DNA of 64,000 bases. It comes from Polaromonas sp. (lineage in GTDB: Bacteria; Pseudomonadota; Gammaproteobacteria; Burkholderiales; Burkholderiaceae_C). Of the stretch, positions 1 to 64,000 are shown piece after piece. Every line of letters starts with the position of its first letter. Position 1 is the stretch's first letter. The position numbers were made by a program, and so were the translations under genes. The DNA lies in the NCBI GenBank assembly GCA_030654695.1, contig JAURWY010000003.1, positions 41,429 to 105,428 of the forward strand. Direction: 5' to 3'. The notes beneath the pieces were generated by a model that was not told the origin of the DNA, did no database searches, and saw only the letters and a list, made by a program, of their open reading frames with translations.

Positions 1-639
1 CCCTAACGCGCCCGGCACGCTGTTGCGCGCACCCAGCCGTGTGAGTGTTTCGCCAATGAAGGAAGACTCGCTGGCCGCATAGGGGCCGCGGCCGACTTCG
101 ACATACACCCGGGCTTGGCGAGCTGGTGCGTTCAGACTCTTGGCCACCGCATTCAGGCTGCTGTCCATGCGCTGCCACAAGCGCGCAGCGTGGTCATCGG
201 GCAGGCCCAGCACCACGCCCAGAGTATTCAAAACACGCCGCAAGTCAGCATGTGTTTTAGGTTCCAGCGCCAGCACCTTGATGCCCAGCGACTGCAGCCG
301 CTGGCTCGCCCGAGACGAACTCGCCAACAACACCAAGTCTGGTTTCAGCGCAACGATGGCCTCAATGCTCGGCTCTAGTCCGGCGCCCACCACTGGCAAC
401 TGCCGCACTTGGGCCGGGTAGTTGGAGTACTCGTCCACACCCACCAGCCGCTGGCATTGGTCCAGCGCGCAAACACTCTCGGTCAGCGACGGCAACAAAC
501 TGACGATGCGCTGCGGCGGCTGCGCCAGCGTGAGGGCAGTGCCGCGGTCATCGAACACCTGCAGCGCGTGAGCGGGGAAAACGAACGCGCCACAAGCCAG
601 CAACCATGCACAAAAAAGAAGCCGACTGCGCTCAAGCAT
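1..639 (-). CDS. Cobalamin ABC-type periplasmic binding protein (BtuF-like), partial at window edge
   Basis: This reading frame is open through the left edge, so only the first 213 residues are visible. It starts with a signal peptide (charged MLERSR, a hydrophobic stretch, then AHA) followed by the type III periplasmic binding protein opening, with RIVSLLPSLTES near residues 43-54 and the VGVDEYSNYP segment typical of vitamin B12 and siderophore receptors. It would capture cobalamin or a related corrinoid in the periplasm for an inner-membrane ABC importer. The ATG overlaps the end of the upstream binding-protein gene by 8 nt, so the two are translationally coupled, and both lie behind the cobalamin riboswitch at about 3,390-3,650. 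The exact ligand is inferred from this context. Confidence 0.8.
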   Translation of the reverse strand, partial: MLERSRLLFCAWLLACGAFVFPAHALQVFDDRGTALTLAQPPQRIVSLLPSLTESVCALDQCQRLVGVDEYSNYPAQVRQLPVVGAGLEPSIEAIVALKPDLVLLASSSRASQRLQSLGIKVLALEPKTHADLRRVLNTLGVVLGLPDDHAARLWQRMDSSLNAVAKSLNAPARQARVYVEVGRGPYAASESSFIGETLTRLGARNSVPGALG

Positions 640-1435
640 GCTCAGCGCCCCAAGCCATGACGATGCGGTGCAGCTGCTCAACACCATCTGTCAATGCCGC
701 CGGCCCGGGCTGCAAAATATCGGCCGATTTGATCTCGAAAATCTGCCCTGTTTTCACCGCATTGACCTCGCCCCAACCCGGCCGCGCCAACACGTGCGCC
801 GGCCTGAAACGCCGGCCGCACCACGACCCGATGATGATGTCCGGCTGCCGCGCCACGATGTCTGCGCCGTCGGCAATGATGCGGCCCTTGCCCATCGGCT
901 CACGCGCCAGTTCAGGAAAGCAATCGTCACCACCAGCGATGCCGATCAACTCCGAAACCCAAGCAATCGCGCTGATGTGCGGGTCGTACCATTCTTCGAA
1001 ATAAACGCGCGGCCGACGCGGCAGCTTAGCGGCCACTTGCGCGATTTCGGTAAGCCGCTGCTGCATGACCTTGATGAGCGCCAACCCTTTGTCAGCCTGC
1101 CCGACCATCGCCGCCAGTTGAAACATCATCGAGAAAATCTCAGCCACGCTGCGCTGATTGAAGATCGTGACCTGCACCCCCGCGCGAATGAGTTGCGCCG
1201 CAATGTCAGCCTGCAGATCAGAAAAACCAATCACGCAGTCCGGCTTGAGCTCTACGATCTTGTCGATCTTGGCGCTCAAGAAAGCACTGACTTTGGGCTT
1301 GTCAACACGCGCTTGCGGCGGTCGCACGGTGTAGCCAGAAATCCCCACAATGCGCCGCTCCTCCCCCAACAGATAAAGCCACTCGGTGGGTTCTTCTGTG
1401 AGGCAGACGATGCGTTGGGGGCCTAGGTGGAGCAT
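632..1435 (-). CDS. Cobalamin-binding protein, BtuF-like, without signal peptide
   Basis: A 267-residue protein of the BtuF/FhuD type III binding-protein fold. Visible marks are RIVCLTEEPTEWLYLLG at the N-terminus, KPKVSAFLSAKIDKIVELKPDCVIG with the usual long linker helix, and a C-terminal half containing YDPHISAIAWVSELIGIAGG. It starts directly with the first strand and has no recognisable export signal, unlike the paralogous gene downstream. It may therefore act in the cytoplasm or be a member of the cobalamin-binding family of unknown location. It lies 3 nt after the TonB receptor stop and overlaps the next gene, giving one riboswitch-controlled operon. The family assignment is firm; ligand and compartment are inferred. 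Confidence 0.78.
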   Translation of the reverse strand: MLHLGPQRIVCLTEEPTEWLYLLGEERRIVGISGYTVRPPQARVDKPKVSAFLSAKIDKIVELKPDCVIGFSDLQADIAAQLIRAGVQVTIFNQRSVAEIFSMMFQLAAMVGQADKGLALIKVMQQRLTEIAQVAAKLPRRPRVYFEEWYDPHISAIAWVSELIGIAGGDDCFPELAREPMGKGRIIADGADIVARQPDIIIGSWCGRRFRPAHVLARPGWGEVNAVKTGQIFEIKSADILQPGPAALTDGVEQLHRIVMAWGAEHA

Positions 1436-1438
1436 TGT

Positions 1439-3295
1439 TTAACGACTTGGACTGTATTGCAATGTCGCCATGACTGAGCGGCCCGGCGTGTTGTAACCGT
1501 AAGCCAATTGGTAGTCGCGGTTAAACGCATTGTCTAGGCGAAGGCGAAGTGTCACATCTTTGTCGATTTTCTTGCTTGCATACAAAGACACCAGCGCATA
1601 ACCACTTAATGCGCGAGCGCCCTCCGAGCGTTCACCAGATGCATAAATCTTGCTTCCCAACTCGTAGCCACCGACCACCCGAGACACATCCAAGGAGCCG
1701 TACAGACGCGCCCGGCGGTCCAGTAATTTGTCATCTGTGAGATTAAAAGGCTTCTGGGACACCCATGAGCCTTTGATGCTGTTGCCCAACCACTGAGCGC
1801 GCGTCGTCAACTCCAAGCCTTTGTTTTGAACTTCACCAACATTGGTGTAAGCGTCGTAATTGGCGTTGGGCGTCAGCGCATCTTTGGTGTTGGTTTGGAA
1901 ATACACAGCCCGCACATAGCTGGAGCCCGAGGCATACACGAGACCCGCCTCACGGCTGGCATATGTTTCAGGCTTGAGCATCGGTGTGGTCGAAACTTCA
2001 TAAGCAGTCGGCGCCCTGAAACCGCTTGATGTGGAAACGGTCAGCTTGAAGGCTTGCGCCAATTGATAACCCAAGCCCAACAGCGCAGCATTGTTCTTGA
2101 CATCATTGGTGCTTTGCGCGCCGCCGCTCCGGGTGTCGACACTGATCTCGTCATGGCGAACATTGGCCTGCAGCGTCAATTTATCAAAGGTGCTGGTCGC
2201 GCCGACAAAATAACCCAAGCCATCGCGCTGCATGTCGTATCCCCATGCACCATTGGCCGAAAAATTCTCGCGAGACTTGTCGACGCCAAAGTTCACCAAA
2301 GTGTTCGATCGCAGTTGGTAGGTGTTGAACCAGCGAACAACATCGTTGGTTCCTTCAAACAATCCATAGCTGGCTAAACGCGTTTGATTTTTGAAGTCTT
2401 CATACGTCAGCCTTGAAGAGGACACATCAACCGTACTCACCCAGTCGTCCCCGAGCGCTTTGCGCATGTAGACATTGAGAGATGAATTTTTCTTTTTGAA
2501 TTGATGCGTATCGGCCGGCGTGTCGTACGGTGAATCGTAAAAAGTACTGGACGTATTGGCCGCCAAGCGCAAGCCCACGCTCAACCCAGCATCGATTTTG
2601 CGATCGACGCGGGCTGCTGCAAATTCACTGGAATAAGCATCTGCAGCTGGATTCACAGCCGCATTTTGGCGTGCATTCATCGCCGAAAAGCCATCCGACT
2701 GGTTGCGTCCAGCATTGATATTGAAACTGTACTCACCCGTCGTGCCACCGTAACCGGCCGACAACTCACGGGTGTTGCGTGAACCGTAGCTGAGCGTCCC
2801 ATAAGCGGCTGGTTTTCCTTTTCCGCCGCGCGTGGTGATGCTGATCACACCACCCACCGCAGCGTCGCCATAAAGCGCACTGGCATTGCCGCGCAAAACC
2901 TCGATGCGTTCGATCTGCGCCAACGGGACATCCAGAATTTGCAAAGAACCTATCTGATCTACAGGAGAGCGAACACCGTCAATCATGATCACCAGATTGA
3001 TGCTGCTTTGTCCCCGGAGAAACATCGATGTGGTGGTTCCTGGGCCACCATTTCGGCCAAACTCAAAACCCGCTTCCCCCTGAAGCAAGTCCACCAAAGT
3101 GGGCGCTTGCGACTGATCAATGTCCTCTCTGGTGAAGACAGAAACCGAGACCAATGCATCAGAAAGAAGTTGTTCAGATCGGGCTGCCACCACGACGATG
3201 GGGTTGAGTTCCAAGACTTGAGCAAGGGACAGCGAGTGCCAAGGGAAAACGGAAAGCGCAAGCACAGCGCCACGTAAGGAGACCGATTTTTTCAT
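1439..3295 (-). CDS. btuB: TonB-dependent outer-membrane receptor for vitamin B12 (BtuB-like)
   Basis: About 618 residues when started at MKKSVSLRG; an upstream ATG six codons earlier is less likely because the signal peptide begins at MKKS. After the signal comes a TonB-box-like segment (NPIVVVAARSEQ), a plug domain with FLRGQSS, IDGVRSPVDQIG and IERIEVLRGNASALYGDAAVGGVISITTRGG motifs, and a 22-strand-type barrel ending in LDNAFNRDYQLAYGYNTPGR and a terminal aromatic-rich strand. The length matches BtuB-type receptors. It would take corrinoids across the outer membrane with energy from TonB-ExbBD. The long leader contains a cobalamin riboswitch, which strongly supports B12 as substrate. Confidence 0.9.
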   Translation of the reverse strand: MKKSVSLRGAVLALSVFPWHSLSLAQVLELNPIVVVAARSEQLLSDALVSVSVFTREDIDQSQAPTLVDLLQGEAGFEFGRNGGPGTTTSMFLRGQSSINLVIMIDGVRSPVDQIGSLQILDVPLAQIERIEVLRGNASALYGDAAVGGVISITTRGGKGKPAAYGTLSYGSRNTRELSAGYGGTTGEYSFNINAGRNQSDGFSAMNARQNAAVNPAADAYSSEFAAARVDRKIDAGLSVGLRLAANTSSTFYDSPYDTPADTHQFKKKNSSLNVYMRKALGDDWVSTVDVSSSRLTYEDFKNQTRLASYGLFEGTNDVVRWFNTYQLRSNTLVNFGVDKSRENFSANGAWGYDMQRDGLGYFVGATSTFDKLTLQANVRHDEISVDTRSGGAQSTNDVKNNAALLGLGYQLAQAFKLTVSTSSGFRAPTAYEVSTTPMLKPETYASREAGLVYASGSSYVRAVYFQTNTKDALTPNANYDAYTNVGEVQNKGLELTTRAQWLGNSIKGSWVSQKPFNLTDDKLLDRRARLYGSLDVSRVVGGYELGSKIYASGERSEGARALSGYALVSLYASKKIDKDVTLRLRLDNAFNRDYQLAYGYNTPGRSVMATLQYSPSR

Positions 3296-3389
3296 GATGA
3301 ACATCCACAACAAAAGCCCTCACCGGCTTCCCCGCCAGTGCATGAGCGTTACGAACGCACGCCTTCAAAAAAAGGGCGCACGTTCACCT

Positions 3390-3650
3390 TGTTGGCCGGT
3401 ATCCGGGCTGACGAAGCGACCTTCATCGCCTTCCCAAGCACTTGTTCAAGGCGCTCAGTGGCGAGTGATGAAAGCGGAATACAGTTGCAAGCCAAAAAGC
3501 TCGTAACGCATTCGTTCGTTTTACCGTTGCGGGGGCAGCGCAGGTTAGAAGACTCGGCGCCCACACACCATGACGATGCACTTGGCCTCAGCTCCCTCCT
3601 GCTTCCCGTTGAACTGCGGCATGTGAACCACACCGCGAGCACCAACAATG
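3390..3650 (-). promoter_or_regulatory. Cobalamin (AdoCbl-type) riboswitch upstream of btuB
   Basis: Read on the minus strand, the leader holds the family's conserved pieces in order: an AACGGGAAGCAGG segment near 3,600-3,613, the GCCCCCGCAACGGTAA core at about 3,521-3,536, a CGCCACTG segment near 3,450, a GGGAAGGCG segment near 3,430, and the B12 box CAGCCCGGATACCGGCC at 3,394-3,410. The receptor start codon follows about 95 nt downstream. It should repress btuB and the two binding-protein genes when cobalamin is plentiful. The outer boundaries are approximate. Together with the opposing promoter of the 3,699 gene it accounts for the 400-bp non-coding gap. Confidence 0.92.
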
Positions 3651-3698
3651 AACATTCTACGTGGCGTTAGTTCCTTCAACCCTACAATTCACCCTGTT

Positions 3699-3947
3699 AT
3701 GGCCGACACCCCCCACATCGAACAGCTGGTTGAACGCGTAGAGCGGCTGTTGCTGCGCTATGACGAATTGCAGCGCACCAACGCCTTACTCACCCAGCAC
3801 ATAGATGCCCTGACACTTGAGCGCGACTCACTGAAGTCACGTCTGAGTGCGGCGCGCGCACGCGTCGACGGCCTGTTGGATCGCTTGCCCAAAGCTGAGG
3901 TCAAAGCAGAAGTCAATGGCGCTTCAGACGCTGCCACGGAGAATTAA
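3699..3947 (+). CDS. ZapB-like coiled-coil protein upstream of zapA
   Basis: The start is set at MADTPHIEQ; an in-frame ATG 51 nt upstream would add residues unlike the family and sits before a TACAAT -10-like box at about 3,683. The 82-residue product is almost entirely a heptad-patterned helix (QLVERVERLLLRYDELQRTN, then LTLERDSLKSRLSAARARV) with an acidic tail. This is the small coiled-coil family that commonly precedes zapA in betaproteobacteria and resembles ZapB. A role in stabilising the Z-ring with ZapA is inferred from that pairing. It ends 2 nt before zapA, so the two are co-transcribed. Confidence 0.75.
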   Translation: MADTPHIEQLVERVERLLLRYDELQRTNALLTQHIDALTLERDSLKSRLSAARARVDGLLDRLPKAEVKAEVNGASDAATEN

Positions 3948-3949
3948 AA

Positions 3950-4273
3950 ATGAAGCAGCTTGAAGTGAAGATCATGGGCCAAAGCTATTTGCTAGGCTGC
4001 CCTGACGGTGGTGATGCCCGCCTGCTCGAAGCCGTCGACAAAGTCGACATCGCCATGTGCAAGATCCGCGACGCCGGCAAGATCAAAGCACGAGACCGGA
4101 TCGCCGTCTTGGCCGCTCTGAACTTAGCCTTTGAAGTGTCTGACCGGCCAGGCGTGCCAGCGCCGGTGCTGCGGCCAGAAGGCGCGGCCAACGACGCGGC
4201 AGATGGCGCTCAACTTGGCTCCCTGCTGAGTCGACTCGACACCGCCCTCGGCGTTGACGGCCGCTTGCTTTAA
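3950..4273 (+). CDS. zapA: Cell division protein ZapA
   Basis: The 107-residue protein begins MKQLEVKIMGQSYLLGCPDG, the N-terminal ZapA domain pattern that binds FtsZ, with DARLLEAVDKVDIAMCKIRDAGKIKARDRIAVLAALNLAFEV forming the long dimerisation helix. Its length is normal for the family. ZapA crosslinks FtsZ filaments at midcell. The gene directly follows the ZapB-like gene and directly precedes the 6S RNA gene, an arrangement conserved in many proteobacteria, which adds weight to both calls. Confidence 0.92.
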   Translation: MKQLEVKIMGQSYLLGCPDGGDARLLEAVDKVDIAMCKIRDAGKIKARDRIAVLAALNLAFEVSDRPGVPAPVLRPEGAANDAADGAQLGSLLSRLDTALGVDGRLL

Positions 4274-4343
4274 CCCTGCAACGAACGCACAGACTTGATG
4301 ATTCGGCGGCCTTGGTTGTCCTGATCGCGCCTACAATCAAACC

Positions 4344-4515
4344 GTCTGCGTTACTCGCTGGGTTTTATACTTCCTTGTACCAATGCTTTTTAAGCACGGG
4401 CTTGGTAAATTGTCAGGCAGGTGTGATCGTCTCGCGTTAGACGGCCCCGAAGCCTGACTGCCCTCGCCCACCTGAACCCCGGTTCAGGATGAGAATCCAG
4501 CCGTTTCGCAGACAC
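4344..4515 (+). ncRNA. ssrS: 6S RNA
   Basis: The region just after zapA folds as a long rod. GTCTGCG at 4,344-4,350 pairs with CGCAGAC at 4,507-4,513. GCTGG at 4,357-4,361 pairs with CCAGC at 4,497-4,501. GTCAGGC around 4,410 pairs with GCCTGAC around 4,450, and GTCT/AGAC closes the apex. The unpaired middle gives the open-promoter-like bulge of 6S RNA, which sequesters the sigma-70 RNA polymerase in stationary phase. A TACAAT -10 box at 4,332-4,337 fits a start near 4,344. The zapA-ssrS order supports the call. The exact ends are estimates, and this RNA fills most of the gap between zapA and the next gene. Confidence 0.82.
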
Positions 4516-4596
4516 CTTTCCCTATAAATCAACGACTTGGCTGCAGGCGTTGACCATCTTTTTAGCCATCTCTCAGGCTGCCAGCAATCATCCAAC

Positions 4597-5157
4597 CTAG
4601 CGCGGCCGAATACTGATGCAGTTGACTCTCAAGCTGGTGGACAAATCCCAGACTTGCTCGGTTTTTCCCAACAACAACTCGCCCCCCACCGACAGCACGG
4701 CATGGGCCACCCCGCTGTCGTGCCGCCCAATCTGCAGCTCCCAGTAGTCGCCCATTTTCTTGAGTGGCTGAATCCCCTTGGCCATCACCACCGATACCAG
4801 TTCGAGAGGGGCGGCACGTGCACGGCCCACCTTGCTGTCCCAACCGCCATCAACGGCCAGAGACAGCAGCACGGTGCTGGCGCTGGGCGCCGTCAGCCGA
4901 ACTTGGCCGGGCGAAGGCTGCCAATTTCTAGCCACGGCCAGCCCGGGTGACAACGTGGTGCCGCCGCTCACATCCAGCACCATCCAGCCGGTGTGTTCGC
5001 GCTTGATGCGCAGCATCCCAAAATTGAGCGGATTCACAGCTTCAATCTTCACCTGTTTGCAATCAAGCGCCTCTGACCACGCCGGCCCAGTCGCCACCAT
5101 CAGCAGCGCCGCGCTCAACAGCATCCCACGGCCTGATAATTTAGTCAGTACCTTCAT
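4597..5157 (-). CDS. Secreted chaperone-usher-associated subunit (minor, third paralogue)
   Basis: The start at MKVLTKLSG (5,157) is chosen because it gives a clear signal peptide (LLSAALLMVATGPAWS-EA) and sits 1 nt after the usher stop; longer forms run into the usher. The mature protein has an early Cys (LDCKQ), a PLNFGMLRI segment echoing the LNLGVWRVP and VSFGVWRVP of the two other subunit genes, and a late Cys near the C-terminus (RVNCISIRP). It probably folds as an immunoglobulin-like pilin or spore-coat-U-like subunit donated to the usher. As the last gene of the operon it may be the tip or anchor subunit. Function is inferred from context. Confidence 0.65.
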   Translation of the reverse strand: MKVLTKLSGRGMLLSAALLMVATGPAWSEALDCKQVKIEAVNPLNFGMLRIKREHTGWMVLDVSGGTTLSPGLAVARNWQPSPGQVRLTAPSASTVLLSLAVDGGWDSKVGRARAAPLELVSVVMAKGIQPLKKMGDYWELQIGRHDSGVAHAVLSVGGELLLGKTEQVWDLSTSLRVNCISIRPR

Positions 5158-5158
5158 G

Positions 5159-7891
5159 TCACAAGCCTTTCCCATCGCTTTGAAAGCGGATTGACACATC
5201 GTCCCGTATGCCGTCGGCAACCGTCAGTTCAATGGCTTGGCTGCTTGAGTCCAGCTTGGCGCCGTACCAGTCTTGACCGGCTGCCAACCTTACTTTCCAG
5301 CGACCCGGGTAGACCGTTTCGAAAGAAAAATAACCATCTGACAAGGTTCGCGTTTCAGCGTGCAGTCGCCCATCCGCCGTGAGCACCTGCAGCAAGACGC
5401 CAGACAAGCCCCGCTCCTGCAACACCTCAGCTTCACGGCTGCTTTTATCTTTAGCCTTGTCGACGGCAGCAGGTTTCAGCTGAATTTTCACCAGACCGCT
5501 GATCTGGCCCGACTCCACCACCGGGTAGTTCACCGCCAAAGACTGTCCGGGCCTAGGCCAAGACTGAATGGCGGGGTACATCGGCACCAAAAAAGCATCG
5601 GGAATACTGCCACCGCTGGTGCTGATGACAAGCGGCTCGGTGATCGACAGTTGATTCAAGCGAATGCGCCCCTCTGCATCCGTCGCCATGTCCCGCAACT
5701 GGCGCTTGTTGAGCAAAATACTGGCGTTCTCTACCGGCCGGTCAACGCCTGGCGTATAGATGCCGTCCGCCGTCACATCCTCGTAAATCAGCACGTCTGC
5801 CAAACCCATGCCGGCGCTGGCCCGATTCCGCAAGTCCAACCCGCGCGTGGGGCTGTAACCCATTGAAAAGCTCCAGCCCAGCCCAACAGACACATCACCG
5901 CCCGCATACGTGGCGCTCAGCGTGAGCGCACCATACCGCGTGCTGGTGCTCCAACCCACACCGTAAGACGTGCTGTCGGGTGAGTAAGCCACCGTGCCCA
6001 CGATGTTTTCTAGATCGTTTTGGCGCCACAGCCCAGTGACAGTGGCCGACTGAAAGCCGGTGCCATACAAACCGTAGCGCATCTCAGCGCGGTAATCCAT
6101 CACCCCCATACGCTGCGAAGACTGCAGCCGATACAAGCCCGTGCGTGAGCCCGCCCCCCCCGGACTGCTGCGCGTTTCCGTCTCCAGCTGATGACCCACT
6201 TGCAGCCCAGACACCCGGTGGCCGTAATTCAGAGTGGTTTTCAAAAACTCGTTTTTGTCGAACTGGCGGATCAGCGCCAGCGACACGCCCACGGCGCCCA
6301 AGTCGGCACCAGTCCAGCCCAAAGGAATGCCGAAGCCAACCCGCGAGCGTGACGCCACCAGCCCGCTTTCGTTGTCTTGCGCTAGGTAGTCTGAGCCGTA
6401 TTGGTCATGCGTCAGGCTCAATGACATGCGGCCCAAAGGCATCGCCAGGCGCACATAGGTGGCCGCACCGCCACCGGTTCGGGTGACCAGCCCGCCCTCA
6501 AGCGCCATGTTGCCCATGGCGGGCCGCAAGGCCAAACCGTAATAGGTTTCTGGCACCCGCAGCACACCTCCGCTGGCATCAACGCGGCCGAGTGGGTCTG
6601 TGTAATGACTGCCGGCGACAAAAGTCCCCAGCGTCAAGGCCTTAGACAGGCCGTAGTCCCCTTGCCAACCCCACGCCCAACCCGGGTCGGCCACCGGCTG
6701 ACTTATGCCGGCCTGGTCCATGTCGAACAGCCGGGTGTTCGGCTGCAGCGCATAGCCGCTGCTGTAAAAATCCCCCACCGGCACCATGCTGCCGCCAATC
6801 TGCTCGCGATACACCTCTTCGCGCACCTGCCCCTGCGGCCCATACAGCACCACCTTGATGTTGTTGACACCGTAGTCCAGCGGCACATCGACAAAGCGGT
6901 AACGGCCATTGCTGCTGACCCGCTGAAAATCCATCAGCTGGTTGCCCAAGTGAAGCTCGGCGTCCCAGCCCGGCTGGGCATCGCCCTCAATCACTGTGCG
7001 GTCAAAGTTGCTTGCCCGGCCCAGTGGCGTGGCTTGGTAGCGCAGGCCACGGCCGCTGCCGCCCTGGCCCACCAGCGGGCTGCGCATGCCAGAAATGTCG
7101 CCCATTTGAAAGTCATACAGCGGTGCAACGCCAAACACACCACCGCGCGCCGACTGCCGGCCGGAGCGCAGCCGAACCGAATTGACATCGCCGCCCGGCT
7201 CCCCACTGATGAACACGTTGTTGGTCAGACCCAGCGCCTCTGCCACCACCAGTGCGTTGTAGCTGGCGCTGTTCCGGCCGTCGCCCGAGCGTTGCCAGCT
7301 GATGGCCACATCGGCTTGCGGCGTACCCCAAGCCCGGTAACCTTGGTTTTGCAAGATCACCGGTGTTTCCAGCTCGCTGGGCACGCCCAGCCGATCCCAT
7401 CTGCGCTCACGCGCCAAGCGCAGGTCGCGCGGCCAAGGTCGCTTGGTTTTGATCACCAGTTGTTGGTTGACGGCGTTCAACTTGATCTCCATGCCGAAGA
7501 CTTCGGCCATCACCTGCGCGGCCACCAGCACCTGCCCGTCTACCAGCAGCGCATCAGCCGCTGTCAAGGGGCGGGCGCTGTCATTTGTTTCGAGCGCCCT
7601 GCGCTCAAGGTCTAGCAGCAACCTAGACTGCGTTGACGCCACTTCCAGCGTCAGTGCGTCGCCCTCTTGTGTGGCGGTGGCCTCACCCGCGCGCAGCACC
7701 AAGGCGGCCGGGAAGTACAGGGTCTCGTCAGCCGTGACCAGCACGTCGTGGTAGTCCTCAATCACCAGCCCATTGAGCAGAATCTCCGCAACATAGCGCA
7801 GCGCGTCGTCTGGCGGCTCAAACGCTGTGGCGGCCTGGGCAGTGAGGGCCAGCAGGCCAGCCCACAGCCAGCGTTGCATCAGCTGCCACAA
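5159..7891 (-). CDS. Outer-membrane usher of a chaperone-usher secretion system
   Basis: A 910-residue protein with a signal peptide (LLALTAQAATA). The N-terminal domain includes RYVAEILLNGLVIEDYHDVLV. The long 24-strand-type barrel carries typical usher phrases, such as NNVFISGEPGG and FDRTVIEGDAQPGWDAELHLG at roughly 220-330, then YRFVDVPLDYGVNNIKVVLYGPQG in the plug/middle region. The C-terminal domains (YEDVTADGIYTPGVDRPVEN; LSDGYFSFETVYPGRWKVRL) look like carboxypeptidase-regulatory-type folds. It should form the pore through which chaperone-bound subunits are assembled on the cell surface. It overlaps the chaperone gene by 13 nt. It is slightly longer than FimD and closer to the usher type paired with spore-coat-U-like subunits. 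Confidence 0.88.
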   Translation of the reverse strand: MWQLMQRWLWAGLLALTAQAATAFEPPDDALRYVAEILLNGLVIEDYHDVLVTADETLYFPAALVLRAGEATATQEGDALTLEVASTQSRLLLDLERRALETNDSARPLTAADALLVDGQVLVAAQVMAEVFGMEIKLNAVNQQLVIKTKRPWPRDLRLARERRWDRLGVPSELETPVILQNQGYRAWGTPQADVAISWQRSGDGRNSASYNALVVAEALGLTNNVFISGEPGGDVNSVRLRSGRQSARGGVFGVAPLYDFQMGDISGMRSPLVGQGGSGRGLRYQATPLGRASNFDRTVIEGDAQPGWDAELHLGNQLMDFQRVSSNGRYRFVDVPLDYGVNNIKVVLYGPQGQVREEVYREQIGGSMVPVGDFYSSGYALQPNTRLFDMDQAGISQPVADPGWAWGWQGDYGLSKALTLGTFVAGSHYTDPLGRVDASGGVLRVPETYYGLALRPAMGNMALEGGLVTRTGGGAATYVRLAMPLGRMSLSLTHDQYGSDYLAQDNESGLVASRSRVGFGIPLGWTGADLGAVGVSLALIRQFDKNEFLKTTLNYGHRVSGLQVGHQLETETRSSPGGAGSRTGLYRLQSSQRMGVMDYRAEMRYGLYGTGFQSATVTGLWRQNDLENIVGTVAYSPDSTSYGVGWSTSTRYGALTLSATYAGGDVSVGLGWSFSMGYSPTRGLDLRNRASAGMGLADVLIYEDVTADGIYTPGVDRPVENASILLNKRQLRDMATDAEGRIRLNQLSITEPLVISTSGGSIPDAFLVPMYPAIQSWPRPGQSLAVNYPVVESGQISGLVKIQLKPAAVDKAKDKSSREAEVLQERGLSGVLLQVLTADGRLHAETRTLSDGYFSFETVYPGRWKVRLAAGQDWYGAKLDSSSQAIELTVADGIRDDVSIRFQSDGKGL

Positions 7892-8658
7892 ACGACCAGC
7901 GTGGGTTCACCCTTGCCCGGAAAGTGGTCCCACACATGCAGGCAATACTCGGCGCTGTCATCCAACGGTGTTTGCCCGCGCGGCATGCCGACACGGCTGC
8001 GGCCCGTGCCGCCTTGGCTTAGATGCAGCCGCCCACTGTTGATGCGCTGGCCAGTGGTTTTCTCCAGCACCAGCACTTGGCCGACAAAGCTGTAGGCCGG
8101 GATGCGTTTGGTCACCGGAAAATAACCCATCATCTCTTTGTCGTCCGGCGTCAAGACCAGCGGCTCGACATCGATCATCGGCGCCTCTATTTGGTGCCGC
8201 ATGTAAATCGTCACCGGCAAGGTCGGCACCAGCGGGATCGACACCGCAATGCCTTCCGGCGGTGCCTCAGCCGCGTCGCCAGGGCGTGGCCGGCGCGGTA
8301 CTGGCTGGGCCTCGGCCGTGACGCCGACCCGAAAGATGTACTCGCCAGCGGCCAGTTCAGGGGTCGGGCGGGCCGAGACCCGCACCGGAATCGTTCGGTT
8401 GGCCGGCACCAACACACGAGAAGGCGCCCAACGGATGATCTTGGAGGCGTCTTCTTTGGTGCCGAGCAAGAGTTTGTCCGTGGTCAGGCGAAACTCGGTG
8501 GGCTCGCTGCCCAGGTTCACCAGCTCAAACATCGATGAACGGGTCTGGCTGTTGAGAATCAGCAAATTGTCAGACAGCGCCACAGAGACCTGCGCTTGGG
8601 CTGTGCTGACCAGCAGCCAGCAGCCTAAGCTGAAGATAGAAATCCATTTGATCATCAT
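7879..8658 (-). CDS. Periplasmic pilus-assembly chaperone (PapD-like)
   Basis: A 259-residue protein with a signal peptide ending AQA-QV. The first immunoglobulin-like domain contains NSQTRSSMFELVNLGSEPTEFRLTT and the RVLVPANRTIPVRV segment where PapD-type chaperones place their subunit-binding strand. The second domain includes VTIYMRHQIEAPMIDVEPLVLTPDD. It would hold subunits by donor-strand complementation and deliver them to the usher that it overlaps. A proline-rich insert (PVPRRPRPGDAAEAPPEG) near residue 118 is longer than in classical family members. It sits between the second subunit gene and the usher gene. Confidence 0.85.
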   Translation of the reverse strand: MMIKWISIFSLGCWLLVSTAQAQVSVALSDNLLILNSQTRSSMFELVNLGSEPTEFRLTTDKLLLGTKEDASKIIRWAPSRVLVPANRTIPVRVSARPTPELAAGEYIFRVGVTAEAQPVPRRPRPGDAAEAPPEGIAVSIPLVPTLPVTIYMRHQIEAPMIDVEPLVLTPDDKEMMGYFPVTKRIPAYSFVGQVLVLEKTTGQRINSGRLHLSQGGTGRSRVGMPRGQTPLDDSAEYCLHVWDHFPGKGEPTLVVCGS

Positions 8659-8676
8659 CGTTTACTGTTTACTGTG

Positions 8677-9300
8677 CTATTCGCGCATGCCGTCGTCAAC
8701 CCGAATGATGGGGCCAGACAACAGGGTGTAGGCACCGTGGTTGCCCGAAACAATCCTCCCCGGGAACGAGACACTGCCGCCTACCAGAAAAGTCGACTGA
8801 CCGTTCATGATGCGTGTCAGCATGGGGGCGTACACATTCACCAGAATGCCAGCGGCTGGCGTCAGGGGCGCGTTAACGCCGGGGTAAAAGGTGGCATCGC
8901 CTTTGACCCTTAATTTTCGGTTGTTGCTGATGCTGACCTTCGCGCTCGTCATGTCCATCGCCCGCGACTGCGTCAGCGTGCAAACACCGTGAGCGGGGCT
9001 CCAATTGTCTCGGCCACTGGCCAGTGCAATGTCGGTATTTTGGTAGAGCTTGACGCCCTCCTGCGGCTTGTCAACGTCCAGCATCACGAGTGAAGGCGTG
9101 GCTGCGTCACGCGGTGGCACGCGCCAGACACCCAAGTTCAAGGGGGTACAACTCAACTCCATCATAGAGTGCAGACCCACCACCGCATTCAACTTAGCGG
9201 TTCGTGAAATCTCGGCCCAAGCTGGCGCGACTAACAAGCAGCTGCCGACACACCAAGCGGTAAGCACAGCGCCATTAAGGCAGGTTTTTTTGGGATTCAT
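8677..9300 (-). CDS. Secreted subunit of chaperone-usher surface structure (second paralogue)
   Basis: A 207-residue protein with a signal peptide (LLVAPAWA-EI). It shares with the gene upstream in the operon the pattern AVVGLHSMMELSCTPLNLGVW followed by RVP, a second Cys in HGVCTLTQS, and an ending (IVSGNHGAYTLLSGPIIRVDD) parallel to the other subunit's ILSTNYGGYKTTNAATVTVND. The two cysteines probably form a conserved disulfide. It most likely is an adaptor or minor subunit. It follows the major-subunit gene after a strong hairpin and precedes the chaperone gene by 18 nt. Confidence 0.72.
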   Translation of the reverse strand: MNPKKTCLNGAVLTAWCVGSCLLVAPAWAEISRTAKLNAVVGLHSMMELSCTPLNLGVWRVPPRDAATPSLVMLDVDKPQEGVKLYQNTDIALASGRDNWSPAHGVCTLTQSRAMDMTSAKVSISNNRKLRVKGDATFYPGVNAPLTPAAGILVNVYAPMLTRIMNGQSTFLVGGSVSFPGRIVSGNHGAYTLLSGPIIRVDDGMRE

Positions 9301-9354
9301 GCAGTCGCTCCAGTGACAACAAAATCTGGCAACGAAGCGCTAACCAGTGGGGGG

Positions 9355-9381
9355 GGGAAGCGCGCGTGGCGCGCGCTTCCC
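9355..9381 (-). terminator. GC-rich intercistronic hairpin after the major subunit gene
   Basis: A perfect 12-bp stem (GGGAAGCGCGCG at 9,355-9,366 with its complement at 9,370-9,381) and a 3-nt loop lie 17 nt past the stop codon of the first subunit gene. In the transcribed direction it is followed by a C run, not a T run. It is therefore more likely a partial terminator or an mRNA 3'-end protector that keeps the major-subunit message more abundant than the assembly genes, as in other pilus operons. Confidence 0.7.
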
Positions 9382-9397
9382 AACTTTCATGATTTGC

Positions 9398-10018
9398 TTA
9401 TTCAGCAGCAGTGTCGTTTACAGTGACAGTAGCGGCGTTTGTGGTTTTGTAACCACCATAGTTTGTGGATAGGATGTTTGCAGGAATAGTCAGCACGCCG
9501 CCCACATTAAACGTCACTGCGCCAGCAACGATGGCGTTTGTCCTAGTCGGCGCGGTGAGTGTTGCTGTCATGACTGCAGGTGTAACTACAGCGATCAAGT
9601 CCGTGTAACCAGTTTCTTCCGGAGTAGCGGGTACCATAGCCATGTCGTCTCCGTTGGCGATTTCGATAGACGCCGTACCGTCCTCTAAAGCAGTAGACCC
9701 TGACAGAGTGCACACACCCTTGCTTTCAGTCCAAGCTGGGTTGCTGCTTTGAGCCACTTCAGTTGTTGCGCCGCCTGCGGTTACCGTGTCCTCTGCTGCA
9801 TCCAAGGTGATCGTGGTGACACTCCCCTCCGACTGTCCAGTGCGCACAGGCACACGCCACACGCCAAACGAAACCTTGCTGCACTCCAGTGTCAACGCTG
9901 CCTGCAAGCCGGCATAGGCATTAACAGTGTCGGAGGCCTCGTCAGCCATGGCAACGCTGGAGATCAGGCTGGCAGCCAGCACGGTGGTGGCTGCTGCAAT
10001 TTTGGTGAAATTTTTCAT
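9398..10018 (-). CDS. Putative major surface subunit of chaperone-usher system
   Basis: The first gene of the operon. It has 206 residues with a signal peptide (MKNFTKIAAATTVLAASLISSVAMA-DE). The mature protein is rich in Thr, Ala, Val and Gly like polymerising subunits, has two Cys (TLECSKVSFGVW, KGVCTLSG) and ends in a beta-strand-rich segment. Codon use differs from its neighbours (more AT-rich, little CGC/CTG), consistent with a highly expressed or recently exchanged surface antigen. Position, size and the downstream hairpin point to the main structural subunit. The fibre type is not identifiable from sequence alone; DUF4402-like or spore-coat-U-like are the best guesses. Confidence 0.72.
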   Translation of the reverse strand: MKNFTKIAAATTVLAASLISSVAMADEASDTVNAYAGLQAALTLECSKVSFGVWRVPVRTGQSEGSVTTITLDAAEDTVTAGGATTEVAQSSNPAWTESKGVCTLSGSTALEDGTASIEIANGDDMAMVPATPEETGYTDLIAVVTPAVMTATLTAPTRTNAIVAGAVTFNVGGVLTIPANILSTNYGGYKTTNAATVTVNDTAAE

Positions 10019-10262
10019 TTGCGCTTTCTTTGTTGAGTGTCAAAAAATACCGATTCAAGGGTGAATCAATGTGTGACCAACTTGAAGCGCTGACCTCACA
10101 CGTCTGGTATTTTTGAATACAAAATAATTAAAAATCAAACCAAATGATACTTTTTCACGTAACTTTTGTAATGACGCAGGCCATTGAAGCACGGGGTTTA
10201 TGAGCCTGAACGCCAGAAACAGCCGGCCCAGCGATGTCGCATGCGAACGGATCATCCATCCA
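10019..10262 (-). promoter_or_regulatory. Leader and promoter region of the chaperone-usher operon
   Basis: This 244-bp AT-rich gap separates the kinase stop from the major subunit start. A GATTCA-AGGG-TGAATC hairpin at 10,052-10,067 lies in what would be the 5' leader, and a GTATT-N4-AATAC palindrome sits about 100 nt upstream of the start. No gene is seen. A specific promoter cannot be fixed from sequence alone. Confidence 0.4.
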
Positions 10263-12227
10263 TTAAGCCAATAGCAGTGGCAATGTGAGTTCAGCCACCG
10301 CCCCGCCCTCCGCCGCATTGCGAAGATGAAGATCGCCGCCGTGCTGCTGGACAATTTTGAGCGACAAGGGCAGACCGAGCCCCACACCGGGCAAGTGCAA
10401 ATGCTGCTGGCCGCGCATGAACTTATCAAACAAGCGGCTGCGCTCTTGCTTGTTGATGCCCGGGCCGTGGTCTTGCACCGTGAACGTCACTTGCCCTGCG
10501 TGCACTTGGACTGACAACAGAACCGGGCCGCTGGGGTCGTATTTGAGGGCGTTGTCCAGCAGGTTTTTAAGCGCTGCACCCAGCATGGGCAAGTCGCCCA
10601 GCACATGCGCGCTGTTCAGCAAGCCTTGGCTGGCTGGGTCGGCGGGGATGCGCTGCACGCGGCCGCTCTCGTCGTCAAGTTGCCGCAGGCTTTCTTCAAT
10701 GATGTCAGACGCAGTCAAGGGCAGACGTGGGCGTTGGGTCGGCGTTAAGGTGGCCAAGCGTTCATCGGCCAAGCAGTAGCCAAGCACGTAATTGAGCCGC
10801 TCCACGGCGCGGCCCATGCGGCCCACCCGCCCGCCGGTCTCAGCGTCCAATTCTTTGCGACTCAGGTTGCTCAAGGCGCCGTCTAAAACAGCCATCGGGT
10901 TGCGAAACTCGTGCGACAGCAGCGAAACAAAATCTCGTTGTTCAGCCAATTGGGCGGCACCGGCAATGGCCTCGACGCGGGCCTGCAGGTTGGACTTGTA
11001 CGTCTGCCCAACGTGGCGGGACACAAAGAAAAGCAAGAGCATGGCGTGCACTGTGATGCCAGCCAAAAGACTGGCGTCAACCCAAGCGATGTAAAAATCG
11101 AATCCCGCGTTGCGAGCGAGACGCAGCATGCCGGGCAGCAACAGGGGCGCAAGCGCCAACGGGACCCATCGCAATGACGGCTCGCGCGGCATAACCCACA
11201 ACGCCAAGGCGGCAATCACCAACAGCTGCAGCATGGCGAGCATGTTCACAATGGGTGCCAACTGCGAATAGTGGCCCCCTAAGAGCAACAAGACAGCCAC
11301 CAGAGCTGCCGCCCAAGCCATGCGCAGGTAAGCGCGAACAAGTCGCGGCACATATTGGTCGGCCTGCAAGAGTCTCGCAAAAATAGTGACGAACACGGGT
11401 ATGAGCAAGGCCATGCACCCGCTGGACAAAATATCTGCGAGATGCGGACGCGCCGGAAAAAGCAACAGCCCAAACCAACCATCCGCGATAAAAAGGTTCA
11501 GACCTAACAAGAAGAAAAATCCGGCACACAGCAGAAAAATTGGTGTGCCAACAGTGAGCCCCAAAATCAGTGCGGTGAGGGTGATGCAAATAAAAATGCC
11601 ATAAAAAAGACCGGCCGACATGGTTTTGATTTGAGTGTCTTGTTCGAGCGCATTGGCGTGCCAGAGCACGGGCGTAACCGCTGTGACGTTGTCTGTCGCA
11701 ACGCGCAACCACAGCGTGTAAGGGCCGGCCTCAGGCAGATTGACAAGGAAGACGCTGTGGCGATGCCACAGCGGGCGCAGGTCTGGGTGTATCGCTGCAC
11801 CGGCTTTTTGCGGACTCGGTTCTTCAAGCGCTTGACCGTCAAGCAAATCGCCGCTGGGCTCTACCCACAGGGTGACTTCATCCAAATAAGCGGGCGGGAC
11901 ATCAAGCAACCAGTCGGGGGCCATCGGCTGGCCACTGAGGTTTTCAGCACGCTGGACTTGCATGCGAACCCACAACACACCGGGCAGGTAGCCTAAGTTG
12001 ATGTTGGCCGCAGCAGGCGTGAAGGTTTGCGCGCGCGCCTGCTGCCAGGTGGCCGTACCGGCTGGGTCAAACCACATGGCCATGTGGCCTGCCAAAGGCA
12101 TTTTTTGTGCCGTCAACGGCAATAACAAAGGCTGTGGCAGTGGTGGCACAGCGGGCATTGCGTGCGCCATGAATGCTAAAGCGCTCAAGCAAAAACCAAG
12201 CAACCAAGAGGTGTAGCGGTTCATCAT
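10263..12227 (-). CDS. 7TMR-DISM sensor histidine kinase
   Basis: The start is taken at MMNRYTSW because a signal-like segment follows. Residues about 25-190 form a periplasmic 7TMR-DISM extracellular domain (LGYLPGVLWVRMQV; YTLWLRVATDN). Seven membrane helices run to about residue 410. A HisKA domain has the phosphoacceptor in LLSHEFRNP, and a HATPase domain has an N box (LKNLLDNALKYD), a G1 box (DHGPGI) and a G2 box (GVGLGLPLSLKIV). It would autophosphorylate in response to an unknown periplasmic or membrane cue. Its cognate regulator is the divergent gene starting at 12,241, which carries a premature stop, so the pathway may be broken. Confidence 0.9.
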   Translation of the reverse strand: MMNRYTSWLLGFCLSALAFMAHAMPAVPPLPQPLLLPLTAQKMPLAGHMAMWFDPAGTATWQQARAQTFTPAAANINLGYLPGVLWVRMQVQRAENLSGQPMAPDWLLDVPPAYLDEVTLWVEPSGDLLDGQALEEPSPQKAGAAIHPDLRPLWHRHSVFLVNLPEAGPYTLWLRVATDNVTAVTPVLWHANALEQDTQIKTMSAGLFYGIFICITLTALILGLTVGTPIFLLCAGFFFLLGLNLFIADGWFGLLLFPARPHLADILSSGCMALLIPVFVTIFARLLQADQYVPRLVRAYLRMAWAAALVAVLLLLGGHYSQLAPIVNMLAMLQLLVIAALALWVMPREPSLRWVPLALAPLLLPGMLRLARNAGFDFYIAWVDASLLAGITVHAMLLLFFVSRHVGQTYKSNLQARVEAIAGAAQLAEQRDFVSLLSHEFRNPMAVLDGALSNLSRKELDAETGGRVGRMGRAVERLNYVLGYCLADERLATLTPTQRPRLPLTASDIIEESLRQLDDESGRVQRIPADPASQGLLNSAHVLGDLPMLGAALKNLLDNALKYDPSGPVLLSVQVHAGQVTFTVQDHGPGINKQERSRLFDKFMRGQQHLHLPGVGLGLPLSLKIVQQHGGDLHLRNAAEGGAVAELTLPLLLA

Positions 12228-12240
12228 GGACAATGGATTT

Positions 12241-12906
12241 ATGCAAAAAATCAATGTTTTACTGGTTGAAGACGACTCGGACCTGCGTCATGAGGTGAAG
12301 GATTACCTGGCTGCCGAAGGATACAACGTACTAGAGGCTGACACCCTCGTAAGTACCATTTAAGTAATACAAAGCCATCACATTCAAGCCGTGGTGCTGG
12401 ACGTTGGCTTGCCCGATGGCAACGGGCTGGACGCCTTACCCGAGTTGCGCAGCCACACAGATTGCCCGCTTGTGATGATGACCGCTTGGGGGCAATTGCC
12501 CCTGCGCTTGAAGGGCTTGCAACAAGGTGCCGACTACTACTTGGTGAAGCCTGTGCCGATGGCAGAACTGAGCGCCGTGCTGGCAACGCTACTGCGCCGT
12601 GCCACGTCTACGGCAGTGGGCTGGCGCACGGACGCCGCCACACGCACCTTGATTGCGGCGAACGAACACTCCGTTCAACTCACCACCAGCGAATGGGTGT
12701 TTGTGCGGACCTTGCGCAAGAGCCCGGGCACTCTCGTCAGCCGAGATGAACTGGTGAGCGCGTTGGGACACGATCCGGCCAGTTACGATCCCCGGCGCAT
12801 GGACGCACTGGTGCAGCGACTTCGCCAAAAGGCCGAACGTGCCGACATGGGCCAACTACCGCTACGCACACGGCATGGCCAAGGGTATATATGGCAAGAA
12901 CGGTAA
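12241..12906 (+). pseudogene. OmpR-type response regulator interrupted by an in-frame TAA
   Basis: The frame from 12,241 reads MQKINVLLVEDDSDLRHEVK with the acidic pair of a receiver domain, then hits TAA at 12,361-12,363 (codon 41). The same frame continues without further interruption to 12,906: the phosphoacceptor Asp in AVVLDVGLPDG, the conserved Lys in YYLVKPVP, and an OmpR-type winged helix (LTTSEWVFVRTLRKSPG; RRMDALVQRLRQKAERA). No frameshift is needed, so one substitution (perhaps CAA to TAA) explains it. It could be a true pseudogene, a sequencing error, or restart at ATG 12,391, which would lack the first receiver strand and acidic pair. An in-frame ATG also lies at 12,226. Confidence 0.85.
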
Positions 12907-12925
12907 GCTGAGTGTGCCGCTTTAC

Positions 12926-12945
12926 AATCCAGCCGTTTCGCAGAC
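12926..12945 (+). repeat. 20-bp exact copy of the 6S RNA 3'-end segment in the tauE leader
   Basis: The bases AATCCAGCCGTTTCGCAGAC occur here and at 4,494-4,513, inside the 3' half of 6S RNA. Here they directly follow a TTACAAT -10-like box and lie just before the tauE start, so they probably form the beginning of its leader. Both copies continue with a C/T-rich stretch. Confidence 0.7.
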
Positions 12946-12966
12946 CCCTTTTTTTCTTTGGATCCG

Positions 12967-13767
12967 ATGCTCCTCGAACCCCAACTGATCGCCGAACTCC
13001 TTGTCATTGGACTGTGCACTGGATTTTTAGCCGGCCTGCTGGGTATCGGAGGCGGCATGATCATGGTGCCGTTCCTGACCTTCATTCTCACGGCCAAGGG
13101 TTTTCCGGCGGACTACACCGTGAAAATGGCTGTCGCCACCTCGCTGGCCACCATCTGTCTCACCTCGCTTTCGTCGGTTCGTGCGCACCACAAGCGCGGT
13201 GCCGTGTTGTGGCCCATCGTCCGGCTGCTAGCGCCCGGCATTGTGTTGGGCTCCATCGTCGGGGCGCAATTTGCGGCGGCGTTGCCTGGCAAATTGCTTG
13301 GCATTCTGTTTGCGATCTTTGTGGCTTTTTCTGCCACCCAGATGTTCATTGACCGCAAGCCTAAGCCTAGTCGAACACTGCCTGGACGTCTCGGCACCTT
13401 CAGCATGGGCTGGGTGATCGGCATGTTGTCTTCGCTGGTGGGTGCTGGCGGCGCCTTTGTCTCGGTGCCTTTCATGACATGGTGCAACGTCAAAATTCAT
13501 GACGCCGTGGGTACATCGTCGGCACTCGGCTTTCCGATTGCCTTGGCCGGCACACTGGGCTACATCTGGGCTGGCCAGAACATGCCCGCCATGCCACCCG
13601 GCTCGTTCGGTTATCTGTACATGCCGGGCTTGATCATCATCTCGCTGGCGAGCGTGTGCACTGCACCACTGGGCGCCCGCACAGCTCACCGCATGGACAT
13701 CCGGCCACTCAAAAAAGTGTTCGCCTCGATCCTCTACGTTTTGGCTGCGTACTTTCTGTTCCGCTGA
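12967..13767 (+). CDS. TauE/SafE-family sulfite exporter-type membrane protein
   Basis: The ATG at 12,967 is preferred to an in-frame TTG 9 nt upstream. The 266-residue protein has two repeated halves, each beginning with a glycine-rich helix hairpin (GFLAGLLGIGGGMIMVPFL at the N-terminus; GMLSSLVGAGGAFVSVPFM in the middle), the hallmark of TauE/SafE (DUF81) transporters, and about eight membrane helices. Members export sulfite, sulfoacetate or other organic anions. Nothing nearby fixes the substrate, although an organic anion catabolism island starts 1.3 kb downstream. Confidence 0.85.
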   Translation: MLLEPQLIAELLVIGLCTGFLAGLLGIGGGMIMVPFLTFILTAKGFPADYTVKMAVATSLATICLTSLSSVRAHHKRGAVLWPIVRLLAPGIVLGSIVGAQFAAALPGKLLGILFAIFVAFSATQMFIDRKPKPSRTLPGRLGTFSMGWVIGMLSSLVGAGGAFVSVPFMTWCNVKIHDAVGTSSALGFPIALAGTLGYIWAGQNMPAMPPGSFGYLYMPGLIIISLASVCTAPLGARTAHRMDIRPLKKVFASILYVLAAYFLFR

Positions 13768-13782
13768 CTTGTCGCAAGAGAT

Positions 13783-14910
13783 TTATCTTTTCAAAGATTT
13801 TTCAATAGCCGCGACAAAATCAGACTGAGTGATGATGCCGACCAAGGCTTGCTGGCTGTCAATCACCGGCAAGTGATGGTGCCCTTGGCTGTGGAAAATC
13901 CCAACCAGATCCATCACGCTTCGACCCTCGCTGATGACCCTGACCTTCTTGGTCATGATTTGGCCGACCGTCTCAGCAGCCGGATTCATGGTGTTTCCAA
14001 TGCCTTTCAGGCCGCTCAAAACAACGCCCTTCACCAGCTGCCCAAAGTTCTTATGAAGGTCAATGTCTGCATATTTCAAGACATCGTCAAGCGTCACAAT
14101 GCCGACAACCCGCCGGTTCCGGTCAATCACCGGCAAGGCTTTGATGTGGTGCTCACGCAAAGTTTTCCAGGCGGTGTCTAGCGGTGCGGAGACGTCTAAA
14201 AACCGGACCTCCTTGGTCATGATCTCAGAGCACTTAAGGCCCTCCAGCTTGTATTCATAAGCCCGCATTTCAACTTGCGAAATCAGCTTTGCCAAGTCTT
14301 CCCTGTTGATGTCAATGACCTGGTTGTAGCGCGCTAAAACGTCATCGATTTCCTTCGATTGATTGGCCTCTGTAGGACTTTCCAAGGACTTAGAGTTCAA
14401 AAAGTACGGGTAGGTCTTGCCCGTCAAATTGTTGTAAATAACGGCGGCAAGGATCAACAGCACCGAGTCCGTCAGGACGGGAAACACCGCGTATTCAAAA
14501 TGACTGATCGACCCTAGCGACGTGATCATCGCTACGGCAGCCGCTGGTGGGTGTAAGCAGCGCAGCACGAACATAGCCAAGATTGACAGCCCCACAGCCA
14601 CCGGCGCAGAGACCATGGGGTTGTCCACTAAATTGACGCAGGCAATGCCAATCGCGGCTGAAATCACATTGCCGCCAATAACGGCCCAAGGCTGCGCCAT
14701 CGGACTTGATGGCAGCACAAAAACCAGCAGTGCGCTGGCCCCCAGCGATGCCATTGCCCAATCGCTGACCCCGGCCATGCCACCTAAATAACGCCCCACC
14801 AGCATCGTCAAAAGGAGTCCGATAAAAGCACCTCCAGCAGCGCGAAAGCGTTCGTGTTGAGACACATTGGTCTGGTCTTGACCGAAATACGGAAAGAGTT
14901 TTGTCTTCAT
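13783..14910 (-). CDS. HPP-family membrane protein with C-terminal CBS pair
   Basis: The start at MKTKLFPYFGQ is preferred over an ATG 24 nt upstream. Residues 25-170 form the HPP domain with four to five helices and the family motif in LRCLHPPAAAVAM. Two CBS domains follow (CSEIMTKEVRFLDVSAPLDTAW, then VGQIMTKKVRVISEGRSVMDLV), each ending in the HHxxxLPVID and GIIT/GIVT patterns that bind adenosine nucleotides. HPP proteins include nitrite transporters of chloroplasts and cyanobacteria; the bacterial HPP-CBS fusion is of unknown substrate. Nucleotide gating through the CBS pair is inferred. It is convergent with tauE. Confidence 0.82.
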   Translation of the reverse strand: MKTKLFPYFGQDQTNVSQHERFRAAGGAFIGLLLTMLVGRYLGGMAGVSDWAMASLGASALLVFVLPSSPMAQPWAVIGGNVISAAIGIACVNLVDNPMVSAPVAVGLSILAMFVLRCLHPPAAAVAMITSLGSISHFEYAVFPVLTDSVLLILAAVIYNNLTGKTYPYFLNSKSLESPTEANQSKEIDDVLARYNQVIDINREDLAKLISQVEMRAYEYKLEGLKCSEIMTKEVRFLDVSAPLDTAWKTLREHHIKALPVIDRNRRVVGIVTLDDVLKYADIDLHKNFGQLVKGVVLSGLKGIGNTMNPAAETVGQIMTKKVRVISEGRSVMDLVGIFHSQGHHHLPVIDSQQALVGIITQSDFVAAIEKSLKR

Positions 14911-15035
14911 ATTCCCAGATGTTAGACCCTCCAAAGATGATCAACATCGGGGTCAGTCGGAACCCGCGAAGCAAAACTCACATGGATAAATTGACTCCGG
15001 AATAACCCTTGGTCAAGGGAGAAAAATCAGCAAAC

Positions 15036-15049
15036 TTGACCACTGTCAA
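15036..15049 (+). promoter_or_regulatory. FNR/CRP-type operator upstream of tctC
   Basis: TTGACCACTGTCAA is a perfect 5-bp inverted repeat with a 4-bp spacer, the FNR-type TTGA-N6-TCAA arrangement. It lies 110 bp before the tctC start. A second palindrome, CCCTTG-GT-CAAGGG, lies at 15,006-15,019. The same half-site occurs in front of oxc at 19,118, next to the gene for an FNR-like protein. Rest of the 14,911-15,158 gap: AT-rich promoter DNA, no gene seen. Confidence 0.65.
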
Positions 15050-15158
15050 GAGAATTTCACCCACTTGGGATGAGGATCGCCACCTGTTAATTTCAAATTT
15101 TGAAAATTCAATAAAAATAAAAAAACGACTCGGTTCATAAACAGAAGGAGACAACGAG

Positions 15159-16184
15159 ATGAGAACAAAATTTTTCACAACCAAAAATAAGCTGGCCGCG
15201 GGTATGGCCCTCTCTATTGCCGCCATGACACTGGTGTCTGCGCCGGTGCAAGCGGCTTGGGAGCCAACCAAACCTGTCGAGTTCGTGGTGCCTGCCGGTA
15301 CGGGTGGTGGTGCAGACCAAATGGCGCGACTGATTCAGGGCATCGTCATCAAGCACAACCTGATGAATCAACCGCTGATCGTCGTCAACAAGTCGGGCGG
15401 TGCTGGCGCTGAAGGCTTTTTGGCCATCAAGGGCGCCAAAGGTGACCCCCACAAAATCGTGATCACCTTGTCCAACCTGTACACCACGCCGATGGCCACC
15501 GGTGTGCCGTTCAACTGGAAAGACATGACGCCTGTCGCCATGATGGCGCTGGATCAATTCGTCCTCTGGGTCAATGCTGAGACGCCTTACAAAACTGCTG
15601 GCGAGTACGTTGCGGCCGTCAAGGCAGCTGGACCGCTGAAGATGAAAATGGGTGGAACGGGCTCCAAGCAAGAAGACCAGATCATCACTGTCGGCTTGGA
15701 AAAAGCCACCGGCACGAAGTTCATTTACATCCCATTCAAAGGCGGCGGTGAAGTGGCCGTTCAGCTGGTTGGCAAGCACGTCGACTCCAGCGTGAACAAC
15801 CCAGTCGAAGCGGTTGCTCAGTGGCGCGCTGGCAAGTTGCGGGCTCTGTGCGTGTTTGACGACAAGCGCATGACCTACAAAACGAAAATCACCGACACCC
15901 AGGCTTGGAGCGATATCCCGACCTGCAAGGACTCCGGCATCCCGATGGACTACCAGATGTTGCGTGGCATCTTCATGCCAGCTGGCGTGACGGCTGACCA
16001 AAAGGCGTTTTATGTCGCATTGATTCAGAAAATTCGGGCGACGCCTGAATGGCTTGATTTCATGGAAAAAGGCGCTTTCAACCAGACCTACATGGCCGGA
16101 GCAGAGTTTGAAAAATGGGTCGCTTCTGCGGAAGTCATTCATCAAGGCCTGATGCAAGAAGCTGGCTTCATGGCTAAGAAATAA
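15159..16184 (+). CDS. tctC: Tripartite tricarboxylate transporter substrate-binding protein (TctC/Bug family)
   Basis: A 341-residue protein with a Sec signal (LAAGMALSIAAMTLVSAPVQA-AW) and the Bug-family opening KPVEFVVPAGTGGGADQMARLI. It also shows NKSGGAGAEGFLAIKGAKGDPH and PFKGGGEVAVQLVGKHVDSSVNNPVE, which line the anion-binding cleft. A good ribosome binding site (AGAAGGAGA) precedes the ATG. It would bind a carboxylate in the periplasm and pass it to TctB-TctA, encoded next. The adjacent oxc/frc island and the shared operator suggest that oxalate or a related dicarboxylate is the ligand; this is inference. Confidence 0.88.
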   Translation: MRTKFFTTKNKLAAGMALSIAAMTLVSAPVQAAWEPTKPVEFVVPAGTGGGADQMARLIQGIVIKHNLMNQPLIVVNKSGGAGAEGFLAIKGAKGDPHKIVITLSNLYTTPMATGVPFNWKDMTPVAMMALDQFVLWVNAETPYKTAGEYVAAVKAAGPLKMKMGGTGSKQEDQIITVGLEKATGTKFIYIPFKGGGEVAVQLVGKHVDSSVNNPVEAVAQWRAGKLRALCVFDDKRMTYKTKITDTQAWSDIPTCKDSGIPMDYQMLRGIFMPAGVTADQKAFYVALIQKIRATPEWLDFMEKGAFNQTYMAGAEFEKWVASAEVIHQGLMQEAGFMAKK

Positions 16185-16301
16185 AACTCCTCCGCCAACG
16201 CAAACAGAAAGTAAGTGATGTCCGGCTTGCCTGGCATCACTTTTTTTCGGCTGAACGTCGACCCAAGTCAGTCAAAACAAACATTTACAGGAGCATTCCC
16301 A

Positions 16302-16823
16302 ATGTCGTTAAGTGATACAAAAGCCCCTGAGGTGAAAGGCCCCGCCACCTACTTGGTGGAAGCGGCGGTAGCCATCGGCGTGATCTTCTTGGGGTGCGTT
16401 GTGATTTACGGCAGTCGTGAATTGGGTGCCGGCTGGACCAGCGAAGGCCCAGGCTCAGGCTACTTTCCTTTTTACATCGGTCTGATCATGGCCATTTCCG
16501 GGTCGGGCATCTTGTTCCAGGCCTTCTTCAGTAAGAAGGGCAAAAACACCGATGTTTTTGTCGATGGCGAGCAAATTAAACGGGTGCTGTCTGTGCTCAT
16601 TCCGGCCGGCATTTATGTCTTTGCTGTTGAATTTATCGGCCTTTACATTGCATCCTTTTTTTACATCATCTTGTTCATGGTGATCCTGGGTAAGTTTTCA
16701 TGGCTCAAAAGTTTCATTGCTGCGTTTTGCGTCAATGCGCTGTTTTTCATGATGTTTGAGGTCTGGTTCAAAGTGCCTCTCTACAAAGGCGAGTTCGACT
16801 TGCTGAGTTTCCTCGGCTACTAA
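16302..16823 (+). CDS. tctB: Tripartite tricarboxylate transporter small membrane subunit TctB
   Basis: The start at MSLSDTK (16,302) has an AGGAG box 9 nt upstream; an in-frame ATG at 16,215 would add an unlikely 29-residue leader. The 173-residue protein has four membrane helices, with the TctB-like segment GPGSGYFPFYIGLIMAISGSG near residues 50-70. It forms the small integral subunit of the symporter. It lies between tctC and tctA in the order usual for this transporter. Confidence 0.85.
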   Translation: MSLSDTKAPEVKGPATYLVEAAVAIGVIFLGCVVIYGSRELGAGWTSEGPGSGYFPFYIGLIMAISGSGILFQAFFSKKGKNTDVFVDGEQIKRVLSVLIPAGIYVFAVEFIGLYIASFFYIILFMVILGKFSWLKSFIAAFCVNALFFMMFEVWFKVPLYKGEFDLLSFLGY

Positions 16824-16852
16824 ATTTATCTGACCTCTCGGAGTTTTTGAAA

Positions 16853-18382
16853 ATGGATGAACTTAACTCGCTGTTCCAAGGGTTCGCGGTCGTGCTGACC
16901 CCGATGAACTTACTCTTGATGGTTGTCGGCATTGTCTTGGGCGTGCTGATTGGTGTGCTGCCCGGACTTGGGGGCGCCAACGGCGTCGCCATTTTGCTGC
17001 CGCTGACTTTCACGATGACGCCGACTTCGGCCATCATCATGCTGTCCTGCATCTACTGGGGCGCCCTGTTTGGCGGCGCCATCACCTCCATTTTGTTCAA
17101 CATACCGGGTGAACCCTGGTCTGTCGCAACCACCTTCGACGGCTACCCGATGGCACAGCAAGGACGAGCCGGAGAAGCGCTGACGGCAGCCTTCACCTCC
17201 TCCTTCATCGGTGCCTTTGTGGCGGTGGTGATGATCACCTTCATGGCCCCGTTGGTCGCTAAATTTGCGCTGCAGTTCGGCCCGCCAGAATTCTTCGCTG
17301 TCTACCTCCTGACGTTTTGCAGTTTTGTCGGCATGGGCAAGGGCTCGCCCTTCAAAATCTTGGCATCCATGACGATTGGTTTTGCGCTAGCGTCGGTCGG
17401 CATGGACACGGTCACCGGCCAGTTGCGCCTGACCTTTGGCTGGCTGGAGCTGATGCGCGGCTTTGACTTCCTGATCGCCGTGATTGGCTTGTTCGGTATT
17501 GGCGAGATTTTGTTGTCGATGGAAGAAGGCCTGGCCTTCTCCGGCAAACAAGCCAAGATCGACTCCAAGATTGTGCTGGCCACCTGGAAGAAGTTGCCCA
17601 AATACTGGATGACGTCGATCCGCAGTTCCTTGGTCGGTATCTGGATGGGCATCACGCCTGGCGGCGCAACGCCGGCCTCTTTCATGAGCTACGGCCTGGC
17701 CAAGAAAATGTCCAAGACCGGCAACAAGTTCGGCACCGGTGAAATCGAAGGCGTGATTGCCCCAGAAACAGCGGCACACGCCGCAGGCACCAGCGCCTTG
17801 CTGCCGATGCTGGCTCTGGGCATCCCAGGTTCGCCAACCGCCGCGGTGCTGTTGGGTGGCTTGTTGATCTGGGGCCTGCAACCCGGCCCACTGCTGTTCA
17901 CCGAACAGAAAGACTTTGTCTGGGGCCTGATTGCCAGCATGTACTTGGGCAACTTGGTTGGCTTGGTCGTGGTGCTGACAACCGTTCCGCTGTTCGCCTC
18001 GATTCTGCGCATTCCGTTTTCGATCATTGCGCCGGTCATCATCGTGATTTGTGCCATCGGCGCCTACACCGTTCACAACGCGATGCTGGACATCTGGTTC
18101 ATGCTGCTGTTCGGTATCGTCGGCTACTTGTTCAAGAAACTCGACTACCCGATTGCACCGCTGGTGCTGGCCCTGGTGCTGGGAGACAAAGCAGAAGACG
18201 CTTTCCGCCAGTCGATGCTGATTTCACAAGGTGATGTCGGCGTGATGTTCTCCAACTACTTGGTCGGCAGCATCACCGCCCTGGCCTTGATCCTGCTGTT
18301 CTGGCCAGTGATCTCCAAGGTACTGGACAAAATTCGCCCACCGAAGAAAGACGAATTCGAAGCGGATCGTCCGGTCGATTGA
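16853..18382 (+). CDS. tctA: Tripartite tricarboxylate transporter large membrane subunit TctA
   Basis: The ATG at 16,853 is chosen over an in-frame TTG 6 nt upstream. The 509-residue protein has about 12 membrane helices and the family's two conserved segments: GVLIGVLPGLGGANGVAILLP near residues 25-45, and PETAAHAAGTSALLPMLALGIPGSPTAAVLLGGL in the second half. It is the large subunit that carries substrate across the inner membrane, probably with protons or sodium. It closes the tctCBA operon, followed by a terminator at 18,418. Confidence 0.9.
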   Translation: MDELNSLFQGFAVVLTPMNLLLMVVGIVLGVLIGVLPGLGGANGVAILLPLTFTMTPTSAIIMLSCIYWGALFGGAITSILFNIPGEPWSVATTFDGYPMAQQGRAGEALTAAFTSSFIGAFVAVVMITFMAPLVAKFALQFGPPEFFAVYLLTFCSFVGMGKGSPFKILASMTIGFALASVGMDTVTGQLRLTFGWLELMRGFDFLIAVIGLFGIGEILLSMEEGLAFSGKQAKIDSKIVLATWKKLPKYWMTSIRSSLVGIWMGITPGGATPASFMSYGLAKKMSKTGNKFGTGEIEGVIAPETAAHAAGTSALLPMLALGIPGSPTAAVLLGGLLIWGLQPGPLLFTEQKDFVWGLIASMYLGNLVGLVVVLTTVPLFASILRIPFSIIAPVIIVICAIGAYTVHNAMLDIWFMLLFGIVGYLFKKLDYPIAPLVLALVLGDKAEDAFRQSMLISQGDVGVMFSNYLVGSITALALILLFWPVISKVLDKIRPPKKDEFEADRPVD

Positions 18383-18417
18383 TGAGATAAAAAAGATTCC
18401 CATCAAGAGGAAAAACA

Positions 18418-18448
18418 AGCCACCTCAGTCAAACGGGGTGGCTTTTTT
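18418..18448 (+). terminator. Rho-independent terminator between tctA and the convergent regulator gene
   Basis: AGCCACC at 18,418-18,424 pairs with GGTGGCT at 18,437-18,443 and is followed by a run of T. The convergent regulator gene ends inside this T run (TAA on the minus strand at 18,447-18,449). Confidence 0.8.
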
Positions 18449-19055
18449 ATATCTTGCCGCGCTGCTTCAGCCGACTCAGGGTTTCAGCAGAGAGGTTCAA
18501 GTAAGACGCCAGTTCTTTCTTGGGAATGCGTTCAAACAGTTCAGGGTGCTTGCGCACAAAGCGCTTGACGCGGCCCGGCGCATCTAGCAAGTGGAGCGTG
18601 ATGGTATGAGCCATGATTTCGCTCATCAACTCCATCACAGCGTATTCAAACGACTGCTTGAGATCGTGGTGACGCTCTAAAAAAGCCACCCAGTCTTCCA
18701 GCGGCAGTTTGGCCACCCTCACCTTGGTGACGCAAACGGTGCTGTACGGTGTTGGCGTCCCCAGGCGCCAGGCGGCGTAGCTGGTTTCCATGTCGCGCTC
18801 ATCCGTGAAGCGAAGAATCATCTCCTTGGCTTCCTGATTTGTCACTACCCGCTTGAGGATGCCTTCAAGGATGAAATATTGCTCCATTTCGTGCACCCCT
18901 TGAGCCAACAAAGAATCGCCTTTGTGACCATCAACGATGACCAAATGCGGTTCTAATTCGGCGCTTTGCGCAGGTGTCATCCCTTTTAAAACGGTGTTCT
19001 GCGCCAGTTGAACGCGAATGATGTTTCTATCGGGATGGTCGAAAACAGATGACAT
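18447..19055 (-). CDS. Crp/Fnr-family transcriptional regulator of the oxalate island
   Basis: A 202-residue protein with an N-terminal cyclic-nucleotide-binding-type beta-roll (GDSLLAQGVHEMEQYFILEGILKRV), a dimer helix and a C-terminal helix-turn-helix (KKELASYLNLSAETLSRLKQRG). The recognition helix has the ExxSR pattern that in FNR reads TTGA half-sites. Only one Cys is present and no N-terminal cysteine cluster, so it is not an oxygen-sensing FNR. It probably responds to a small ligand or to protein level. It is divergent from oxc, with a TTGAC-N4-ATCAA palindrome in the shared promoter region and another before tctC. Control of oxalate uptake and breakdown is inferred from site and position. 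Confidence 0.82.
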   Translation of the reverse strand: MSSVFDHPDRNIIRVQLAQNTVLKGMTPAQSAELEPHLVIVDGHKGDSLLAQGVHEMEQYFILEGILKRVVTNQEAKEMILRFTDERDMETSYAAWRLGTPTPYSTVCVTKVRVAKLPLEDWVAFLERHHDLKQSFEYAVMELMSEIMAHTITLHLLDAPGRVKRFVRKHPELFERIPKKELASYLNLSAETLSRLKQRGKI

Positions 19056-19117
19056 GGCTAGGTAGGTTTGGCAAGACGCGAATCTGACTCGCTCAGAGAT
19101 TCTAAATACGGCAAAAA

Positions 19118-19131
19118 TTGACCGCGATCAA
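19118..19131 (+). promoter_or_regulatory. FNR/CRP-type operator in the oxc promoter
   Basis: TTGACCGCGATCAA has near-perfect half-sites TTGAC and ATCAA separated by 4 bp. A TATGAT -10 box lies at 19,154-19,159. Taking a start near 19,166, the operator centre falls at about -41.5, the class II activator position of CRP/FNR proteins, and there is no good -35 box. This supports activation of oxc by the divergent regulator. Confidence 0.7.
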
Positions 19132-19259
19132 TGGCCGATTTGTGACCGTCTACTATGATAACCGGACAGTGCAATGTGGCTTACCCAAGTGCGTGCGAGT
19201 CACACTGTGCGGCGTTGTTAATTCACCTTCATCGAAGTCAAACGAAAAGAAATTTCCTC

Positions 19260-20972
19260 ATGACAAACGACACTCAATCACCGGAACAGACTGACGGATT
19301 TAACCTGGTCATCGACGCCCTGAAGCTCAACGACATCGACACGATCTTTGCCCTGCCCGGTATTCCCATCACCGACCTGACGCGCAAAGCGCAGGCGGCG
19401 GGCATTCGGATGATTTCTTTTCGCCACGAGCAGCACGCCGGCAACGCCGCCGCAGCGGCCGGCTTCTTGACGCAAAAACCAGGCATCTGCCTGACCGTCT
19501 CGGCTCCAGGTTTCCTGAACGGCCTGACCGCTCTGACCAACGCCACCACCAATTGCTTCCCGATGATCCTGATCAGCGGCTCCAGCGAGCGCGAAATCGT
19601 CGACCTGCAGCAAGGCGACTACGAAGAAATGGACCAACTGGCGATCGCCAAGCCGCTGTGTAAAGCGGCTTTTCGCGTGCTCCATGCTGAAGACATCGGC
19701 GTCGGCATCGCCCGCGCCATCCGCTCCGCGCTGTCTGGCCGTCCTGGCGGTGTCTACCTCGACCTGCCAGCCAAGCTCTTTTCGCAGACGATGGAAGCAG
19801 AAGCCGGCAAACGCTCACTGATCAAAGTGATTGACCCTGCTCCGCGCCAGATCCCAGCTGCCGACGCCGTCAAGCGTGCGCTTGATTTGCTCAAAGGCGC
19901 CAAGCGTCCGTTGATCGTTCTTGGCAAAGGCGCTGCCTATGCGCAGGCCGATGCAGACATCCGTGCCTTGGTCGAAAAGTCCGGCATTCCTTACCTGCCG
20001 ATGTCCATGGCGAAGGGCTTGTTGCCCGACACGCACGAACAGTCGGCAGCCGCCACCCGTTCGTACGTGCTAGCCGAAGCCGACGTCGTCATGCTGGTCG
20101 GCGCCCGCCTGAACTGGCTGCTGTCGCACGGCAAGGGCAAGACTTGGGGTACGCCATCGTCCACCCAGTTCATCCAAATCGACATCTCACCGACAGAAAT
20201 GGACAGCAACGTGCCCATCGCTGCACCGCTGGTGGGTGACATCGGTTCTTGCGTCTCAGCACTGCTGGGCGGCATGGGCTCAAACTGGGCCAAACCGCCG
20301 GCCGACTGGCTGCAGGCGATTGGTGAGCGCAAAGACAAAAACCTGGCCAAGATGGCCGCCACACTGGCGCTCAACCCCGCCATCATGAACTTCCACAGCG
20401 CACTGAATGTCGTGCGCAATGTGGTCAAGGCCAACCCAGAAGCTGTCGTCGTCAACGAAGGCGCCAACACCCTCGACTTCACCCGCAGCATTGTCGACAT
20501 GTACCTGCCGCGCAAGCGTCTGGACGTTGGCACTTGGGGCATCATGGGCATCGGCATGGGCTTTGCAGTGGCCGCCGCAGTGACCACCGGCAAGCCGGTG
20601 ATCGCCATCGAAGGTGACAGCGCCTTCGGTTTCAGCGGCATGGAAGTCGAAACCATCTGCCGCTACAACCTGCCAATTTGCATCGTTGTCTTCAACAACA
20701 ACGGCATTTACAAGGGCACCGACGTCAACCCACTGGGTACCGATGTGGCACCGACGGTGTTCGTCAAGAACGCCCGCTATGAAATGATGATGCAGGCCTT
20801 CGGCGGCGTCGGTGTTGTTGCCAACACACCCGCCGAACTGGCCAAGGCCATGGAAGAAGCCGTTGCCTCCGGCCGGCCGACCCTGATCAACGCCATCATC
20901 GATGAAACCGCTGGCACTGAAAGCGGCCGAATCACCAGTCTGAACCCGCAGACCGCTGCGAAGAAGAAGTAA
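19260..20972 (+). CDS. oxc: Oxalyl-CoA decarboxylase
   Basis: The start [21 protein letters not shown] is preferred over an ATG 105 nt upstream because the family begins there. The 570-residue enzyme has the N-terminal thiamine-diphosphate pyrimidine domain ([20 protein letters not shown], the catalytic Glu in [18 protein letters not shown]), a central domain and a C-terminal ThDP domain with [18 protein letters not shown] followed by NNNGIYKG, the metal-binding GDS-to-NN motif near residue 451. It converts oxalyl-CoA to formyl-CoA and CO2 in the cytoplasm. It is followed 25 bp later by frc, its partner enzyme, after a good AGGAG site. Confidence 0.93.
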
Positions 20973-20997
20973 CCCATCCACATTTAGGAGAAATCAC

Positions 20998-22260
20998 ATG
21001 AGCAACAAACCCCTCAACGGCATCAAGATCATCGACTTCACCCACGTCCAAGCCGGTCCGGCCTGTACCCAAATGCTGGCTTGGTTCGGCGCAGACGTCA
21101 TCAAAGTTGAGCGCCCAGGCGCCGGCGATGTGACCCGTAGCCAACTGCGCGACATCCCTGATGTCGACGCGCTGTACTTCACGATGCTGAACAGCAACAA
21201 GCGTTCGCTGACCCTCGACACCAAAAAGCCAGAAGGCAAAGCGGTGCTGGAAAAGCTGATCCAAGAGTGCGACGTTTTGGTTGAAAACTTCGGCCCAGGC
21301 GCCCTCGACCGCATGGGTTTCACTTGGGAACGCATCCAAGAACTGAACCCAAAGATGATCTTGGCTTCGGTCAAGGGTTTCAGCGACGGCCACCACTACG
21401 AAGACTTGAAGGTCTACGAAAACGTGGCCCAGTGCGCTGGCGGCGCAGCCTCCACCACCGGCTGGTGGAAAGGTGAGCAGTCAGGCCCGATGATTTCTTC
21501 TGCCGCCTTGGGCGACAGCAACACCGGCATGCACTTGGCCATCGGTATTTTGACGGCCTACATCGGCCGCCAACAAACTGGCAAGGGCCAAAAAGTGGCA
21601 GTTGCCATGCAAGACGCTGTGCTGAACCTGTGCCGCGTCAAAATGCGCGACCAATTGCGCCTCGACAAACTCGGCTACCTGGAAGAATACCCACAGTACC
21701 CGCACGAGACTTTCTCTGACGTGGTGCCACGCGGCGGCAACGCCGGCGGTGGCGGCCAGCCCGGCTGGATCTTGAAGTGCAAAGGCTGGGAAACTGACCC
21801 GAACGCGTACATCTATTTCACGGTTCAGGGCCACGCTTGGGCCCCTATCTGCGACGCCATCGGCAAACCAGAGTGGAAGACCGATCCGCTGTACATGACA
21901 CCAAAAGCCCGCCAGCCGCACATCATGGATATCTTCGGCACCATCGAAGCTTGGTTGAAAGACAAGACTAAGTTTGAGGCTGTGGACATCCTGCGCAAGT
22001 TCGACATCCCTTGCGCACCGGTTCAGTCGATGAAAGAGTTGCTCAACGACCCATCGCTGCGTGCCAGCGGCTCCATCGTTGACGTGCCACACAAAGAGCG
22101 CGGCAGCTATGTCACGGTCGGCAGCCCGATCAAGTTCTCTGACCTCAAGCCAGAGATCACCGGTTCCCCTTTGCTGGGCGAGCACACCGACGAAGTGCTG
22201 GCAGAGCTCGGCTACACCAAGGACCAGATCGCTGCGATGCACACGGCTAACGCGGTTTAA
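20998..22260 (+). CDS. frc: Formyl-CoA:oxalate CoA-transferase
   Basis: A 420-residue class III CoA-transferase starting [20 protein letters not shown]. Visible family marks are [14 protein letters not shown] near residue 31, [24 protein letters not shown], the catalytic aspartate most likely in [12 protein letters not shown] (Asp173), and the mobile glycine loop [15 protein letters not shown]. It transfers CoA from formyl-CoA to oxalate, making oxalyl-CoA for the decarboxylase encoded just upstream and releasing formate. The canonical GGGGQ loop favours true Frc activity over the paralogue at 22,897. A strong hairpin terminator follows. Confidence 0.92.
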
Positions 22261-22283
22261 GACCCTTTAGTCGCCTCGACTTG

Positions 22284-22320
22284 CAAAGACGGCGTTCACA
22301 TTGAACGCCGTCTTTGTTTG
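22284..22320 (+). terminator. Strong hairpin terminator after frc
   Basis: A 15-bp perfect stem (22,284-22,298 with 22,302-22,316) and a 3-nt loop, ending in a T-rich TTTGTTTG stretch. It separates oxc-frc from the PAS gene, so the downstream genes may depend on readthrough or their own promoter. Confidence 0.75.
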
Positions 22321-22363
22321 AGGATGCATTTTTAAGCTTTTCATCGGCACTCGAAATAGACCC

Positions 22364-22816
22364 ATGTCATCAACCACCGATTTAAAACAACTCGTCGAAG
22401 CGCTCGGCGACGCCATCGTGATCGCCGACGCCAGTGGCGCCATCACCTTGTGGAACCCGGCGGCAGAGCGGATCTTCGGCTTCACGGACAGCGAAGCCCT
22501 GGGCAAGTCGCTGGACATCATCACGCCGCAGCGCTTGCAACATCGCCATTGGGAGGGTTACCACAAGACCATGGCAACAGGCATCACCAAATACGGCAAC
22601 GATGTGCTGCGCGTTCCGGCGGTGCACAAAGATGGCCACAGTCTGTCGATCGCCTTCACCGTCGCCCTGCTGTATGCAGCAGACCAAAAAGTGTCGGCCA
22701 TTGTCGCGGTGATCCGCGACGAAACCAGCCGCTTTGAAGACGAACGCAACCTGAAAAAACGCATCACGGAGCTTGAAATGCAACTTGCAAAACCGACCAA
22801 GCCCTCGTCAACCTGA
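22364..22816 (+). CDS. Stand-alone PAS-domain protein
   Basis: A 150-residue single PAS domain: [30 protein letters not shown], then [38 protein letters not shown], then a short C-terminal coiled coil ([14 protein letters not shown]). No kinase, GGDEF or DNA-binding output domain is present, so it must act through a partner or as a small-molecule sensor. It sits between the two frc genes of the oxalate island, and a role in sensing oxalate metabolism or redox state is possible but unproven. Heme-type PAS ligation cannot be judged from the sequence alone. Confidence 0.8.
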
Positions 22817-22896
22817 TCAAAAAGAAAACACAAGGCAGGGTGAATAATAGGGGCCGCTGCAAAGCACTCTATTTCAACTTCCCAGCAGGACTTTCC

Positions 22897-24144
22897 ATGA
22901 GCAAAGCGTTAGACGGCGTTCGCATCCTAGACTTCACCCACGTTCAATCCGGCCCGACCTGCACCCAGTTGCTGGCCTGGTTTGGTGCCGATGTGATCAA
23001 AGTAGAACGCGCCGGTGAAGGCGACGCTACGCGTGCCCAGCTGCGCGACATTCCCGGCGTCGACAGTCTCTACTTCACGATGCTGAACCACAACAAACGC
23101 TCCATCACGCTAGACACCAAAAAAGCCAAGGGTAAAAAGGTTCTGGATGACCTCATCAAGACCTGTGACGTGTTGGTGGAAAACTTCGCCCCAGGCGCCA
23201 TGGACCGCATGGGCATCACCTGGGAACATATCCAAGCGCTGAACCCGCGCATGATCGTCGCCTCGGTCAAAGGCTTTGGCCCCGGCCCGTACGAAGACTG
23301 CAAGGTCTATGAAAACGTCGCCCAATGCGCTGGCGGCTCAGCGTCCACCACCGGTTTTGACGACGGCCCACCGATGGTGACTGGCGCGCAAATCGGCGAC
23401 AGCGGCACCGGACTGCATCTGGCTCTGGGCATTGTCGCCGCGCTCTACCAGCGCAACACGACTGGTCGCGGGCAAAAAGTGCTGGCCCCCATGCAAGACG
23501 CCGTGCTGAACCTGTGCCGCGTCAAGCTGCGCGACCAGCAACGGCTGGAGCGCACCGGCACCATGCACGAGTATCCGCAGTACCCCGACAGCAAATTCGG
23601 CGAAGCCGTCCCGCGCGCCGGCAACGCCTCTGGCGGTGGCCAGCCCGGCTCTATTTTGAAATGCAAAGGTTGGGAAACCGACCCCAACGCCTACCTCTAC
23701 TTCATCACGCAAGCAGGCGTCTGGCCAGCAGTGTGCAAGGTGATCGGCGAAGAAGGCTGGATCACTGACGAAGCCTACGCCACGCCCGGCGCCCGGCTGC
23801 TGCACCTGAAACCCATCTTTGCCCGCATTGAGCAATGGACCATGACCAAGACCAAGTTCGAGGCGATGGACATTCTGAATAAACACGACATTCCATGCGG
23901 CCCTATTTTGTCGATGAAAGAGATCGCCGAAGAGCCCGCTCTGCGGGCCAGCGGCACCATCGTCGAAGTCGATCACCCGACACGCGGCAAGTACCTCACC
24001 GTTGGCAACCCCATCAAGCTGTCGGACAGCAGCACTGAAGTCACGCGCTCCCCGCTGTTGGGTGAGCACACGGACGAGGTGCTGACGCAGCTTGGTTACA
24101 CCGCAGATGAGATCTCCGAACTTCGCAGCGAACACGTCATCTAA
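22897..24144 (+). CDS. Formyl-CoA:oxalate CoA-transferase paralogue (class III CoA-transferase)
   Basis: The start is [19 protein letters not shown] (22,897), after an AGCAGGA site; an upstream in-frame ATG at 22,840 is rejected. The 415-residue protein is a close paralogue of the gene at 20,998, with [44 protein letters not shown] (probable catalytic Asp) and [15 protein letters not shown]. The glycine loop reads ASGGGQ in place of the canonical GGGGQ, which may alter kinetics or donor choice. It could be a second Frc or an acetyl-CoA/succinyl-CoA:oxalate transferase that primes the cycle. It is 47 bp upstream of the formate dehydrogenase genes. Confidence 0.85.
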
Positions 24145-24191
24145 AACTGTCGATCCTGACCACCACTCTGCACCGACCTACTCAAGCCCAT

Positions 24192-25889
24192 ATGAACTAT
24201 CCGATCATTCCTATCGCCGTCATTGAGGCCTCCACCAAGGAGCGCAAGCGCCAAGCCCCCAAGGGCCGACGCGTTGACCCAGCCGCGCTGGTAGAAGTGC
24301 AAGGTTTGCTCGGAACAGAGTCGCGTCAGGCCGATTTGTTGATTGAACACCTGCACAAAATTCAGGATCGTTTTGGACATTTGTCAGCCGCGCATCTGAC
24401 GGCGCTGGCGCAAGAAATGCGCATGCCGCAAACCGCCGTCTACGAAGTCGCGACCTTCTATCACCACTTCGACATCGTCAAAGAAGGCGAAGCTGCGCCT
24501 GCCGCGTTGACTGTGCGTGTCTGCGATGGTTTGTCTTGCGAGTTGGCCGGCGCCCAAGATCTGCTGGCCAAACTGCCCGCCTTGCTGGGCCGCGAGATAC
24601 GCGTCATTGCAGCCCCCTGCATTGGGCGCTGCGAACAAGCGCCAGCAGCGGTGGTCGGACAAAACCCGGTCCCACACGCCACCTGCGAGAGCATTGCAAG
24701 CGCCGTCGCGGCCAAAGCGGTGCAGCACGTCCCCAGTGGCTTCATTGACTTGGCTGAATACACCGCCAGCGGTGGTTACGAGTTGTTGGCGAAATGCATC
24801 TCGGGCGAGCGCGATGTCGAATCGGTCATCAAGACCATGGAAGACTCGGGCCTGCGCGGCTTGGGCGGCGCGGGTTTTCCGGCTGGTCGTAAATGGCGCA
24901 TTGTTCGGGCCGAAAAAGGCCCGCGCCTGATGGCGGTCAACATCGACGAAGGCGAGCCAGGCACCTTCAAAGACCGCACTTACTTGGAGCGTGACCCGCA
25001 CCGTTTTCTGGAAGGCATGTTGATTGCCGCATGGGCTGTCGGCATCGAAAAAATCTACGTTTACCTGCGCGACGAATACCACGGTTGCCGCCACATGCTG
25101 GAAGCCGAACTGGCCAAACTGCGACTCGCACCGCCGATGGCTAACATGCCCGAGATTGACTTGCGCCGAGGCGCTGGTGCCTACATTTGCGGCGAAGAAT
25201 CCGCCATGATCGAATCGATCGAAGGCAAACGCGGCATGCCCCGCCTGCGGCCACCCTATGTGGCGCAAGTCGGCTTGTTCGGTCGGCCGACGCTTGAGCA
25301 CAATTTTGAAACGCTGTTTTGGGTGCGTGACATCTTGACCAAAGGCGGCGACTGGTTTGCCTCGCATGGACGCCACGACCGCAAAGGACTTCGTTCGTTC
25401 TCGGTCTCTGGCCGCGTCAAAGAACCCGGCATGAAACTGGCACCCGCCGGCATCACGATTCAAGAACTGATCGACGAACACTGCGGCGGCATGCAAGATG
25501 GCCATGACTTCTACGCCTACTTGCCAGGCGGCGCATCAGGCGGTATTTTGCCGGCCAGCATGAACGCCATTCCGCTGGACTTCGACACGCTGCAACCCTA
25601 CGGCTGCTTCATCGGTTCAGCAGCGGTGATCGTGCTGTCTGACAAAGACACCGCCACCGACGCGGCCCGCAACATGATGCGTTTTTTCAAGCACGAGTCC
25701 TGCGGCCAGTGCACGCCTTGCCGCGTGGGCACCGCCAAGGCCGAGCACTTGATGGCGCAGCCCAAGTGGGACCTTGCCCTGCTGGCCGATTTGTCGCTGG
25801 TCATGCGCGATGCGTCCATCTGCGGACTCGGCCAAGCCGCACCGAACCCGATGGACTGCGTCATCAAATACTTTCCGCATGAGCTGTGA
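24192..25889 (+). CDS. NAD-dependent formate dehydrogenase, fused gamma-beta subunit (NuoE-NuoF type)
   Basis: A 565-residue fusion. Residues about 30-170 are a NuoE/FdsG-like thioredoxin-fold [2Fe-2S] domain (Cys pairs in RVCDGLSCELAG and APCIGRCEQAP). Residues about 200-565 are a NuoF/FdsB-like flavoprotein with LRGLGGAGFPAGRKW (NADH/FMN site), IDEGEPGTFKDRTYLERDPH and a [4Fe-4S] site in ESCGQCTPCRVGT plus SICGLGQ. It passes electrons from the catalytic subunit to NAD+. The two-domain fusion matches the heterodimeric FDH1-type enzyme more than the separate FdsG and FdsB proteins. It lies directly before the alpha-subunit gene. Confidence 0.9.
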   Translation: MNYPIIPIAVIEASTKERKRQAPKGRRVDPAALVEVQGLLGTESRQADLLIEHLHKIQDRFGHLSAAHLTALAQEMRMPQTAVYEVATFYHHFDIVKEGEAAPAALTVRVCDGLSCELAGAQDLLAKLPALLGREIRVIAAPCIGRCEQAPAAVVGQNPVPHATCESIASAVAAKAVQHVPSGFIDLAEYTASGGYELLAKCISGERDVESVIKTMEDSGLRGLGGAGFPAGRKWRIVRAEKGPRLMAVNIDEGEPGTFKDRTYLERDPHRFLEGMLIAAWAVGIEKIYVYLRDEYHGCRHMLEAELAKLRLAPPMANMPEIDLRRGAGAYICGEESAMIESIEGKRGMPRLRPPYVAQVGLFGRPTLEHNFETLFWVRDILTKGGDWFASHGRHDRKGLRSFSVSGRVKEPGMKLAPAGITIQELIDEHCGGMQDGHDFYAYLPGGASGGILPASMNAIPLDFDTLQPYGCFIGSAAVIVLSDKDTATDAARNMMRFFKHESCGQCTPCRVGTAKAEHLMAQPKWDLALLADLSLVMRDASICGLGQAAPNPMDCVIKYFPHEL

Positions 25890-25932
25890 ACCCGCGCTTG
25901 TTATTTTGCGTCGCCCGCTTTAAGGATCCATC

Positions 25933-28770
25933 ATGAACGCTATCACCCGACAAGAACTCGCTGAACTCGACGCACCGCTGGTCAGCTTCAGCCTGAACGG
26001 CCGCGAAGTTTCCGGTCGCGCCACCGAAACACTGCTGCAAGTCGCCAAACGAGAAGGTGTGGAGATTCCACATTTGTGCTTCAAAGAAGGCCTAGAAGCG
26101 GTTGGCAACTGCCGCTCTTGCATGGTCGAGATCAACGGTGAACGGGTGCTGGCACCGTCATGCTGCCGTGCGCCCACGGCCGGCATGAAGGTCGTCACAG
26201 ACAGTGAACGCGCCGTCGCATCCCAAAAGTTGGTGCTCGAATTGCTGCTGTCGGACATGCCTGAAAAAGACTACACGCGCAACAACGAAGTCGACCAATG
26301 GGCCGCCAAGATCGGCGTCGGCAAACCGCGCTTTGAAGCGCGCCAGCAAGTCCGGCAAGACCTTTCGCACCCTGCCATCGCCGTCAACTTGGACGCTTGT
26401 ATTCAGTGCACGCGCTGCCTGCGTGCCTGCCGTGACGAGCAAGTGAATGACGTCATTGGCCTGGCTTTTCGGGGTGACCACGCGAAGATCGTTTTCGACA
26501 TGGACGATGCCATGGGCGCGTCCACCTGCGTGGCCTGCGGCGAATGCGTGCAAGCCTGCCCGACCGGTGCGTTGATGCCGGCGCGCGAGGCCGCTTTGAG
26601 CGTGCCCGACAAACAGGTCGAGTCGGTCTGCCCTTATTGCGGCGTCGGCTGCCAGCTGACCTACAACGTCAAAGACGACAAGATTTTGTTTGTCGAAGGC
26701 CGCGATGGCCCGTCGAACCATGGCCGCTTGTGCGTCAAGGGTCGCTACGGTTTTGACTACGCCCACCATCCGCACCGCCTGACGGTGCCGCTGATCCGCC
26801 GCACCGACGCTTCTAAAACCGGCGACTTCAGCATGGACCCAGACCGCGTCATGGACGTGTTCCGCGAAGCCAGCTGGGAAGAAGCGCTTGAGTTTGCCGG
26901 CGGCAAGTTGGCCGCCATTCGCGACCAGTACGGCAAAAAATCCCTCGCCGGTTTTGGCTCAGCCAAGGGCAGCAATGAAGAAGCTTACTTGTTCCAAAAA
27001 CTGGTGCGCACCGGCTTCGGCAGCAACAACGTCGACCACTGTACACGTTTGTGCCACGCCTCCTCGGTGGTGGCCTTGCTCGAAGGCATTGGCTCGGGCG
27101 GTGTCTCCAACCCAGTGATGGACGTCACCAAGGCTGACGTGGTCATCATCATCGGGGCCAACCCGACGGTGAACCATCCGGTGGCCGCCACTTGGATCAA
27201 AAACGCAGTGCAAAACGGCACCCAGTTGGTGATCCTCGACCCGCGTCGCTCAGACCTGACCCGCATGGCCCACCGCCATCTGCAGTTCAAGCCCGACACC
27301 GATGTGGCGCTGCTGAACGCCATGATGAACGTCATCGTGAGCGAAGGATTGGTCAATAAAGAATTCATCGCCAGCCGCACCATGGGCTACGAAGAACTGC
27401 GCAAAAACGTCGAAGGCTACACGCCCGAGCTGATGGCGCCCATCTGCGGCATCGACGCCGACACCATCCGTTACGTGGCGCGCCTCTACGCCACCGCCAA
27501 CGCATCCATGATCCTCTGGGGCATGGGGGTTTCCCAGCACGTCCACGGCACCGACAACGCCCGTTGCCTGATTGCCCTGTCGCTGATGACCGGTCAGATT
27601 GGTCGACCCGGCACAGGCTTGCACCCGCTGCGTGGTCAGAACAACGTCCAAGGCGCGTCTGACGCCGGCCTGATCCCGATGATGTTCCCTGACTACCAGC
27701 ACGTCACCAACCCGGTGGTGCGCGCCAACTTTGAGAAGGCCTGGAACGTGCCTGAGGGTTCGCTCGACGCCCAGCCCGGCCTGACAGTGGTCGAGGTCAT
27801 GCACGCCATCAAAAAAGGCGTCATCCGCGGCATGTACGTGCAGGGCGAGAACCCAGCGATGTCTGACCCCGATGCCAACCACGCGCGCGAATCCCTCGCG
27901 GCACTCGACCACCTCGTGGTGCAAGACATTTTCCTGACTGAAACCGCCTATTTGGCCGACGTCATTTTGCCGGCCAGCGCCTTCCCTGAAAAAGACGGCA
28001 GCTTCACCAACACCGACCGCTTGGTGCAGATGGGCCGCAAAGCCATCAACCCGCCCGGCGACGCGCGGCAAGATTTGTGGATCATTCAGCAGATCGCCAA
28101 GCGCATGGGTTGCGACTGGCACTACAAGCACGTCAGCGAAGTCTTTGACGAAATGCGCCACACCATGCCAAGCATTGGCGGCATCACCTGGGACCGCTTG
28201 GAGCGCGAGCACTCTGTCACCTACCCGTGCCTGAAAGAAGGCGACCCGGGGCAGTCTGTGGTCTTCGTCGACAGCTTCCCGAGCGAGACCGGACGTGCCC
28301 GCTTTGTCCCGGCCGACATCATTCCAGCCGACGAACGGCCAGACACCGAGTACCCGCTGGTGCTCATCACAGGCCGTCAGCTCGAGCATTGGCACACCGG
28401 CAGCATGACGCGGCGTGCCACCGTGCTCGACGCCATTGAGCCCGATCCAGTGGCCTTGGTACACCCGCTTGACTTGGCCGACATGGGCGGCAAGCCGGGC
28501 GACATCGTGACCATCGCGTCCCGCCGCGGACAAGTCGCGCTGTACGCCCGCGCCGACGAAAGCTCGCCACGCGGTGCGGTGTTTGTGCCCTTCTGCTATT
28601 ACGAGGCCGCCATCAACAAACTGACCAACGCAGCACTCGACCCGTTTGCCAAGATTCCAGAGTTCAAATACTGCGCTATCCGGATCACGCTGGGCGGTAT
28701 TCCACCGGTACAAAACAGCTATGGCGGCGGTCAGGCTTTGGAGAATTCAATTGCATTGGCAAAGGCCTGA
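25933..28770 (+). CDS. NAD-dependent formate dehydrogenase catalytic alpha subunit
   Basis: A 945-residue molybdo- or tungsto-enzyme. The N-terminus is a [2Fe-2S] ferredoxin domain (HLCFKEGLEAVGNCRSC, then PSCCR). Two [4Fe-4S] clusters follow (CIQCTRCLRAC from residue 156; CVACGECVQACPTG from 199), then the Fe4S4 domain of molybdopterin oxidoreductases (CPYCGVGCQL from 233), the catalytic domain with Cys374 in HCTRLCHASSV as the probable metal ligand (no selenocysteine codon), and a C-terminal dinucleotide-binding domain (LITGRQLEHWHTGSMTRR). It oxidises formate released by oxalyl-CoA decarboxylation to CO2. No fdsC/fdhD or fdsD gene follows, so maturation factors must lie elsewhere. Confidence 0.92.
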   Translation: MNAITRQELAELDAPLVSFSLNGREVSGRATETLLQVAKREGVEIPHLCFKEGLEAVGNCRSCMVEINGERVLAPSCCRAPTAGMKVVTDSERAVASQKLVLELLLSDMPEKDYTRNNEVDQWAAKIGVGKPRFEARQQVRQDLSHPAIAVNLDACIQCTRCLRACRDEQVNDVIGLAFRGDHAKIVFDMDDAMGASTCVACGECVQACPTGALMPAREAALSVPDKQVESVCPYCGVGCQLTYNVKDDKILFVEGRDGPSNHGRLCVKGRYGFDYAHHPHRLTVPLIRRTDASKTGDFSMDPDRVMDVFREASWEEALEFAGGKLAAIRDQYGKKSLAGFGSAKGSNEEAYLFQKLVRTGFGSNNVDHCTRLCHASSVVALLEGIGSGGVSNPVMDVTKADVVIIIGANPTVNHPVAATWIKNAVQNGTQLVILDPRRSDLTRMAHRHLQFKPDTDVALLNAMMNVIVSEGLVNKEFIASRTMGYEELRKNVEGYTPELMAPICGIDADTIRYVARLYATANASMILWGMGVSQHVHGTDNARCLIALSLMTGQIGRPGTGLHPLRGQNNVQGASDAGLIPMMFPDYQHVTNPVVRANFEKAWNVPEGSLDAQPGLTVVEVMHAIKKGVIRGMYVQGENPAMSDPDANHARESLAALDHLVVQDIFLTETAYLADVILPASAFPEKDGSFTNTDRLVQMGRKAINPPGDARQDLWIIQQIAKRMGCDWHYKHVSEVFDEMRHTMPSIGGITWDRLEREHSVTYPCLKEGDPGQSVVFVDSFPSETGRARFVPADIIPADERPDTEYPLVLITGRQLEHWHTGSMTRRATVLDAIEPDPVALVHPLDLADMGGKPGDIVTIASRRGQVALYARADESSPRGAVFVPFCYYEAAINKLTNAALDPFAKIPEFKYCAIRITLGGIPPVQNSYGGGQALENSIALAKA

Positions 28771-28963
28771 AGTCGTGGACTTGCAGCTTTACATGCGTTG
28801 CAACGCTACCTTTTTGGTTTTCAGAGGCAAATGAACAACAAAAAAGAGCAAAAAAGTGATTCCTCCCTGCGAAAACACTGATTTCTCCAGTAGCATCCGC
28901 AATGCCAGTGGAGAGTAGTTATCTGCATTGGTGATTTATCAACTTTCAGAAGGAAAATCAATC

Positions 28964-29428
28964 ATGGCAACTGCAAAAAAAGCACCGGCAAAAAAAGCAC
29001 CTGCTAAAAAAGCTGCACCGGCAAAAAAAGTAGCTGCAAAAAAAGCAGCTCCCGCTAAAAAAGTAGCACCAGCGAAAAAAGTAGCCGCTAAAAAAGCAGC
29101 ACCTGCTAAGAAGGTTGCCGCTAAAAAAGTAGCACCTGCTAAAAAGGTCGCCGCTAAAAAAGCCCCGGCTAAAAAACGCACCCCGAATGCTGCGTTCATG
29201 AAGCCACTGACCCTGAGCCCAGCTCTGGCAGCCGTGGTGGGCGACAAGCCATTGCCACGCACTGAAATTGTCAGCAAGCTCTGGGTTTACATCAAAGCCA
29301 AAGGCCTGCAGGACAAAGTCAACAAGCGCATGATCAATGCAGACGACAAACTCAAAGCTGTCTTCGGCAAAGCCCAAGTCTCGATGTTCGAGATGGCCGG
29401 CCTGATCGGTAAGCACATCGTTAAGTAA
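28964..29428 (+). CDS. Histone H1-like AKK-repeat protein with C-terminal SWIB domain
   Basis: The ATG at 28,964 follows an AGAAGGA site; an in-frame TTG upstream is ignored. The first about 70 residues are tandem lysine/alanine/proline repeats (units of the KKAPA, KKVAA, KKAAP type), a disordered DNA-binding tail like eukaryotic H1. Residues about 75-154 form a SWIB/MDM2-type domain (FMKPLTLSPALAAVVGD; EIVSKLWVYIKAKGLQDK; DDKLKAVFGKAQVSMFEM). This combination is common in betaproteobacteria and Chlamydiae. A nucleoid-organising role is inferred. Repeat number is probably variable between strains because the DNA is nearly repetitive. Confidence 0.88.
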   Translation: MATAKKAPAKKAPAKKAAPAKKVAAKKAAPAKKVAPAKKVAAKKAAPAKKVAAKKVAPAKKVAAKKAPAKKRTPNAAFMKPLTLSPALAAVVGDKPLPRTEIVSKLWVYIKAKGLQDKVNKRMINADDKLKAVFGKAQVSMFEMAGLIGKHIVK

Positions 29429-29450
29429 TCAGCCTCGGTTGATGATCAAA

Positions 29451-29475
29451 AGACCGGTTCACCGGTCTTTTTTTT
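29451..29475 (+). terminator. Rho-independent terminator after the histone-like gene
   Basis: AGACCGG-TTCA-CCGGTCT followed by eight T, 22 nt past the stop codon. A weaker complementary structure at about 29,478-29,518 could serve the convergent sodB gene. Confidence 0.9.
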
Positions 29476-29553
29476 GGCCCAAAAAAAACCGACCCAAGAT
29501 CACTTAGGGCCGGCTTTTTGGATGGAGGCTGAACGCGATGTTCAGCCGTCGGC

Positions 29554-30138
29554 TCAAGCTGCGAAGTTGGCTTCGGCGAACTTCCAGTTCACCAAGTTCG
29601 ACAGGAAAGTTTCGACGAACTTAGGACGCGCGTTGCGGTAGTCAATGTAATAAGCGTGCTCCCAGACGTCGACCGTCATCAGCGCTTTGTCAGCGGTGGT
29701 CAACGGCGTGCCGGCAGGTCCGGTGTTGACGATGTCAACCGAGCCGTCCGGCTTTTTCACCAGCCATGTCCAGCCGGAACCGAAGTTACCGACAGCAGAC
29801 TTGACGAAGGCTTCTTTGAAAGCCGCGTAAGAGCCGAACTTGGCGTTGATGGCTTCAGACAAGGGGCCTGTAGGCTCGCCGCCGCCGGCGGGCTTCATGC
29901 AGCTCCAAAAGAAGGTGTGGTTCCACACTTGGGCTGCATTGTTGTAGATGCCGCCAGACGACTTCTTGATGATCTCTTCCAGACCCAAGGCTTCAAACTC
30001 AGTGCCCTTTTGCAAGTTGTTGAGGTTGACGACATAGGCGTTGTGGTGCTTGCCATGGTGGTATTCAAAAGTCTCTTGGCTGTAATGCGGCGCCAAGGCA
30101 TCGATGGCGTAAGGCAATGACGGGAGGGTATGTTCCAT
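29554..30138 (-). CDS. sodB: Superoxide dismutase (Fe/Mn family, iron-type)
   Basis: A 194-residue protein of normal length. Metal ligands are visible as His in [11 protein letters not shown], His in QVWNHTFFW, and Asp and His in [13 protein letters not shown]. The TFFWSCM and [11 protein letters not shown] patterns favour the iron form. It disproportionates superoxide in the cytoplasm. It is convergent with the histone-like gene and downstream of xseA in the same direction, with its own leader of about 50 nt. Confidence 0.95.
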
Positions 30139-30188
30139 TGTGTTTTTCCTTGAGGGTCGTTGAAATAAAGACTTATTGATTGTAAAAA

Positions 30189-31508
30189 CTAAATGAGATG
30201 GCGTTGTGACACCGTCAAATTAACCTCCCCATCAGCCAAGGTAGCGCGCACCGGCTGGCCGACACTGAGCTGCTTTGTACTGGTCAACGCACGGCCCTCT
30301 ACATCTGCCAGCCACGCGTAACCGCGCTGCAAAACAAGGTGAGGATCGAGCAGCTCGAGCCGAGTTTGGGCCCGTTCTAGCCGCTGGCGCTGGCTCGCCG
30401 CAGAGGCGGTCATGGCTTTTGGCAGGTCTTTGTCAAAAGCGCTGAGTTGCGTCGATTGACGCTGCAACGCAAAACGCGCGGCATGGCGAAGGCGTTGCGC
30501 TTGCAGCACCAGACCGGCCTTTTCGCGCGCGACCAAGTGCGAGGGCTGAGCGACTTTAGAGGCAGCCCAGTCGAGCCGCTGGTTGCTGGACTGCAGTTGC
30601 CGGTCGACGGCGTTTTGAAGGCGATCAAGCGTCAGCTCCAACGCCCGCAACCAAACGCCCTGCGGTTGCGCGCAGAGTTCGGCGGCAGCGGTCGGGGTCG
30701 GTGCGCGCACGTCGGCGCAAAAATCAGCGATGGTGAAATCAGTCTCGTGGCCAACGCCTGCCACCACCGGAATCGGTGACGCCACGATGGCGCGTGCTAA
30801 TGGCTCGTCGTTAAAAGCCCAGAGGTCTTCCATCGCGCCGCCACCGCGCACCAGCAGCAGCACGTCGACTTCAGCGCGTTTCACTGCTTTGTTCAGGGCT
30901 TGCAGCAACTCGCCCGCCGCTTGCGTGCCTTGCACGCTGGCCGGGTAAATCACAACCGAGACATGCGGTGCGCGGCGAATCAAGGTGCTGACCACGTCGT
31001 GCAAAGCCGCAGCCCCCAAGGAGGTGACGATGCCAACGGCTCGCGGCAACAGCGGCAAGCTGCGTTTGCGTGCGGTGTCGAACAAACCTTCGGCTTCGAG
31101 CTTGGCTTTGAGTCGCGCGAACAGTTCAAACCAGTTGCCCTGCCCGGCTTCGCGCAAGGACTCGACCACCAACTGCAACTCGCCGCGCGGCTCATACACG
31201 CCCAAGCGACCACGGACTTCGACCAACATACCATCACGCGGAGAGAAGTCCAACATCGACGCCGCCCGCCGGAACATCGCGCAACGCACTTGACCTTGTT
31301 CGTCCTTCAGGTTGAAGTAGCAGTGACCGCTGGTGGCCCGAGAAAATCCGGCAATTTCGCCCTTCACGGTCACTGGGTTAAAGCGCGCCTCCAGGCTGTC
31401 GGCAATGGCCCTGAGCAGCGAACCCACTGGCCAAACTCGCACCCCCAGAGCTGATCGGCCTGCATCTTGGAGCGGTTCAAGCAAGATGGGCTCCGGGCAC
31501 ATGAGCAA
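30189..31508 (-). CDS. xseA: Exodeoxyribonuclease VII large subunit
   Basis: A 439-residue protein with an N-terminal OB-fold ([24 protein letters not shown]) and the catalytic domain ([72 protein letters not shown]). With XseB it degrades single-stranded DNA. The small-subunit gene is not adjacent. Start could also be two codons later (MCPEP). Nothing unusual is seen. Confidence 0.93.
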
Positions 31509-31629
31509 AATGGTTCAGGTCTGGGGTCATCAAAGAATGAAGATGCGTCACTGGTTAAAAATTCATCGTTCTGTCTGGATTGGAAGCTGGCGGGGCTCTG
31601 CAGCGTAAGCTTAAGGGTTGCACACAAAG

Positions 31630-31638
31630 TTATCCACA
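31630..31638 (+). promoter_or_regulatory. Single consensus DnaA box
   Basis: TTATCCACA matches the perfect DnaA box and overlaps a CCACAG-ATT-CTGTGG inverted repeat (31,634-31,648). It lies in the 254-bp gap between xseA and exbB. With only one box and no AT-rich unwinding region this is not an origin. It may be a regulatory or titration site, or chance. The remainder of the gap carries divergent promoter DNA only. Confidence 0.4.
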
Positions 31639-31762
31639 GATTCTGTGGGTTCAATGCGGACTCAACCATGTCTACAGCCATCAAAAAACAGCTTTAGACA
31701 AGCTGACCACTGCGGCACTCTAAGCCATAATTCAACACCCTTAAGACGCTGGAGTTATTGCT

Positions 31763-32404
31763 TTGTTCTCAATCATACAAGCCGCAGGTTGGCCCATTTG
31801 GCCGCTGATTGCCTGCTCGGTCTTGGCCGTGGCCTTGGTGATCGAACGCTTTGTCAGTTTGCGCGACCACAAAGTCGCACCGCCCAAGCTGACAGATGAA
31901 GCTATCACGGTCTCGCGCACCAGCGTGCCGCCGGCAGCCATCGTCTTGCAGCTCGAACAAAATTCCATCTTGGGCCGGGTCTTGGCCCGCGGCCTGCGTG
32001 CACTGACGCTCAACCCACGCCTCAGTGAAGATGACCTGCGCGCCACCCTCGAAGGCGCTGGCCGTGAAGCGGCCCACGAACTTGAACGCTATTTATCGGC
32101 ACTGGCCACCATCGCGTCGGCGGCGCCGCTGCTCGGGCTGCTCGGCACGGTGATCGGCATGATCGAAATTTTTGGCTCTCAGGGCGGCAGCACCGGCAGC
32201 GTCACGGGCGCAGGCAACCCAGCGCAGCTGGCGCAAGGCATTGCCATCGCGCTGTACAACACCGCTTTCGGGCTGATCGTCGCAATTCCTGCGCTGATTT
32301 TTTGGCGCTATTTCCGTGGTCAGGTTGACGGCTATCTGCTGCAGATGGAGCTCGCCTCCGAACGCTTTGTACGCCACCTCAACACCCTTCGTAAATCAGC
32401 ATGA
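31763..32404 (+). CDS. exbB: Biopolymer transport protein ExbB (TTG start)
   Basis: The only start that gives the full first helix (FSIIQAAGWPIWPLIACSVLAVALVIERF) is TTG at 31,763, with GGAG 8 nt upstream. The 213-residue protein has the MotA/TolQ/ExbB architecture: one N-terminal helix, a cytoplasmic loop and two later helices in AAPLLGLLGTVIGMIEIF and ALYNTAFGLIVAIPALIFW. With ExbD it uses proton flow to energise TonB. It overlaps exbD by 4 nt. No tonB gene is in the window; the btuB-like receptor at 1,439 would be one client. Confidence 0.9.
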   Translation: MFSIIQAAGWPIWPLIACSVLAVALVIERFVSLRDHKVAPPKLTDEAITVSRTSVPPAAIVLQLEQNSILGRVLARGLRALTLNPRLSEDDLRATLEGAGREAAHELERYLSALATIASAAPLLGLLGTVIGMIEIFGSQGGSTGSVTGAGNPAQLAQGIAIALYNTAFGLIVAIPALIFWRYFRGQVDGYLLQMELASERFVRHLNTLRKSA

Positions 32405-32832
32405 ACTTTCGCAACCGTGCGCGCGACGAGCCTGAGATCAACCTCATCCCGTTCATCGACGTGTTGTTGGTGGTGGTGATTTTTTTGATGCTGTCGACCA
32501 CTTACAGCAAGTTCACTGAACTGCAAGTCAACCTGCCTGTGGCCAACACCGAGGCCGCCCGCGACTACCCCAAAGAGATCATCGTGGCGGTCAGCAGTGA
32601 CGGTCGCTACTCGATCAATAAAAACGTGATTCAAAGCCGCAGCTTGGACGCGCTGGCCACGGCTTTGCTGGCCGCTAACCCGCCCAGCAAGAACAGCAAA
32701 GACATGGTGCTGATCATCAGTGCCGATGCAACCGCCACGCACCAATCCGTCATCCTCGTGATGGAAGCGGCGCGGCGCGCCGGCTTGTCCCACATCACGT
32801 TTGCGACCCAAAGCGCCAGCGGCAAGCCATGA
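32401..32832 (+). CDS. exbD: Biopolymer transport protein ExbD
   Basis: A 143-residue protein with one N-terminal membrane helix carrying the essential Asp (EINLIPFIDVLLVVVIFLM) and a periplasmic domain (YSKFTELQVNLPVANTEA; DGRYSINKNVI). It is coupled to exbB by an ATGA overlap and followed 13 bp later by lpxK, an order frequent in betaproteobacteria. Confidence 0.93.
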   Translation: MNFRNRARDEPEINLIPFIDVLLVVVIFLMLSTTYSKFTELQVNLPVANTEAARDYPKEIIVAVSSDGRYSINKNVIQSRSLDALATALLAANPPSKNSKDMVLIISADATATHQSVILVMEAARRAGLSHITFATQSASGKP

Positions 32833-32845
32833 GCAGCAAGCGTCG

Positions 32846-33910
32846 ATGACCTGGCGAGCGTCCATTGAGACAACACTGCAAAGCGCTTGGATGCGGCGTG
32901 GCCCACTGGCCTGCCTGCTGTGGCCGTTGGCGCAACTGCACGCGGGTGCCGTCGTGCTGCGGCGTTGGTTGTATCAACAAGGTATTTTGAAATCATGGCG
33001 CGCTGGCGTGCCGGTCATCGTCATCGGTAATGTCGTTGCGGGCGGCGCTGGTAAAACGCCATTGGTGATGGCACTGGTCCAGCATCTGCAGGCCGCGGGC
33101 AGGCTAGCCGGCGTGGTCTCGCGCGGCCATGGCCGACAGGGCGACGGATGCCTTGAAGTCTTGCCGCAGTTACCAGCCAGTTTGTGCGGCGACGAGCCGC
33201 TGCTGATCCGGCAGCGCACGGGTGCACCCGTGTTTGTGGCCCGCCGCCGAATTGACGCTGTGCGTGCCCTGCTGGCGGCACATCCGCGAACCGATCTAAT
33301 CATTTGTGACGACGGACTGCAACACCACGCCCTGCAGCGCAACCTCAACATCGCAGTGTTTGACGAACGCGGCGTCGGCAACGGCTGGTTGCTGCCCGCC
33401 GGGCCATTGCGTGAAGCCTGGCCCCCAACCGACAGACTCCAGCAGCGCTCAGGGCCGCAAGCTGTAGCCCCTATCGACCTGCTGCTGCACACCGGCCAAA
33501 CAGCCGCCTTCGCCGGCTTTCAGTCACGTCGGGCGCTGGCCGACAACGCTATCGCTGCTGACGGCACCTTGGTACCGCTCGACAGCCTGAAAGGCGAAGC
33601 ACTGGTCGCTGTTGCGGCGATTGCCAGCCCAGAGGCTTTCTTTTCAATGCTGCGCCAACGCGGCCTCACCTTGGCGCGCTGCGTTCCTATGCCAGACCAC
33701 GACAACCTTGACGCCGCGCCGCTGTGGCAGCCCGGGCAAACCAGTCAGCGCGTGTTGTGCACCGAGAAAGACGCCGTCAAACTCTTTGCACGCTACCCCG
33801 ATGCAGGCCAACAACTGCTGGCGGTACCGCTGGTATTCACGCCGGAACCCGGCTTCCTAAATGCTTTTGACGCGCGGCTAAACGCCCTGCTGCCACCGGT
33901 TTCTCACTGA
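32846..33910 (+). CDS. lpxK: Tetraacyldisaccharide 4'-kinase
   Basis: The start MTWRASIETTLQSAW is chosen because it clears the exbD stop and matches the family's N-terminus. The 354-residue enzyme has a Walker A loop (IGNVVAGGAGKTPLVMAL), the DGLQHHALQRNLNIAVFDE segment with catalytic residues, and PAGPLREAW. It phosphorylates the 4' position of the lipid A disaccharide precursor at the inner membrane, the sixth step of the Raetz pathway. Confidence 0.93.
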   Translation: MTWRASIETTLQSAWMRRGPLACLLWPLAQLHAGAVVLRRWLYQQGILKSWRAGVPVIVIGNVVAGGAGKTPLVMALVQHLQAAGRLAGVVSRGHGRQGDGCLEVLPQLPASLCGDEPLLIRQRTGAPVFVARRRIDAVRALLAAHPRTDLIICDDGLQHHALQRNLNIAVFDERGVGNGWLLPAGPLREAWPPTDRLQQRSGPQAVAPIDLLLHTGQTAAFAGFQSRRALADNAIAADGTLVPLDSLKGEALVAVAAIASPEAFFSMLRQRGLTLARCVPMPDHDNLDAAPLWQPGQTSQRVLCTEKDAVKLFARYPDAGQQLLAVPLVFTPEPGFLNAFDARLNALLPPVSH

Positions 33911-33931
33911 CTTCTCATTTACCATTGCCGC

Positions 33932-34114
33932 ATGGACACCAAACTTCTCGAACTGCTGGTCTGCCCCGTGACCAAAGGCCCTCTGACCTACAACCGCGAC
34001 AAGCAAGAACTCATCTCGCGCAGCGCACGCTTGGCTTACCCAGTGCGCGACGGCTTACCCGTGATGCTCGAAAACGAAGCCCGTCCCCTGACAGACGAAG
34101 AGCTCGGTCTTTGA
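33932..34114 (+). CDS. Trm112-family protein (YcaR-like)
   Basis: A 60-residue protein beginning [20 protein letters not shown], with a [18 protein letters not shown] segment. This is the small Trm112/YcaR family that sits between lpxK and kdsB in many proteobacteria. Only one Cys remains of the zinc-ribbon CPxC pattern (CPVT), so it may not bind zinc. Its exact role in bacteria is unclear. Confidence 0.9.
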
Positions 34115-34132
34115 TGCAAGCCTAATGACTGC

Positions 34133-34897
34133 ATGACTTTCACCGTCCTCATTCCTGCGCGGCTGGCCTCTTCGCGCCTGCCCAACAAACCACTCGCCGA
34201 CATTCACAACCTGCCGATGGTCGTGCGCGTGGCACAGCGCGCCAGCTTGAGTAGCGCCGCCCGCGTGGTCGTCGCCGCTGACAGCCCGGAGATCGTCGCC
34301 GCCTGCGAAGCGCACGGTGTGGCCGCGCTGCTGACCCGCACCGACCACCCCAGCGGCAGCGACCGGCTGGCAGAAGCCTGCAGCCTGCTCGGCTTGAGCG
34401 CGCAAGACATCGTGGTCAACGTCCAGGGCGACGAGCCACTGATAGACCCCGCCCTGATTGACTCAGTCGCCGGCCTGCTAGAAAGCCGGGCCGACTGCGC
34501 CATGAGCACCGCCGCGCACGCCATCGACCAACTCGCCGACTTCCTCAGCCCGCACGTGGTCAAAGTGGTGCTCGACGCCCAGAACACCGCGCTGTACTTC
34601 AGCCGGGCGCCGATTCCCGTCGGCAGAGACTTCAATGGTCAAGCTTGGTGGGACAGCTCCAGCTTGCCCAAGCCCTTGCGACATGTGGGCATTTATGGCT
34701 ACCGTGTGGGGTTTTTGCAGACATTCCCAAGCTTGCCGCAAGCGCCACTGGAACAACTCGAATCGCTCGAACAACTCCGCGCCCTCTGGCATGGCCACCG
34801 CATTGCAGTGCACATCACACTGCAGCCGCCTGGCATTGGCGTTGACACGCCAGAAGACCTAGAGCGCGTTCGAAGGCTGCTGGCCCCTGCTTCATAG
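34133..34897 (+). CDS. kdsB: 3-deoxy-manno-octulosonate cytidylyltransferase
   Basis: A 254-residue nucleotidyltransferase with the signature [37 protein letters not shown] with the metal-binding Asp, and [12 protein letters not shown]. It makes CMP-Kdo for lipopolysaccharide inner-core assembly and is grouped with lpxK in an envelope operon. Confidence 0.95.
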
Positions 34898-35033
34898 TCA
34901 TTTCAGCCGCTGGTTTGTAAGCTGTAGTCAATAGTCTGCATGCTATCCTTGGACTCAATCCGAGTGCGCCAGAGATGCTGCTACTGCAAAAAGACACCGC
35001 CGGCTTGCGCAATACAAGTCGACCGCTATTTAA

Positions 35034-35717
<684 letters not shown>

Positions 35718-35747
35718 ACTGCGGCTGGATTAACCGAACGAACGACC

Positions 35748-35780
35748 CGTTTAAACCGCTCGTTTAAACCGCTCGTTTAA
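35748..35780. repeat. 13-bp tandem repeat at the adk-asparaginase junction
   Basis: CGTTTAAACCGCT occurs twice in tandem at 35,748-35,760 and 35,761-35,773, and a third partial copy (CGTTTAAGC) contains the asparaginase stop codon. It fills the 59-bp gap between the two convergent genes. It may be slippage-derived. Confidence 0.8.
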
Positions 35781-36724
35781 GCTGCCTGCATCAAGGCCAG
35801 TATCAAGGCGATGCGGGCCTTGACGGGTGTCAAACCAGGTGCGGCTGGCAAGGCATCGTTGACTCCAGGCAGCAACCGCCCTTCGGCACAACGCGTTGCC
35901 CGAACCACCTTGACGCCGTGCTGCATCACCATCAGCAAGGCAGATTCCAAGTCTTGATGCACCGTGCCATTGCCTGTTGCGACCACCACCAAACCTTGCA
36001 CACCCGACTTCAGCAGCGCTCTGACGACCGTGCCGTCAGCACCGGCGTAACTCATCACGATCTCAACACGCGGCCAAGCGGCGTCGGCCAACCCCACGAG
36101 CAAGGGCAGCGCCTTTCCGCGCGGCCAATCACGTAGCAAGCGCAGACGGCCTTGCTCGACAAAACCAATCGGCCCTGCGTCTCCAGCGCTGAATGCATTC
36201 AGCCGATAAGGATGGACTTTTTGCACCTCCTCAGCGCCATAAATCGCGCCGGCGCAGACCACCGTGACGCCCCTCGCACCGATGCTTGACGCCACTGCCA
36301 GCGCGTCAAGCAAGTTTTGCGGTCCATCGGGCACCAAAGCATTAGCGGGTCGCATGGCGCAGGTCAGCACCACGGGTTTGGATGGTGCCAGCAGGGCCTG
36401 TAAAAAATACGCGGTTTCTTCGAGGGTGTCGGTGCCGTGTGTGATGACGATGCCTTGAACGTCGTCCTGCGCAAGGTGGTGCGCCACCCGCAGCGCCAGC
36501 TTGACCCAAACGTCAAAGCCCATGTCCTTGCTGTCCAACTGAGCCACTTGCTCGACCACGTAACGCTCGGCACCCTCTTGCCAATCGGGCAGACTGGCCA
36601 GCAAGTCGTGCACGCCGATCTGTGCGGCTGTGTAACCGGTGAGGCCGGTGTGGTCTAGGGCATTGGCGGCCGTTCCGGCGATGGTCCCGCCCGTTCCCAA
36701 AAATACAATTTTTTGATCGCTCAC
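35777..36724 (-). CDS. L-asparaginase (type I/II family)
   Basis: The likely start is GTG at 36,724 ([17 protein letters not shown]), preceded by AGGAA; the longer open frame to 36,841 overlaps the lexA promoter and lexA itself. The 315-residue enzyme carries both catalytic motifs: [12 protein letters not shown] with the nucleophilic Thr near the N-terminus and [16 protein letters not shown] in the middle. It has no signal peptide, so it is probably cytoplasmic. It hydrolyses asparagine to aspartate and ammonia. It is divergent from lexA. Confidence 0.88.
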
Positions 36725-36741
36725 TTGAAATTCCTGAAAAA

Positions 36742-36757
36742 CTGGATAAAAATACAG
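36742..36757 (+). promoter_or_regulatory. LexA (SOS) box
   Basis: CTGGATAAAAATACAG matches CTGT-N8-ACAG with one mismatch in the left arm and lies 30 bp upstream of lexA, in the 62-bp region shared with the divergent asparaginase gene. Autorepression of lexA is expected. Confidence 0.75.
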
Positions 36758-36786
36758 CCACTGTTGATTTAGCCAGGAGCCAGACC

Positions 36787-37488
36787 ATGACCATTCTCGA
36801 CGACATTTCCCGCCTGCCTGACGGCCCCAAACTGACGGCACGCCAGCAACAAATTCTCGAACTCATCCAAAACGCCATCTCCCGCACCGGTGCGCCACCG
36901 ACTCGCGCAGAGATCGCCACTGAACTCGGCTTCAAGTCAGCCAATGCGGCTGAAGAACATCTGCAAGCCTTGGCACGCAAAGGCGTCATCGAACTGGTCA
37001 GCGGCACCTCCCGCGGCATTCGCCTGCGCAGTGACACCTTGCGCTCACTCAACGAATCACGCAACAAACAATTTTCTCTGCCTTTGCAAAGCCTAGCCCA
37101 ACTCGTGCTGCCGCTGATCGGACGGGTCGCTGCTGGCAGCCCGATTCTCGCGCAAGAACACATCGAACAAACCTACAGTGTTGAGCCTAGCCTGTTCAAA
37201 AGCCAACCCGATTACCTGCTCAAAGTCCGCGGCATGAGCATGCGGGACATCGGCATCATCGACGGTGACTTGCTCGCCGTTCAGCAAACCAAAGAAGCGC
37301 GCAACGGTCAAATTGTGGTCGCCCGGCTGGGTGATGAAGTCACCGTCAAACGTTTTAAGCGGACGCAAAACTCAATTGAGCTGTTGCCCGAAAACCCGGA
37401 CTTCGAACCCATCATCGTCAGACCTGGTGACGCCTTCGAAATCGAAGGTTTAGCCGTTGGCCTGATACGCAACACCGTTCTGAACTGA
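36787..37488 (+). CDS. lexA: SOS repressor LexA
   Basis: A 233-residue protein with an N-terminal winged helix ([38 protein letters not shown]) and a C-terminal S24 peptidase domain. The Ala116-Gly117 cleavage site (RVAAGSPI), Ser151 ([10 protein letters not shown]) and Lys188 (VTVKRF) form the autoproteolysis machinery. The linker is about 30 residues longer than in E. coli LexA, as is usual in this group. It is the last intact host gene before the prophage. Confidence 0.95.
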
Positions 37489-37552
37489 AGTCGCCTCAAG
37501 TCGCCGTCCCGACACTGGGACAAAGCGCTTTTCTTGCAGGCACAATATCGGC

Positions 37553-37591
37553 ATGAATATTGTGATTTTGGATACTTGTTTTCCCCTCTGA
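37553..37591 (+). pseudogene. Probable decapitated 5' end of a host gene at the prophage junction
   Basis: An ATG behind an ACAATAT -10-like box opens MNIVILD and then turns into TCFPL and a stop. MNIVILD is the usual beginning of a D-2-hydroxyacid dehydrogenase (MNIVILDDYQDA-type) common in Comamonadaceae. The simplest reading is that prophage DNA begins a few bases after the GAT codon at 37,571-37,573 and cuts the gene off. This is inference from seven residues. Confidence 0.4.
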
Positions 37592-37609
37592 AGAATAGGC
37601 AAATAGCCA

Positions 37610-37633
37610 AAAACCTACGCCAAAACCTACGCC
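37610..37633. repeat. Tandem 12-bp repeat at the prophage left end (possible integrase arm sites)
   Basis: AAAACCTACGCC is repeated exactly at 37,610-37,621 and 37,622-37,633, between the truncated host frame and the Rz stop codon. Short direct repeats of this kind next to an attachment core often bind the integrase arm domain; that role is inferred. The rest of the 37,489-37,637 gap holds a promoter-like sequence and nothing else recognised. Confidence 0.5.
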
Positions 37634-37637
37634 AAAT

Positions 37638-38102
37638 TTAGCGCGGCCAGGCATCGATTAGGGTTTGTCGGTCGTTAGCGAGCGCGTCAGTTTGAGCCGC
37701 CAGGCTTCGATATTCGTTGATGCACTCATTGAGTACGACGGTTGCTGTGTCTGCATAGAGATCGACGGCGGCGCGGGTAAGTCCGGGCAAGATAACGCGG
37801 GCGGTGGCGAGGTCGTCGCGCAGCCGGTCAGCAGCCAGGCGGCTGCGGTCAGCGTCGGCCAGTAGAGTTTTTTCACGAGTGATTGCTGCATTTTTGGCCT
37901 CTTGGACTTGGGTTTGTAATTGTTTTTCGCGGCTGCGCGCCGACTCGCTGGCCACGAGTGCGGCGGTGATATATTCGGCGCGGACCAACTCCACAGCGTC
38001 GTCGACTGCCCTGCTCTTGTCTGCTAGGTGCCAGATGCCCAAGCCGGCCAGCAGCCCAAGCACCAAGCCATAGCGCCAAAGACCAGTCAGCGCGGCAATC
38101 AT
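37638..38102 (-). CDS. Rz-like inner-membrane spanin
   Basis: A 154-residue protein with an N-terminal membrane anchor (WRYGLVLGLLAGLGIWHLA) and a long periplasmic coiled coil (ESARSREKQLQTQVQEAKNA; LAADRLRDDL). This is the i-spanin layout that, with an outer-membrane lipoprotein, fuses the two membranes at the end of lysis. It overlaps the endolysin gene by an ATGA junction and encloses an out-of-frame lipoprotein gene at 37,658-37,891. Confidence 0.8.
   Translation of the reverse strand: MIAALTGLWRYGLVLGLLAGLGIWHLADKSRAVDDAVELVRAEYITAALVASESARSREKQLQTQVQEAKNAAITREKTLLADADRSRLAADRLRDDLATARVILPGLTRAAVDLYADTATVVLNECINEYRSLAAQTDALANDRQTLIDAWPR
37658..37891 (-). CDS. Rz1-like outer-membrane spanin lipoprotein nested within Rz
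   Basis: A 77-residue frame lying wholly inside the Rz gene in another phase. It starts MQQSLVKKLYW, has a lipobox (AAWLLTGC) with the lipidated Cys near residue 24, and continues with a proline-rich stretch (TTSPPPALSCPDLPAPPS), exactly the Rz1 pattern. The embedded arrangement is known from lambda and its relatives. It would contact Rz across the periplasm. Confidence 0.8.
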   Translation of the reverse strand: MQQSLVKKLYWPTLTAAAWLLTGCATTSPPPALSCPDLPAPPSISMQTQQPSYSMSASTNIEAWRLKLTRSLTTDKP

Positions 38103-38551
38103 GCGATCGCCTGTATGCCCAGCTCTGCACCGGCGTCGGTGATGGTGATGACGCGGTTGGCGGGCTTATCGGCCATTCGGGTGCTGATATGGACCCATTG
38201 TTTGCCGGCTATGCCTTCGAGGATCAATTGCCCGATGCCGAGGTTTGAGACCAGTGGCGCGAGGCGCTTGGCGATTTGGTAAGGGGTGCCGAAGTCTGGG
38301 GCGAGAATGTCGGCGGCTTGGCCTCGGGCGTGGTCGCTGCTAGTGACGCCACCCACGGCAATATTGAGCTGCATACACCGATAGCCCGAGGTGACGATGA
38401 CCGGGCAACCCAGCAAGGTGCGTACGCGCTCCAGCAGCTCTGCGGTCAGGGTGAGTTTGTCCAGGTGCTCAGGCCGTGGGGTGTTGTCGATCTTGAGTCG
38501 GGCGCCGGTGGCGCTGGCCGTGAGTTCGGCGAGGGTGAAGTGTGGGGTCAT
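38099..38551 (-). CDS. Phage endolysin, peptidase M15A type
   Basis: A 150-residue protein beginning MTPHFTLAELTASATGARL. Zinc ligands of the M15A fold are seen as His and Asp in SSDHARGQAADI and His in KQWVHIS; ITSGYR-like VIVTSGYRCMQLN precedes them. It would cleave peptide crosslinks of peptidoglycan. It has no signal peptide, so it needs a holin. It is directly followed by the spanin genes in a normal lysis cassette. Confidence 0.88.
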   Translation of the reverse strand: MTPHFTLAELTASATGARLKIDNTPRPEHLDKLTLTAELLERVRTLLGCPVIVTSGYRCMQLNIAVGGVTSSDHARGQAADILAPDFGTPYQIAKRLAPLVSNLGIGQLILEGIAGKQWVHISTRMADKPANRVITITDAGAELGIQAIA

Positions 38552-38554
38552 GGC

Positions 38555-39049
38555 TTATTCTTTCTTTGGCAGAACATCAACGTCGGTCACCATCACCATA
38601 GGGATGGGGTAAAGCTGGTGCACCGGGTTGCAGACATACTCCAACACCGTCATCACTGAACCCTTACCGACGGCGGCTTGATCCGGCACTTTGATCTTGA
38701 TGGCCAGCATGTCGGGGTTGCGCTTGTCCAGCTCGTCCAAAGACTTTGCAGTCATCAGGCGCACGCCCTCAGTCAAGTCCCACGCCACACCCTTGGCATC
38801 TAAAAACATCCGTGAATACGTGACGCTGCACATCCTGGTCAAATCGCGTTTGACAGTGACCTTGATCTTGGCCGTCTCGCCACGATGGGTCGGGCTGGAG
38901 GTATAGCTGTTGACAACAAAGGGTGGCGTGCGATCCATCGCCCAAACGACGACTTGCCCCACGGCCACACAGACCATTGACGCGCCGAAGACCAGCAGAA
39001 AAGTGGCAAGTCGGTAGAGTTTTGCAAAGTTGCTCATGTTGGTGGCCAC
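38555..39049 (-). CDS. Phage membrane-anchored protein of unknown function in the lysis region
   Basis: A 164-residue frame starting at GTG 39,049 (or ATG 39,037, MSNFAKLYRL). There is one N-terminal membrane helix (LATFLLVFGASMVCVAVGQVVVWAM) and an extracytoplasmic domain with two Cys (RMCSVTYSRMF; LEYVCNPVH). It overlaps the preceding small membrane protein gene and lies 3 nt before the endolysin. It could be a lysis accessory or superinfection-exclusion protein; no family is recognised. Confidence 0.6.
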   Translation of the reverse strand: MATNMSNFAKLYRLATFLLVFGASMVCVAVGQVVVWAMDRTPPFVVNSYTSSPTHRGETAKIKVTVKRDLTRMCSVTYSRMFLDAKGVAWDLTEGVRLMTAKSLDELDKRNPDMLAIKIKVPDQAAVGKGSVMTVLEYVCNPVHQLYPIPMVMVTDVDVLPKKE

Positions 39050-39342
39050 CCTTCCATTGACGGGATTTCGATACCCGGCTGCGAATGAATGAATCCTTCG
39101 AGTTGATAGATTCGACGCAGGTAAATCGCCTTCTCAGACCGCAGCAAAGAGATGTCCGCTCTCAAGCCACGGATGTCATCGTTGAGCCGGTCACTCAGCA
39201 TGGCGCGGGCTTGCACTTCGACCAATTGCGCCTCTGCCGTGCGCGCGTCGATGTGGGCTAGCAGCCACTTGACACCGCCACCCAGCGAGACCAGAAACGC
39301 ACCCAGCGCAGCCAAGACTAGCGAGATGTCGGATGGGGTCAT
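39034..39342 (-). CDS. Small membrane protein, holin candidate
   Basis: A 102-residue protein with one clear N-terminal membrane helix (SLVLAALGAFLVSLGGGVKWLL) followed by a coiled coil (LNDDIRGLRADISLLRSEKA). It is located just upstream of the endolysin cassette in transcription order. A single-helix holin or pinholin-like function is possible from position and topology; no sequence match is recognised. Confidence 0.55.
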   Translation of the reverse strand: MTPSDISLVLAALGAFLVSLGGGVKWLLAHIDARTAEAQLVEVQARAMLSDRLNDDIRGLRADISLLRSEKAIYLRRIYQLEGFIHSQPGIEIPSMEGWPPT

Positions 39343-39794
39343 GCCACCGACTCCAGCCCAATCGCGGCCCGCTCATCCCTGCCCCACTGCCGCACGGCTT
39401 CGACGTGGGCACCGAAGGCTAGCAAGGCGTCCATCTCACCGGCTTGCATGGTGTAGACACCCAGCGCGGCACCGACGCCGATGCGTGAGAAATACTGCTC
39501 GTCGGTGATCGGGTAGACACTGCGGATGCGCGCCTGCATCTCGTCAGTGATTAACTGCACTGCGCGGCTGGCCGCTTTGATCTGCTCTAACAATGTCTCA
39601 GTCATCGTCACGGCTTGCCAGCCGATAGCGTCGGCTTGCTCGGGCAGCACGGCGTCGGTGGGCACAAAGGCGTAGTGCCAGCCGTCTACTTCTGCCAGCT
39701 CCAAAGCGCGGGGCTCAGCTTCGGCGTTGCGAAAGTACAGCGTCTGGCCGTCGGGGCCGGAGGTGGTGACTCGTTGGTATTTAAAGATGGGCAT
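39339..39794 (-). CDS. Phage protein of unknown function downstream of the DGR reverse transcriptase
   Basis: A 151-residue protein opening MPIFKYQRVTTSGPDGQTLYFRN, with helical stretches (ETLLEQIKAASRAVQLITDEMQA; AGEMDALLAFGAHVEAVRQWG). It resembles the small tail-fibre-assembly or lysis-proximal proteins that follow fibre genes. It overlaps the reverse transcriptase by 14 nt and the next gene by 4 nt. Function unknown. Confidence 0.6.
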   Translation of the reverse strand: MPIFKYQRVTTSGPDGQTLYFRNAEAEPRALELAEVDGWHYAFVPTDAVLPEQADAIGWQAVTMTETLLEQIKAASRAVQLITDEMQARIRSVYPITDEQYFSRIGVGAALGVYTMQAGEMDALLAFGAHVEAVRQWGRDERAAIGLESVA

Positions 39795-40818
39795 GCTGCG
39801 GTGCTCCTTGAAGGCTGAGAAAACTAAGTCGGGTGGTCAGGGGTAGCTGCGCCACCAGCTCGGGGCGCTCGGTGTGGATGCGCCGTGCAAAGTGACGGTG
39901 GCTGGCGGTGTGCCGGGCGTGGCCTAGAGCGCTGACCACGGCGGGGATGTTGCCGCTGCGCAGGCTGCGGGAGAACTTGCACAGCGTGTGCTTGCGGACA
40001 AAACGGGTCTTGCGCCAAGTCCGAAAACCGATGAAGTTAAACCCCCGCTTGACCGGCAGCACCGTCCACTTGGACAGCTCCAAATGCAGGGTAGCTTTGA
40101 GCCAATCCTCAATAGCGCGGCGCATGGTGTGGGCCTCGTCTTGGCTCAGGTCAAACACAATGAAGTCGTCCACGTAGCGCACGTAGTGCTTGACACCCAG
40201 CTCGCGTTTGATGAAGTGGTCTAGCGGGTTCAGGTAAACCAGCGCGGCCAGTTGGCTTAGCAGGTTGCCGATGGGGATGCCCACCGGGTCTGGGTAGTTG
40301 CCGAACATCGCCAGCAGGCTGAGCACCCGAGGGTCTTTGACCTTGCGTGCCCAGAGGCCCATCAAAACAGTGCGGTCAATGCTGTAGAAGAACTTGCGAA
40401 TGTCGAGCTGTAGAAAGAAGCTGTCTGCGGGTGCTGCGCGTAAAAACTGTTGCGCCCGGTCTGCCGCCTTGTGCGTGCCCAAGCCGACCCGACAGCCGTA
40501 GCTCTCTCGGCAAAAGGTGGCGTCGAAGATCGGGTAAATCACGCTGTAAATCGCGTGCTGCACCACCACGTCCCTGAAGTGTGGCGCGTAGATCAAGCGG
40601 CGCTTGGGCTCAAAGACCTCAAACGTTTTGTAGGGGCGCGGCGCATAAGTGCCCGCATGCAGCTCAGCGTGCAGCGCTTGCAGGTTAGCGCCGAGGTCGC
40701 GCTCAAACTTAGCCACTGCAGCCTTCTTGCGCTTGCCCCGGCGCGCCATGAGGTAGGCCGCGTACAGCGCCTCGGGGGTGAACATGTTGTCGAAAAGTTG
40801 GCCGTGTCGTTTAGTCAT
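39781..40818 (-). CDS. DGR reverse transcriptase
   Basis: A 345-residue group-II-like reverse transcriptase. Motifs: KRRLIYAPHFRDVVVQHAI (residues 72-90), FFLQLDIRKFFYSIDRTVLMG with the first catalytic Asp near 139, IPIGNLLSQLAALVYLN with the IGxxxSQ form of motif 4 that marks diversity-generating retroelements (181-197), the active-site box YVRYVDDFIVF (213-222), and a K(R)GFNFIGFRTWR end motif. It lies 127 bp after the template repeat in the order target-avd-TR-RT of the Bordetella phage element. It would copy the TR RNA while misreading adenines, giving mutagenic cDNA for the fibre gene. No maturase or endonuclease domain is present. Confidence 0.95.
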   Translation of the reverse strand: MTKRHGQLFDNMFTPEALYAAYLMARRGKRKKAAVAKFERDLGANLQALHAELHAGTYAPRPYKTFEVFEPKRRLIYAPHFRDVVVQHAIYSVIYPIFDATFCRESYGCRVGLGTHKAADRAQQFLRAAPADSFFLQLDIRKFFYSIDRTVLMGLWARKVKDPRVLSLLAMFGNYPDPVGIPIGNLLSQLAALVYLNPLDHFIKRELGVKHYVRYVDDFIVFDLSQDEAHTMRRAIEDWLKATLHLELSKWTVLPVKRGFNFIGFRTWRKTRFVRKHTLCKFSRSLRSGNIPAVVSALGHARHTASHRHFARRIHTERPELVAQLPLTTRLSFLSLQGAPQHAHL

Positions 40819-40944
40819 GCCTGATGCTCCCTTGCGGTACTAAAAAGACATGTCTTGCAGATTTCGCCAGAATGCAGGACGGAGCCACCCCTATGTCGCC
40901 AGTCTTTGCTGTGTGCAATGTCAGGTCAGCGAAAGCGAGATAGT

Positions 40945-41055
40945 CGGACACCCGGAAGCCAACGTTGTTGTTGTCGTTCGACCGGTTGTTGTTCCAGTTG
41001 CGATAGAACACGCCAGCGTTGCCAGCGTCGTTCCAGTTGCCAGAGGCCATCGGGA
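40945..41055 (-). repeat. DGR template repeat (TR)
   Basis: This 111-bp segment between avd and the reverse transcriptase matches the variable repeat at 41,543-41,653 with a constant offset of 598 bp. Of 111 positions 98 are identical. All 13 differences fall on T of the plus strand, that is, on A of the coding sense. The TR is rich in AAC codons (it would translate to many Asn), the usual template composition that yields maximal residue variety. It should be transcribed as part of the structured DGR RNA. An 84-codon open frame across it (40,811-41,065) is a by-product of this homology. Confidence 0.96.
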
Positions 41056-41080
41056 GGAAAAGCATGTTGATGGCCCGCCC

Positions 41081-41479
41081 TTACTCGGGTTGCGGGGTGA
41101 ACCGCAAACTCCGAATCCAGCCGCCAATCATCGCGCCCAGCTCATTGAGCAGGACCGAGACGGCGGTATAGCGGCGCAGGGCTTCAGCCACGGCGCGCGC
41201 TCTTTTGTGATGTTCATATTCAAAGTAACCCATCTCAAAGGCGAGATTGACAAACACGCGCAACTGCTCGTGCCGCACGTCTAGCTTGGTCAAGCTGGTT
41301 TTGTTGTGGTACTTCTTTTGGCACTCCACCAAGCCGCCCAGCACGCCGTAGACGCTTTGGCGCAGCTCTTGGCATAGGCCGTATTTCTCGTGGCGCGGGA
41401 AGTGGTTGAGATTGATGTTCAGCAGCATGATGAGTTCACGGCATTTGTGGTGGATGGCGGCTTGGGGATTGACGTTCAT
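41081..41479 (-). CDS. avd: DGR accessory variability determinant (Avd-like)
   Basis: A 132-residue, basic, all-helical protein (ECQKKYHNKTSLTKLDVRHE; RARAVAEALRRYTAVSVLLNE) matching the four-helix bundle (bvpD/23S-intervening-protein-like) family of Avd in size, charge and position. Avd binds the reverse transcriptase and the template RNA and is needed for retrohoming. It starts 49 nt after the fibre gene's stop codon and ends 25 nt before the TR. Confidence 0.88.
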   Translation of the reverse strand: MNVNPQAAIHHKCRELIMLLNINLNHFPRHEKYGLCQELRQSVYGVLGGLVECQKKYHNKTSLTKLDVRHEQLRVFVNLAFEMGYFEYEHHKRARAVAEALRRYTAVSVLLNELGAMIGGWIRSLRFTPQPE

Positions 41480-41502
41480 AAAGTAAGTGTGGGTTGGCTC
41501 AA

Positions 41503-41522
41503 GAGGGGGCTACCGCCCCCTC
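41503..41522 (-). promoter_or_regulatory. DGR target-site hairpin downstream of VR
   Basis: A perfect 8-bp GC-rich inverted repeat (GAGGGGGC at 41,503-41,510; GCCCCCTC at 41,515-41,522) with a 4-nt loop lies 6 bp after the fibre stop codon and 20 bp beyond the VR. In the coding sense the loop is GGTA. The size and place match the cruciform element that in Bordetella phage DGRs is required for efficient target recognition. It lacks a T run, so it is a poor terminator. Confidence 0.8.
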
Positions 41523-41528
41523 GACAAG

Positions 41529-43925
41529 TCAATTTCCATAGGCGGACACCCGGAAGCCAACGTAGCTGCCGCCGTTCGACCGGTAGTTGCTCCAGAGGCG
41601 ATAGAACACGCCAGCGCTGCCAGCGTCGCTCCAGAGGCCAGAGGCCATCGGGAAAAGGTTCGCGGTGCCGTAGTTGTAGTTGTAGTCGTTGCCGAACTGA
41701 CTTGTTCCCGCTGCGCTCATGCCGGCCAAAGCACCAATACCGCAGCAAGAGCGAAGGTAGTCGGTGCCGCTGGTGGCACCGCTGAACACCTGCGTGCTGC
41801 CGTTGCCAAAGTAAACCGCACCCGTGGCGCTGGTCCATGGCAGAAAGCCGGTGATCGAGTCGTAGTTGGTGGCTAAATTACTGGCCGTGCCCCATGCAGC
41901 CGGTGCAGCACCAAAGCCTGCGGTCAGGCTAGATAGCGCCACGCTGGACTTAAGCACATACGCTGTGCCGGTGGTGATGGCGGTAGTGTCTACATCACTG
42001 GTGCCCGCTTGCGTCAGGCCGAGCTGCGCTTGGTACATCGCGCCGTTGACGTCGGTCACACCGCAGGCTTGACCGTTGTGCGTGGTCTTTGCCAGGTTAG
42101 ACGCGCTGCCGGTGAGCGGCTTGGCGGCGCTGCCCGTGCCCGAGGTAGTGAACGTCACCGAAGCATCGTTGGTGTCGGCCAAGCTGCCGTTGTTGCAGCC
42201 TTTGGGGAAGTTGGTGGTGCCTGCGCTGTCGTACCACGCGCAGTAGGTGGTGGCCGTGGCGGCTTGGGCGTGGGCGAGTGACAACTTGGCCAGCGCGTCA
42301 GTCATGAAGATAGACGCAACGTTAAACACGCCTGCGCCCCGGCTGCGGGCCAGCACAATCGAGTCGGCCAAGATGCCGGTGCAACCCGTCATGCCGCTGG
42401 ATGGGTTGTAGCTGGCGTTGGTTGTCAGCGAGATGGGGTTGCCCAGCGCCACCGACTTGCAGCTGTTGCTGTTTTTGCTGGCAAGGTACTTGTCCAAGAA
42501 AAAGCCAGACTTGGCCGAGCCGCCGTCCGTGAAAGCACGGTGCATGGCATAGCCAGCGGTGTTGGCCAGTGCCTCAGTGGCGTAAGCGTCTACACCCACC
42601 ACGTCAATCGCGTTGGCACCGTAGACCGAGAAGCGCGGGCTGGAGGTGCTGCCGATGCGGTAATAAAACCGGGGCACAAACACCATGATGGACGAGTCGG
42701 TGAACTGGTAGTTGCCGTAGTTGGCACTGGTCTTGTCCGTTGTGCCGGTGAGCACGCTGAAGCCGCTTGGCAAAGTGCCGCTGTAAGTGCCCACGCCAAA
42801 ACCCTGCCCGCCCTGCGTACCGATCAGCCCGTCAAAAGACGCCGCCGTGGTGAACGACGTGGCCGTGCTGTAAGCGCTGCTGCCGTTGGCCGCGCCGGTG
42901 TGCTTGACACGCCAGTAATACGTCTGACTCACCGACAAACCGGCGACTGCCCATGTGGTTTTGTTGCTGGTGCTGGCTGTGCTGCTTTGCACAATGGCCG
43001 TGAAGCCTGAATTGGTTGACAACTGCCAGTCACTCGATGCGTGCGTGTCGGACACGCCCAGCCAAGCAAACGCTGAGGACGTCAGTGTGACGCTGCCGTT
43101 TTGGTTGGTGGCACCACTGGTCGGGCTGCTGTTGGTCGGCGTGGTGACACCTGCACCCAGCACCGTCAACGGGAACGCAGTCGGCACACTGTCCGTGGTG
43201 ACTGTGAGGGTGACTGACTGAGCGCTTGCAGGGGCGACAAAGGTGATGGTGTCGCCGGAGATGCTGACTGTGCCTGCACTGACTTGCACCACGTAGTCTG
43301 AGAAAACGTTGTAGTTGGTGATCGTGTAGACGATGGACTGGCTGACGTAGATCGTGGTGGTGCCGGAGAGGCTGGTGCTCGCGAGTTGCACGTCGCCGGT
43401 TTGGCCGTTGATGCTTGAGACGCCCGCCACGCTGCTGACGCCGATAGCCCAAGCCGAGCCCGTCCACACGCGCCAAAGGGTCAGCGTGGTGTCGAAGTAA
43501 GTTGCACCAGCCAGCAAAGCAGCGCCTTGGTTGTCGGTTGTTGGCGCTGTGGTTTTGTTGCCAAGGTTCAGCTTTGAGGCTGCGATGCGGCTGGTCTCTG
43601 CTGCTGCGGCACTTATGCCGGTGGCGGTGCGGTCTGATCCGGTTTGCACGCGGTCGGCGGCTGTGCCGATGGCGTCAGCGGCTGTTAGTTCGGCTTGTTC
43701 CGTGGCGAATACCAATTGCGCCGCACCATTTATTGTGGCGAGTGCGGCCTGGTCAGTTGCTTCGATTGCCGCTGCTGTCGCTGTAGCGGTGTTTTCGTTT
43801 ATTTCGACGCGGGCGGCTTCAGCCTCGACTGAAAAAGCTGGCAGTTGCGTCGCAAAGAAGGTGTCTGTATCGCTGCGGAAAGTTGAGGCTGTGCGGTCGA
43901 GTGAGGGTAATGCGGTGATGGTCAT
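41529..43925 (-). CDS. Tail fibre / receptor-binding protein, target of the DGR
   Basis: A 798-residue protein. The N-terminal about 120 residues are an alanine-rich tail-attachment helix (AAAIEATDQAALATINGAAQ). Middle parts hold beta-domains, including a fibronectin III-like stretch (WQLSTNSGFTAIVQ; QTYYWRVKHTGAANGSSAYS). Residues about 390-798 resemble the formylglycine-enzyme/C-type-lectin-like scaffold used by DGR targets. The last 37 residues are the variable repeat: ten positions (764, 766, 770, 777, 779, 781, 785-788) differ from the TR-encoded residues, all at Asn or Asp template codons. The protein probably binds host receptors. It follows the tail protein gene with a 4-nt overlap. 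Confidence 0.92.
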   Translation of the reverse strand: MTITALPSLDRTASTFRSDTDTFFATQLPAFSVEAEAARVEINENTATATAAAIEATDQAALATINGAAQLVFATEQAELTAADAIGTAADRVQTGSDRTATGISAAAAETSRIAASKLNLGNKTTAPTTDNQGAALLAGATYFDTTLTLWRVWTGSAWAIGVSSVAGVSSINGQTGDVQLASTSLSGTTTIYVSQSIVYTITNYNVFSDYVVQVSAGTVSISGDTITFVAPASAQSVTLTVTTDSVPTAFPLTVLGAGVTTPTNSSPTSGATNQNGSVTLTSSAFAWLGVSDTHASSDWQLSTNSGFTAIVQSSTASTSNKTTWAVAGLSVSQTYYWRVKHTGAANGSSAYSTATSFTTAASFDGLIGTQGGQGFGVGTYSGTLPSGFSVLTGTTDKTSANYGNYQFTDSSIMVFVPRFYYRIGSTSSPRFSVYGANAIDVVGVDAYATEALANTAGYAMHRAFTDGGSAKSGFFLDKYLASKNSNSCKSVALGNPISLTTNASYNPSSGMTGCTGILADSIVLARSRGAGVFNVASIFMTDALAKLSLAHAQAATATTYCAWYDSAGTTNFPKGCNNGSLADTNDASVTFTTSGTGSAAKPLTGSASNLAKTTHNGQACGVTDVNGAMYQAQLGLTQAGTSDVDTTAITTGTAYVLKSSVALSSLTAGFGAAPAAWGTASNLATNYDSITGFLPWTSATGAVYFGNGSTQVFSGATSGTDYLRSCCGIGALAGMSAAGTSQFGNDYNYNYGTANLFPMASGLWSDAGSAGVFYRLWSNYRSNGGSYVGFRVSAYGN
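41543..41653 (-). repeat. DGR variable repeat (VR) at the 3' end of the fibre gene
   Basis: It forms codons about 758-795 of the fibre gene. Relative to the TR it carries 13 substitutions (9 at distinct Asn codons and one at an Asp codon in protein terms; A to G, T or C in the coding sense). The last 21 bp toward the stop codon (41,543-41,563) are unchanged, giving the initiation-of-mutagenic-homology segment, and similarity ends sharply on both sides. Confidence 0.96.
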
Positions 43926-44851
43926 TGGGCGAGTCCTTCTATTTCGAGGCTGGTTAACACGTAAGTGGGGTATGTAATGTCGATGTTGAAGTCGCGAAAG
44001 AAGCCGTAAAGAATGAGCGGCTCGTAACCAGGCTCAGTGGTGGCGCTGTAGACGCAAAGTACGGACTCCATGCTGGCAAGCAGCCGGAAAATCCGGCTTA
44101 ATTCTGATTTTTCAATCATCAATTTCCAAGAGGCGCGTTTGCTGTTTTGGCGTTTGATGATGGTCAGATTGCCAAATGCGTCAGTCTGTTTGACTGAGTA
44201 ACTGATGATCCCAATGGTGGCGCCCATTTGCGTCTCGCCAAGGGTGGAGACTTTGCCGACGTGTGCCACACCGCAAGCCACGTTGCCCGCTGTGCTGGTG
44301 ACGCTGATAGTCAATTCGCCATTGAAAAACTGGCTTGGCAGGTCCGTTAAGGTCAGGTCGGTCTGCTGCGCAAACTCTGCAAAAAACCAATCAAAAAAAC
44401 TGGTGACGATCGTGCCATCAAGATCGACTGTGCGGCTGTAGACGACGGTTCCGTCAGTCTGGTCTTTGAGTGAGATTTCGGCGGTGCGGCCTGTCAACTC
44501 CAACAGCGCCAAGCCGCTAACTGGTCCAGGGTTTATCACGACGGTGAGCGGGCTGGCCAGCGTGCTGATGGTGCCGATCTTTTCGTCAAACATAGCCCAC
44601 TTATTTGTTGGGGCGATGTTGAGCCACTTGGGCGGAGTTCCGGTGATATTGAGATTGGGCGCACCTGTGGAATCTGTGGATGTGTGGGCTGTCTGGCATT
44701 GATAAATTCGGTGAATGCCGGTGGTCATGATGCGTTTGTCCCCCACGGCAAAGGTGCCTGCGGTCCAGACTGGGAAATCAGTTTCTGGCACGGTGCTGCT
44801 GACGACCATGGCGTCGGTCAGTTTGGTTGGGGTGATGATGCTGGCGCTCAT
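43922..44851 (-). CDS. Phage minor tail protein of unknown type
   Basis: A 309-residue protein between the tape measure and the fibre, overlapping both by 4 nt. It contains repeated beta-rich segments (LTVVINPGPVSGLALLELTG; VVYSRTVDLDGTIVTSFFDWFF) and ends with YGFFRDFNIDITYPTYVLTSLEIEGL. This resembles the distal tail or baseplate-hub proteins that connect fibre to tail tip in siphoviruses. The role is inferred from position. Confidence 0.7.
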   Translation of the reverse strand: MSASIITPTKLTDAMVVSSTVPETDFPVWTAGTFAVGDKRIMTTGIHRIYQCQTAHTSTDSTGAPNLNITGTPPKWLNIAPTNKWAMFDEKIGTISTLASPLTVVINPGPVSGLALLELTGRTAEISLKDQTDGTVVYSRTVDLDGTIVTSFFDWFFAEFAQQTDLTLTDLPSQFFNGELTISVTSTAGNVACGVAHVGKVSTLGETQMGATIGIISYSVKQTDAFGNLTIIKRQNSKRASWKLMIEKSELSRIFRLLASMESVLCVYSATTEPGYEPLILYGFFRDFNIDITYPTYVLTSLEIEGLAQ

Positions 44852-47800
44852 GATGTGACGGCCTCCACGGCGATTGCGGTTCCGTTTGGCATAGCGCGTT
44901 CAAGCAGGCGCGCCGTTTTATTGGTGTTTGACGCACTGGCTTGGGCCTCGATGCGCAGGCCCTTCATTTCTTCGTTCACGCCCTGCACTTCTGCGCGCAA
45001 GGCTCGAACTTCAGCAATCAGCTCGCTACTACCTTGCGGGCTGCTCAAGCGAGCCATCAGTAGCCGGTTGTCTGCGGCGGGGATGATCCGCTCGCCCGCG
45101 TGAATGTTGGCAGTCATGTCATAGGGCACGCTGTTGGTGCCTGCCGCGAAGCCATACAATGCGCGGAAACTTTCGGGGTCGCCGTTCCAGCCGGTGGCGC
45201 CGTAAATGTCGCCACCGACAGCTGCAGCTGCTGCATTGAATTGACTTGTGCTGACGCCGCCGACGGCTGATTGATATACCAGCTTTGCAGCGGTTATCAG
45301 GTCGGAGTCGCCAGGTACGACGCTTACACCGCTGCCGTGCGCGTAGGCGCTGCTATTTGCCCAGCCATCTCCACCACCCGCGGCACCCAGTGAGCCGGTT
45401 GCTGCCGCAGCTGCAGCTGCTTGGGCTGCGGCGCTAGCAGCTGCATTTGCTGAGGCCAAGCCGTTGATGGCAGTGCCCAGGTTGGCGATAGCTTGCACGA
45501 CTGTCAGCACGCTGGTGTTGACAGCATTGATAGCGTCTATCTGTGCCTGTGCCGTGCTGATGATTCCCTCAAGACGGGTCATTTCCGCGTCGTGGTTGCT
45601 CTTGAGCAAAGCCAACTGGTCGGTCATTTGGCGCTGCTGGATCTGGTCGGCAGTCAGCGCAGCATCCGTCATTTCGGCCAAGGCGGCTATGTCGTTAGCA
45701 GTTTTGTAAAAGTCGCGGGCGTAGTCTTCGAAAGTTGAGTAAAGCTGTTCTGAGGGTTGTGCGACTGCCCGCAGCGCGTTATCAAGTTGGCCGTCGAGTG
45801 GCAGGCCACCGCCACTGCGGGCTTGGGCGAGTGCCGCAAAAATAGTGGCTTGTGCGCTGCTGCGGTTGGCGCTTTCGGCACCGGCGATGCTCATGCCGTC
45901 GAGAGTGCTGCGCAATATGCTGGAGAGGCTTTGCAGCTTACTCACGCTTGCGCTCACAGTGTCAAGACTGCTTTGCACGGCTGCTGATTGCGCTTCGTAG
46001 GCGCTGGTGATGGTTTTGCGCTCTGCGTCGACTGCGCGGCCTAGTGCGGCCATGGCGTCTGACACACCCTGCTGGGCTGTATCGATCACTTTTTGCAGCG
46101 CATCGGTTGCGGCAGTTGCCAAGTCGTCGGCTATCTGTGCCAGTGTTTCAGCGGTGTCCGAAAAGGTCGGCGCAAGCGACAGCATCATGGCGTAAGCGGC
46201 GCGACCTGACTCTGTTGTTAAGTCAAGCCCGACGGCCAAGGCGCGGAAGGCTTCTTTTGATTCTGGCAAGGTCAAATTAACGCTTGCCAGTGCGCGGGTC
46301 ATGGCTGACTGGCTTTCGGCTGCGCGTTCGGCGTCTGTATAAAACGCTTCGTAAAATGCTTGGCTCTGGCTATTGAGATTTTCTAAGCCGCCAAAGGCTT
46401 CGGCCAAAAGATTTGCCGACTTTGCACCAGCCAGAGACATTTCAAACATGGACTGTCCAAAAATACGCGCCCAGTCGTTTGTGATGGTCAAGCCGTTGGT
46501 CACGCGGGTCAACGTCTCAAGCAAGCCCTCGCCAGCGAGCTGCATGTCTTTCAGACTTGGCGCAATGGCAACGGCCAAGGTGTCGCCCATGGCCGAAAAT
46601 ACGGCGGTCAACAATTCCTGAATCTCTTGGCCGGTTTTGTCTTTGAGGCTGATTTTGCTAAGGCCGGTGTCGATACTCTGAAGTGCGTCGATCTGGTCTT
46701 GTGTAACGCCGATTTGTGTCGCCGCCGTGCTGACGATTTCAAACATTTGTTTGACGGCGGTCGACATGGTTTCGGCGACTTTGGCGTCAACGGCGCTCAT
46801 GGAGGTGTTGTAGCTGGTGCTGCTCTTGCTGCCAAAACCCAAAAGTCCCGAGCTGGATGAGTCGGTGCGGGTGACTTCGTACTGTTGCAAACTGAGCGAT
46901 TTGATGGCTTCGCCAACAGTCTGTTTTGCAAAGGCAAGGCCGAGGTCAGAAAGGCTTGTGCTTGATGAGCTTTTACCGAAGATTGAGCCGATGATGCCGC
47001 CGCCCGATGCGGAGCTGCTGCCCTGAAACTGAGAGCCAAAGGCGTCGAAGCCGCTGCTTAAAAGCGATGAGGTTGCGCCCGCCAAGCTGTTGTTGATGCT
47101 GCGAAGCAAGCTGACCATTTGCGATGTGAACAACAGGCTTGGTTTGGCGTAGCCTTCCAGTGCGTCGAGGCTATTTTGGATACTCTCGCTTTGGGCTGTC
47201 GGGTCGCCCAGCACCGTACCTGTACCGGTGTTTGCGGCTTGGCCTGCAAAGGCGTCCATGCTGACTGATGGAGCGCTGCCGCCTTTGCTCATGCTACCCA
47301 ATACAGCGGCAATGGCCACGGCTGCAGCAGCCATACCCCAAGGGCCAAGGGCACTCATGAACGCCATAAAAACACCAGGTGCTTTGACGACGTTGCGTTC
47401 AGCTTCACCGAGAGTGACAGCTGCTGTTTCAGCAACTTGTCCGGCGGCAACGCCGGTGGCTGTGGTTGTACTGACAAACAGGCTGGTAAATAGCTTTTCT
47501 GCCAAGTTAGCCATCTGCATCAGGTGGGCGGCTTGCTCGATGCCGCTCATCAAGCGATAGCCGTCAGAGCCTTCTTTGAAAAACCCTTTGGCTGCGCCGG
47601 CCATGCTGGCGTAGGCGGAGATTTGGTCTTTGCGGGTACGCTCGATGAGGGCTTGTTCATTGACGGATGCCGTCTCCAGGTTGCTCTTGCCGCCCTCTTT
47701 ACGCAGGGCGTTGATGACGCTCATTTCTTTGGCGTACTCTTTGCCGGATTCAGCCAGCACGCCCATGACGCTGACCATGCGGGCCAAGCCGTCACCAGCC

Positions 47801-50109
47801 GTAGCGAAGGTTTCGCGCAAGGTGTTGCCCCAGTCTTTGAAGGGGTCTTGAACTTTGTTGCCGACCAGCCGCTCGGTTTGGTCGAGACCGGCTTGTGCAA
47901 CGTCTTTGCCAGCACTGGCGTTGGCGGTGCCAGTGGCGACATTTTTCAGGGCGGTGAGCTGGGCAATTGTGGTGGCGAAGTTGTCGTTTTGCTCCTTGGT
48001 CAGACCTATTTGTTCGGCAATGGCTTTGTTGTGTAACGTGGTGGCGAGTGCAGCACTCAAATTAGCGACTTCTTCACGGGCCAAGATGGTGGCCGTGCTG
48101 TCAATGGCGATGCCGTGCAGGCGCACAGTTTTGGTCTGGGCTTCCAGTGCGCGTGTTTCTGCGTTCAGTGCGGCAGTTTTTAAAATACCGTCGCCCAAGA
48201 CCTTGCTGAGGGCTTCGTTATATTTTTTTGCGAGCTCGGCAGCGGCCACTAGCAGCTCGTTGTTGTATTTGGCGTTGATGCCAATTTCGTCTTCGCGCAG
48301 CTTGGTCAGCTCGCCGTTGTATTTGACGACGGCACTGGCTTTGTCTTTGGTGGCGAGCTTAGAGCTCTCGACGGCTTTTATCTCAAGGTTGACCAGCGAC
48401 TGTATGCCGGCGTTAGCACCCAAAGCCAAGTCGCGTTTTTGAGTGTAAAAATCTTGGTCTTGCACCAGCCCGGCGGCGCGGCTGGCGGTGAGGGCTTCTT
48501 GGGATCTTTTTTCGCCGCTGGTGACGGTTATTTGCAGTTGCTCGTACAGCGCGACTTGGGCATCAACAGCGGTTTTTATGGTGTCGTCGACGGCGGCTTT
48601 AGGCGCTTTGGCGCGAATGGCGGCCAAGTCTTTGTTGCGTTGCTCGGCGCTGACTTTGCCTAAAAATTTAGTGTCGTAGTCGGCCAGTTGCTTGGCGAGT
48701 TTGTCGCCGCCGGACTGGTAGTCGGCCATGAAGGCGGTGCGCGCAGCGGTGGTGACCCGCTTGGTTTCGTCGGTCAAGTCTCTGGCAAATTCGGAGTAAC
48801 TTCTGAAGGCATTGGCCATCTTGGCGCCGGAAGATTTAATCAGGTCGTCACGCACAGCGTCAGGAATTCCGGCAAATTGGCCGGTTCGGTTGATGACTGC
48901 CTGATACTTGTTGTAAGCGTCGGTGTATTCTTTGCCCGAGTCCAGTGCAGTTTGATTTGGAAGTGGCTCGATGGATAAACCTGCGAGCTGGTTGCGCTCT
49001 CTCAGCTTGGCGGCTTGTTGGTCGACGCGCTTGATGATGTCTTCGTGCGACTCAATAACCTTTGTCTTGACGGCCTCTTCGCCGTTAACGCCAGCGGCGC
49101 GCCATGCCACCCACGCGGCCGCACCCAAACCCAAGGCGGTGACGACCAAGCCAATGGGGCCGCCGAGTGCGCCCGTGGCCAGCGCTAGGGCGCTGGATGC
49201 CACCGTGGCTGCAGTGGTTGAGATGCGCAGCAGCACATAGGCGGCGGCCAGTGAGCCAGCGGCCACCACGGCAGTGTCCATATTGTTGGACAGCACCACC
49301 AGCCCGTCGGCAAAGCCCCGGCTGATGCCGTTGGCTTGGTCAAACACGCCAATGGTTTGTAGCAGGCTGTTTTGAATCAGCGTCATGGCCTGCCCGATGG
49401 TGGTGGGCAGTTGTTCAAACTCAGCGTCAATCCGGCCCTTCATGCGCTCAAGCGCGGTGAAGACGACTTCAGTGGTTATTTTTCCTTCGGCGGCGAGTGT
49501 TTTGAGCGCGCCTACGGGTTGGCCCATGCCTTCGGCTAGTGCTTGTGCCAGGCGCGGGGCCTGCTCTAAAACGCTGTTGAGTTCTTCGCCGCGCAAGGCG
49601 CCAGCGTTCATGCCCTGACCAAACTGGACCATGGCGGCGCGGGCGCTCTCGGCGCTACCGCCTGAGATGGTCATGGCTTTGGATAGCGTCTCTGTAATGC
49701 CTAAAACGCGGCTTTGGCTGGCGCCCATCTCGGATGCTGAGCGGGACAGTGTGACATAGACTTCGGACAAACCCTGCACACCGACACGGGAGCGCGCAGC
49801 TATTTCAAACAGCTGCTGCTGCGCTACAGCGGCACTACCGACGCCCTGGCTGGCGAGAGCTACGCGGGCGTTGAGGCTGGCGTAGGCGTCTGTGAGCGCG
49901 GCTATTTTGTTGACGCTGAAAGCGGCGGCGGCAATGGCGCCCATGCTGGCGAGTTGGTTGCTCAAGCCTTGCACACCGGCGCTGGCGCTACCAAAACCAC
50001 GCGACATATTGCCGGTCATGGTGGCAGTTTTTAGTTGCGCAGCGTCTATAGCGGTTTTGAACTGAGCGTCGTCGACGGCCAGTGTGAACTTGATACTGGT
50101 GTCAGCCAT
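44848..50109 (-). CDS. Tail tape measure protein
   Basis: A 1,753-residue protein, the longest in the window. The tape-measure N-terminal domain spans about residues 60-260 (QLFEIAARSRVGVQGLSEVY; LRGEELNSVLEQAPRLAQALAEGMG). Long coiled-coil and alanine-rich stretches follow, with hydrophobic segments (LLRISTTAATVASSALALATG; MAAAVAIAAVLGSM). It sets tail length, suggesting a tail of roughly 250 nm by the usual about 1.5 Å per residue rule. It lies directly after the frameshifted tail chaperone genes, as expected. Confidence 0.92.
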   Translation of the reverse strand: MADTSIKFTLAVDDAQFKTAIDAAQLKTATMTGNMSRGFGSASAGVQGLSNQLASMGAIAAAAFSVNKIAALTDAYASLNARVALASQGVGSAAVAQQQLFEIAARSRVGVQGLSEVYVTLSRSASEMGASQSRVLGITETLSKAMTISGGSAESARAAMVQFGQGMNAGALRGEELNSVLEQAPRLAQALAEGMGQPVGALKTLAAEGKITTEVVFTALERMKGRIDAEFEQLPTTIGQAMTLIQNSLLQTIGVFDQANGISRGFADGLVVLSNNMDTAVVAAGSLAAAYVLLRISTTAATVASSALALATGALGGPIGLVVTALGLGAAAWVAWRAAGVNGEEAVKTKVIESHEDIIKRVDQQAAKLRERNQLAGLSIEPLPNQTALDSGKEYTDAYNKYQAVINRTGQFAGIPDAVRDDLIKSSGAKMANAFRSYSEFARDLTDETKRVTTAARTAFMADYQSGGDKLAKQLADYDTKFLGKVSAEQRNKDLAAIRAKAPKAAVDDTIKTAVDAQVALYEQLQITVTSGEKRSQEALTASRAAGLVQDQDFYTQKRDLALGANAGIQSLVNLEIKAVESSKLATKDKASAVVKYNGELTKLREDEIGINAKYNNELLVAAAELAKKYNEALSKVLGDGILKTAALNAETRALEAQTKTVRLHGIAIDSTATILAREEVANLSAALATTLHNKAIAEQIGLTKEQNDNFATTIAQLTALKNVATGTANASAGKDVAQAGLDQTERLVGNKVQDPFKDWGNTLRETFATAGDGLARMVSVMGVLAESGKEYAKEMSVINALRKEGGKSNLETASVNEQALIERTRKDQISAYASMAGAAKGFFKEGSDGYRLMSGIEQAAHLMQMANLAEKLFTSLFVSTTTATGVAAGQVAETAAVTLGEAERNVVKAPGVFMAFMSALGPWGMAAAAVAIAAVLGSMSKGGSAPSVSMDAFAGQAANTGTGTVLGDPTAQSESIQNSLDALEGYAKPSLLFTSQMVSLLRSINNSLAGATSSLLSSGFDAFGSQFQGSSSASGGGIIGSIFGKSSSSTSLSDLGLAFAKQTVGEAIKSLSLQQYEVTRTDSSSSGLLGFGSKSSTSYNTSMSAVDAKVAETMSTAVKQMFEIVSTAATQIGVTQDQIDALQSIDTGLSKISLKDKTGQEIQELLTAVFSAMGDTLAVAIAPSLKDMQLAGEGLLETLTRVTNGLTITNDWARIFGQSMFEMSLAGAKSANLLAEAFGGLENLNSQSQAFYEAFYTDAERAAESQSAMTRALASVNLTLPESKEAFRALAVGLDLTTESGRAAYAMMLSLAPTFSDTAETLAQIADDLATAATDALQKVIDTAQQGVSDAMAALGRAVDAERKTITSAYEAQSAAVQSSLDTVSASVSKLQSLSSILRSTLDGMSIAGAESANRSSAQATIFAALAQARSGGGLPLDGQLDNALRAVAQPSEQLYSTFEDYARDFYKTANDIAALAEMTDAALTADQIQQRQMTDQLALLKSNHDAEMTRLEGIISTAQAQIDAINAVNTSVLTVVQAIANLGTAINGLASANAAASAAAQAAAAAAATGSLGAAGGGDGWANSSAYAHGSGVSVVPGDSDLITAAKLVYQSAVGGVSTSQFNAAAAAVGGDIYGATGWNGDPESFRALYGFAAGTNSVPYDMTANIHAGERIIPAADNRLLMARLSSPQGSSELIAEVRALRAEVQGVNEEMKGLRIEAQASASNTNKTARLLERAMPNGTAIAVEAVTS

Positions 50110-50132
50110 GCGTTTGCTTTAGGTGAGTGGTT

Positions 50133-50875
50133 TTAACTGGCTTGACTGGCTCTTTGCTCAGCCCAGACGTCCAGTACGGCGAATTCCATGGCTTGCAAGC
50201 CGTTGAACAGCTCGGCGCGGTCTTTGGCTTTGATGGCCAGCACGTCACGCATGAAGGCAGTGACGCCCGCGTAGTCAAGGCCTGTTTTGTCGCCCATGCC
50301 GCCCACGCGCCACTGCGTTTGCACTTGCTGCCAAAGGCGAAAGGCGGCCACGTTGCAGGGCCAGAGATAGACTTTGTCTTGTGGCTGAGGTGCCCTACCC
50401 TCTTCTTCGCCGTCTTCTGTACCGTCGTCCGGCCGTAGGCCAAAGACGGCCAGGGCGTTGTCGAGTTCAGTGTCTGGTGTGGGGTCTGCATGGTGCTGAA
50501 TGTGTAATTGGCCGCGTGCTTGCAGACGCGCGACCTGTGCTAGTTTTTTTCCTTAGCGCCGCATTCTTTGAGGTAGGCGGTGAAACAAACGGAGGCAACG
50601 CCAGCAACATTGAGCAGGGCTTCCAAGGCTTCGGCACTGAATTCAGCCGGCTCGCCGGTGGCGTCTAGCAGCAAGCGCTGACCAGACCAGCCGGTGATGA
50701 CGTCGGCCATGAAGTCTTTGACCTTGCGTTCTTTGTCTTCAAGGCGGGCTGAAATATCGTCTTGCGGCAAGCGATCAGCGATCAGCGTGAAGCTGAACAG
50801 GCGTGCTACGCCTTTGTTTTTAAGGGTGAACTTGACGGGGACTTCGACGGTGTTTTCAACGGCTAGGGTGAACAT
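50133..50875 (-). CDS. Tail assembly chaperone fusion (G-GT-like) made by -1 ribosomal frameshift
   Basis: The upstream frame (start 50,875) ends at TAG 50,540-50,542, just after the heptamer A AAA AAC. A -1 slip there enters a second frame that stays open from CTA at 50,541-50,543 through LAQVARLQARG, DNALAVFGLRPDDG, VYLWPCNVAAFRLWQQ and down to a stop at 50,133; the second part resembles the DUF1799-type T protein. The fused product (about 247 residues) together with the short form would chaperone the tape measure, as gpG/gpGT do in lambda. No independent good start for the second frame is seen. Confidence 0.8.
50540..50875 (-). CDS. Tail assembly chaperone, short form (G-like)
   Basis: The start is MFTLAVENTVEVPVKFTLKNK (50,875); an upstream in-frame ATG at 50,959 would translate a REP-like palindrome and is rejected. 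The 111-residue protein has the small alpha/beta form of siphovirus tail chaperones (LIADRLPQDDISARLEDKER; EFSAEALEALLNVAGVASV). It follows the tail tube gene and precedes the tape measure. Most ribosomes should stop at TAG 50,540, making this form more abundant than the fusion. Confidence 0.82.
   Translation of the reverse strand: MFTLAVENTVEVPVKFTLKNKGVARLFSFTLIADRLPQDDISARLEDKERKVKDFMADVITGWSGQRLLLDATGEPAEFSAEALEALLNVAGVASVCFTAYLKECGAKEKN
50543..50549 (-). promoter_or_regulatory. Slippery heptamer A AAA AAC for -1 frameshifting
   Basis: In the coding sense the codons GAA AAA AAC TAG end the short chaperone frame. The X XXY YYZ heptamer is in the right phase, and the -1 frame continues open for 137 codons. 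Stimulatory secondary structure downstream was not worked out. Confidence 0.8.
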
Positions 50876-50912
50876 GCAAGGCTTTCGGGTATTTGGGATT
50901 AAGAGTGAGGGC

Positions 50913-50964
50913 ATGGATTGCCGCGCTGCGCTCGCAATGACACGGGTGGGTTGCGGCAATCCAT
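50913..50964. repeat. REP-like palindromic element inside the prophage
   Basis: ATGGATTGCCGC (50,913-50,924) and GCGGCAATCCAT (50,953-50,964) form a 12-bp inverted repeat around a CTGCGCTCGCAATGAC-type core typical of bacterial REP sequences. It occupies the gap between the tail tube gene and the chaperone gene. Confidence 0.7.
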
Positions 50965-50971
50965 TTCTCGC

Positions 50972-51937
50972 TTACAGGGAGACGATGCGCAATTCGTCGT
51001 TGCCGGCAACAGGCAAGATGCGCATGTCAAAACCGATCAGGCGCATGCCGTTGAAGTCTTCTTTTTTCGGGTTGATAAGCTGTACGGCAGGCATGTGCAG
51101 CATGATCTTGTTGCCCGTGGTATTGCCTATTACAAAGCCGATGCTTTGGGTTGCATTGGCTTTGACAGAGGTCATCATGGTGACCTCTTGCGCAGCCGTC
51201 AGGTCTAAGCTCAGGGTGCCGACCATCTTGCGGTCGGTCAGCATGACTTGCTCAGTCGCCAACATAGGTGCAAAGGCAACAGCGTTGCCCCAATCAAGCG
51301 TCAGGCCGGTGCTGTTGTAGGCAGTACCAGCAGACAACTCACCAGCGGTGTAGGTGCAGCCGAACTGAATATCGGTGACGTTGGCTTTTGTGATGGGAAC
51401 AGGCGTTTTCCAGGCGGTCAGCGTAGGGGCGGTATTGGAGACAGCAGTGACACCGCCGTCGAGACCGGTGAAGTCAAACGTCAGTTTGGGCGCTTCGCCT
51501 GATTTGGCTGACAACTTGACGTTGCCAAAACAACCCAGCAGTTTGTGCAGCACGCCGTCGTCGTACCAATAAATAGACAGTGTTTTTAACTGATCTGTTG
51601 CGGGCAGGTATTCAACGCGGTCGACTGTTATTAAATCTGTACTCTCTGAGTGGCCGCAGCCCAGCATGAGCGCGCCCCAAGCCGGGGCGGTAGCAGCCGT
51701 TCCGGCTCCAGCCAAGTTAACGGTGAAGCTGCATTTGACGGATGCTGTGCCGACCAGTGACTCCGTGTTGCCGAAGTAGGCGCGGATGTAGTTCATATCG
51801 ATGTTGCTGGCATCGAGTGGGGTGATGGACAGGTCGGACACCTGTAGGGCGTTGGCCGAGCCAGTTGGTGTGGCGTCCGTGCCACTGGTGGTTTCGATTT
51901 TTGCGAGGATGACGGTTTTGCGAATAAGGCGTGACAT
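50972..51937 (-). CDS. Major tail tube protein
   Basis: A 321-residue, beta-rich protein (MSRLIRKTVILAKIETTSGTD; GLDGGVTAVSNTAPTLTAW; KKEDFNGMRLIGFDMRILPV) with low charge, placed directly before the tail chaperone. Size and composition fit the phage tail tube family that polymerises into the non-contractile tail. The assignment is by pattern and synteny. Confidence 0.75.
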   Translation of the reverse strand: MSRLIRKTVILAKIETTSGTDATPTGSANALQVSDLSITPLDASNIDMNYIRAYFGNTESLVGTASVKCSFTVNLAGAGTAATAPAWGALMLGCGHSESTDLITVDRVEYLPATDQLKTLSIYWYDDGVLHKLLGCFGNVKLSAKSGEAPKLTFDFTGLDGGVTAVSNTAPTLTAWKTPVPITKANVTDIQFGCTYTAGELSAGTAYNSTGLTLDWGNAVAFAPMLATEQVMLTDRKMVGTLSLDLTAAQEVTMMTSVKANATQSIGFVIGNTTGNKIMLHMPAVQLINPKKEDFNGMRLIGFDMRILPVAGNDELRIVSL

Positions 51938-51940
51938 GTT

Positions 51941-52144
51941 TTACTCCGTTGGTGTTTCTGTGGGTTCGGCAACAGGCGCCGAAGTGGTGGTCTGAATAAC
52001 CGGTTGCGCAGCGGGCTGTGTAGCTTGCTGTATCGCTGGCACCCATGCGCCGAGCGTTGCGTTCCAAGTCCATTGACCGCCACCGGGAACAGGGGTGTTG
52101 TCTGGCGTGCGGCTGTGGGTTGCTGTGTTTTTGGATGTGGCCAT
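51941..52144 (-). CDS. Small proline/threonine-rich phage protein
   Basis: The start at MATSKNTATHSR (52,144) fits the gap after the preceding gene. The 67-residue protein has a GGGQWTWNATLGAWVPA segment and a low-complexity tail (QQATQPAAQPV, PVAEPTETPTE). It lies 3 nt before the tail tube gene. Function unknown. Confidence 0.55.
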   Translation of the reverse strand: MATSKNTATHSRTPDNTPVPGGGQWTWNATLGAWVPAIQQATQPAAQPVIQTTTSAPVAEPTETPTE

Positions 52145-52148
52145 GGTT

Positions 52149-52589
52149 TTAAAGTTGTGCTTGCAGGCTGCTGGTTGATGTGCTTTGGCTGGCGGTGAGC
52201 TGGATGGCGGCGCAGACAACAGGGGTTTCGGAGTCGTCGTAATCCCACTTGATCATTGGGTCAATGCAAACGTCGGCACCCAGAAGGTCAGCGCGGAAGG
52301 CCGCCAACCTTTGCCAAGTGCTTTGTAGTAAGTCGTCTACGGCTGCAGCTGGGTCAGACCCAGCCACGGCGCGGGCGTAGCATTCAACCAAGATGGTTGT
52401 GTTCCAGCGCAAAGTGCCCAGCACAAACTCCGATCCATTCGACCGCTCAAGCCGCAGCACGATGGCTGTGGACTGACCAGCTGGAATAGGCCGGAGCCGG
52501 TTGATGCCGATGCGTCCACCGGCCAAAGCAGGCGCGGCTGCAAGGGCTGCAGCCAGTTCAGCCACCAGCGAGGTGAATGCGGTGCTCAT
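52149..52589 (-). CDS. Tail terminator/completion-like protein
   Basis: A 146-residue protein (AELAAALAAAPALAGGRIGIN; FVLGTLRWNTTILVECYARAV; AAVDDLLQSTWQRLAAF) with the length and pattern of phage minor tail protein U/tail completion families. It lies between the head-joining gene and the tail tube gene, where the tail terminator normally sits. Confidence 0.65.
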   Translation of the reverse strand: MSTAFTSLVAELAAALAAAPALAGGRIGINRLRPIPAGQSTAIVLRLERSNGSEFVLGTLRWNTTILVECYARAVAGSDPAAAVDDLLQSTWQRLAAFRADLLGADVCIDPMIKWDYDDSETPVVCAAIQLTASQSTSTSSLQAQL

Positions 52590-52873
52590 GCCAACTCCAA
52601 CTGCAAAACGCTGATACCGGTGCCGTTGGGCTCGTGTGCGGCAACGGTGTAAACGCTGCTGCCCACTTGCACTGCCAGCCCAATCGGGTCGGCTGGCACA
52701 TTGGCGGTGGCCAGTGTCAACATCGGCTGCGTGCCAGCCATGCCATAAACCCCCACACCTGCCAACGCATAAGCCGCATCGAAGAGCGCAGACACTTCAA
52801 CCCCACCGAGAGTGACCTTTTGGGCAAACTCGTCGGCGTTGAAAAAGGTGCTGAAGTCTTCGGTGAAGGCCAT
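52586..52873 (-). CDS. Head-tail joining protein (FII/stopper-like)
   Basis: A 95-residue protein, MAFTEDFSTFFNADEFAQKVTL and VGSSVYTVAAHEPNGTGISVL, matching the small head-tail joining proteins that follow the capsid gene. It overlaps the next gene by 4 nt. The role is inferred from size, beta pattern and position. Confidence 0.7.
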   Translation of the reverse strand: MAFTEDFSTFFNADEFAQKVTLGGVEVSALFDAAYALAGVGVYGMAGTQPMLTLATANVPADPIGLAVQVGSSVYTVAAHEPNGTGISVLQLELA

Positions 52874-52907
52874 GGCGATGTGTCGGGTGGGTGCTTTGGC
52901 GGCGGGT

Positions 52908-54788
52908 TTAAGCCGTCAGCGCGTCGACCATGGTGGCGAAGCTCTCGACGTTGCGCACGTTGACGTCAACGTCTTGCAGCGCGACGATGCGGACACCACC
53001 GGACGACGAGGCTGTGTATGGGTCGCGGATCAAGTCCGTGGTACCCCACATGCCAATCATCAAGTCGCTGAAGTTGCCGAAGATGATGGCGCTAGCCACA
53101 CCGGAGCTGGTGCCCTTAGTCAAGTTGCTTGGCACAGCGTTGGTGACGGCGGCTTTGTAGCCGTTGATCGGCGTGCCACCGAAGTCCCAGACGGGCATGC
53201 CGTTGGTGCCGCTGAACTTTTGCGTGCTTTTGAGCTTTCCGCGCACTTTGGCGTTGACAAGATAAGCCATATTCTCGACGTCGGCATTGGCGATGGCGAC
53301 CGCTGTCTCCAAATCGATCATGTTTTGCCATGTCGGTGCTAGGCCGTTGGTACCGCCGATGACGCCCGGTGTGATGCGGGTCAACAAGCCGGAGGGCTGG
53401 TTGGCTGCGCCGGAGCCGGAGATAGCGGCTTGCTGGATGCCGAGACCAAGATTGATAGCCAAGTCAGACAGGACGAAGTTTTCGACGTCGATGCTGGACT
53501 GGTTCATCAGCGTGCGGCCAATGTCGGTGAAGCCACCAGCCGTTTTTGGCGACATGGTGACTTGGCCAATGGCTTGTTGCGACTCAGTCGGTACACCGTT
53601 TTCAGCGACCCAGTAGATGCTTGAGCCAGCAGTTTGTTTTGGGATGGCCACATTACCGACCAAGCCGGTCAACATGCGCACGCCCAAGCGGTCTAGCACC
53701 ATGGCGTTGCGCAACATATCGACAAAGCTGCCTGCCAGTAAGTCAGTCGCAACCAGGTTGCCGCCAGCGGTTGCTGTACCGACGACCAGGTCACGTTTTT
53801 GCACATCGGACGGCATGAAAATGCCTTGGGCAGAGCGGCCCATGATTTTGCCGACAGCGTCTGAACATTCGCGCTCGAAGGCCGTGTCTTTGAAAGTGTT
53901 GGCGTCTGGGTTGGCTAGGTGGCGGGCGATTTTCAAGATCGAAAAACGCTTGGCTTCTTTGACGCTCAAGCCAATGTCAGACGTTGGGATGGGCTTGGAG
54001 CTGATGGCTTTGATGGCGATTTGCTGGAATTCTTCGACGGTTTTGCCGTCTTGAATGGCCCGCAAAGCGAGGTCAGCACCGCCGGGGAAGCTGGCTGCAA
54101 TGGCTGAAATTTCAGCGGCGTGGTTGCGTGTAGGGACGACTTCAATGGTGGTCATTTTGGTTTCTTTCGGAGTGATTTCTGTAGGGGTGATTTCTGGGTC
54201 TGCTGCTTCAGCTGCTTGTTCGGCGGCTTCTTCTTCGGCCTCATCGGCTGCCAGTTCGGCGTTGGTCGCCAAGCTGCGGCCTACGCCGACAGAGGCGTCA
54301 GCGGGCACAGAAACGAGGGATATTTCAAACGGCTCAAAATCGGTAACGCGGAAGGTTTCCACACCGTCTTTTGTCTCGACTAGAACCGCTTTGTGAATCA
54401 TGTAGCCGACGGACACGTTGCGACGGATGCCGCCTAGTACGTCCTGCCACACTTCTTCTGCTCGAACGCTTTTTCCAAAGCGCACCACGGCACGACCTAC
54501 CCGGTCAGCACCGATTTCGACAGATTCAATAACGCCAACAACATCCCGGCTGTCGTGGTCGCATAAGAGGTTGGCGCCTGAAGTCAAGCGGCTGGTGCGC
54601 ATGCTGGTGGCGGTGCAGTCCAAAATTTCAATGCCCCAGTAGCGCTCGTAAGGCAGCTCACTGGCAAATGCCAACGTGGCCGTGCGGGCAGCTTCGTTGA
54701 TGGCTTGTCGCTCGACAATCAACGCCCGTTCGGCGCGGCCTGCACTCAGGTGGCGGGCTAGATTGTCGGGGAGTGCTTTTGGTTGCAT
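52908..54788 (-). CDS. Fused prohead protease and HK97-type major capsid protein
   Basis: The start is set at MQPKALPDNLARHLS (54,788). A start 69 nt upstream (54,857) would translate a 31-bp repeat that is non-coding elsewhere in the prophage. Residues 1 to about 170 are a prohead protease domain (GIEILDCTATSMRTSRL; LLCDHDSRDVVGVIESVEIG; GGIRRNVSVGYMI; VSLVSVPAD-like ISLVSVPADASVG). An acidic linker (ELAADEAEEEAAEQAAEAAD) follows, then a capsid domain of about 390 residues (AIPKQTAGSSIYWVAENG; GIQQAAISGSGAANQPSGLL). Self-cleavage between the parts is expected during maturation. Confidence 0.88.
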   Translation of the reverse strand: MQPKALPDNLARHLSAGRAERALIVERQAINEAARTATLAFASELPYERYWGIEILDCTATSMRTSRLTSGANLLCDHDSRDVVGVIESVEIGADRVGRAVVRFGKSVRAEEVWQDVLGGIRRNVSVGYMIHKAVLVETKDGVETFRVTDFEPFEISLVSVPADASVGVGRSLATNAELAADEAEEEAAEQAAEAADPEITPTEITPKETKMTTIEVVPTRNHAAEISAIAASFPGGADLALRAIQDGKTVEEFQQIAIKAISSKPIPTSDIGLSVKEAKRFSILKIARHLANPDANTFKDTAFERECSDAVGKIMGRSAQGIFMPSDVQKRDLVVGTATAGGNLVATDLLAGSFVDMLRNAMVLDRLGVRMLTGLVGNVAIPKQTAGSSIYWVAENGVPTESQQAIGQVTMSPKTAGGFTDIGRTLMNQSSIDVENFVLSDLAINLGLGIQQAAISGSGAANQPSGLLTRITPGVIGGTNGLAPTWQNMIDLETAVAIANADVENMAYLVNAKVRGKLKSTQKFSGTNGMPVWDFGGTPINGYKAAVTNAVPSNLTKGTSSGVASAIIFGNFSDLMIGMWGTTDLIRDPYTASSSGGVRIVALQDVDVNVRNVESFATMVDALTA

Positions 54789-54809
54789 AGGGCTAATGTC
54801 TCGCTTCTG

Positions 54810-54840
54810 GTGTCCGCTTGGTAAGACAAGCGAGCGGACT
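54810..54840. repeat. 31-bp hairpin repeat, copy 1 (between portal and protease-capsid)
   Basis: Identical over 31 bp to 56,961-56,991. It contains a 7-bp inverted repeat GTCCGCT...AGCGGAC and an alternative CGCTTG...CAAGCG pairing. It lies in the leader of the protease-capsid gene. Confidence 0.85.
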
Positions 54841-54867
54841 GTTTTGTGTTTTTTCATGGTTTATTTC

Positions 54868-56364
54868 TCATACTGAAGTTGGTGCGTTGGGTGGCCGGGC
54901 TTGCGCGCCGGGTGTTGGGTCGTAGGCGGTGAGTTGCACGCCGAGCTGCGCGGCTATTTGTTGGGCGGCGGCAATGCTGCTCATGGTGTCTTCGAAGTCA
55001 TAGCCCATGCTATTGGCCAAGTCTTGCGGGGCCATAAGGCCGGCTTTGACGGCCAAGATCTTGGCTTCCATATCCCCCTTGGGATCGACCCATTCCCATC
55101 TCCTTGCCTGCCACTCGTGCTTAGAAAACTTGGCTTGTTTAGAGGCGGGCAAGGCGCTACCGTTGGACATGGTGATAGCGCCTGACAGCAGTGAGAGCTG
55201 CAGCCAGGCGGTGTAAATCGGCTCCATGAAGGAGGCAATGAACCATTCCTGGTCAGCGGCCCAGCGGTCACGCTCTTCTAGCGAGCCGCTGCGGATACTG
55301 CTGTAGCTCACGCTTTCCAAGTCGTTTGCCAATGAGTGGTAGGCCACACCCCAGCCCGAGGCGATACGCTGCAAAGTGGTTTTTACAAACGGGCCAAACA
55401 CTTCATTGGGGTATTTACTTTCATGCGGGGTGAAGCTGACGCCGGTGGGCAGGGTGTCGTACATACCAGGCTGGCTGGTGGTGATAGTTTGTCCACTGCT
55501 GTCGTCAGCGCCCAACGGCGGCTGGCCATCGGGTGTCGTGAAAAATCCAAAATGATTGGCCCCATGTTCAGCAGCCAGCAAAGCGGACAACTTGAAGTTG
55601 CCCAAGTGGTGCAGCGAGACCATGCCGGGTGCCATCCATGGCACACCGCGCATTTGTTCGGCGCGTTCGGTTTTGAAGCGGTGCAACAGGTTTTCGACCG
55701 GCACGCGCTGACGCAGGCGGCCACCGGTTACGCCATCATTGGGGTGGGCGGCAAAGATGTGAATCGCCACCGGGCGGCGGTTGGCGTTGACTTCGACGCC
55801 CATGATGACCGCATTGGTGGTGGCGGTGGCGCCTGAGCTGTATGCGGTGTCGATTCGATCGACGTCGATTAGTTGCAGGGCAAAGTTAAAGCGGTTGCCG
55901 GCTTCAGGGCCGCGCACCATACGCACCAAAAATTCACCATCGGCCGGCAGCCCCCCGACCAGTGTTTCGCACATGTCGCGCAGGGTTTGCTGGCCGGACA
56001 AGTCGCAGACCTTGCTCCACTCTTTCCAAGCCTGCTCGATGGCGGCATTGGCCAGACGGTCGGGTTTTCCGGGGGCGTCTTCAATGCGCACCTGCAAGCG
56101 AACACCACTGGGGCCGACGATGTTGTTTTTGACCATGCCGACAAACTTGACGGCGTAATCATTATTTTGGATTAATTCGCGGCCACGGCTGCGTAGGCGG
56201 TTGAGGTCGGTGCGCAGTTCTTGATTCAGGCTGGTTTCAGTGGCCAGCCAGCTGGCGCTCATGCGGTCGACGCGGGCCGCTTGGTAGCGCCGTTTTTGCA
56301 TGTCTTGGTTTTTGGGTGACCAGCGTTGAATAGCGGTGCGGGCGCGTTGCAGCAGGTTTGGCAT
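54868..56364 (-). CDS. Portal protein, lambda B type
   Basis: A 498-residue protein with the lambda portal family pattern: RSRGRELIQNNDYAVKFVGM, NNIVGPSGVRLQVRI, LVGGLPADGEFLVRMVRG and FALQLIDVDRIDTAY. Later parts show LLHRFKTERAEQMRGVPWMAP and the long C-terminal helix. It forms the dodecameric DNA channel at one capsid vertex. It follows the connector-like gene at 56,380 and precedes the capsid gene. Confidence 0.92.
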   Translation of the reverse strand: MPNLLQRARTAIQRWSPKNQDMQKRRYQAARVDRMSASWLATETSLNQELRTDLNRLRSRGRELIQNNDYAVKFVGMVKNNIVGPSGVRLQVRIEDAPGKPDRLANAAIEQAWKEWSKVCDLSGQQTLRDMCETLVGGLPADGEFLVRMVRGPEAGNRFNFALQLIDVDRIDTAYSSGATATTNAVIMGVEVNANRRPVAIHIFAAHPNDGVTGGRLRQRVPVENLLHRFKTERAEQMRGVPWMAPGMVSLHHLGNFKLSALLAAEHGANHFGFFTTPDGQPPLGADDSSGQTITTSQPGMYDTLPTGVSFTPHESKYPNEVFGPFVKTTLQRIASGWGVAYHSLANDLESVSYSSIRSGSLEERDRWAADQEWFIASFMEPIYTAWLQLSLLSGAITMSNGSALPASKQAKFSKHEWQARRWEWVDPKGDMEAKILAVKAGLMAPQDLANSMGYDFEDTMSSIAAAQQIAAQLGVQLTAYDPTPGAQARPPNAPTSV

Positions 56365-56379
56365 GGTGTGTCTGTAGGT

Positions 56380-56937
56380 TTAGGGTCCGAAGCGCACCAT
56401 CACGCGGCGGCGGTCCGGCAGACCGCGGGCCATACGTTCGGCAGCTTCTTCGCGCAGGACTTCGGCTTTGTATCGGTCGCGCAGACTTAGCAGCTCAGGG
56501 ATACCGATGCGTTGCAGTTTCCGACCTTGGATTTCGTAGCTGGCCGAGGTCAGGTTTTGCGGGTTGGCGAGATACGCCTCGACGTTGGCCAAGGCGACGC
56601 GGGCAAAGCTGCGGGCGTCTAGCGCGGCGGCGCCAAAGGCGGGGGCGATGGTGAGAGTGCCGCTGGCGACGGTGTGGGTTTCGTCGGTTTTGCTGACGCT
56701 GGCTCGCCAGGTGTATGCGCCGGAGGCCCATGCGCCGGTTACGGCTGGAGCGACATTGACTAGGTATTCGTCGTCCTGGCTGTTGGCTGTGAAGTTGATG
56801 GTTGCGTCAGCGTTGACGAGCGTATAGGTTAGCTGCCAGCCGTCCTGCGGCAGATAGTCAGGCAGGCTTTTCAGCCATTTCGCGCTGTCGCCAACGATGA
56901 GTTGCGCGGGTTCGGTTTGAGGTGTTGGTGCGGCCAT
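56380..56937 (-). CDS. Phage protein with gpW-like C-terminal helices
   Basis: A 185-residue protein with two parts. Residues 1 to about 105 form an immunoglobulin-like beta-domain (DGWQLTYTLVNADATINFTA; AYTWRASVSKTDETHTV). Residues about 115-180 are helical (DARSFARVALANVEAYLANPQ; LQRIGIPELLSLRDRYKAEV) and resemble the small head-tail joining protein W that sits beside lambda-type portals. Role in head completion inferred. Confidence 0.68.
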   Translation of the reverse strand: MAAPTPQTEPAQLIVGDSAKWLKSLPDYLPQDGWQLTYTLVNADATINFTANSQDDEYLVNVAPAVTGAWASGAYTWRASVSKTDETHTVASGTLTIAPAFGAAALDARSFARVALANVEAYLANPQNLTSASYEIQGRKLQRIGIPELLSLRDRYKAEVLREEAAERMARGLPDRRRVMVRFGP

Positions 56938-56960
56938 GTACAGTGACTATGGCGGTGGTA

Positions 56961-56991
56961 GTGTCCGCTTGGTAAGACAAGCGAGCGGACT
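56961..56991. repeat. 31-bp hairpin repeat, copy 2 (between Mor-like gene and connector)
   Basis: Exact copy of 54,810-54,840, in the same orientation, filling the 76-bp gap between two late genes. It may act as a transcription, processing or regulator-binding signal. Confidence 0.85.
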
Positions 56992-57013
56992 ACAAACAAA
57001 GTTTCAAGGCTGC

Positions 57014-57421
57014 TCAGTCCTTGATGATTTCCCAGAGACGGGTACTTTTGAGTTGGTAGCGCCGCTCAAGCAACGCCATGCGCTCACCTGCCAAATAGTC
57101 TCGTTTGATTTGCTCGTTGCGTGTACTGCGCCCCTCCCCAGCCCGGCGGCTGATATAAGGGCGTTCACAAGCCCAGCGGTCGCGTATCTCGCGGTTGACC
57201 TGTGCAGCCAGTGCGGCACTGAAGCCAGGCGCCAAAGCGATGACACGAGCCAGTAGGTCGTCGATGATGTCGCTGTCGCTGGTGTCGAATTTGTTAGCGA
57301 CTAAAAACCGGCTATTTGCCACCGGCTTAATAGCTTCGCTCATCTCGTCAATTTCAACCTGTACGGATGTTGGTGAAGTGAGGGCCTTGTCTACGCGGGT
57401 GGTGGATTGATTTTTTACCAT
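57014..57421 (-). CDS. Mor-like transcription regulator
   Basis: The start is MVKNQSTTRVDK (57,421), overlapping the terminase stop; longer frames run antisense to nothing useful and inside the terminase gene. The 135-residue protein ends in a helix-turn-helix (IKRDYLAGERMALLERRYQLKSTRLWEIIKD) preceded by REIRDRWACERPYISRR, which matches the Mor/C activator family of Mu-like phages. It may activate late genes. Such a gene between terminase and portal is unusual for a lambda-like order. Confidence 0.65.
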   Translation of the reverse strand: MVKNQSTTRVDKALTSPTSVQVEIDEMSEAIKPVANSRFLVANKFDTSDSDIIDDLLARVIALAPGFSAALAAQVNREIRDRWACERPYISRRAGEGRSTRNEQIKRDYLAGERMALLERRYQLKSTRLWEIIKD

Positions 57422-59436
57422 GAGGGTCCGGGTTGTTGTCGGCCACGCGGGTGGCGCTGAGCGGCATATGGGTTTTGGGTGGTGATTGGTGCTTCTTTTT
57501 CGGCTTGTCGGGGTGTGATTACCTGTGCAGCAGGAACAGCGAACAGATCGCCATTTGACGGCTGAACGGCCTGCTCCAACTTGGTCCACATGGCGGCGGT
57601 GTAGGCATGCAGGTTCAGCTGGTGGGTGCAAAAAATGGCGTAGACAGTGCAGTCAAGCGCCTCGTTTCGGGCGCGCTTGGTGTTGACCCATTTGTATTCA
57701 ATGCCACGGGCGGTGCGCTGCGGCACGCGGCTCTCAGCGGTCAGCTGGTGAAAGAACTCGGGCGGCAGGTCCTTGGTGAAGTGCACATAACCGGCGCCAG
57801 GTTGCGTCACCATCAGGCGGCCATAGATCAAGTCTTTTGCGGTGTCGGTGCCTACGTACCAAAGGCGAACGCCGCGCTTGAGTACTTGGCCGCGCCAGTT
57901 AACGTCTTGAATGGTGGCTTTGCCTTTGACCATCTTGCTTGACATCGGGTCGCCGCGCACCGCAAACACCCGCTGGCGCTCTCGAGTTCGGCAGTAGTTG
58001 TACGCCTGGTGCGTGAAGTGGCCACCCGTGTCAACGGCCATGGCTTCGATCTTCAAGGCTTGACCACTGGCGTGACTGAAAATGGTGGTGCGGTAGGCGT
58101 CGAGTTTTTCCCATTCACGCTCGTCAGCTGGGTTGGCGTCGATGACGGAGTAGTCGACAGCCCACATTTCCTCACCTCGGCCAATGGCCCACACCACCAC
58201 CTCAAAGCGGTTGTCTTGCACGTCAACCCCAGCCACCAAGACCAAGCCACCCATCGGCACGGTGAAGCGGCGGTAGTCTTCGGCGCGGCGGGCCAGAGCG
58301 TGTTCGTCGGCGCGTTCGACGGTTTCTTCCCAAAGCTCACCCAGCGTCTCGTTGATGAATCCCATCAACGGCCCAGTCTCTCCGGCCTTGGCCTTGGTGC
58401 TGGCCTCGATGAACTCACGCACAATGTCGGCCCAGCTGCGCTGTGGGCTGTAGGCGGTCCAGATGTGAAATGCTACATGCCGAGGGGCGCGAACCGACAC
58501 GCCCTCAGCATTTCGCCATTGGCCATCTTGGCCAAAGTGCCACTGGCCGCAGCCGCTAACCCAGCCGGCGCCCTGCTCCCAGATGCGCAAGTAGTCCGCC
58601 TGGGTGATGTGTCCATGGCAATGCGGGCAGACGTGCCGCACAGTGGAGGTGTCGGAGCCGTCCCACTTGAAGCCGTGTTCAGTCTTTGGACCACCCCAGC
58701 GCAGCGGGTGGTCGATGCTGCAATGTGGACAGACAACGTGGTAACTCATGCGCGCGTCGGCATGTTCTTCGCGGTATTCGATGTGGCTCAAGCCCTTCAC
58801 GCGGGGCGTCGTACCAGCCACCAGCTTGGGGAAAGGCGCGCCCTCGAGGCGGCCTCTGGCTAGCGTCACCGGGTCGGATGACTTCTCAATCTGCTGGTCA
58901 AAGCCGTCCACCTCATCCAGCATAGCGACGGCCACCGTGATGCGCCGGTAAGCCCGCGCTGCCTTACCGCCAAGGATATGCAGCACCGAGCCAAGAAAAC
59001 TCTTGAGCTTCATCGTGTCTTCTTTGCCAGTCACCAGCACGGGGTGCAGTGCGTCAACGTCGCGCAGCATGGGATCGACTTCGGACTTGACGAAGCTGTC
59101 GCGGTCATCATCCGTCGGCTGCCAGAGCGCCTGCTTGCGCCTGCGGTGCGCTGCGTTGTAGGCAATGAAGGCCAATAAGGTTTTGGTGTAACCAACGCGC
59201 TTGGCCTTGCGGACGGTGACTTCTTCAATGTCGTCGTTGCTAAAAGCATCCATCCAGCCGCGCTGGAAAGGGTAAGCAACCCAGCGACCTTGCGTGTGAC
59301 TGGCCTCGGCGCTCAGGTAAAAATACAAATCAGCCCAGGCACTCAACGCCATTGGTGGTACAGCCACCAGCGGGGCCATGCCGCTCGACACGGCGGCCAG
59401 TATGGCGCGCAGGGTTGGCGACATGGAGCGACTCAT
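57415..59436 (-). CDS. Terminase large subunit, lambda GpA family
   Basis: A 673-residue protein. The ATPase part includes KRVGYTKTLLAFIAYNAAHR, LWQPTDDDRDSFVKSEVDP, VAVAMLDEVDGFDQ (Walker B-like Asp-Glu) and LVAGTTPRVKGLSHIEY. A zinc-finger-like stretch is seen in YHVVCPHCSIDHPLRWG and HVCPHCHGHI. The nuclease part has VLVAGVDVQDNRFEVVVWAIG with the metal-binding Asp. It packages DNA and cuts cos or pac ends. It overlaps the small subunit gene by 4 nt. Confidence 0.93.
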   Translation of the reverse strand: MSRSMSPTLRAILAAVSSGMAPLVAVPPMALSAWADLYFYLSAEASHTQGRWVAYPFQRGWMDAFSNDDIEEVTVRKAKRVGYTKTLLAFIAYNAAHRRRKQALWQPTDDDRDSFVKSEVDPMLRDVDALHPVLVTGKEDTMKLKSFLGSVLHILGGKAARAYRRITVAVAMLDEVDGFDQQIEKSSDPVTLARGRLEGAPFPKLVAGTTPRVKGLSHIEYREEHADARMSYHVVCPHCSIDHPLRWGGPKTEHGFKWDGSDTSTVRHVCPHCHGHITQADYLRIWEQGAGWVSGCGQWHFGQDGQWRNAEGVSVRAPRHVAFHIWTAYSPQRSWADIVREFIEASTKAKAGETGPLMGFINETLGELWEETVERADEHALARRAEDYRRFTVPMGGLVLVAGVDVQDNRFEVVVWAIGRGEEMWAVDYSVIDANPADEREWEKLDAYRTTIFSHASGQALKIEAMAVDTGGHFTHQAYNYCRTRERQRVFAVRGDPMSSKMVKGKATIQDVNWRGQVLKRGVRLWYVGTDTAKDLIYGRLMVTQPGAGYVHFTKDLPPEFFHQLTAESRVPQRTARGIEYKWVNTKRARNEALDCTVYAIFCTHQLNLHAYTAAMWTKLEQAVQPSNGDLFAVPAAQVITPRQAEKEAPITTQNPYAAQRHPRGRQQPGPSW

Positions 59437-59966
59437 GCGTCAAGCTCCTGCAGCAAATCATCGTCGGCGCTGTCCTGGTCAACCGTTGCGCGTGCCAACG
59501 CGATGTTTTCGGTAGCCCGGACCCATTCGTTGCGTGCCGAAGCCAGCGCAATCATCACCTGCTCGCGCGCAGCGTCAGGCAGGTCAGGGCAGGATTTTTT
59601 GAGGATTCCCGGCAGCTGCTCAAAACGCTCGACTACCGACTGACTGGCGGTGGCAAGTACCTCGGAAAGCAAGGCAATCGGGGCAAACTCACCACGCAAA
59701 ACAGAATTTTTTATTTCGATGCCCATGCGCTGCTCACGCGCCAAGGCAGCCCGCTCCTGCGCTAGGTCAAGCCCGCCAACTTCAGCGCCCATGCGCCCAG
59801 CAGCCTGCTCGCGCAAGCGGTAGCAGTAAGCGTGCACAACGTCAGCCAAAGAACCGGCAGGAGGTAATTTGCCCTCGACCATGAGCGCACTGATACTCTG
59901 CTGAGTGACGCCAACAATGGCAGCAACTTCGGCCTGAGTGCATGGCGCCTGTAGATCAATCAGCAC
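59433..59966 (-). CDS. Terminase small subunit (Nu1-like)
   Basis: A 177-residue protein with an N-terminal winged-helix of the Nu1 type (CTQAEVAAIVGVTQQSISALM, then GSLADVVHAYCYRLREQAAGR) and a helical C-terminus. It recognises the packaging site. The 114-bp gap upstream (59,967-60,080) has no gene and is the natural place for the cos region, with a run of G at 60,054-60,062, though no cos sequence is recognised. Confidence 0.85.
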   Translation of the reverse strand: MLIDLQAPCTQAEVAAIVGVTQQSISALMVEGKLPPAGSLADVVHAYCYRLREQAAGRMGAEVGGLDLAQERAALAREQRMGIEIKNSVLRGEFAPIALLSEVLATASQSVVERFEQLPGILKKSCPDLPDAAREQVMIALASARNEWVRATENIALARATVDQDSADDDLLQELDA

Positions 59967-60080
59967 AAAACAACCCCCTTAGCAAAGCCATGCAACAGTC
60001 TTTTTGCGTGGTTCGAATTACCCTTGCCGCGGGTGTCGCTGGGAGTACCTTGATGGGGGGGGTGGTCATTGGGACTGCAA

Positions 60081-60857
60081 TCAGTTCGATGGGGTTGCCG
60101 TTGCCATGGCTGCGCTGAAAGCCTTGCCGAACTCTGCTGGAAACTCTTTGTCAACGGTGGTCTGGGCGATTCCAAAGAAGTCCAAGCGCGGCCTGTACCT
60201 CGCTTGCCTGACGAAGATCAGAATCGGTTTGAGGCTTGAGCCGAAGCCGGTTGTGACGCGCTGATAAACGCCAGGCTGCAGGTGCCGCTGCCGACCGGGT
60301 CCGCTGACTGGGTTGACCCAATAAACAAATCCATAGATGTTCTTTTTAACTCTGCCTTTGGCTAATCGTGTGACGGTTTTACTATTCGCCTTGTTGTAGC
60401 CAGCCTCTGTGTAGGTGCCCAACACATTCAGGACTTGGGTAATCTGTCCTGGGCTCATGTTGCCATTAGCGTTGAGTTTGGCTGCCCCGCCCGGCACTGC
60501 GTTGTAGCCTTTAGGGATCAAGCCGGTGCCCAAGAGTCGAGCCTCCATCGCTTTAAAGTGACGTTCGCCACCGGTTACATGTGGTGCGACCATGCTGCGT
60601 GAGCTCTCGGCGCTGTTGCGGTCTTTGTGCGCCAGCTCTGCCATCAGCTTGGTTCGGCTTGCGTACTTGATACGCAGTGAGTTCAACACCCAAGGCGTTG
60701 GTCTATCGAAGACGCTGCGCATCTCTTTGACCACTGCAACGCGACCCTTTTCGGCGGTTGCATTCAGGGCTACCATGGCCGCGTAGGTAGCTTGTTTGGA
60801 TGACGTGAGGAAGGCCTGCCTCACGATCGACATGTCACTTGAAATGCTCATCTTCAT
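60081..60857 (-). CDS. Phage protein of unknown function upstream of terminase
   Basis: A 258-residue basic protein, MKMSISSDMSIVRQAFLTSS, with EMRSVFDRPTPWVLNSLRIKY, VKKNIYGFVYWVNPVSGPGRQ and a C-terminal VRQARYRPRLDFFGIAQTTVDKEF-type ending. The N-terminal helix plus conserved DRPTPWVLNS resemble phage minor tail/neck proteins, but position before the terminase is unusual for that. No firm family call. Confidence 0.55.
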   Translation of the reverse strand: MKMSISSDMSIVRQAFLTSSKQATYAAMVALNATAEKGRVAVVKEMRSVFDRPTPWVLNSLRIKYASRTKLMAELAHKDRNSAESSRSMVAPHVTGGERHFKAMEARLLGTGLIPKGYNAVPGGAAKLNANGNMSPGQITQVLNVLGTYTEAGYNKANSKTVTRLAKGRVKKNIYGFVYWVNPVSGPGRQRHLQPGVYQRVTTGFGSSLKPILIFVRQARYRPRLDFFGIAQTTVDKEFPAEFGKAFSAAMATATPSN

Positions 60858-60882
60858 AGTGGATCCCTTTGTGCTGGTTCGA

Positions 60883-61158
60883 TCACTTCAGACCAGCTTG
60901 TGGGCTCACCCCTGACCCGACTGAGGATGCTTTGTTCTGCCCTGCTGAGCGCGCATCCAAATCCTTCAGGGCCAGCAAAACAGCCTCTCGTGTAGGGTTT
61001 TCTACCCGCATGTTGATCGCCAAAAACATCGCGTCCTGCATGGCCTTGATCGGCCTGGCTGAGCGAATCAGCCGAGCGCAGCAGCGGACGCACCGTGTGT
61101 TGTATCCACCCGAATGCGGATTGGACTCCGATGTTTTGCAGTGTGTGCATTGGGTCAC
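60883..61158 (-). CDS. Small Cys-rich phage protein (putative zinc ribbon)
   Basis: A 91-residue protein starting MTQCTHCKTSESNPHSGGYN, then TRCVRCCARLIRSARPIKA. Two CxxC pairs suggest a zinc ribbon. The start codon overlaps the preceding replication gene's stop (ATGA). Such small proteins often sit at the end of early operons; function unknown. Confidence 0.65.
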   Translation of the reverse strand: MTQCTHCKTSESNPHSGGYNTRCVRCCARLIRSARPIKAMQDAMFLAINMRVENPTREAVLLALKDLDARSAGQNKASSVGSGVSPQAGLK

Positions 61159-62021
61159 GCCGCCACTTCAGTTGCCAGCTTGGCAGCCAGCACCCGAGCC
61201 TTGAACGCTGGCCACTGCTCGACAATCGCGTCCCATGCCGCCACTCCAAGCCGTACCGCCAACCGCTCCACGCCGGCCCGCGTGTCTTCACCCAATGCCG
61301 CTGCAGCTACCGCCATTGGGTCTGTCAGGCAGTCGAGCCAGCGCCGGTCACGCAGCCAGGTCGACGGCATTGGGATGTACTGCCCGCCGTCTTTGCGCCA
61401 GTTCGGTGTACCGGCCTGAATTCGTACAGCGTCCACCATCGACTTGCGCATCGTCAGGTCTGGCGCCAGCCTATCCCACTGCCTACGGGCTTTGGCTTCT
61501 GCTGCCTTTTTTGGGTATGCGTTCCAGAATTCCTGAAAACCACTTGCACCCCCATCGGGGGGTATGGGGGTATTTAATGACGGATACATGGGGGATAGGG
61601 TGACACCCATGTCACCCGTCGGCGACGTGGGTGTCACCCCTCCCCCCTCTTTTTGGTCTGCATCGACGGGTGACAATATGTCACCCGTACCCATCGGCGC
61701 AGATGTGGTTTTTATCTGAGCAACCGACGCGCCAAGCGACAAAGCAAAGAGTGCTTTTACATTGACTTTGTATTGACGAGATTGCCCCGGCACGCCGCCC
61801 CATGCGTTGCCTACTACGGCTACCAAACCGTCGTCAATCAAGCTGTGCACGACGCGCTGAGCCTGACGTTCAGAACACGATATCCGCTTTGCCAGCTTGG
61901 CAATAGACGGGTACACGCTACCGCCTTCGTCGTCCGCCCAGTCACACATGGCCAGCAGCGCCATCTTTTGGCTTGTCTGGATGCTTGAGTCCCAGACCAT
62001 GGCCATTAACTTAATGCTCAT
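61155..62021 (-). CDS. Phage replication-initiation type protein with winged helix
   Basis: The start is MSIKLMAMVWDSSIQTSQK (62,021). Residues 1-90 are a helix-turn-helix domain (WADDEGGSVYPSIAKLAKRI; SERQAQRVVHSLIDDGLVAVV) as in phage O-type replication proteins. A Thr/Pro/Gly-rich linker follows, then a C-terminal domain (GFQEFWNAYPKKAAEAKARRQW; YIPMPSTWLRDRRWLDCL) typical of these proteins. It probably recruits the host helicase to the phage origin, which may lie within this gene. Confidence 0.78.
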   Translation of the reverse strand: MSIKLMAMVWDSSIQTSQKMALLAMCDWADDEGGSVYPSIAKLAKRISCSERQAQRVVHSLIDDGLVAVVGNAWGGVPGQSRQYKVNVKALFALSLGASVAQIKTTSAPMGTGDILSPVDADQKEGGGVTPTSPTGDMGVTLSPMYPSLNTPIPPDGGASGFQEFWNAYPKKAAEAKARRQWDRLAPDLTMRKSMVDAVRIQAGTPNWRKDGGQYIPMPSTWLRDRRWLDCLTDPMAVAAAALGEDTRAGVERLAVRLGVAAWDAIVEQWPAFKARVLAAKLATEVAA

Positions 62022-62040
62022 TTGAATAGACCTGGTAGCG

Positions 62041-62355
62041 TCAATAAAACATGCGGTCTTGTGTGGCTGGCACAAAAAGAGGATGCACGCTTTTCTTTGA
62101 GACGGTGCAGAGGCGCGAGACCTCTGAGCGAATCAATCGCTTGGCGGCCAGCAGCTCGCAGACCCGGCTGCTCACCTGGTCGAGGTGTTTGCCGTATTCG
62201 TCCCAAGCAAACTTTGAAATCTCTTTTCCGCTGACATCTACTTGGCCACGCCGCTGAAGGATCAGTACGATATCGAACACCTCCTTTTGCTTGGCCGCCA
62301 TGCCCTTGTTGCCAATCGAGCGGAGCGACTCGGCTGAGGTGTGAAGTGTGGTCAT
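62041..62355 (-). CDS. Small phage early protein, putative winged helix
   Basis: The start at MTTLHTSAESLRSIGNKGMA (62,355) is preferred; the longer frame begins in upstream non-coding DNA. The 104-residue protein has a pattern of helices with a wing (KEVFDIVLILQRRGQVDVSGKEI; VSSRVCELLAAKRLIRSEVS) suggesting DNA binding. It lies upstream of the replication gene in the early operon. Unknown function. Confidence 0.55.
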   Translation of the reverse strand: MTTLHTSAESLRSIGNKGMAAKQKEVFDIVLILQRRGQVDVSGKEISKFAWDEYGKHLDQVSSRVCELLAAKRLIRSEVSRLCTVSKKSVHPLFVPATQDRMFY

Positions 62356-62457
62356 GCGTGACTCCTGTTTGTTGCAGGCACCCAAAGAGAAAGGCGGGTA
62401 GCCCAAAAGCAGCACAATTCGGTTACCACAACTGCAATTACTGCCAAAGGGCTACCT

Positions 62458-62661
62458 ATGAAATACACAACTGAACAACTCTTGTTGGCCGTCCAGGTCC
62501 GAGGATTAGCATTTGCATTTCGGAATAACGACACCCCAGAACAATTGGAAGGCTTGGAACTCATAGAGTGGCGCAAGGCCAACCCTTTGAATACTTGGAT
62601 CACCTTGGCAATGAAAGAATTGGAATCTGTGGCTGATAGCATCACAAACTACCAATCCTGA
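62458..62661 (+). CDS. Small hypothetical phage protein on the opposite strand
   Basis: A 67-residue frame, MKYTTEQLLLAVQVRGLAFA and ELIEWRKANPLNTWITLAM, with an AAGGG site at good spacing. It runs against the early operon and overlaps the end of the 62,642 gene by 20 nt. Composition looks protein-like. Evidence is limited to that. Confidence 0.45.
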   Translation: MKYTTEQLLLAVQVRGLAFAFRNNDTPEQLEGLELIEWRKANPLNTWITLAMKELESVADSITNYQS

Positions 62662-62839
62662 CCCGCTCGTCACGAGTAAAAACCGATCGTTCCAGCAAAG
62701 CCAAAAGCCGGGCATTTGATTTCGCAATGGCCTGCAGCTCAGCGCGAGCGCCAATCATTTCGCGCAGAATTTCTTGGGTTACAGAGATGCTCTCGCGCTC
62801 AATCGCGGGCAAGCGTTCTGGATTGGTCAATATAGTCAT
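62642..62839 (-). CDS. Small helical phage early protein
   Basis: A 65-residue frame, MTILTNPERLPAIERESISV then ILREMIGARAELQAIAKSNARL, preceded by an AAAAGG site. It is mostly helical. No family recognised. It sits in the early operon after the Cro-like and 62,873 genes. Confidence 0.5.
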   Translation of the reverse strand: MTILTNPERLPAIERESISVTQEILREMIGARAELQAIAKSNARLLALLERSVFTRDERVRIGSL

Positions 62840-62872
62840 GTGTGAACCTTTTGATATCGTTATCGTGGCAAG

Positions 62873-63151
62873 TTAGCTAGGGTTAGTCCTAATGGACTCG
62901 CCGACAACTATCCGAATGTCTGCGCGCTTTTCGTCTTGTTCTTTCACTTCCACTTGCATGGCATTACGGCGATCATTGGCAACATGTTCACTGAATGTTT
63001 TCCCCGTTGCGCCCAGGTAAATAAAGTCTCTGGCAACGTCCGCGTAAGGGCAGCGAAGCTCGATTGCGAGTTTTTTGATGTAGTCGTCGAGCGACTCAGT
63101 GATCGACAATTTGCACTCTTGAGACTTTTTGCCACGGTGAAGGGTTTGCAT
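62873..63151 (-). CDS. Phage early protein of unknown function
   Basis: A 92-residue protein (LSITESLDDYIKKLAIELRC; FIYLGATGKTFSEHVANDRR) that directly follows the Cro-like gene with no gap, the position of a CII-type gene, but it lacks a clear helix-turn-helix. The N-terminal part could be ribbon-helix-helix-like. Function unknown. Confidence 0.55.
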   Translation of the reverse strand: MQTLHRGKKSQECKLSITESLDDYIKKLAIELRCPYADVARDFIYLGATGKTFSEHVANDRRNAMQVEVKEQDEKRADIRIVVGESIRTNPS

Positions 63152-63376
63152 TTATGCGGCCTCTTTGGTGTTGGCCAACTCGGGCCAGATGCCTTGCCAT
63201 GTTTTTTGGCAGATCATTTGCCGAGTGAGAACACCACCCGATTCAACCTCTACCCTGCGCGCCTCAGTTGGTCCCATGTCACGCCGACCGGTCAGGCACT
63301 GATACAGGTACTGCTCGTTAACGGCCAGCTTTTCAGCCAAAGCTCGTCGCTCGTTTGGGGTGAATTGCTTTCTCAT
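63152..63376 (-). CDS. Cro/YdaS-like phage regulator
   Basis: A 74-residue helix-turn-helix protein (ERRALAEKLAVNEQYLYQCLTGRRDMGPTEARRVE read in overlapping parts) of the Cro/YdaS type, divergent from the repressor gene across the operator region. As the first gene of the rightward-type early operon it should promote lytic growth by blocking repressor synthesis. Confidence 0.8.
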   Translation of the reverse strand: MRKQFTPNERRALAEKLAVNEQYLYQCLTGRRDMGPTEARRVEVESGGVLTRQMICQKTWQGIWPELANTKEAA

Positions 63377-63385
63377 GCTCGCAAG

Positions 63386-63437
63386 TCTAGCACTAGGCTA
63401 GATAAACGCAAGTCCAATGCTAGATTAATTTCCTAGC
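63386..63437. promoter_or_regulatory. Repressor/Cro operator pair in the divergent switch region
   Basis: TCTAGC-ACTAG-GCTAGA at 63,386-63,402 is a 17-bp palindrome with perfect 6-bp arms. GCTAG-N9-CTAGC at 63,419-63,437 repeats the same half-site with 5-bp arms. Both lie in the 80-bp region between the Cro-like and repressor genes, where lambda-type operators sit. Confidence 0.75.
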
Positions 63438-63456
63438 CATTTGCTTAAATACAGTT

Positions 63457-63960
63457 ATGGCAATTGAAGATATTTGGCTATCCAACTTAAAGGCACTTGT
63501 TACGAGAGAGGGTGGCGGTAGAAGAGGCTTGCGCGCCGTTGCTGATCGCGCTGGTTTGTCCGAGGAATACGTCTACCAACTCGTCGCAGGAAAGCCCAAA
63601 AAAGACGGCACCCCTCGAGGTGTTGGAAAAACTGCTGCAACAAAAATTGCAAGAGCTTTTGCAGAGGATGGGCCTGAGAGCTGGTTCGATGCGGCCCCAG
63701 CGGAGCTTAAGTCGTCGGTCGTATATGCCAATGAGCCTGCACCGGGTGCTTGGCAGACAGCACCAACCGACCTAGACAGCGTATTGCACGCCCTTAGCAA
63801 CCTGTTGGCTCAAGCCGCCCTAGATGAAGATGACAGCATCACGCTGCAAGGCCTACTGGCAAGCCTAGTGCGAAAGCCGGGCGACCAACGCCTTTTAGGT
63901 TCTATCAAATTAATGCTGAATGGCGAAACATTTGCCCGGGGCAAAAAGATTCAGGCGTGA
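63457..63960 (+). CDS. Prophage repressor (CI-like, without peptidase domain)
   Basis: A 167-residue protein with an N-terminal helix-turn-helix (GLRAVADRAGLSEEYVYQLV, followed by GKTAATKIARAFAEDGPES) and a helical C-terminal part (LDSVLHALSNLLAQAALDED). There is no S24 autocleavage domain (no Ala-Gly site or Ser-Lys pair), so induction is probably not through RecA-driven self-cleavage. It reads away from the Cro-like gene, consistent with lysogenic control. It is the last complete gene in the window. Confidence 0.8.
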   Translation: MAIEDIWLSNLKALVTREGGGRRGLRAVADRAGLSEEYVYQLVAGKPKKDGTPRGVGKTAATKIARAFAEDGPESWFDAAPAELKSSVVYANEPAPGAWQTAPTDLDSVLHALSNLLAQAALDEDDSITLQGLLASLVRKPGDQRLLGSIKLMLNGETFARGKKIQA

Positions 63961-64000
63961 AGAATCTTTGTCGAATATATACCTTCCCTAAAAAACAACC

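Follow-up and report, generated by a model that had tools for sequence, protein, structure and literature searches.

The window analysed here, a 64-kb stretch of DNA, carries what we regard, with confidence close to certainty, as a complete diversity-generating retroelement (DGR) in a prophage, in which a TR would be copied into adenine-mutated cDNA that replaces the VR of a fibre-like target. Taken as a whole, the sequence points to a complete DGR in a temperate, siphovirus-like phage that is probably active. The mechanism is a known one and not a new one, and the window provides a clear new example of it. The target gene, a hairpin, avd, the TR and the reverse transcriptase (RT) gene follow one another as they do in Bordetella phage BPP-1, all on the minus strand (39781-43925) and all with open frames. 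The canonical order on one strand had been claimed in a sequence-only reading of this DNA, and it is confirmed for every part named there; the interpretation of the cassette as a complete DGR is likewise supported by every sequence test that we applied.

TR and VR differ only at adenines

The TR (40940..41055) and the VR (41538..41653), both 116 bases long and on the minus strand, align without gaps over their full length, and the TR has an adenine at every one of the 14 mismatches (A>G in 7, A>T in 4 and A>C in 3, read from TR to VR). The VR forms the last coding bases of the target gene, in agreement with the C-terminal VR and partner TR that had been proposed. Adenines make up 28 of the 116 TR bases, which by our own arithmetic puts the random odds of such an adenine-only pattern at about (28/116)^14 = 2e-9. 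The AAC codons of the TR can turn into codons for many residues and never into a stop, as TAA, TAG and TGA are out of reach whatever both adenines become. Since drift would add changes of other kinds, a TR/VR pair that has no non-adenine mismatch is what recent homing would leave behind.

Elsewhere in the 64-kb window there is no close TR/VR-like repeat, the runner-up having 44 non-adenine mismatches, and the host assembly (3.45 Mb in 34 contigs, 99.85% complete) contains the TR, the VR and an RT of this kind once each. A search of viral contigs with the exact TR pattern, its adenines left free, returned 0 matches. Nor is there a near copy of the cassette among the 199 genomes searched, because the RT of the best other genome is only 41% identical.

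Reverse transcriptase, Avd and the TR-RT spacer

The RT (345 aa; 39781..40818, minus strand) matches RVT_1 at 59.1 bits and PHROG 1423 at 2.1e-109, and contains the IGNLLSQ and YVDD motifs that had been ascribed to it. In a tree of 41 RTs, rooted at its midpoint, it belongs to a group of 33 rows that includes BPP-1 Brt, with support of 89/96, which is under the level that the tool stars. All 33 rows carry [I/V/L/M]GxxxSQ; among the outgroup RTs, QGxxxSP is found in four rows and no such motif in the other four. A passage of PMC3521204 gives (I/V/L)GxxxSQ in motif 4 as a mark of DGR RTs. The phylogeny that had been suggested as a check therefore groups the RT with DGR RTs, and the feared placement outside the DGR clade did not occur. 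The gene described earlier as Avd-like (132 aa; 41081..41479, minus strand) exceeds the cut-offs of both Pfam bAvd (56.8 bits, cut-off 40) and NCBIfam DivGenRetAVD (80.8 bits, barely over the cut-off of 80), and matches PHROG 3206, 'Avd protein of DGR', at 6.5e-23.

Between the TR and the RT gene lies a spacer of 121 bases (40819..40939, minus strand), whose nucleotide sequence is conserved in relatives and which is likely part of the TR RNA. Its conserved stretches lie around ACATAGGG and GGCGAAAT and are possibly a structured part of that RNA; Rfam gave no match in 37500-64000, the spacer included. An 84-codon frame runs through the TR in the VR frame (40811..41065, minus strand) and extends 8 bases into the RT gene; relatives show an overlap of 4 or 8 bases, or a TR frame that continues in frame into the RT, as at seven loci. 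TRs that overlap RT ORFs are among the arrangements reported in PMC3521204. Across 38 loci (the 41 that have a TR and an RT, minus 3 with repeated TR sequence), the VR frame is open from the TR to the RT start in 27, and the other two frames in 10 and 2. Spacer mismatches are spread evenly over the codon positions (0.315, 0.310 and 0.331, from pairs that are not independent), and in view of this lack of a codon-position pattern we rejected a selected peptide from the TR frame, which bears no sign of protein selection. The closing of the alternative frames is explicable because conserved nucleotide stretches carry TAG, an example being ACATAGGG, which is conserved in close-clade spacers and holds TAG in another frame. 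As the TR sits in an open frame that starts just after avd, ribosomes crossing it might couple RT synthesis to the template RNA and so set the dose of mutagenesis; we consider this very unlikely, and a narrow keyword search of the literature found no coupling of TR translation to RT synthesis.

The target protein

The target gene (41529..43925, minus strand) is an open ORF for a fibre-like protein of 798 aa that ends in the VR, and PHROGs give it no tail fibre name. Its C-terminal variable-protein domain (residues about 369-798; 41529..42821, minus strand) was modelled on an alignment of 67 homologues, a shallower one of 32 having given a pLDDT of 36.2 and been left unused. The model predicts with high confidence that the last 430 residues take the fold of TaqVP, a DGR variable protein of the C-type-lectin type. 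Modelling of the target C-terminus had been proposed with such a fold in mind, and the predicted fold is that of TaqVP and Mtd, so that the target whose 3' end carries the VR has a predicted C-type-lectin fold. Compared with solved structures, the target sequence gave only two weak, unrelated HisF matches (best E 0.0067). The fibronectin-like middle that had been read into the protein is weakly suggested by a Pfam PhoD_N match of 22.6 bits, below the cut-off of 30.

The C-terminal 429 aa find matches in 1406 proteins. We aligned 121 rows, namely the target from the window, P0121 (the copy of it in the database) and the 119 further proteins that scored best among the 1406, and in this alignment the N-terminal part is poorly conserved among relatives, residues 1-180 showing high entropy and low occupancy.

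The post-VR hairpin and the homing start

The hairpin reported to follow the VR was found 15 bases past it, at 41503..41522 on the minus strand (GAGGGGGC-GGTA-GCCCCCTC), and consists of a GC-rich 8-bp stem closed by a GGTA loop. In the account of Guo and colleagues (PMC3240598), phage DGRs have GC-rich stems of 7-10 bp and GRNA loops, 4-34 bp after the VR, and the stem, loop and distance in the window all fall within these bounds. The hairpin folds at -10.2 kcal/mol (z -2.3), with 8 of 200 shuffles folding as well; taken alone it is moderately unusual, and it is conservation in relatives that makes the case. Among the 21 loci that have a TR at target identities of at least 53%, 16 entered a hairpin alignment, while L045, L051 and L056 (duplicate hairpins) and L061 and L063 (no four-base-loop hairpin) were left out. 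The 16 loci contribute 15 distinct sequences, and the loop is kept as G[AG][CT]A. Compensatory changes occur in six of seven stem pairs and both-sided changes in 24 of 105 cells, a count as high being reached in 0 of 500 shuffles; that 99% of cells are paired is partly by construction, because the rows were chosen for having a hairpin. A GRYA hairpin is present at 19 of the 21 TR-bearing loci with at least 53% target identity, and at 1 of 21 below 53%.

The last of the 14 TR/VR mismatches, A>C at 41542, turns Asp in the TR into Ala 795 in the VR (codon 795, 41541..41543, minus strand; GAC in the TR, GCC in the VR). Residue 795 is Ala in 118 and Cys in 3 of the 121 aligned rows, and the identical A>C closes the TR/VR match in all four relatives inspected (L022, L023, L025 and L036), which is why the change looks like a fixed homing-start boundary, a difference held by the family and likely part of the homing start (IMH). 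To judge by these sequences, it does not appear to be a product of mutagenesis and probably marks the homing start, which leaves 13 of the 14 mismatches as putatively mutagenic. On the 3' side of the A/C site the flanks of TR and VR diverge, yet they are conserved among relatives; TATGGAAATTGACT, for example, follows the VR in the window, L022 and L023. A fixed A/C site with diverging 3' flanks would fit IMH versus IMH*, with a working role that we infer from BPP-1.

Adenine-linked variation among relatives

In the 121-row alignment, mean entropy is 3.18 bits over the 11 VR codons for which the window TR reads AAC, 1.64 bits over the six that have A at one of their first two positions, and 0.64 bits over the 21 that have A at neither; the remainder of the variable domain averages 0.73 bits. 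Between close relatives the pattern is the same: across five close pairs that have a TR (divergence below 12% outside the VR), 30 of 35 VR differences fall at TR adenines, which account for 31-33 of 130 bases. L044/L045 (16 of 17 differences at TR adenines) and L053/L056 (14 of 17) contribute most of these, the sole VR difference of L097/L098 lies off the TR adenines (0 of 1), and the VR is identical within L050/L051 and within L084/L085. Such differences are natural variation between related phages and not a direct view of the window phage. Adenine-linked variation, whose absence had been named as the outcome to fear, is strong both across homologues and between close relatives. In the relatives' repeats, the finding that only adenines differ is partly by construction in the extended portion, because extension stopped at the first non-adenine mismatch; the independent part is that the 80-base seeds of the relatives have 0 non-adenine mismatches. 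On this comparative evidence the family diversifies its VR, and the window copy presumably does the same.

To follow the cassette itself across relatives, 80 of 306 confirmed loci were taken; of 83 sequences examined, L036 and L068 (no usable target match) and 5 without a stop codon inside the locus were dropped, leaving 76 with a mapped target end. A TR lies near the target in 42 of the 76, accompanied by Avd in 42/42 and by RT in 41/42, in the order target-Avd-TR-RT. It is absent near the target in the other 34 (within L046-L119). An RT search of the records of 32 TR-less loci (all but L057 and L101) gave no match in 31. The target domain can therefore be kept where the cassette is missing, with the reservation that most of these records are fragments; TR-less targets may reflect loss of the cassette, its action from elsewhere, or fragmentary contigs. 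Two of them, L118 and L119, are separated by a single difference among 860 body sites and by 12 among the 130 of the VR segment. This VR-focused divergence might point to a cassette acting from elsewhere, but of the 13 differences only 1 to 6 coincide with adenines when four proxy TRs are compared. A repeat scan also gave two candidate VRs per TR in L015, L016 and L018, which belong to the same order or genus.

The prophage and its integration site

The part of the prophage inside the window (37573..64000) carries genes for lysis, tail, head, packaging, replication and regulation; between 37638 and 62415 we recognise an Rz-like gene, an M15 endolysin, tape measure, tail, capsid, portal, head-tail joining and terminase genes, and an O-like replication gene. 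The window (G000:C19:41429-105428) does not cover the whole prophage, as its contig breaks off at window base 64000, so that the intactness of the other prophage modules is not judgeable from the window, and the integrase arm lies on contig C15. A search with the left junction led to this contig, whose first 8352 bases carry an integrase (L039 6852-8138; PHROG 1, 9e-38) together with early-type genes. The 20-base att core ATGAATATTGTGATTTTGGA (37553..37572, plus strand) recurs on contig C15 at L039 8353-8372, where a host dehydrogenase gene begins with it.

The sister species L122, whose LexA is 97% identical, has lexA and the dehydrogenase gene uninterrupted, 90 bases separating them, and retains 17 of the 20 bases of the core. 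The core at both junctions and this empty site place the phage between lexA and the dehydrogenase gene, and integration at an att site by way of an integrase is thus documented by the core, the C15 integrase and the uninterrupted L122 site. In 15 of 19 loci from relatives, both genes fall inside the retrieved flank and point the same way. The insertion falls exactly at the start codon of the 2-hydroxyacid-dehydrogenase-like gene, whose own upstream region is consequently replaced by phage DNA.

The tape measure protein has 1753 aa, and no sheath was found among the proteins scanned in the prophage as read up to the contig gap. The label lambda-like, given to the prophage on first reading, agrees with the late-gene order and the O-like replication gene, but PHROGs named no J/K/L/I-type tail-tip genes among the proteins scanned.

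Comparison with known DGRs

The cassette shares with BPP-1 (mtd-avd-TR-brt) its gene order and strand, a TR right after avd, a spacer before the RT, a hairpin with an 8-bp stem and a GRNA loop past the stop codon, adenine-only differences and a C-type-lectin target (the fold being predicted for the window). It differs in its RT, to which that of BPP-1 is 39.7% identical, in its repeats (116 bases against 134), and in its target, a variable domain of 430 residues behind about 370 others, where Mtd has 381 residues. The late genes of the window prophage are siphovirus-like, so the difference in phage type from BPP-1 that had been pointed out is real, but it is not unusual: Pseudomonas phage Bise (OR683401), the nearest phage match of the RT, has a contractile tail. 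Bise ranks top for the RT in the phage collection (53%) and resembles the window in its 4-helix protein, 116-base TR/VR and GGTA-loop hairpin after the VR, whereas its target has 364 aa and no long N-terminal part. TaqVP (5vf4), the DGR variable protein of a Thermus aquaticus prophage, has 18% identity to the window target in the aligned part.

Closer in RT are DGRs of uncultured phages in IMG/VR, L022/L042 and L023/L040, with 82% and 67% identity. Together with the Thauera aromatica target P0137 they have the layout, conserved spacer and IMH sequence of the window and a similar inter-repeat spacing (589 versus 598 bases), but they differ from it in the letters of the VR, part of the TR and the N-terminal part of the target.

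Discussion

By analogy with BPP-1, a TR-containing RNA would be reverse transcribed by the RT with Avd, with misincorporation at adenines, and the cDNA would integrate at the 3' end of the VR, which the hairpin and the fixed A/C mismatch would help to mark as the target; the TR itself would stay unchanged. The varied residues are predicted to lie on the ligand-binding face of a C-type-lectin domain at the end of a tail fibre.

A sceptical account of the same DNA would make the TR a decayed duplicate of the fibre end and the RT an unrelated enzyme from a retron, group II intron or defence system. Its footing is that the best NCBIfam match of the RT is a group II intron RT (132.7 bits) and that PADLOC RT models also match; yet that match is far under its cut-off of 300, the RT also stays under the NCBIfam cut-offs for retron, Drt and AbiA RTs, and the SQ motif, the grouping with DGR RTs and the adenine-only differences all speak for a DGR. 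The adenine-only pattern together with the RT type refutes this account, to which we assign next to no probability. Diversification of a host-encoded or second phage protein, besides or instead of the fibre, has a precedent in the multi-target DGRs described in PMC3521204, but one VR in so nearly complete an assembly leaves room for a further target in the missing stretch of the prophage or another gap and nowhere else, and we judge it highly improbable.

The DGR could instead be complete but silent, frozen in a prophage that makes no particles, with the VR as a record of past mutagenesis. The contig ends split the prophage, whose integrity is not traceable beyond them, and in many relatives the target is present with neither TR nor RT; set against this are the open frames of RT, Avd, target and the late genes checked, the preserved TR and hairpin, and a TR/VR pair without any non-adenine difference. 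We consider silence unlikely and prefer a complete DGR that is probably active.

Thousands of DGRs, many of them in phages, are counted in the catalogue described in PMC8144416. To these the window adds a complete DGR of BPP-1 layout on a mapped prophage with its att site and an empty site. In BPP-1, as reported by Guo and colleagues (PMC3240598), the pairing of the hairpin stem matters and its sequence does not, and the stem covariation in 15 distinct natural sequences provides natural support for that mutation result. Family-wide data also tell fixed adenines, such as the one behind Ala 795, from mutable ones. The family is a large one of phage fibres (1406 matches to the C-terminal domain), in which N-terminal parts differ and the variable domain is retained, and variation on the predicted ligand-binding face of that domain would give phage progeny with different receptor-binding tips.
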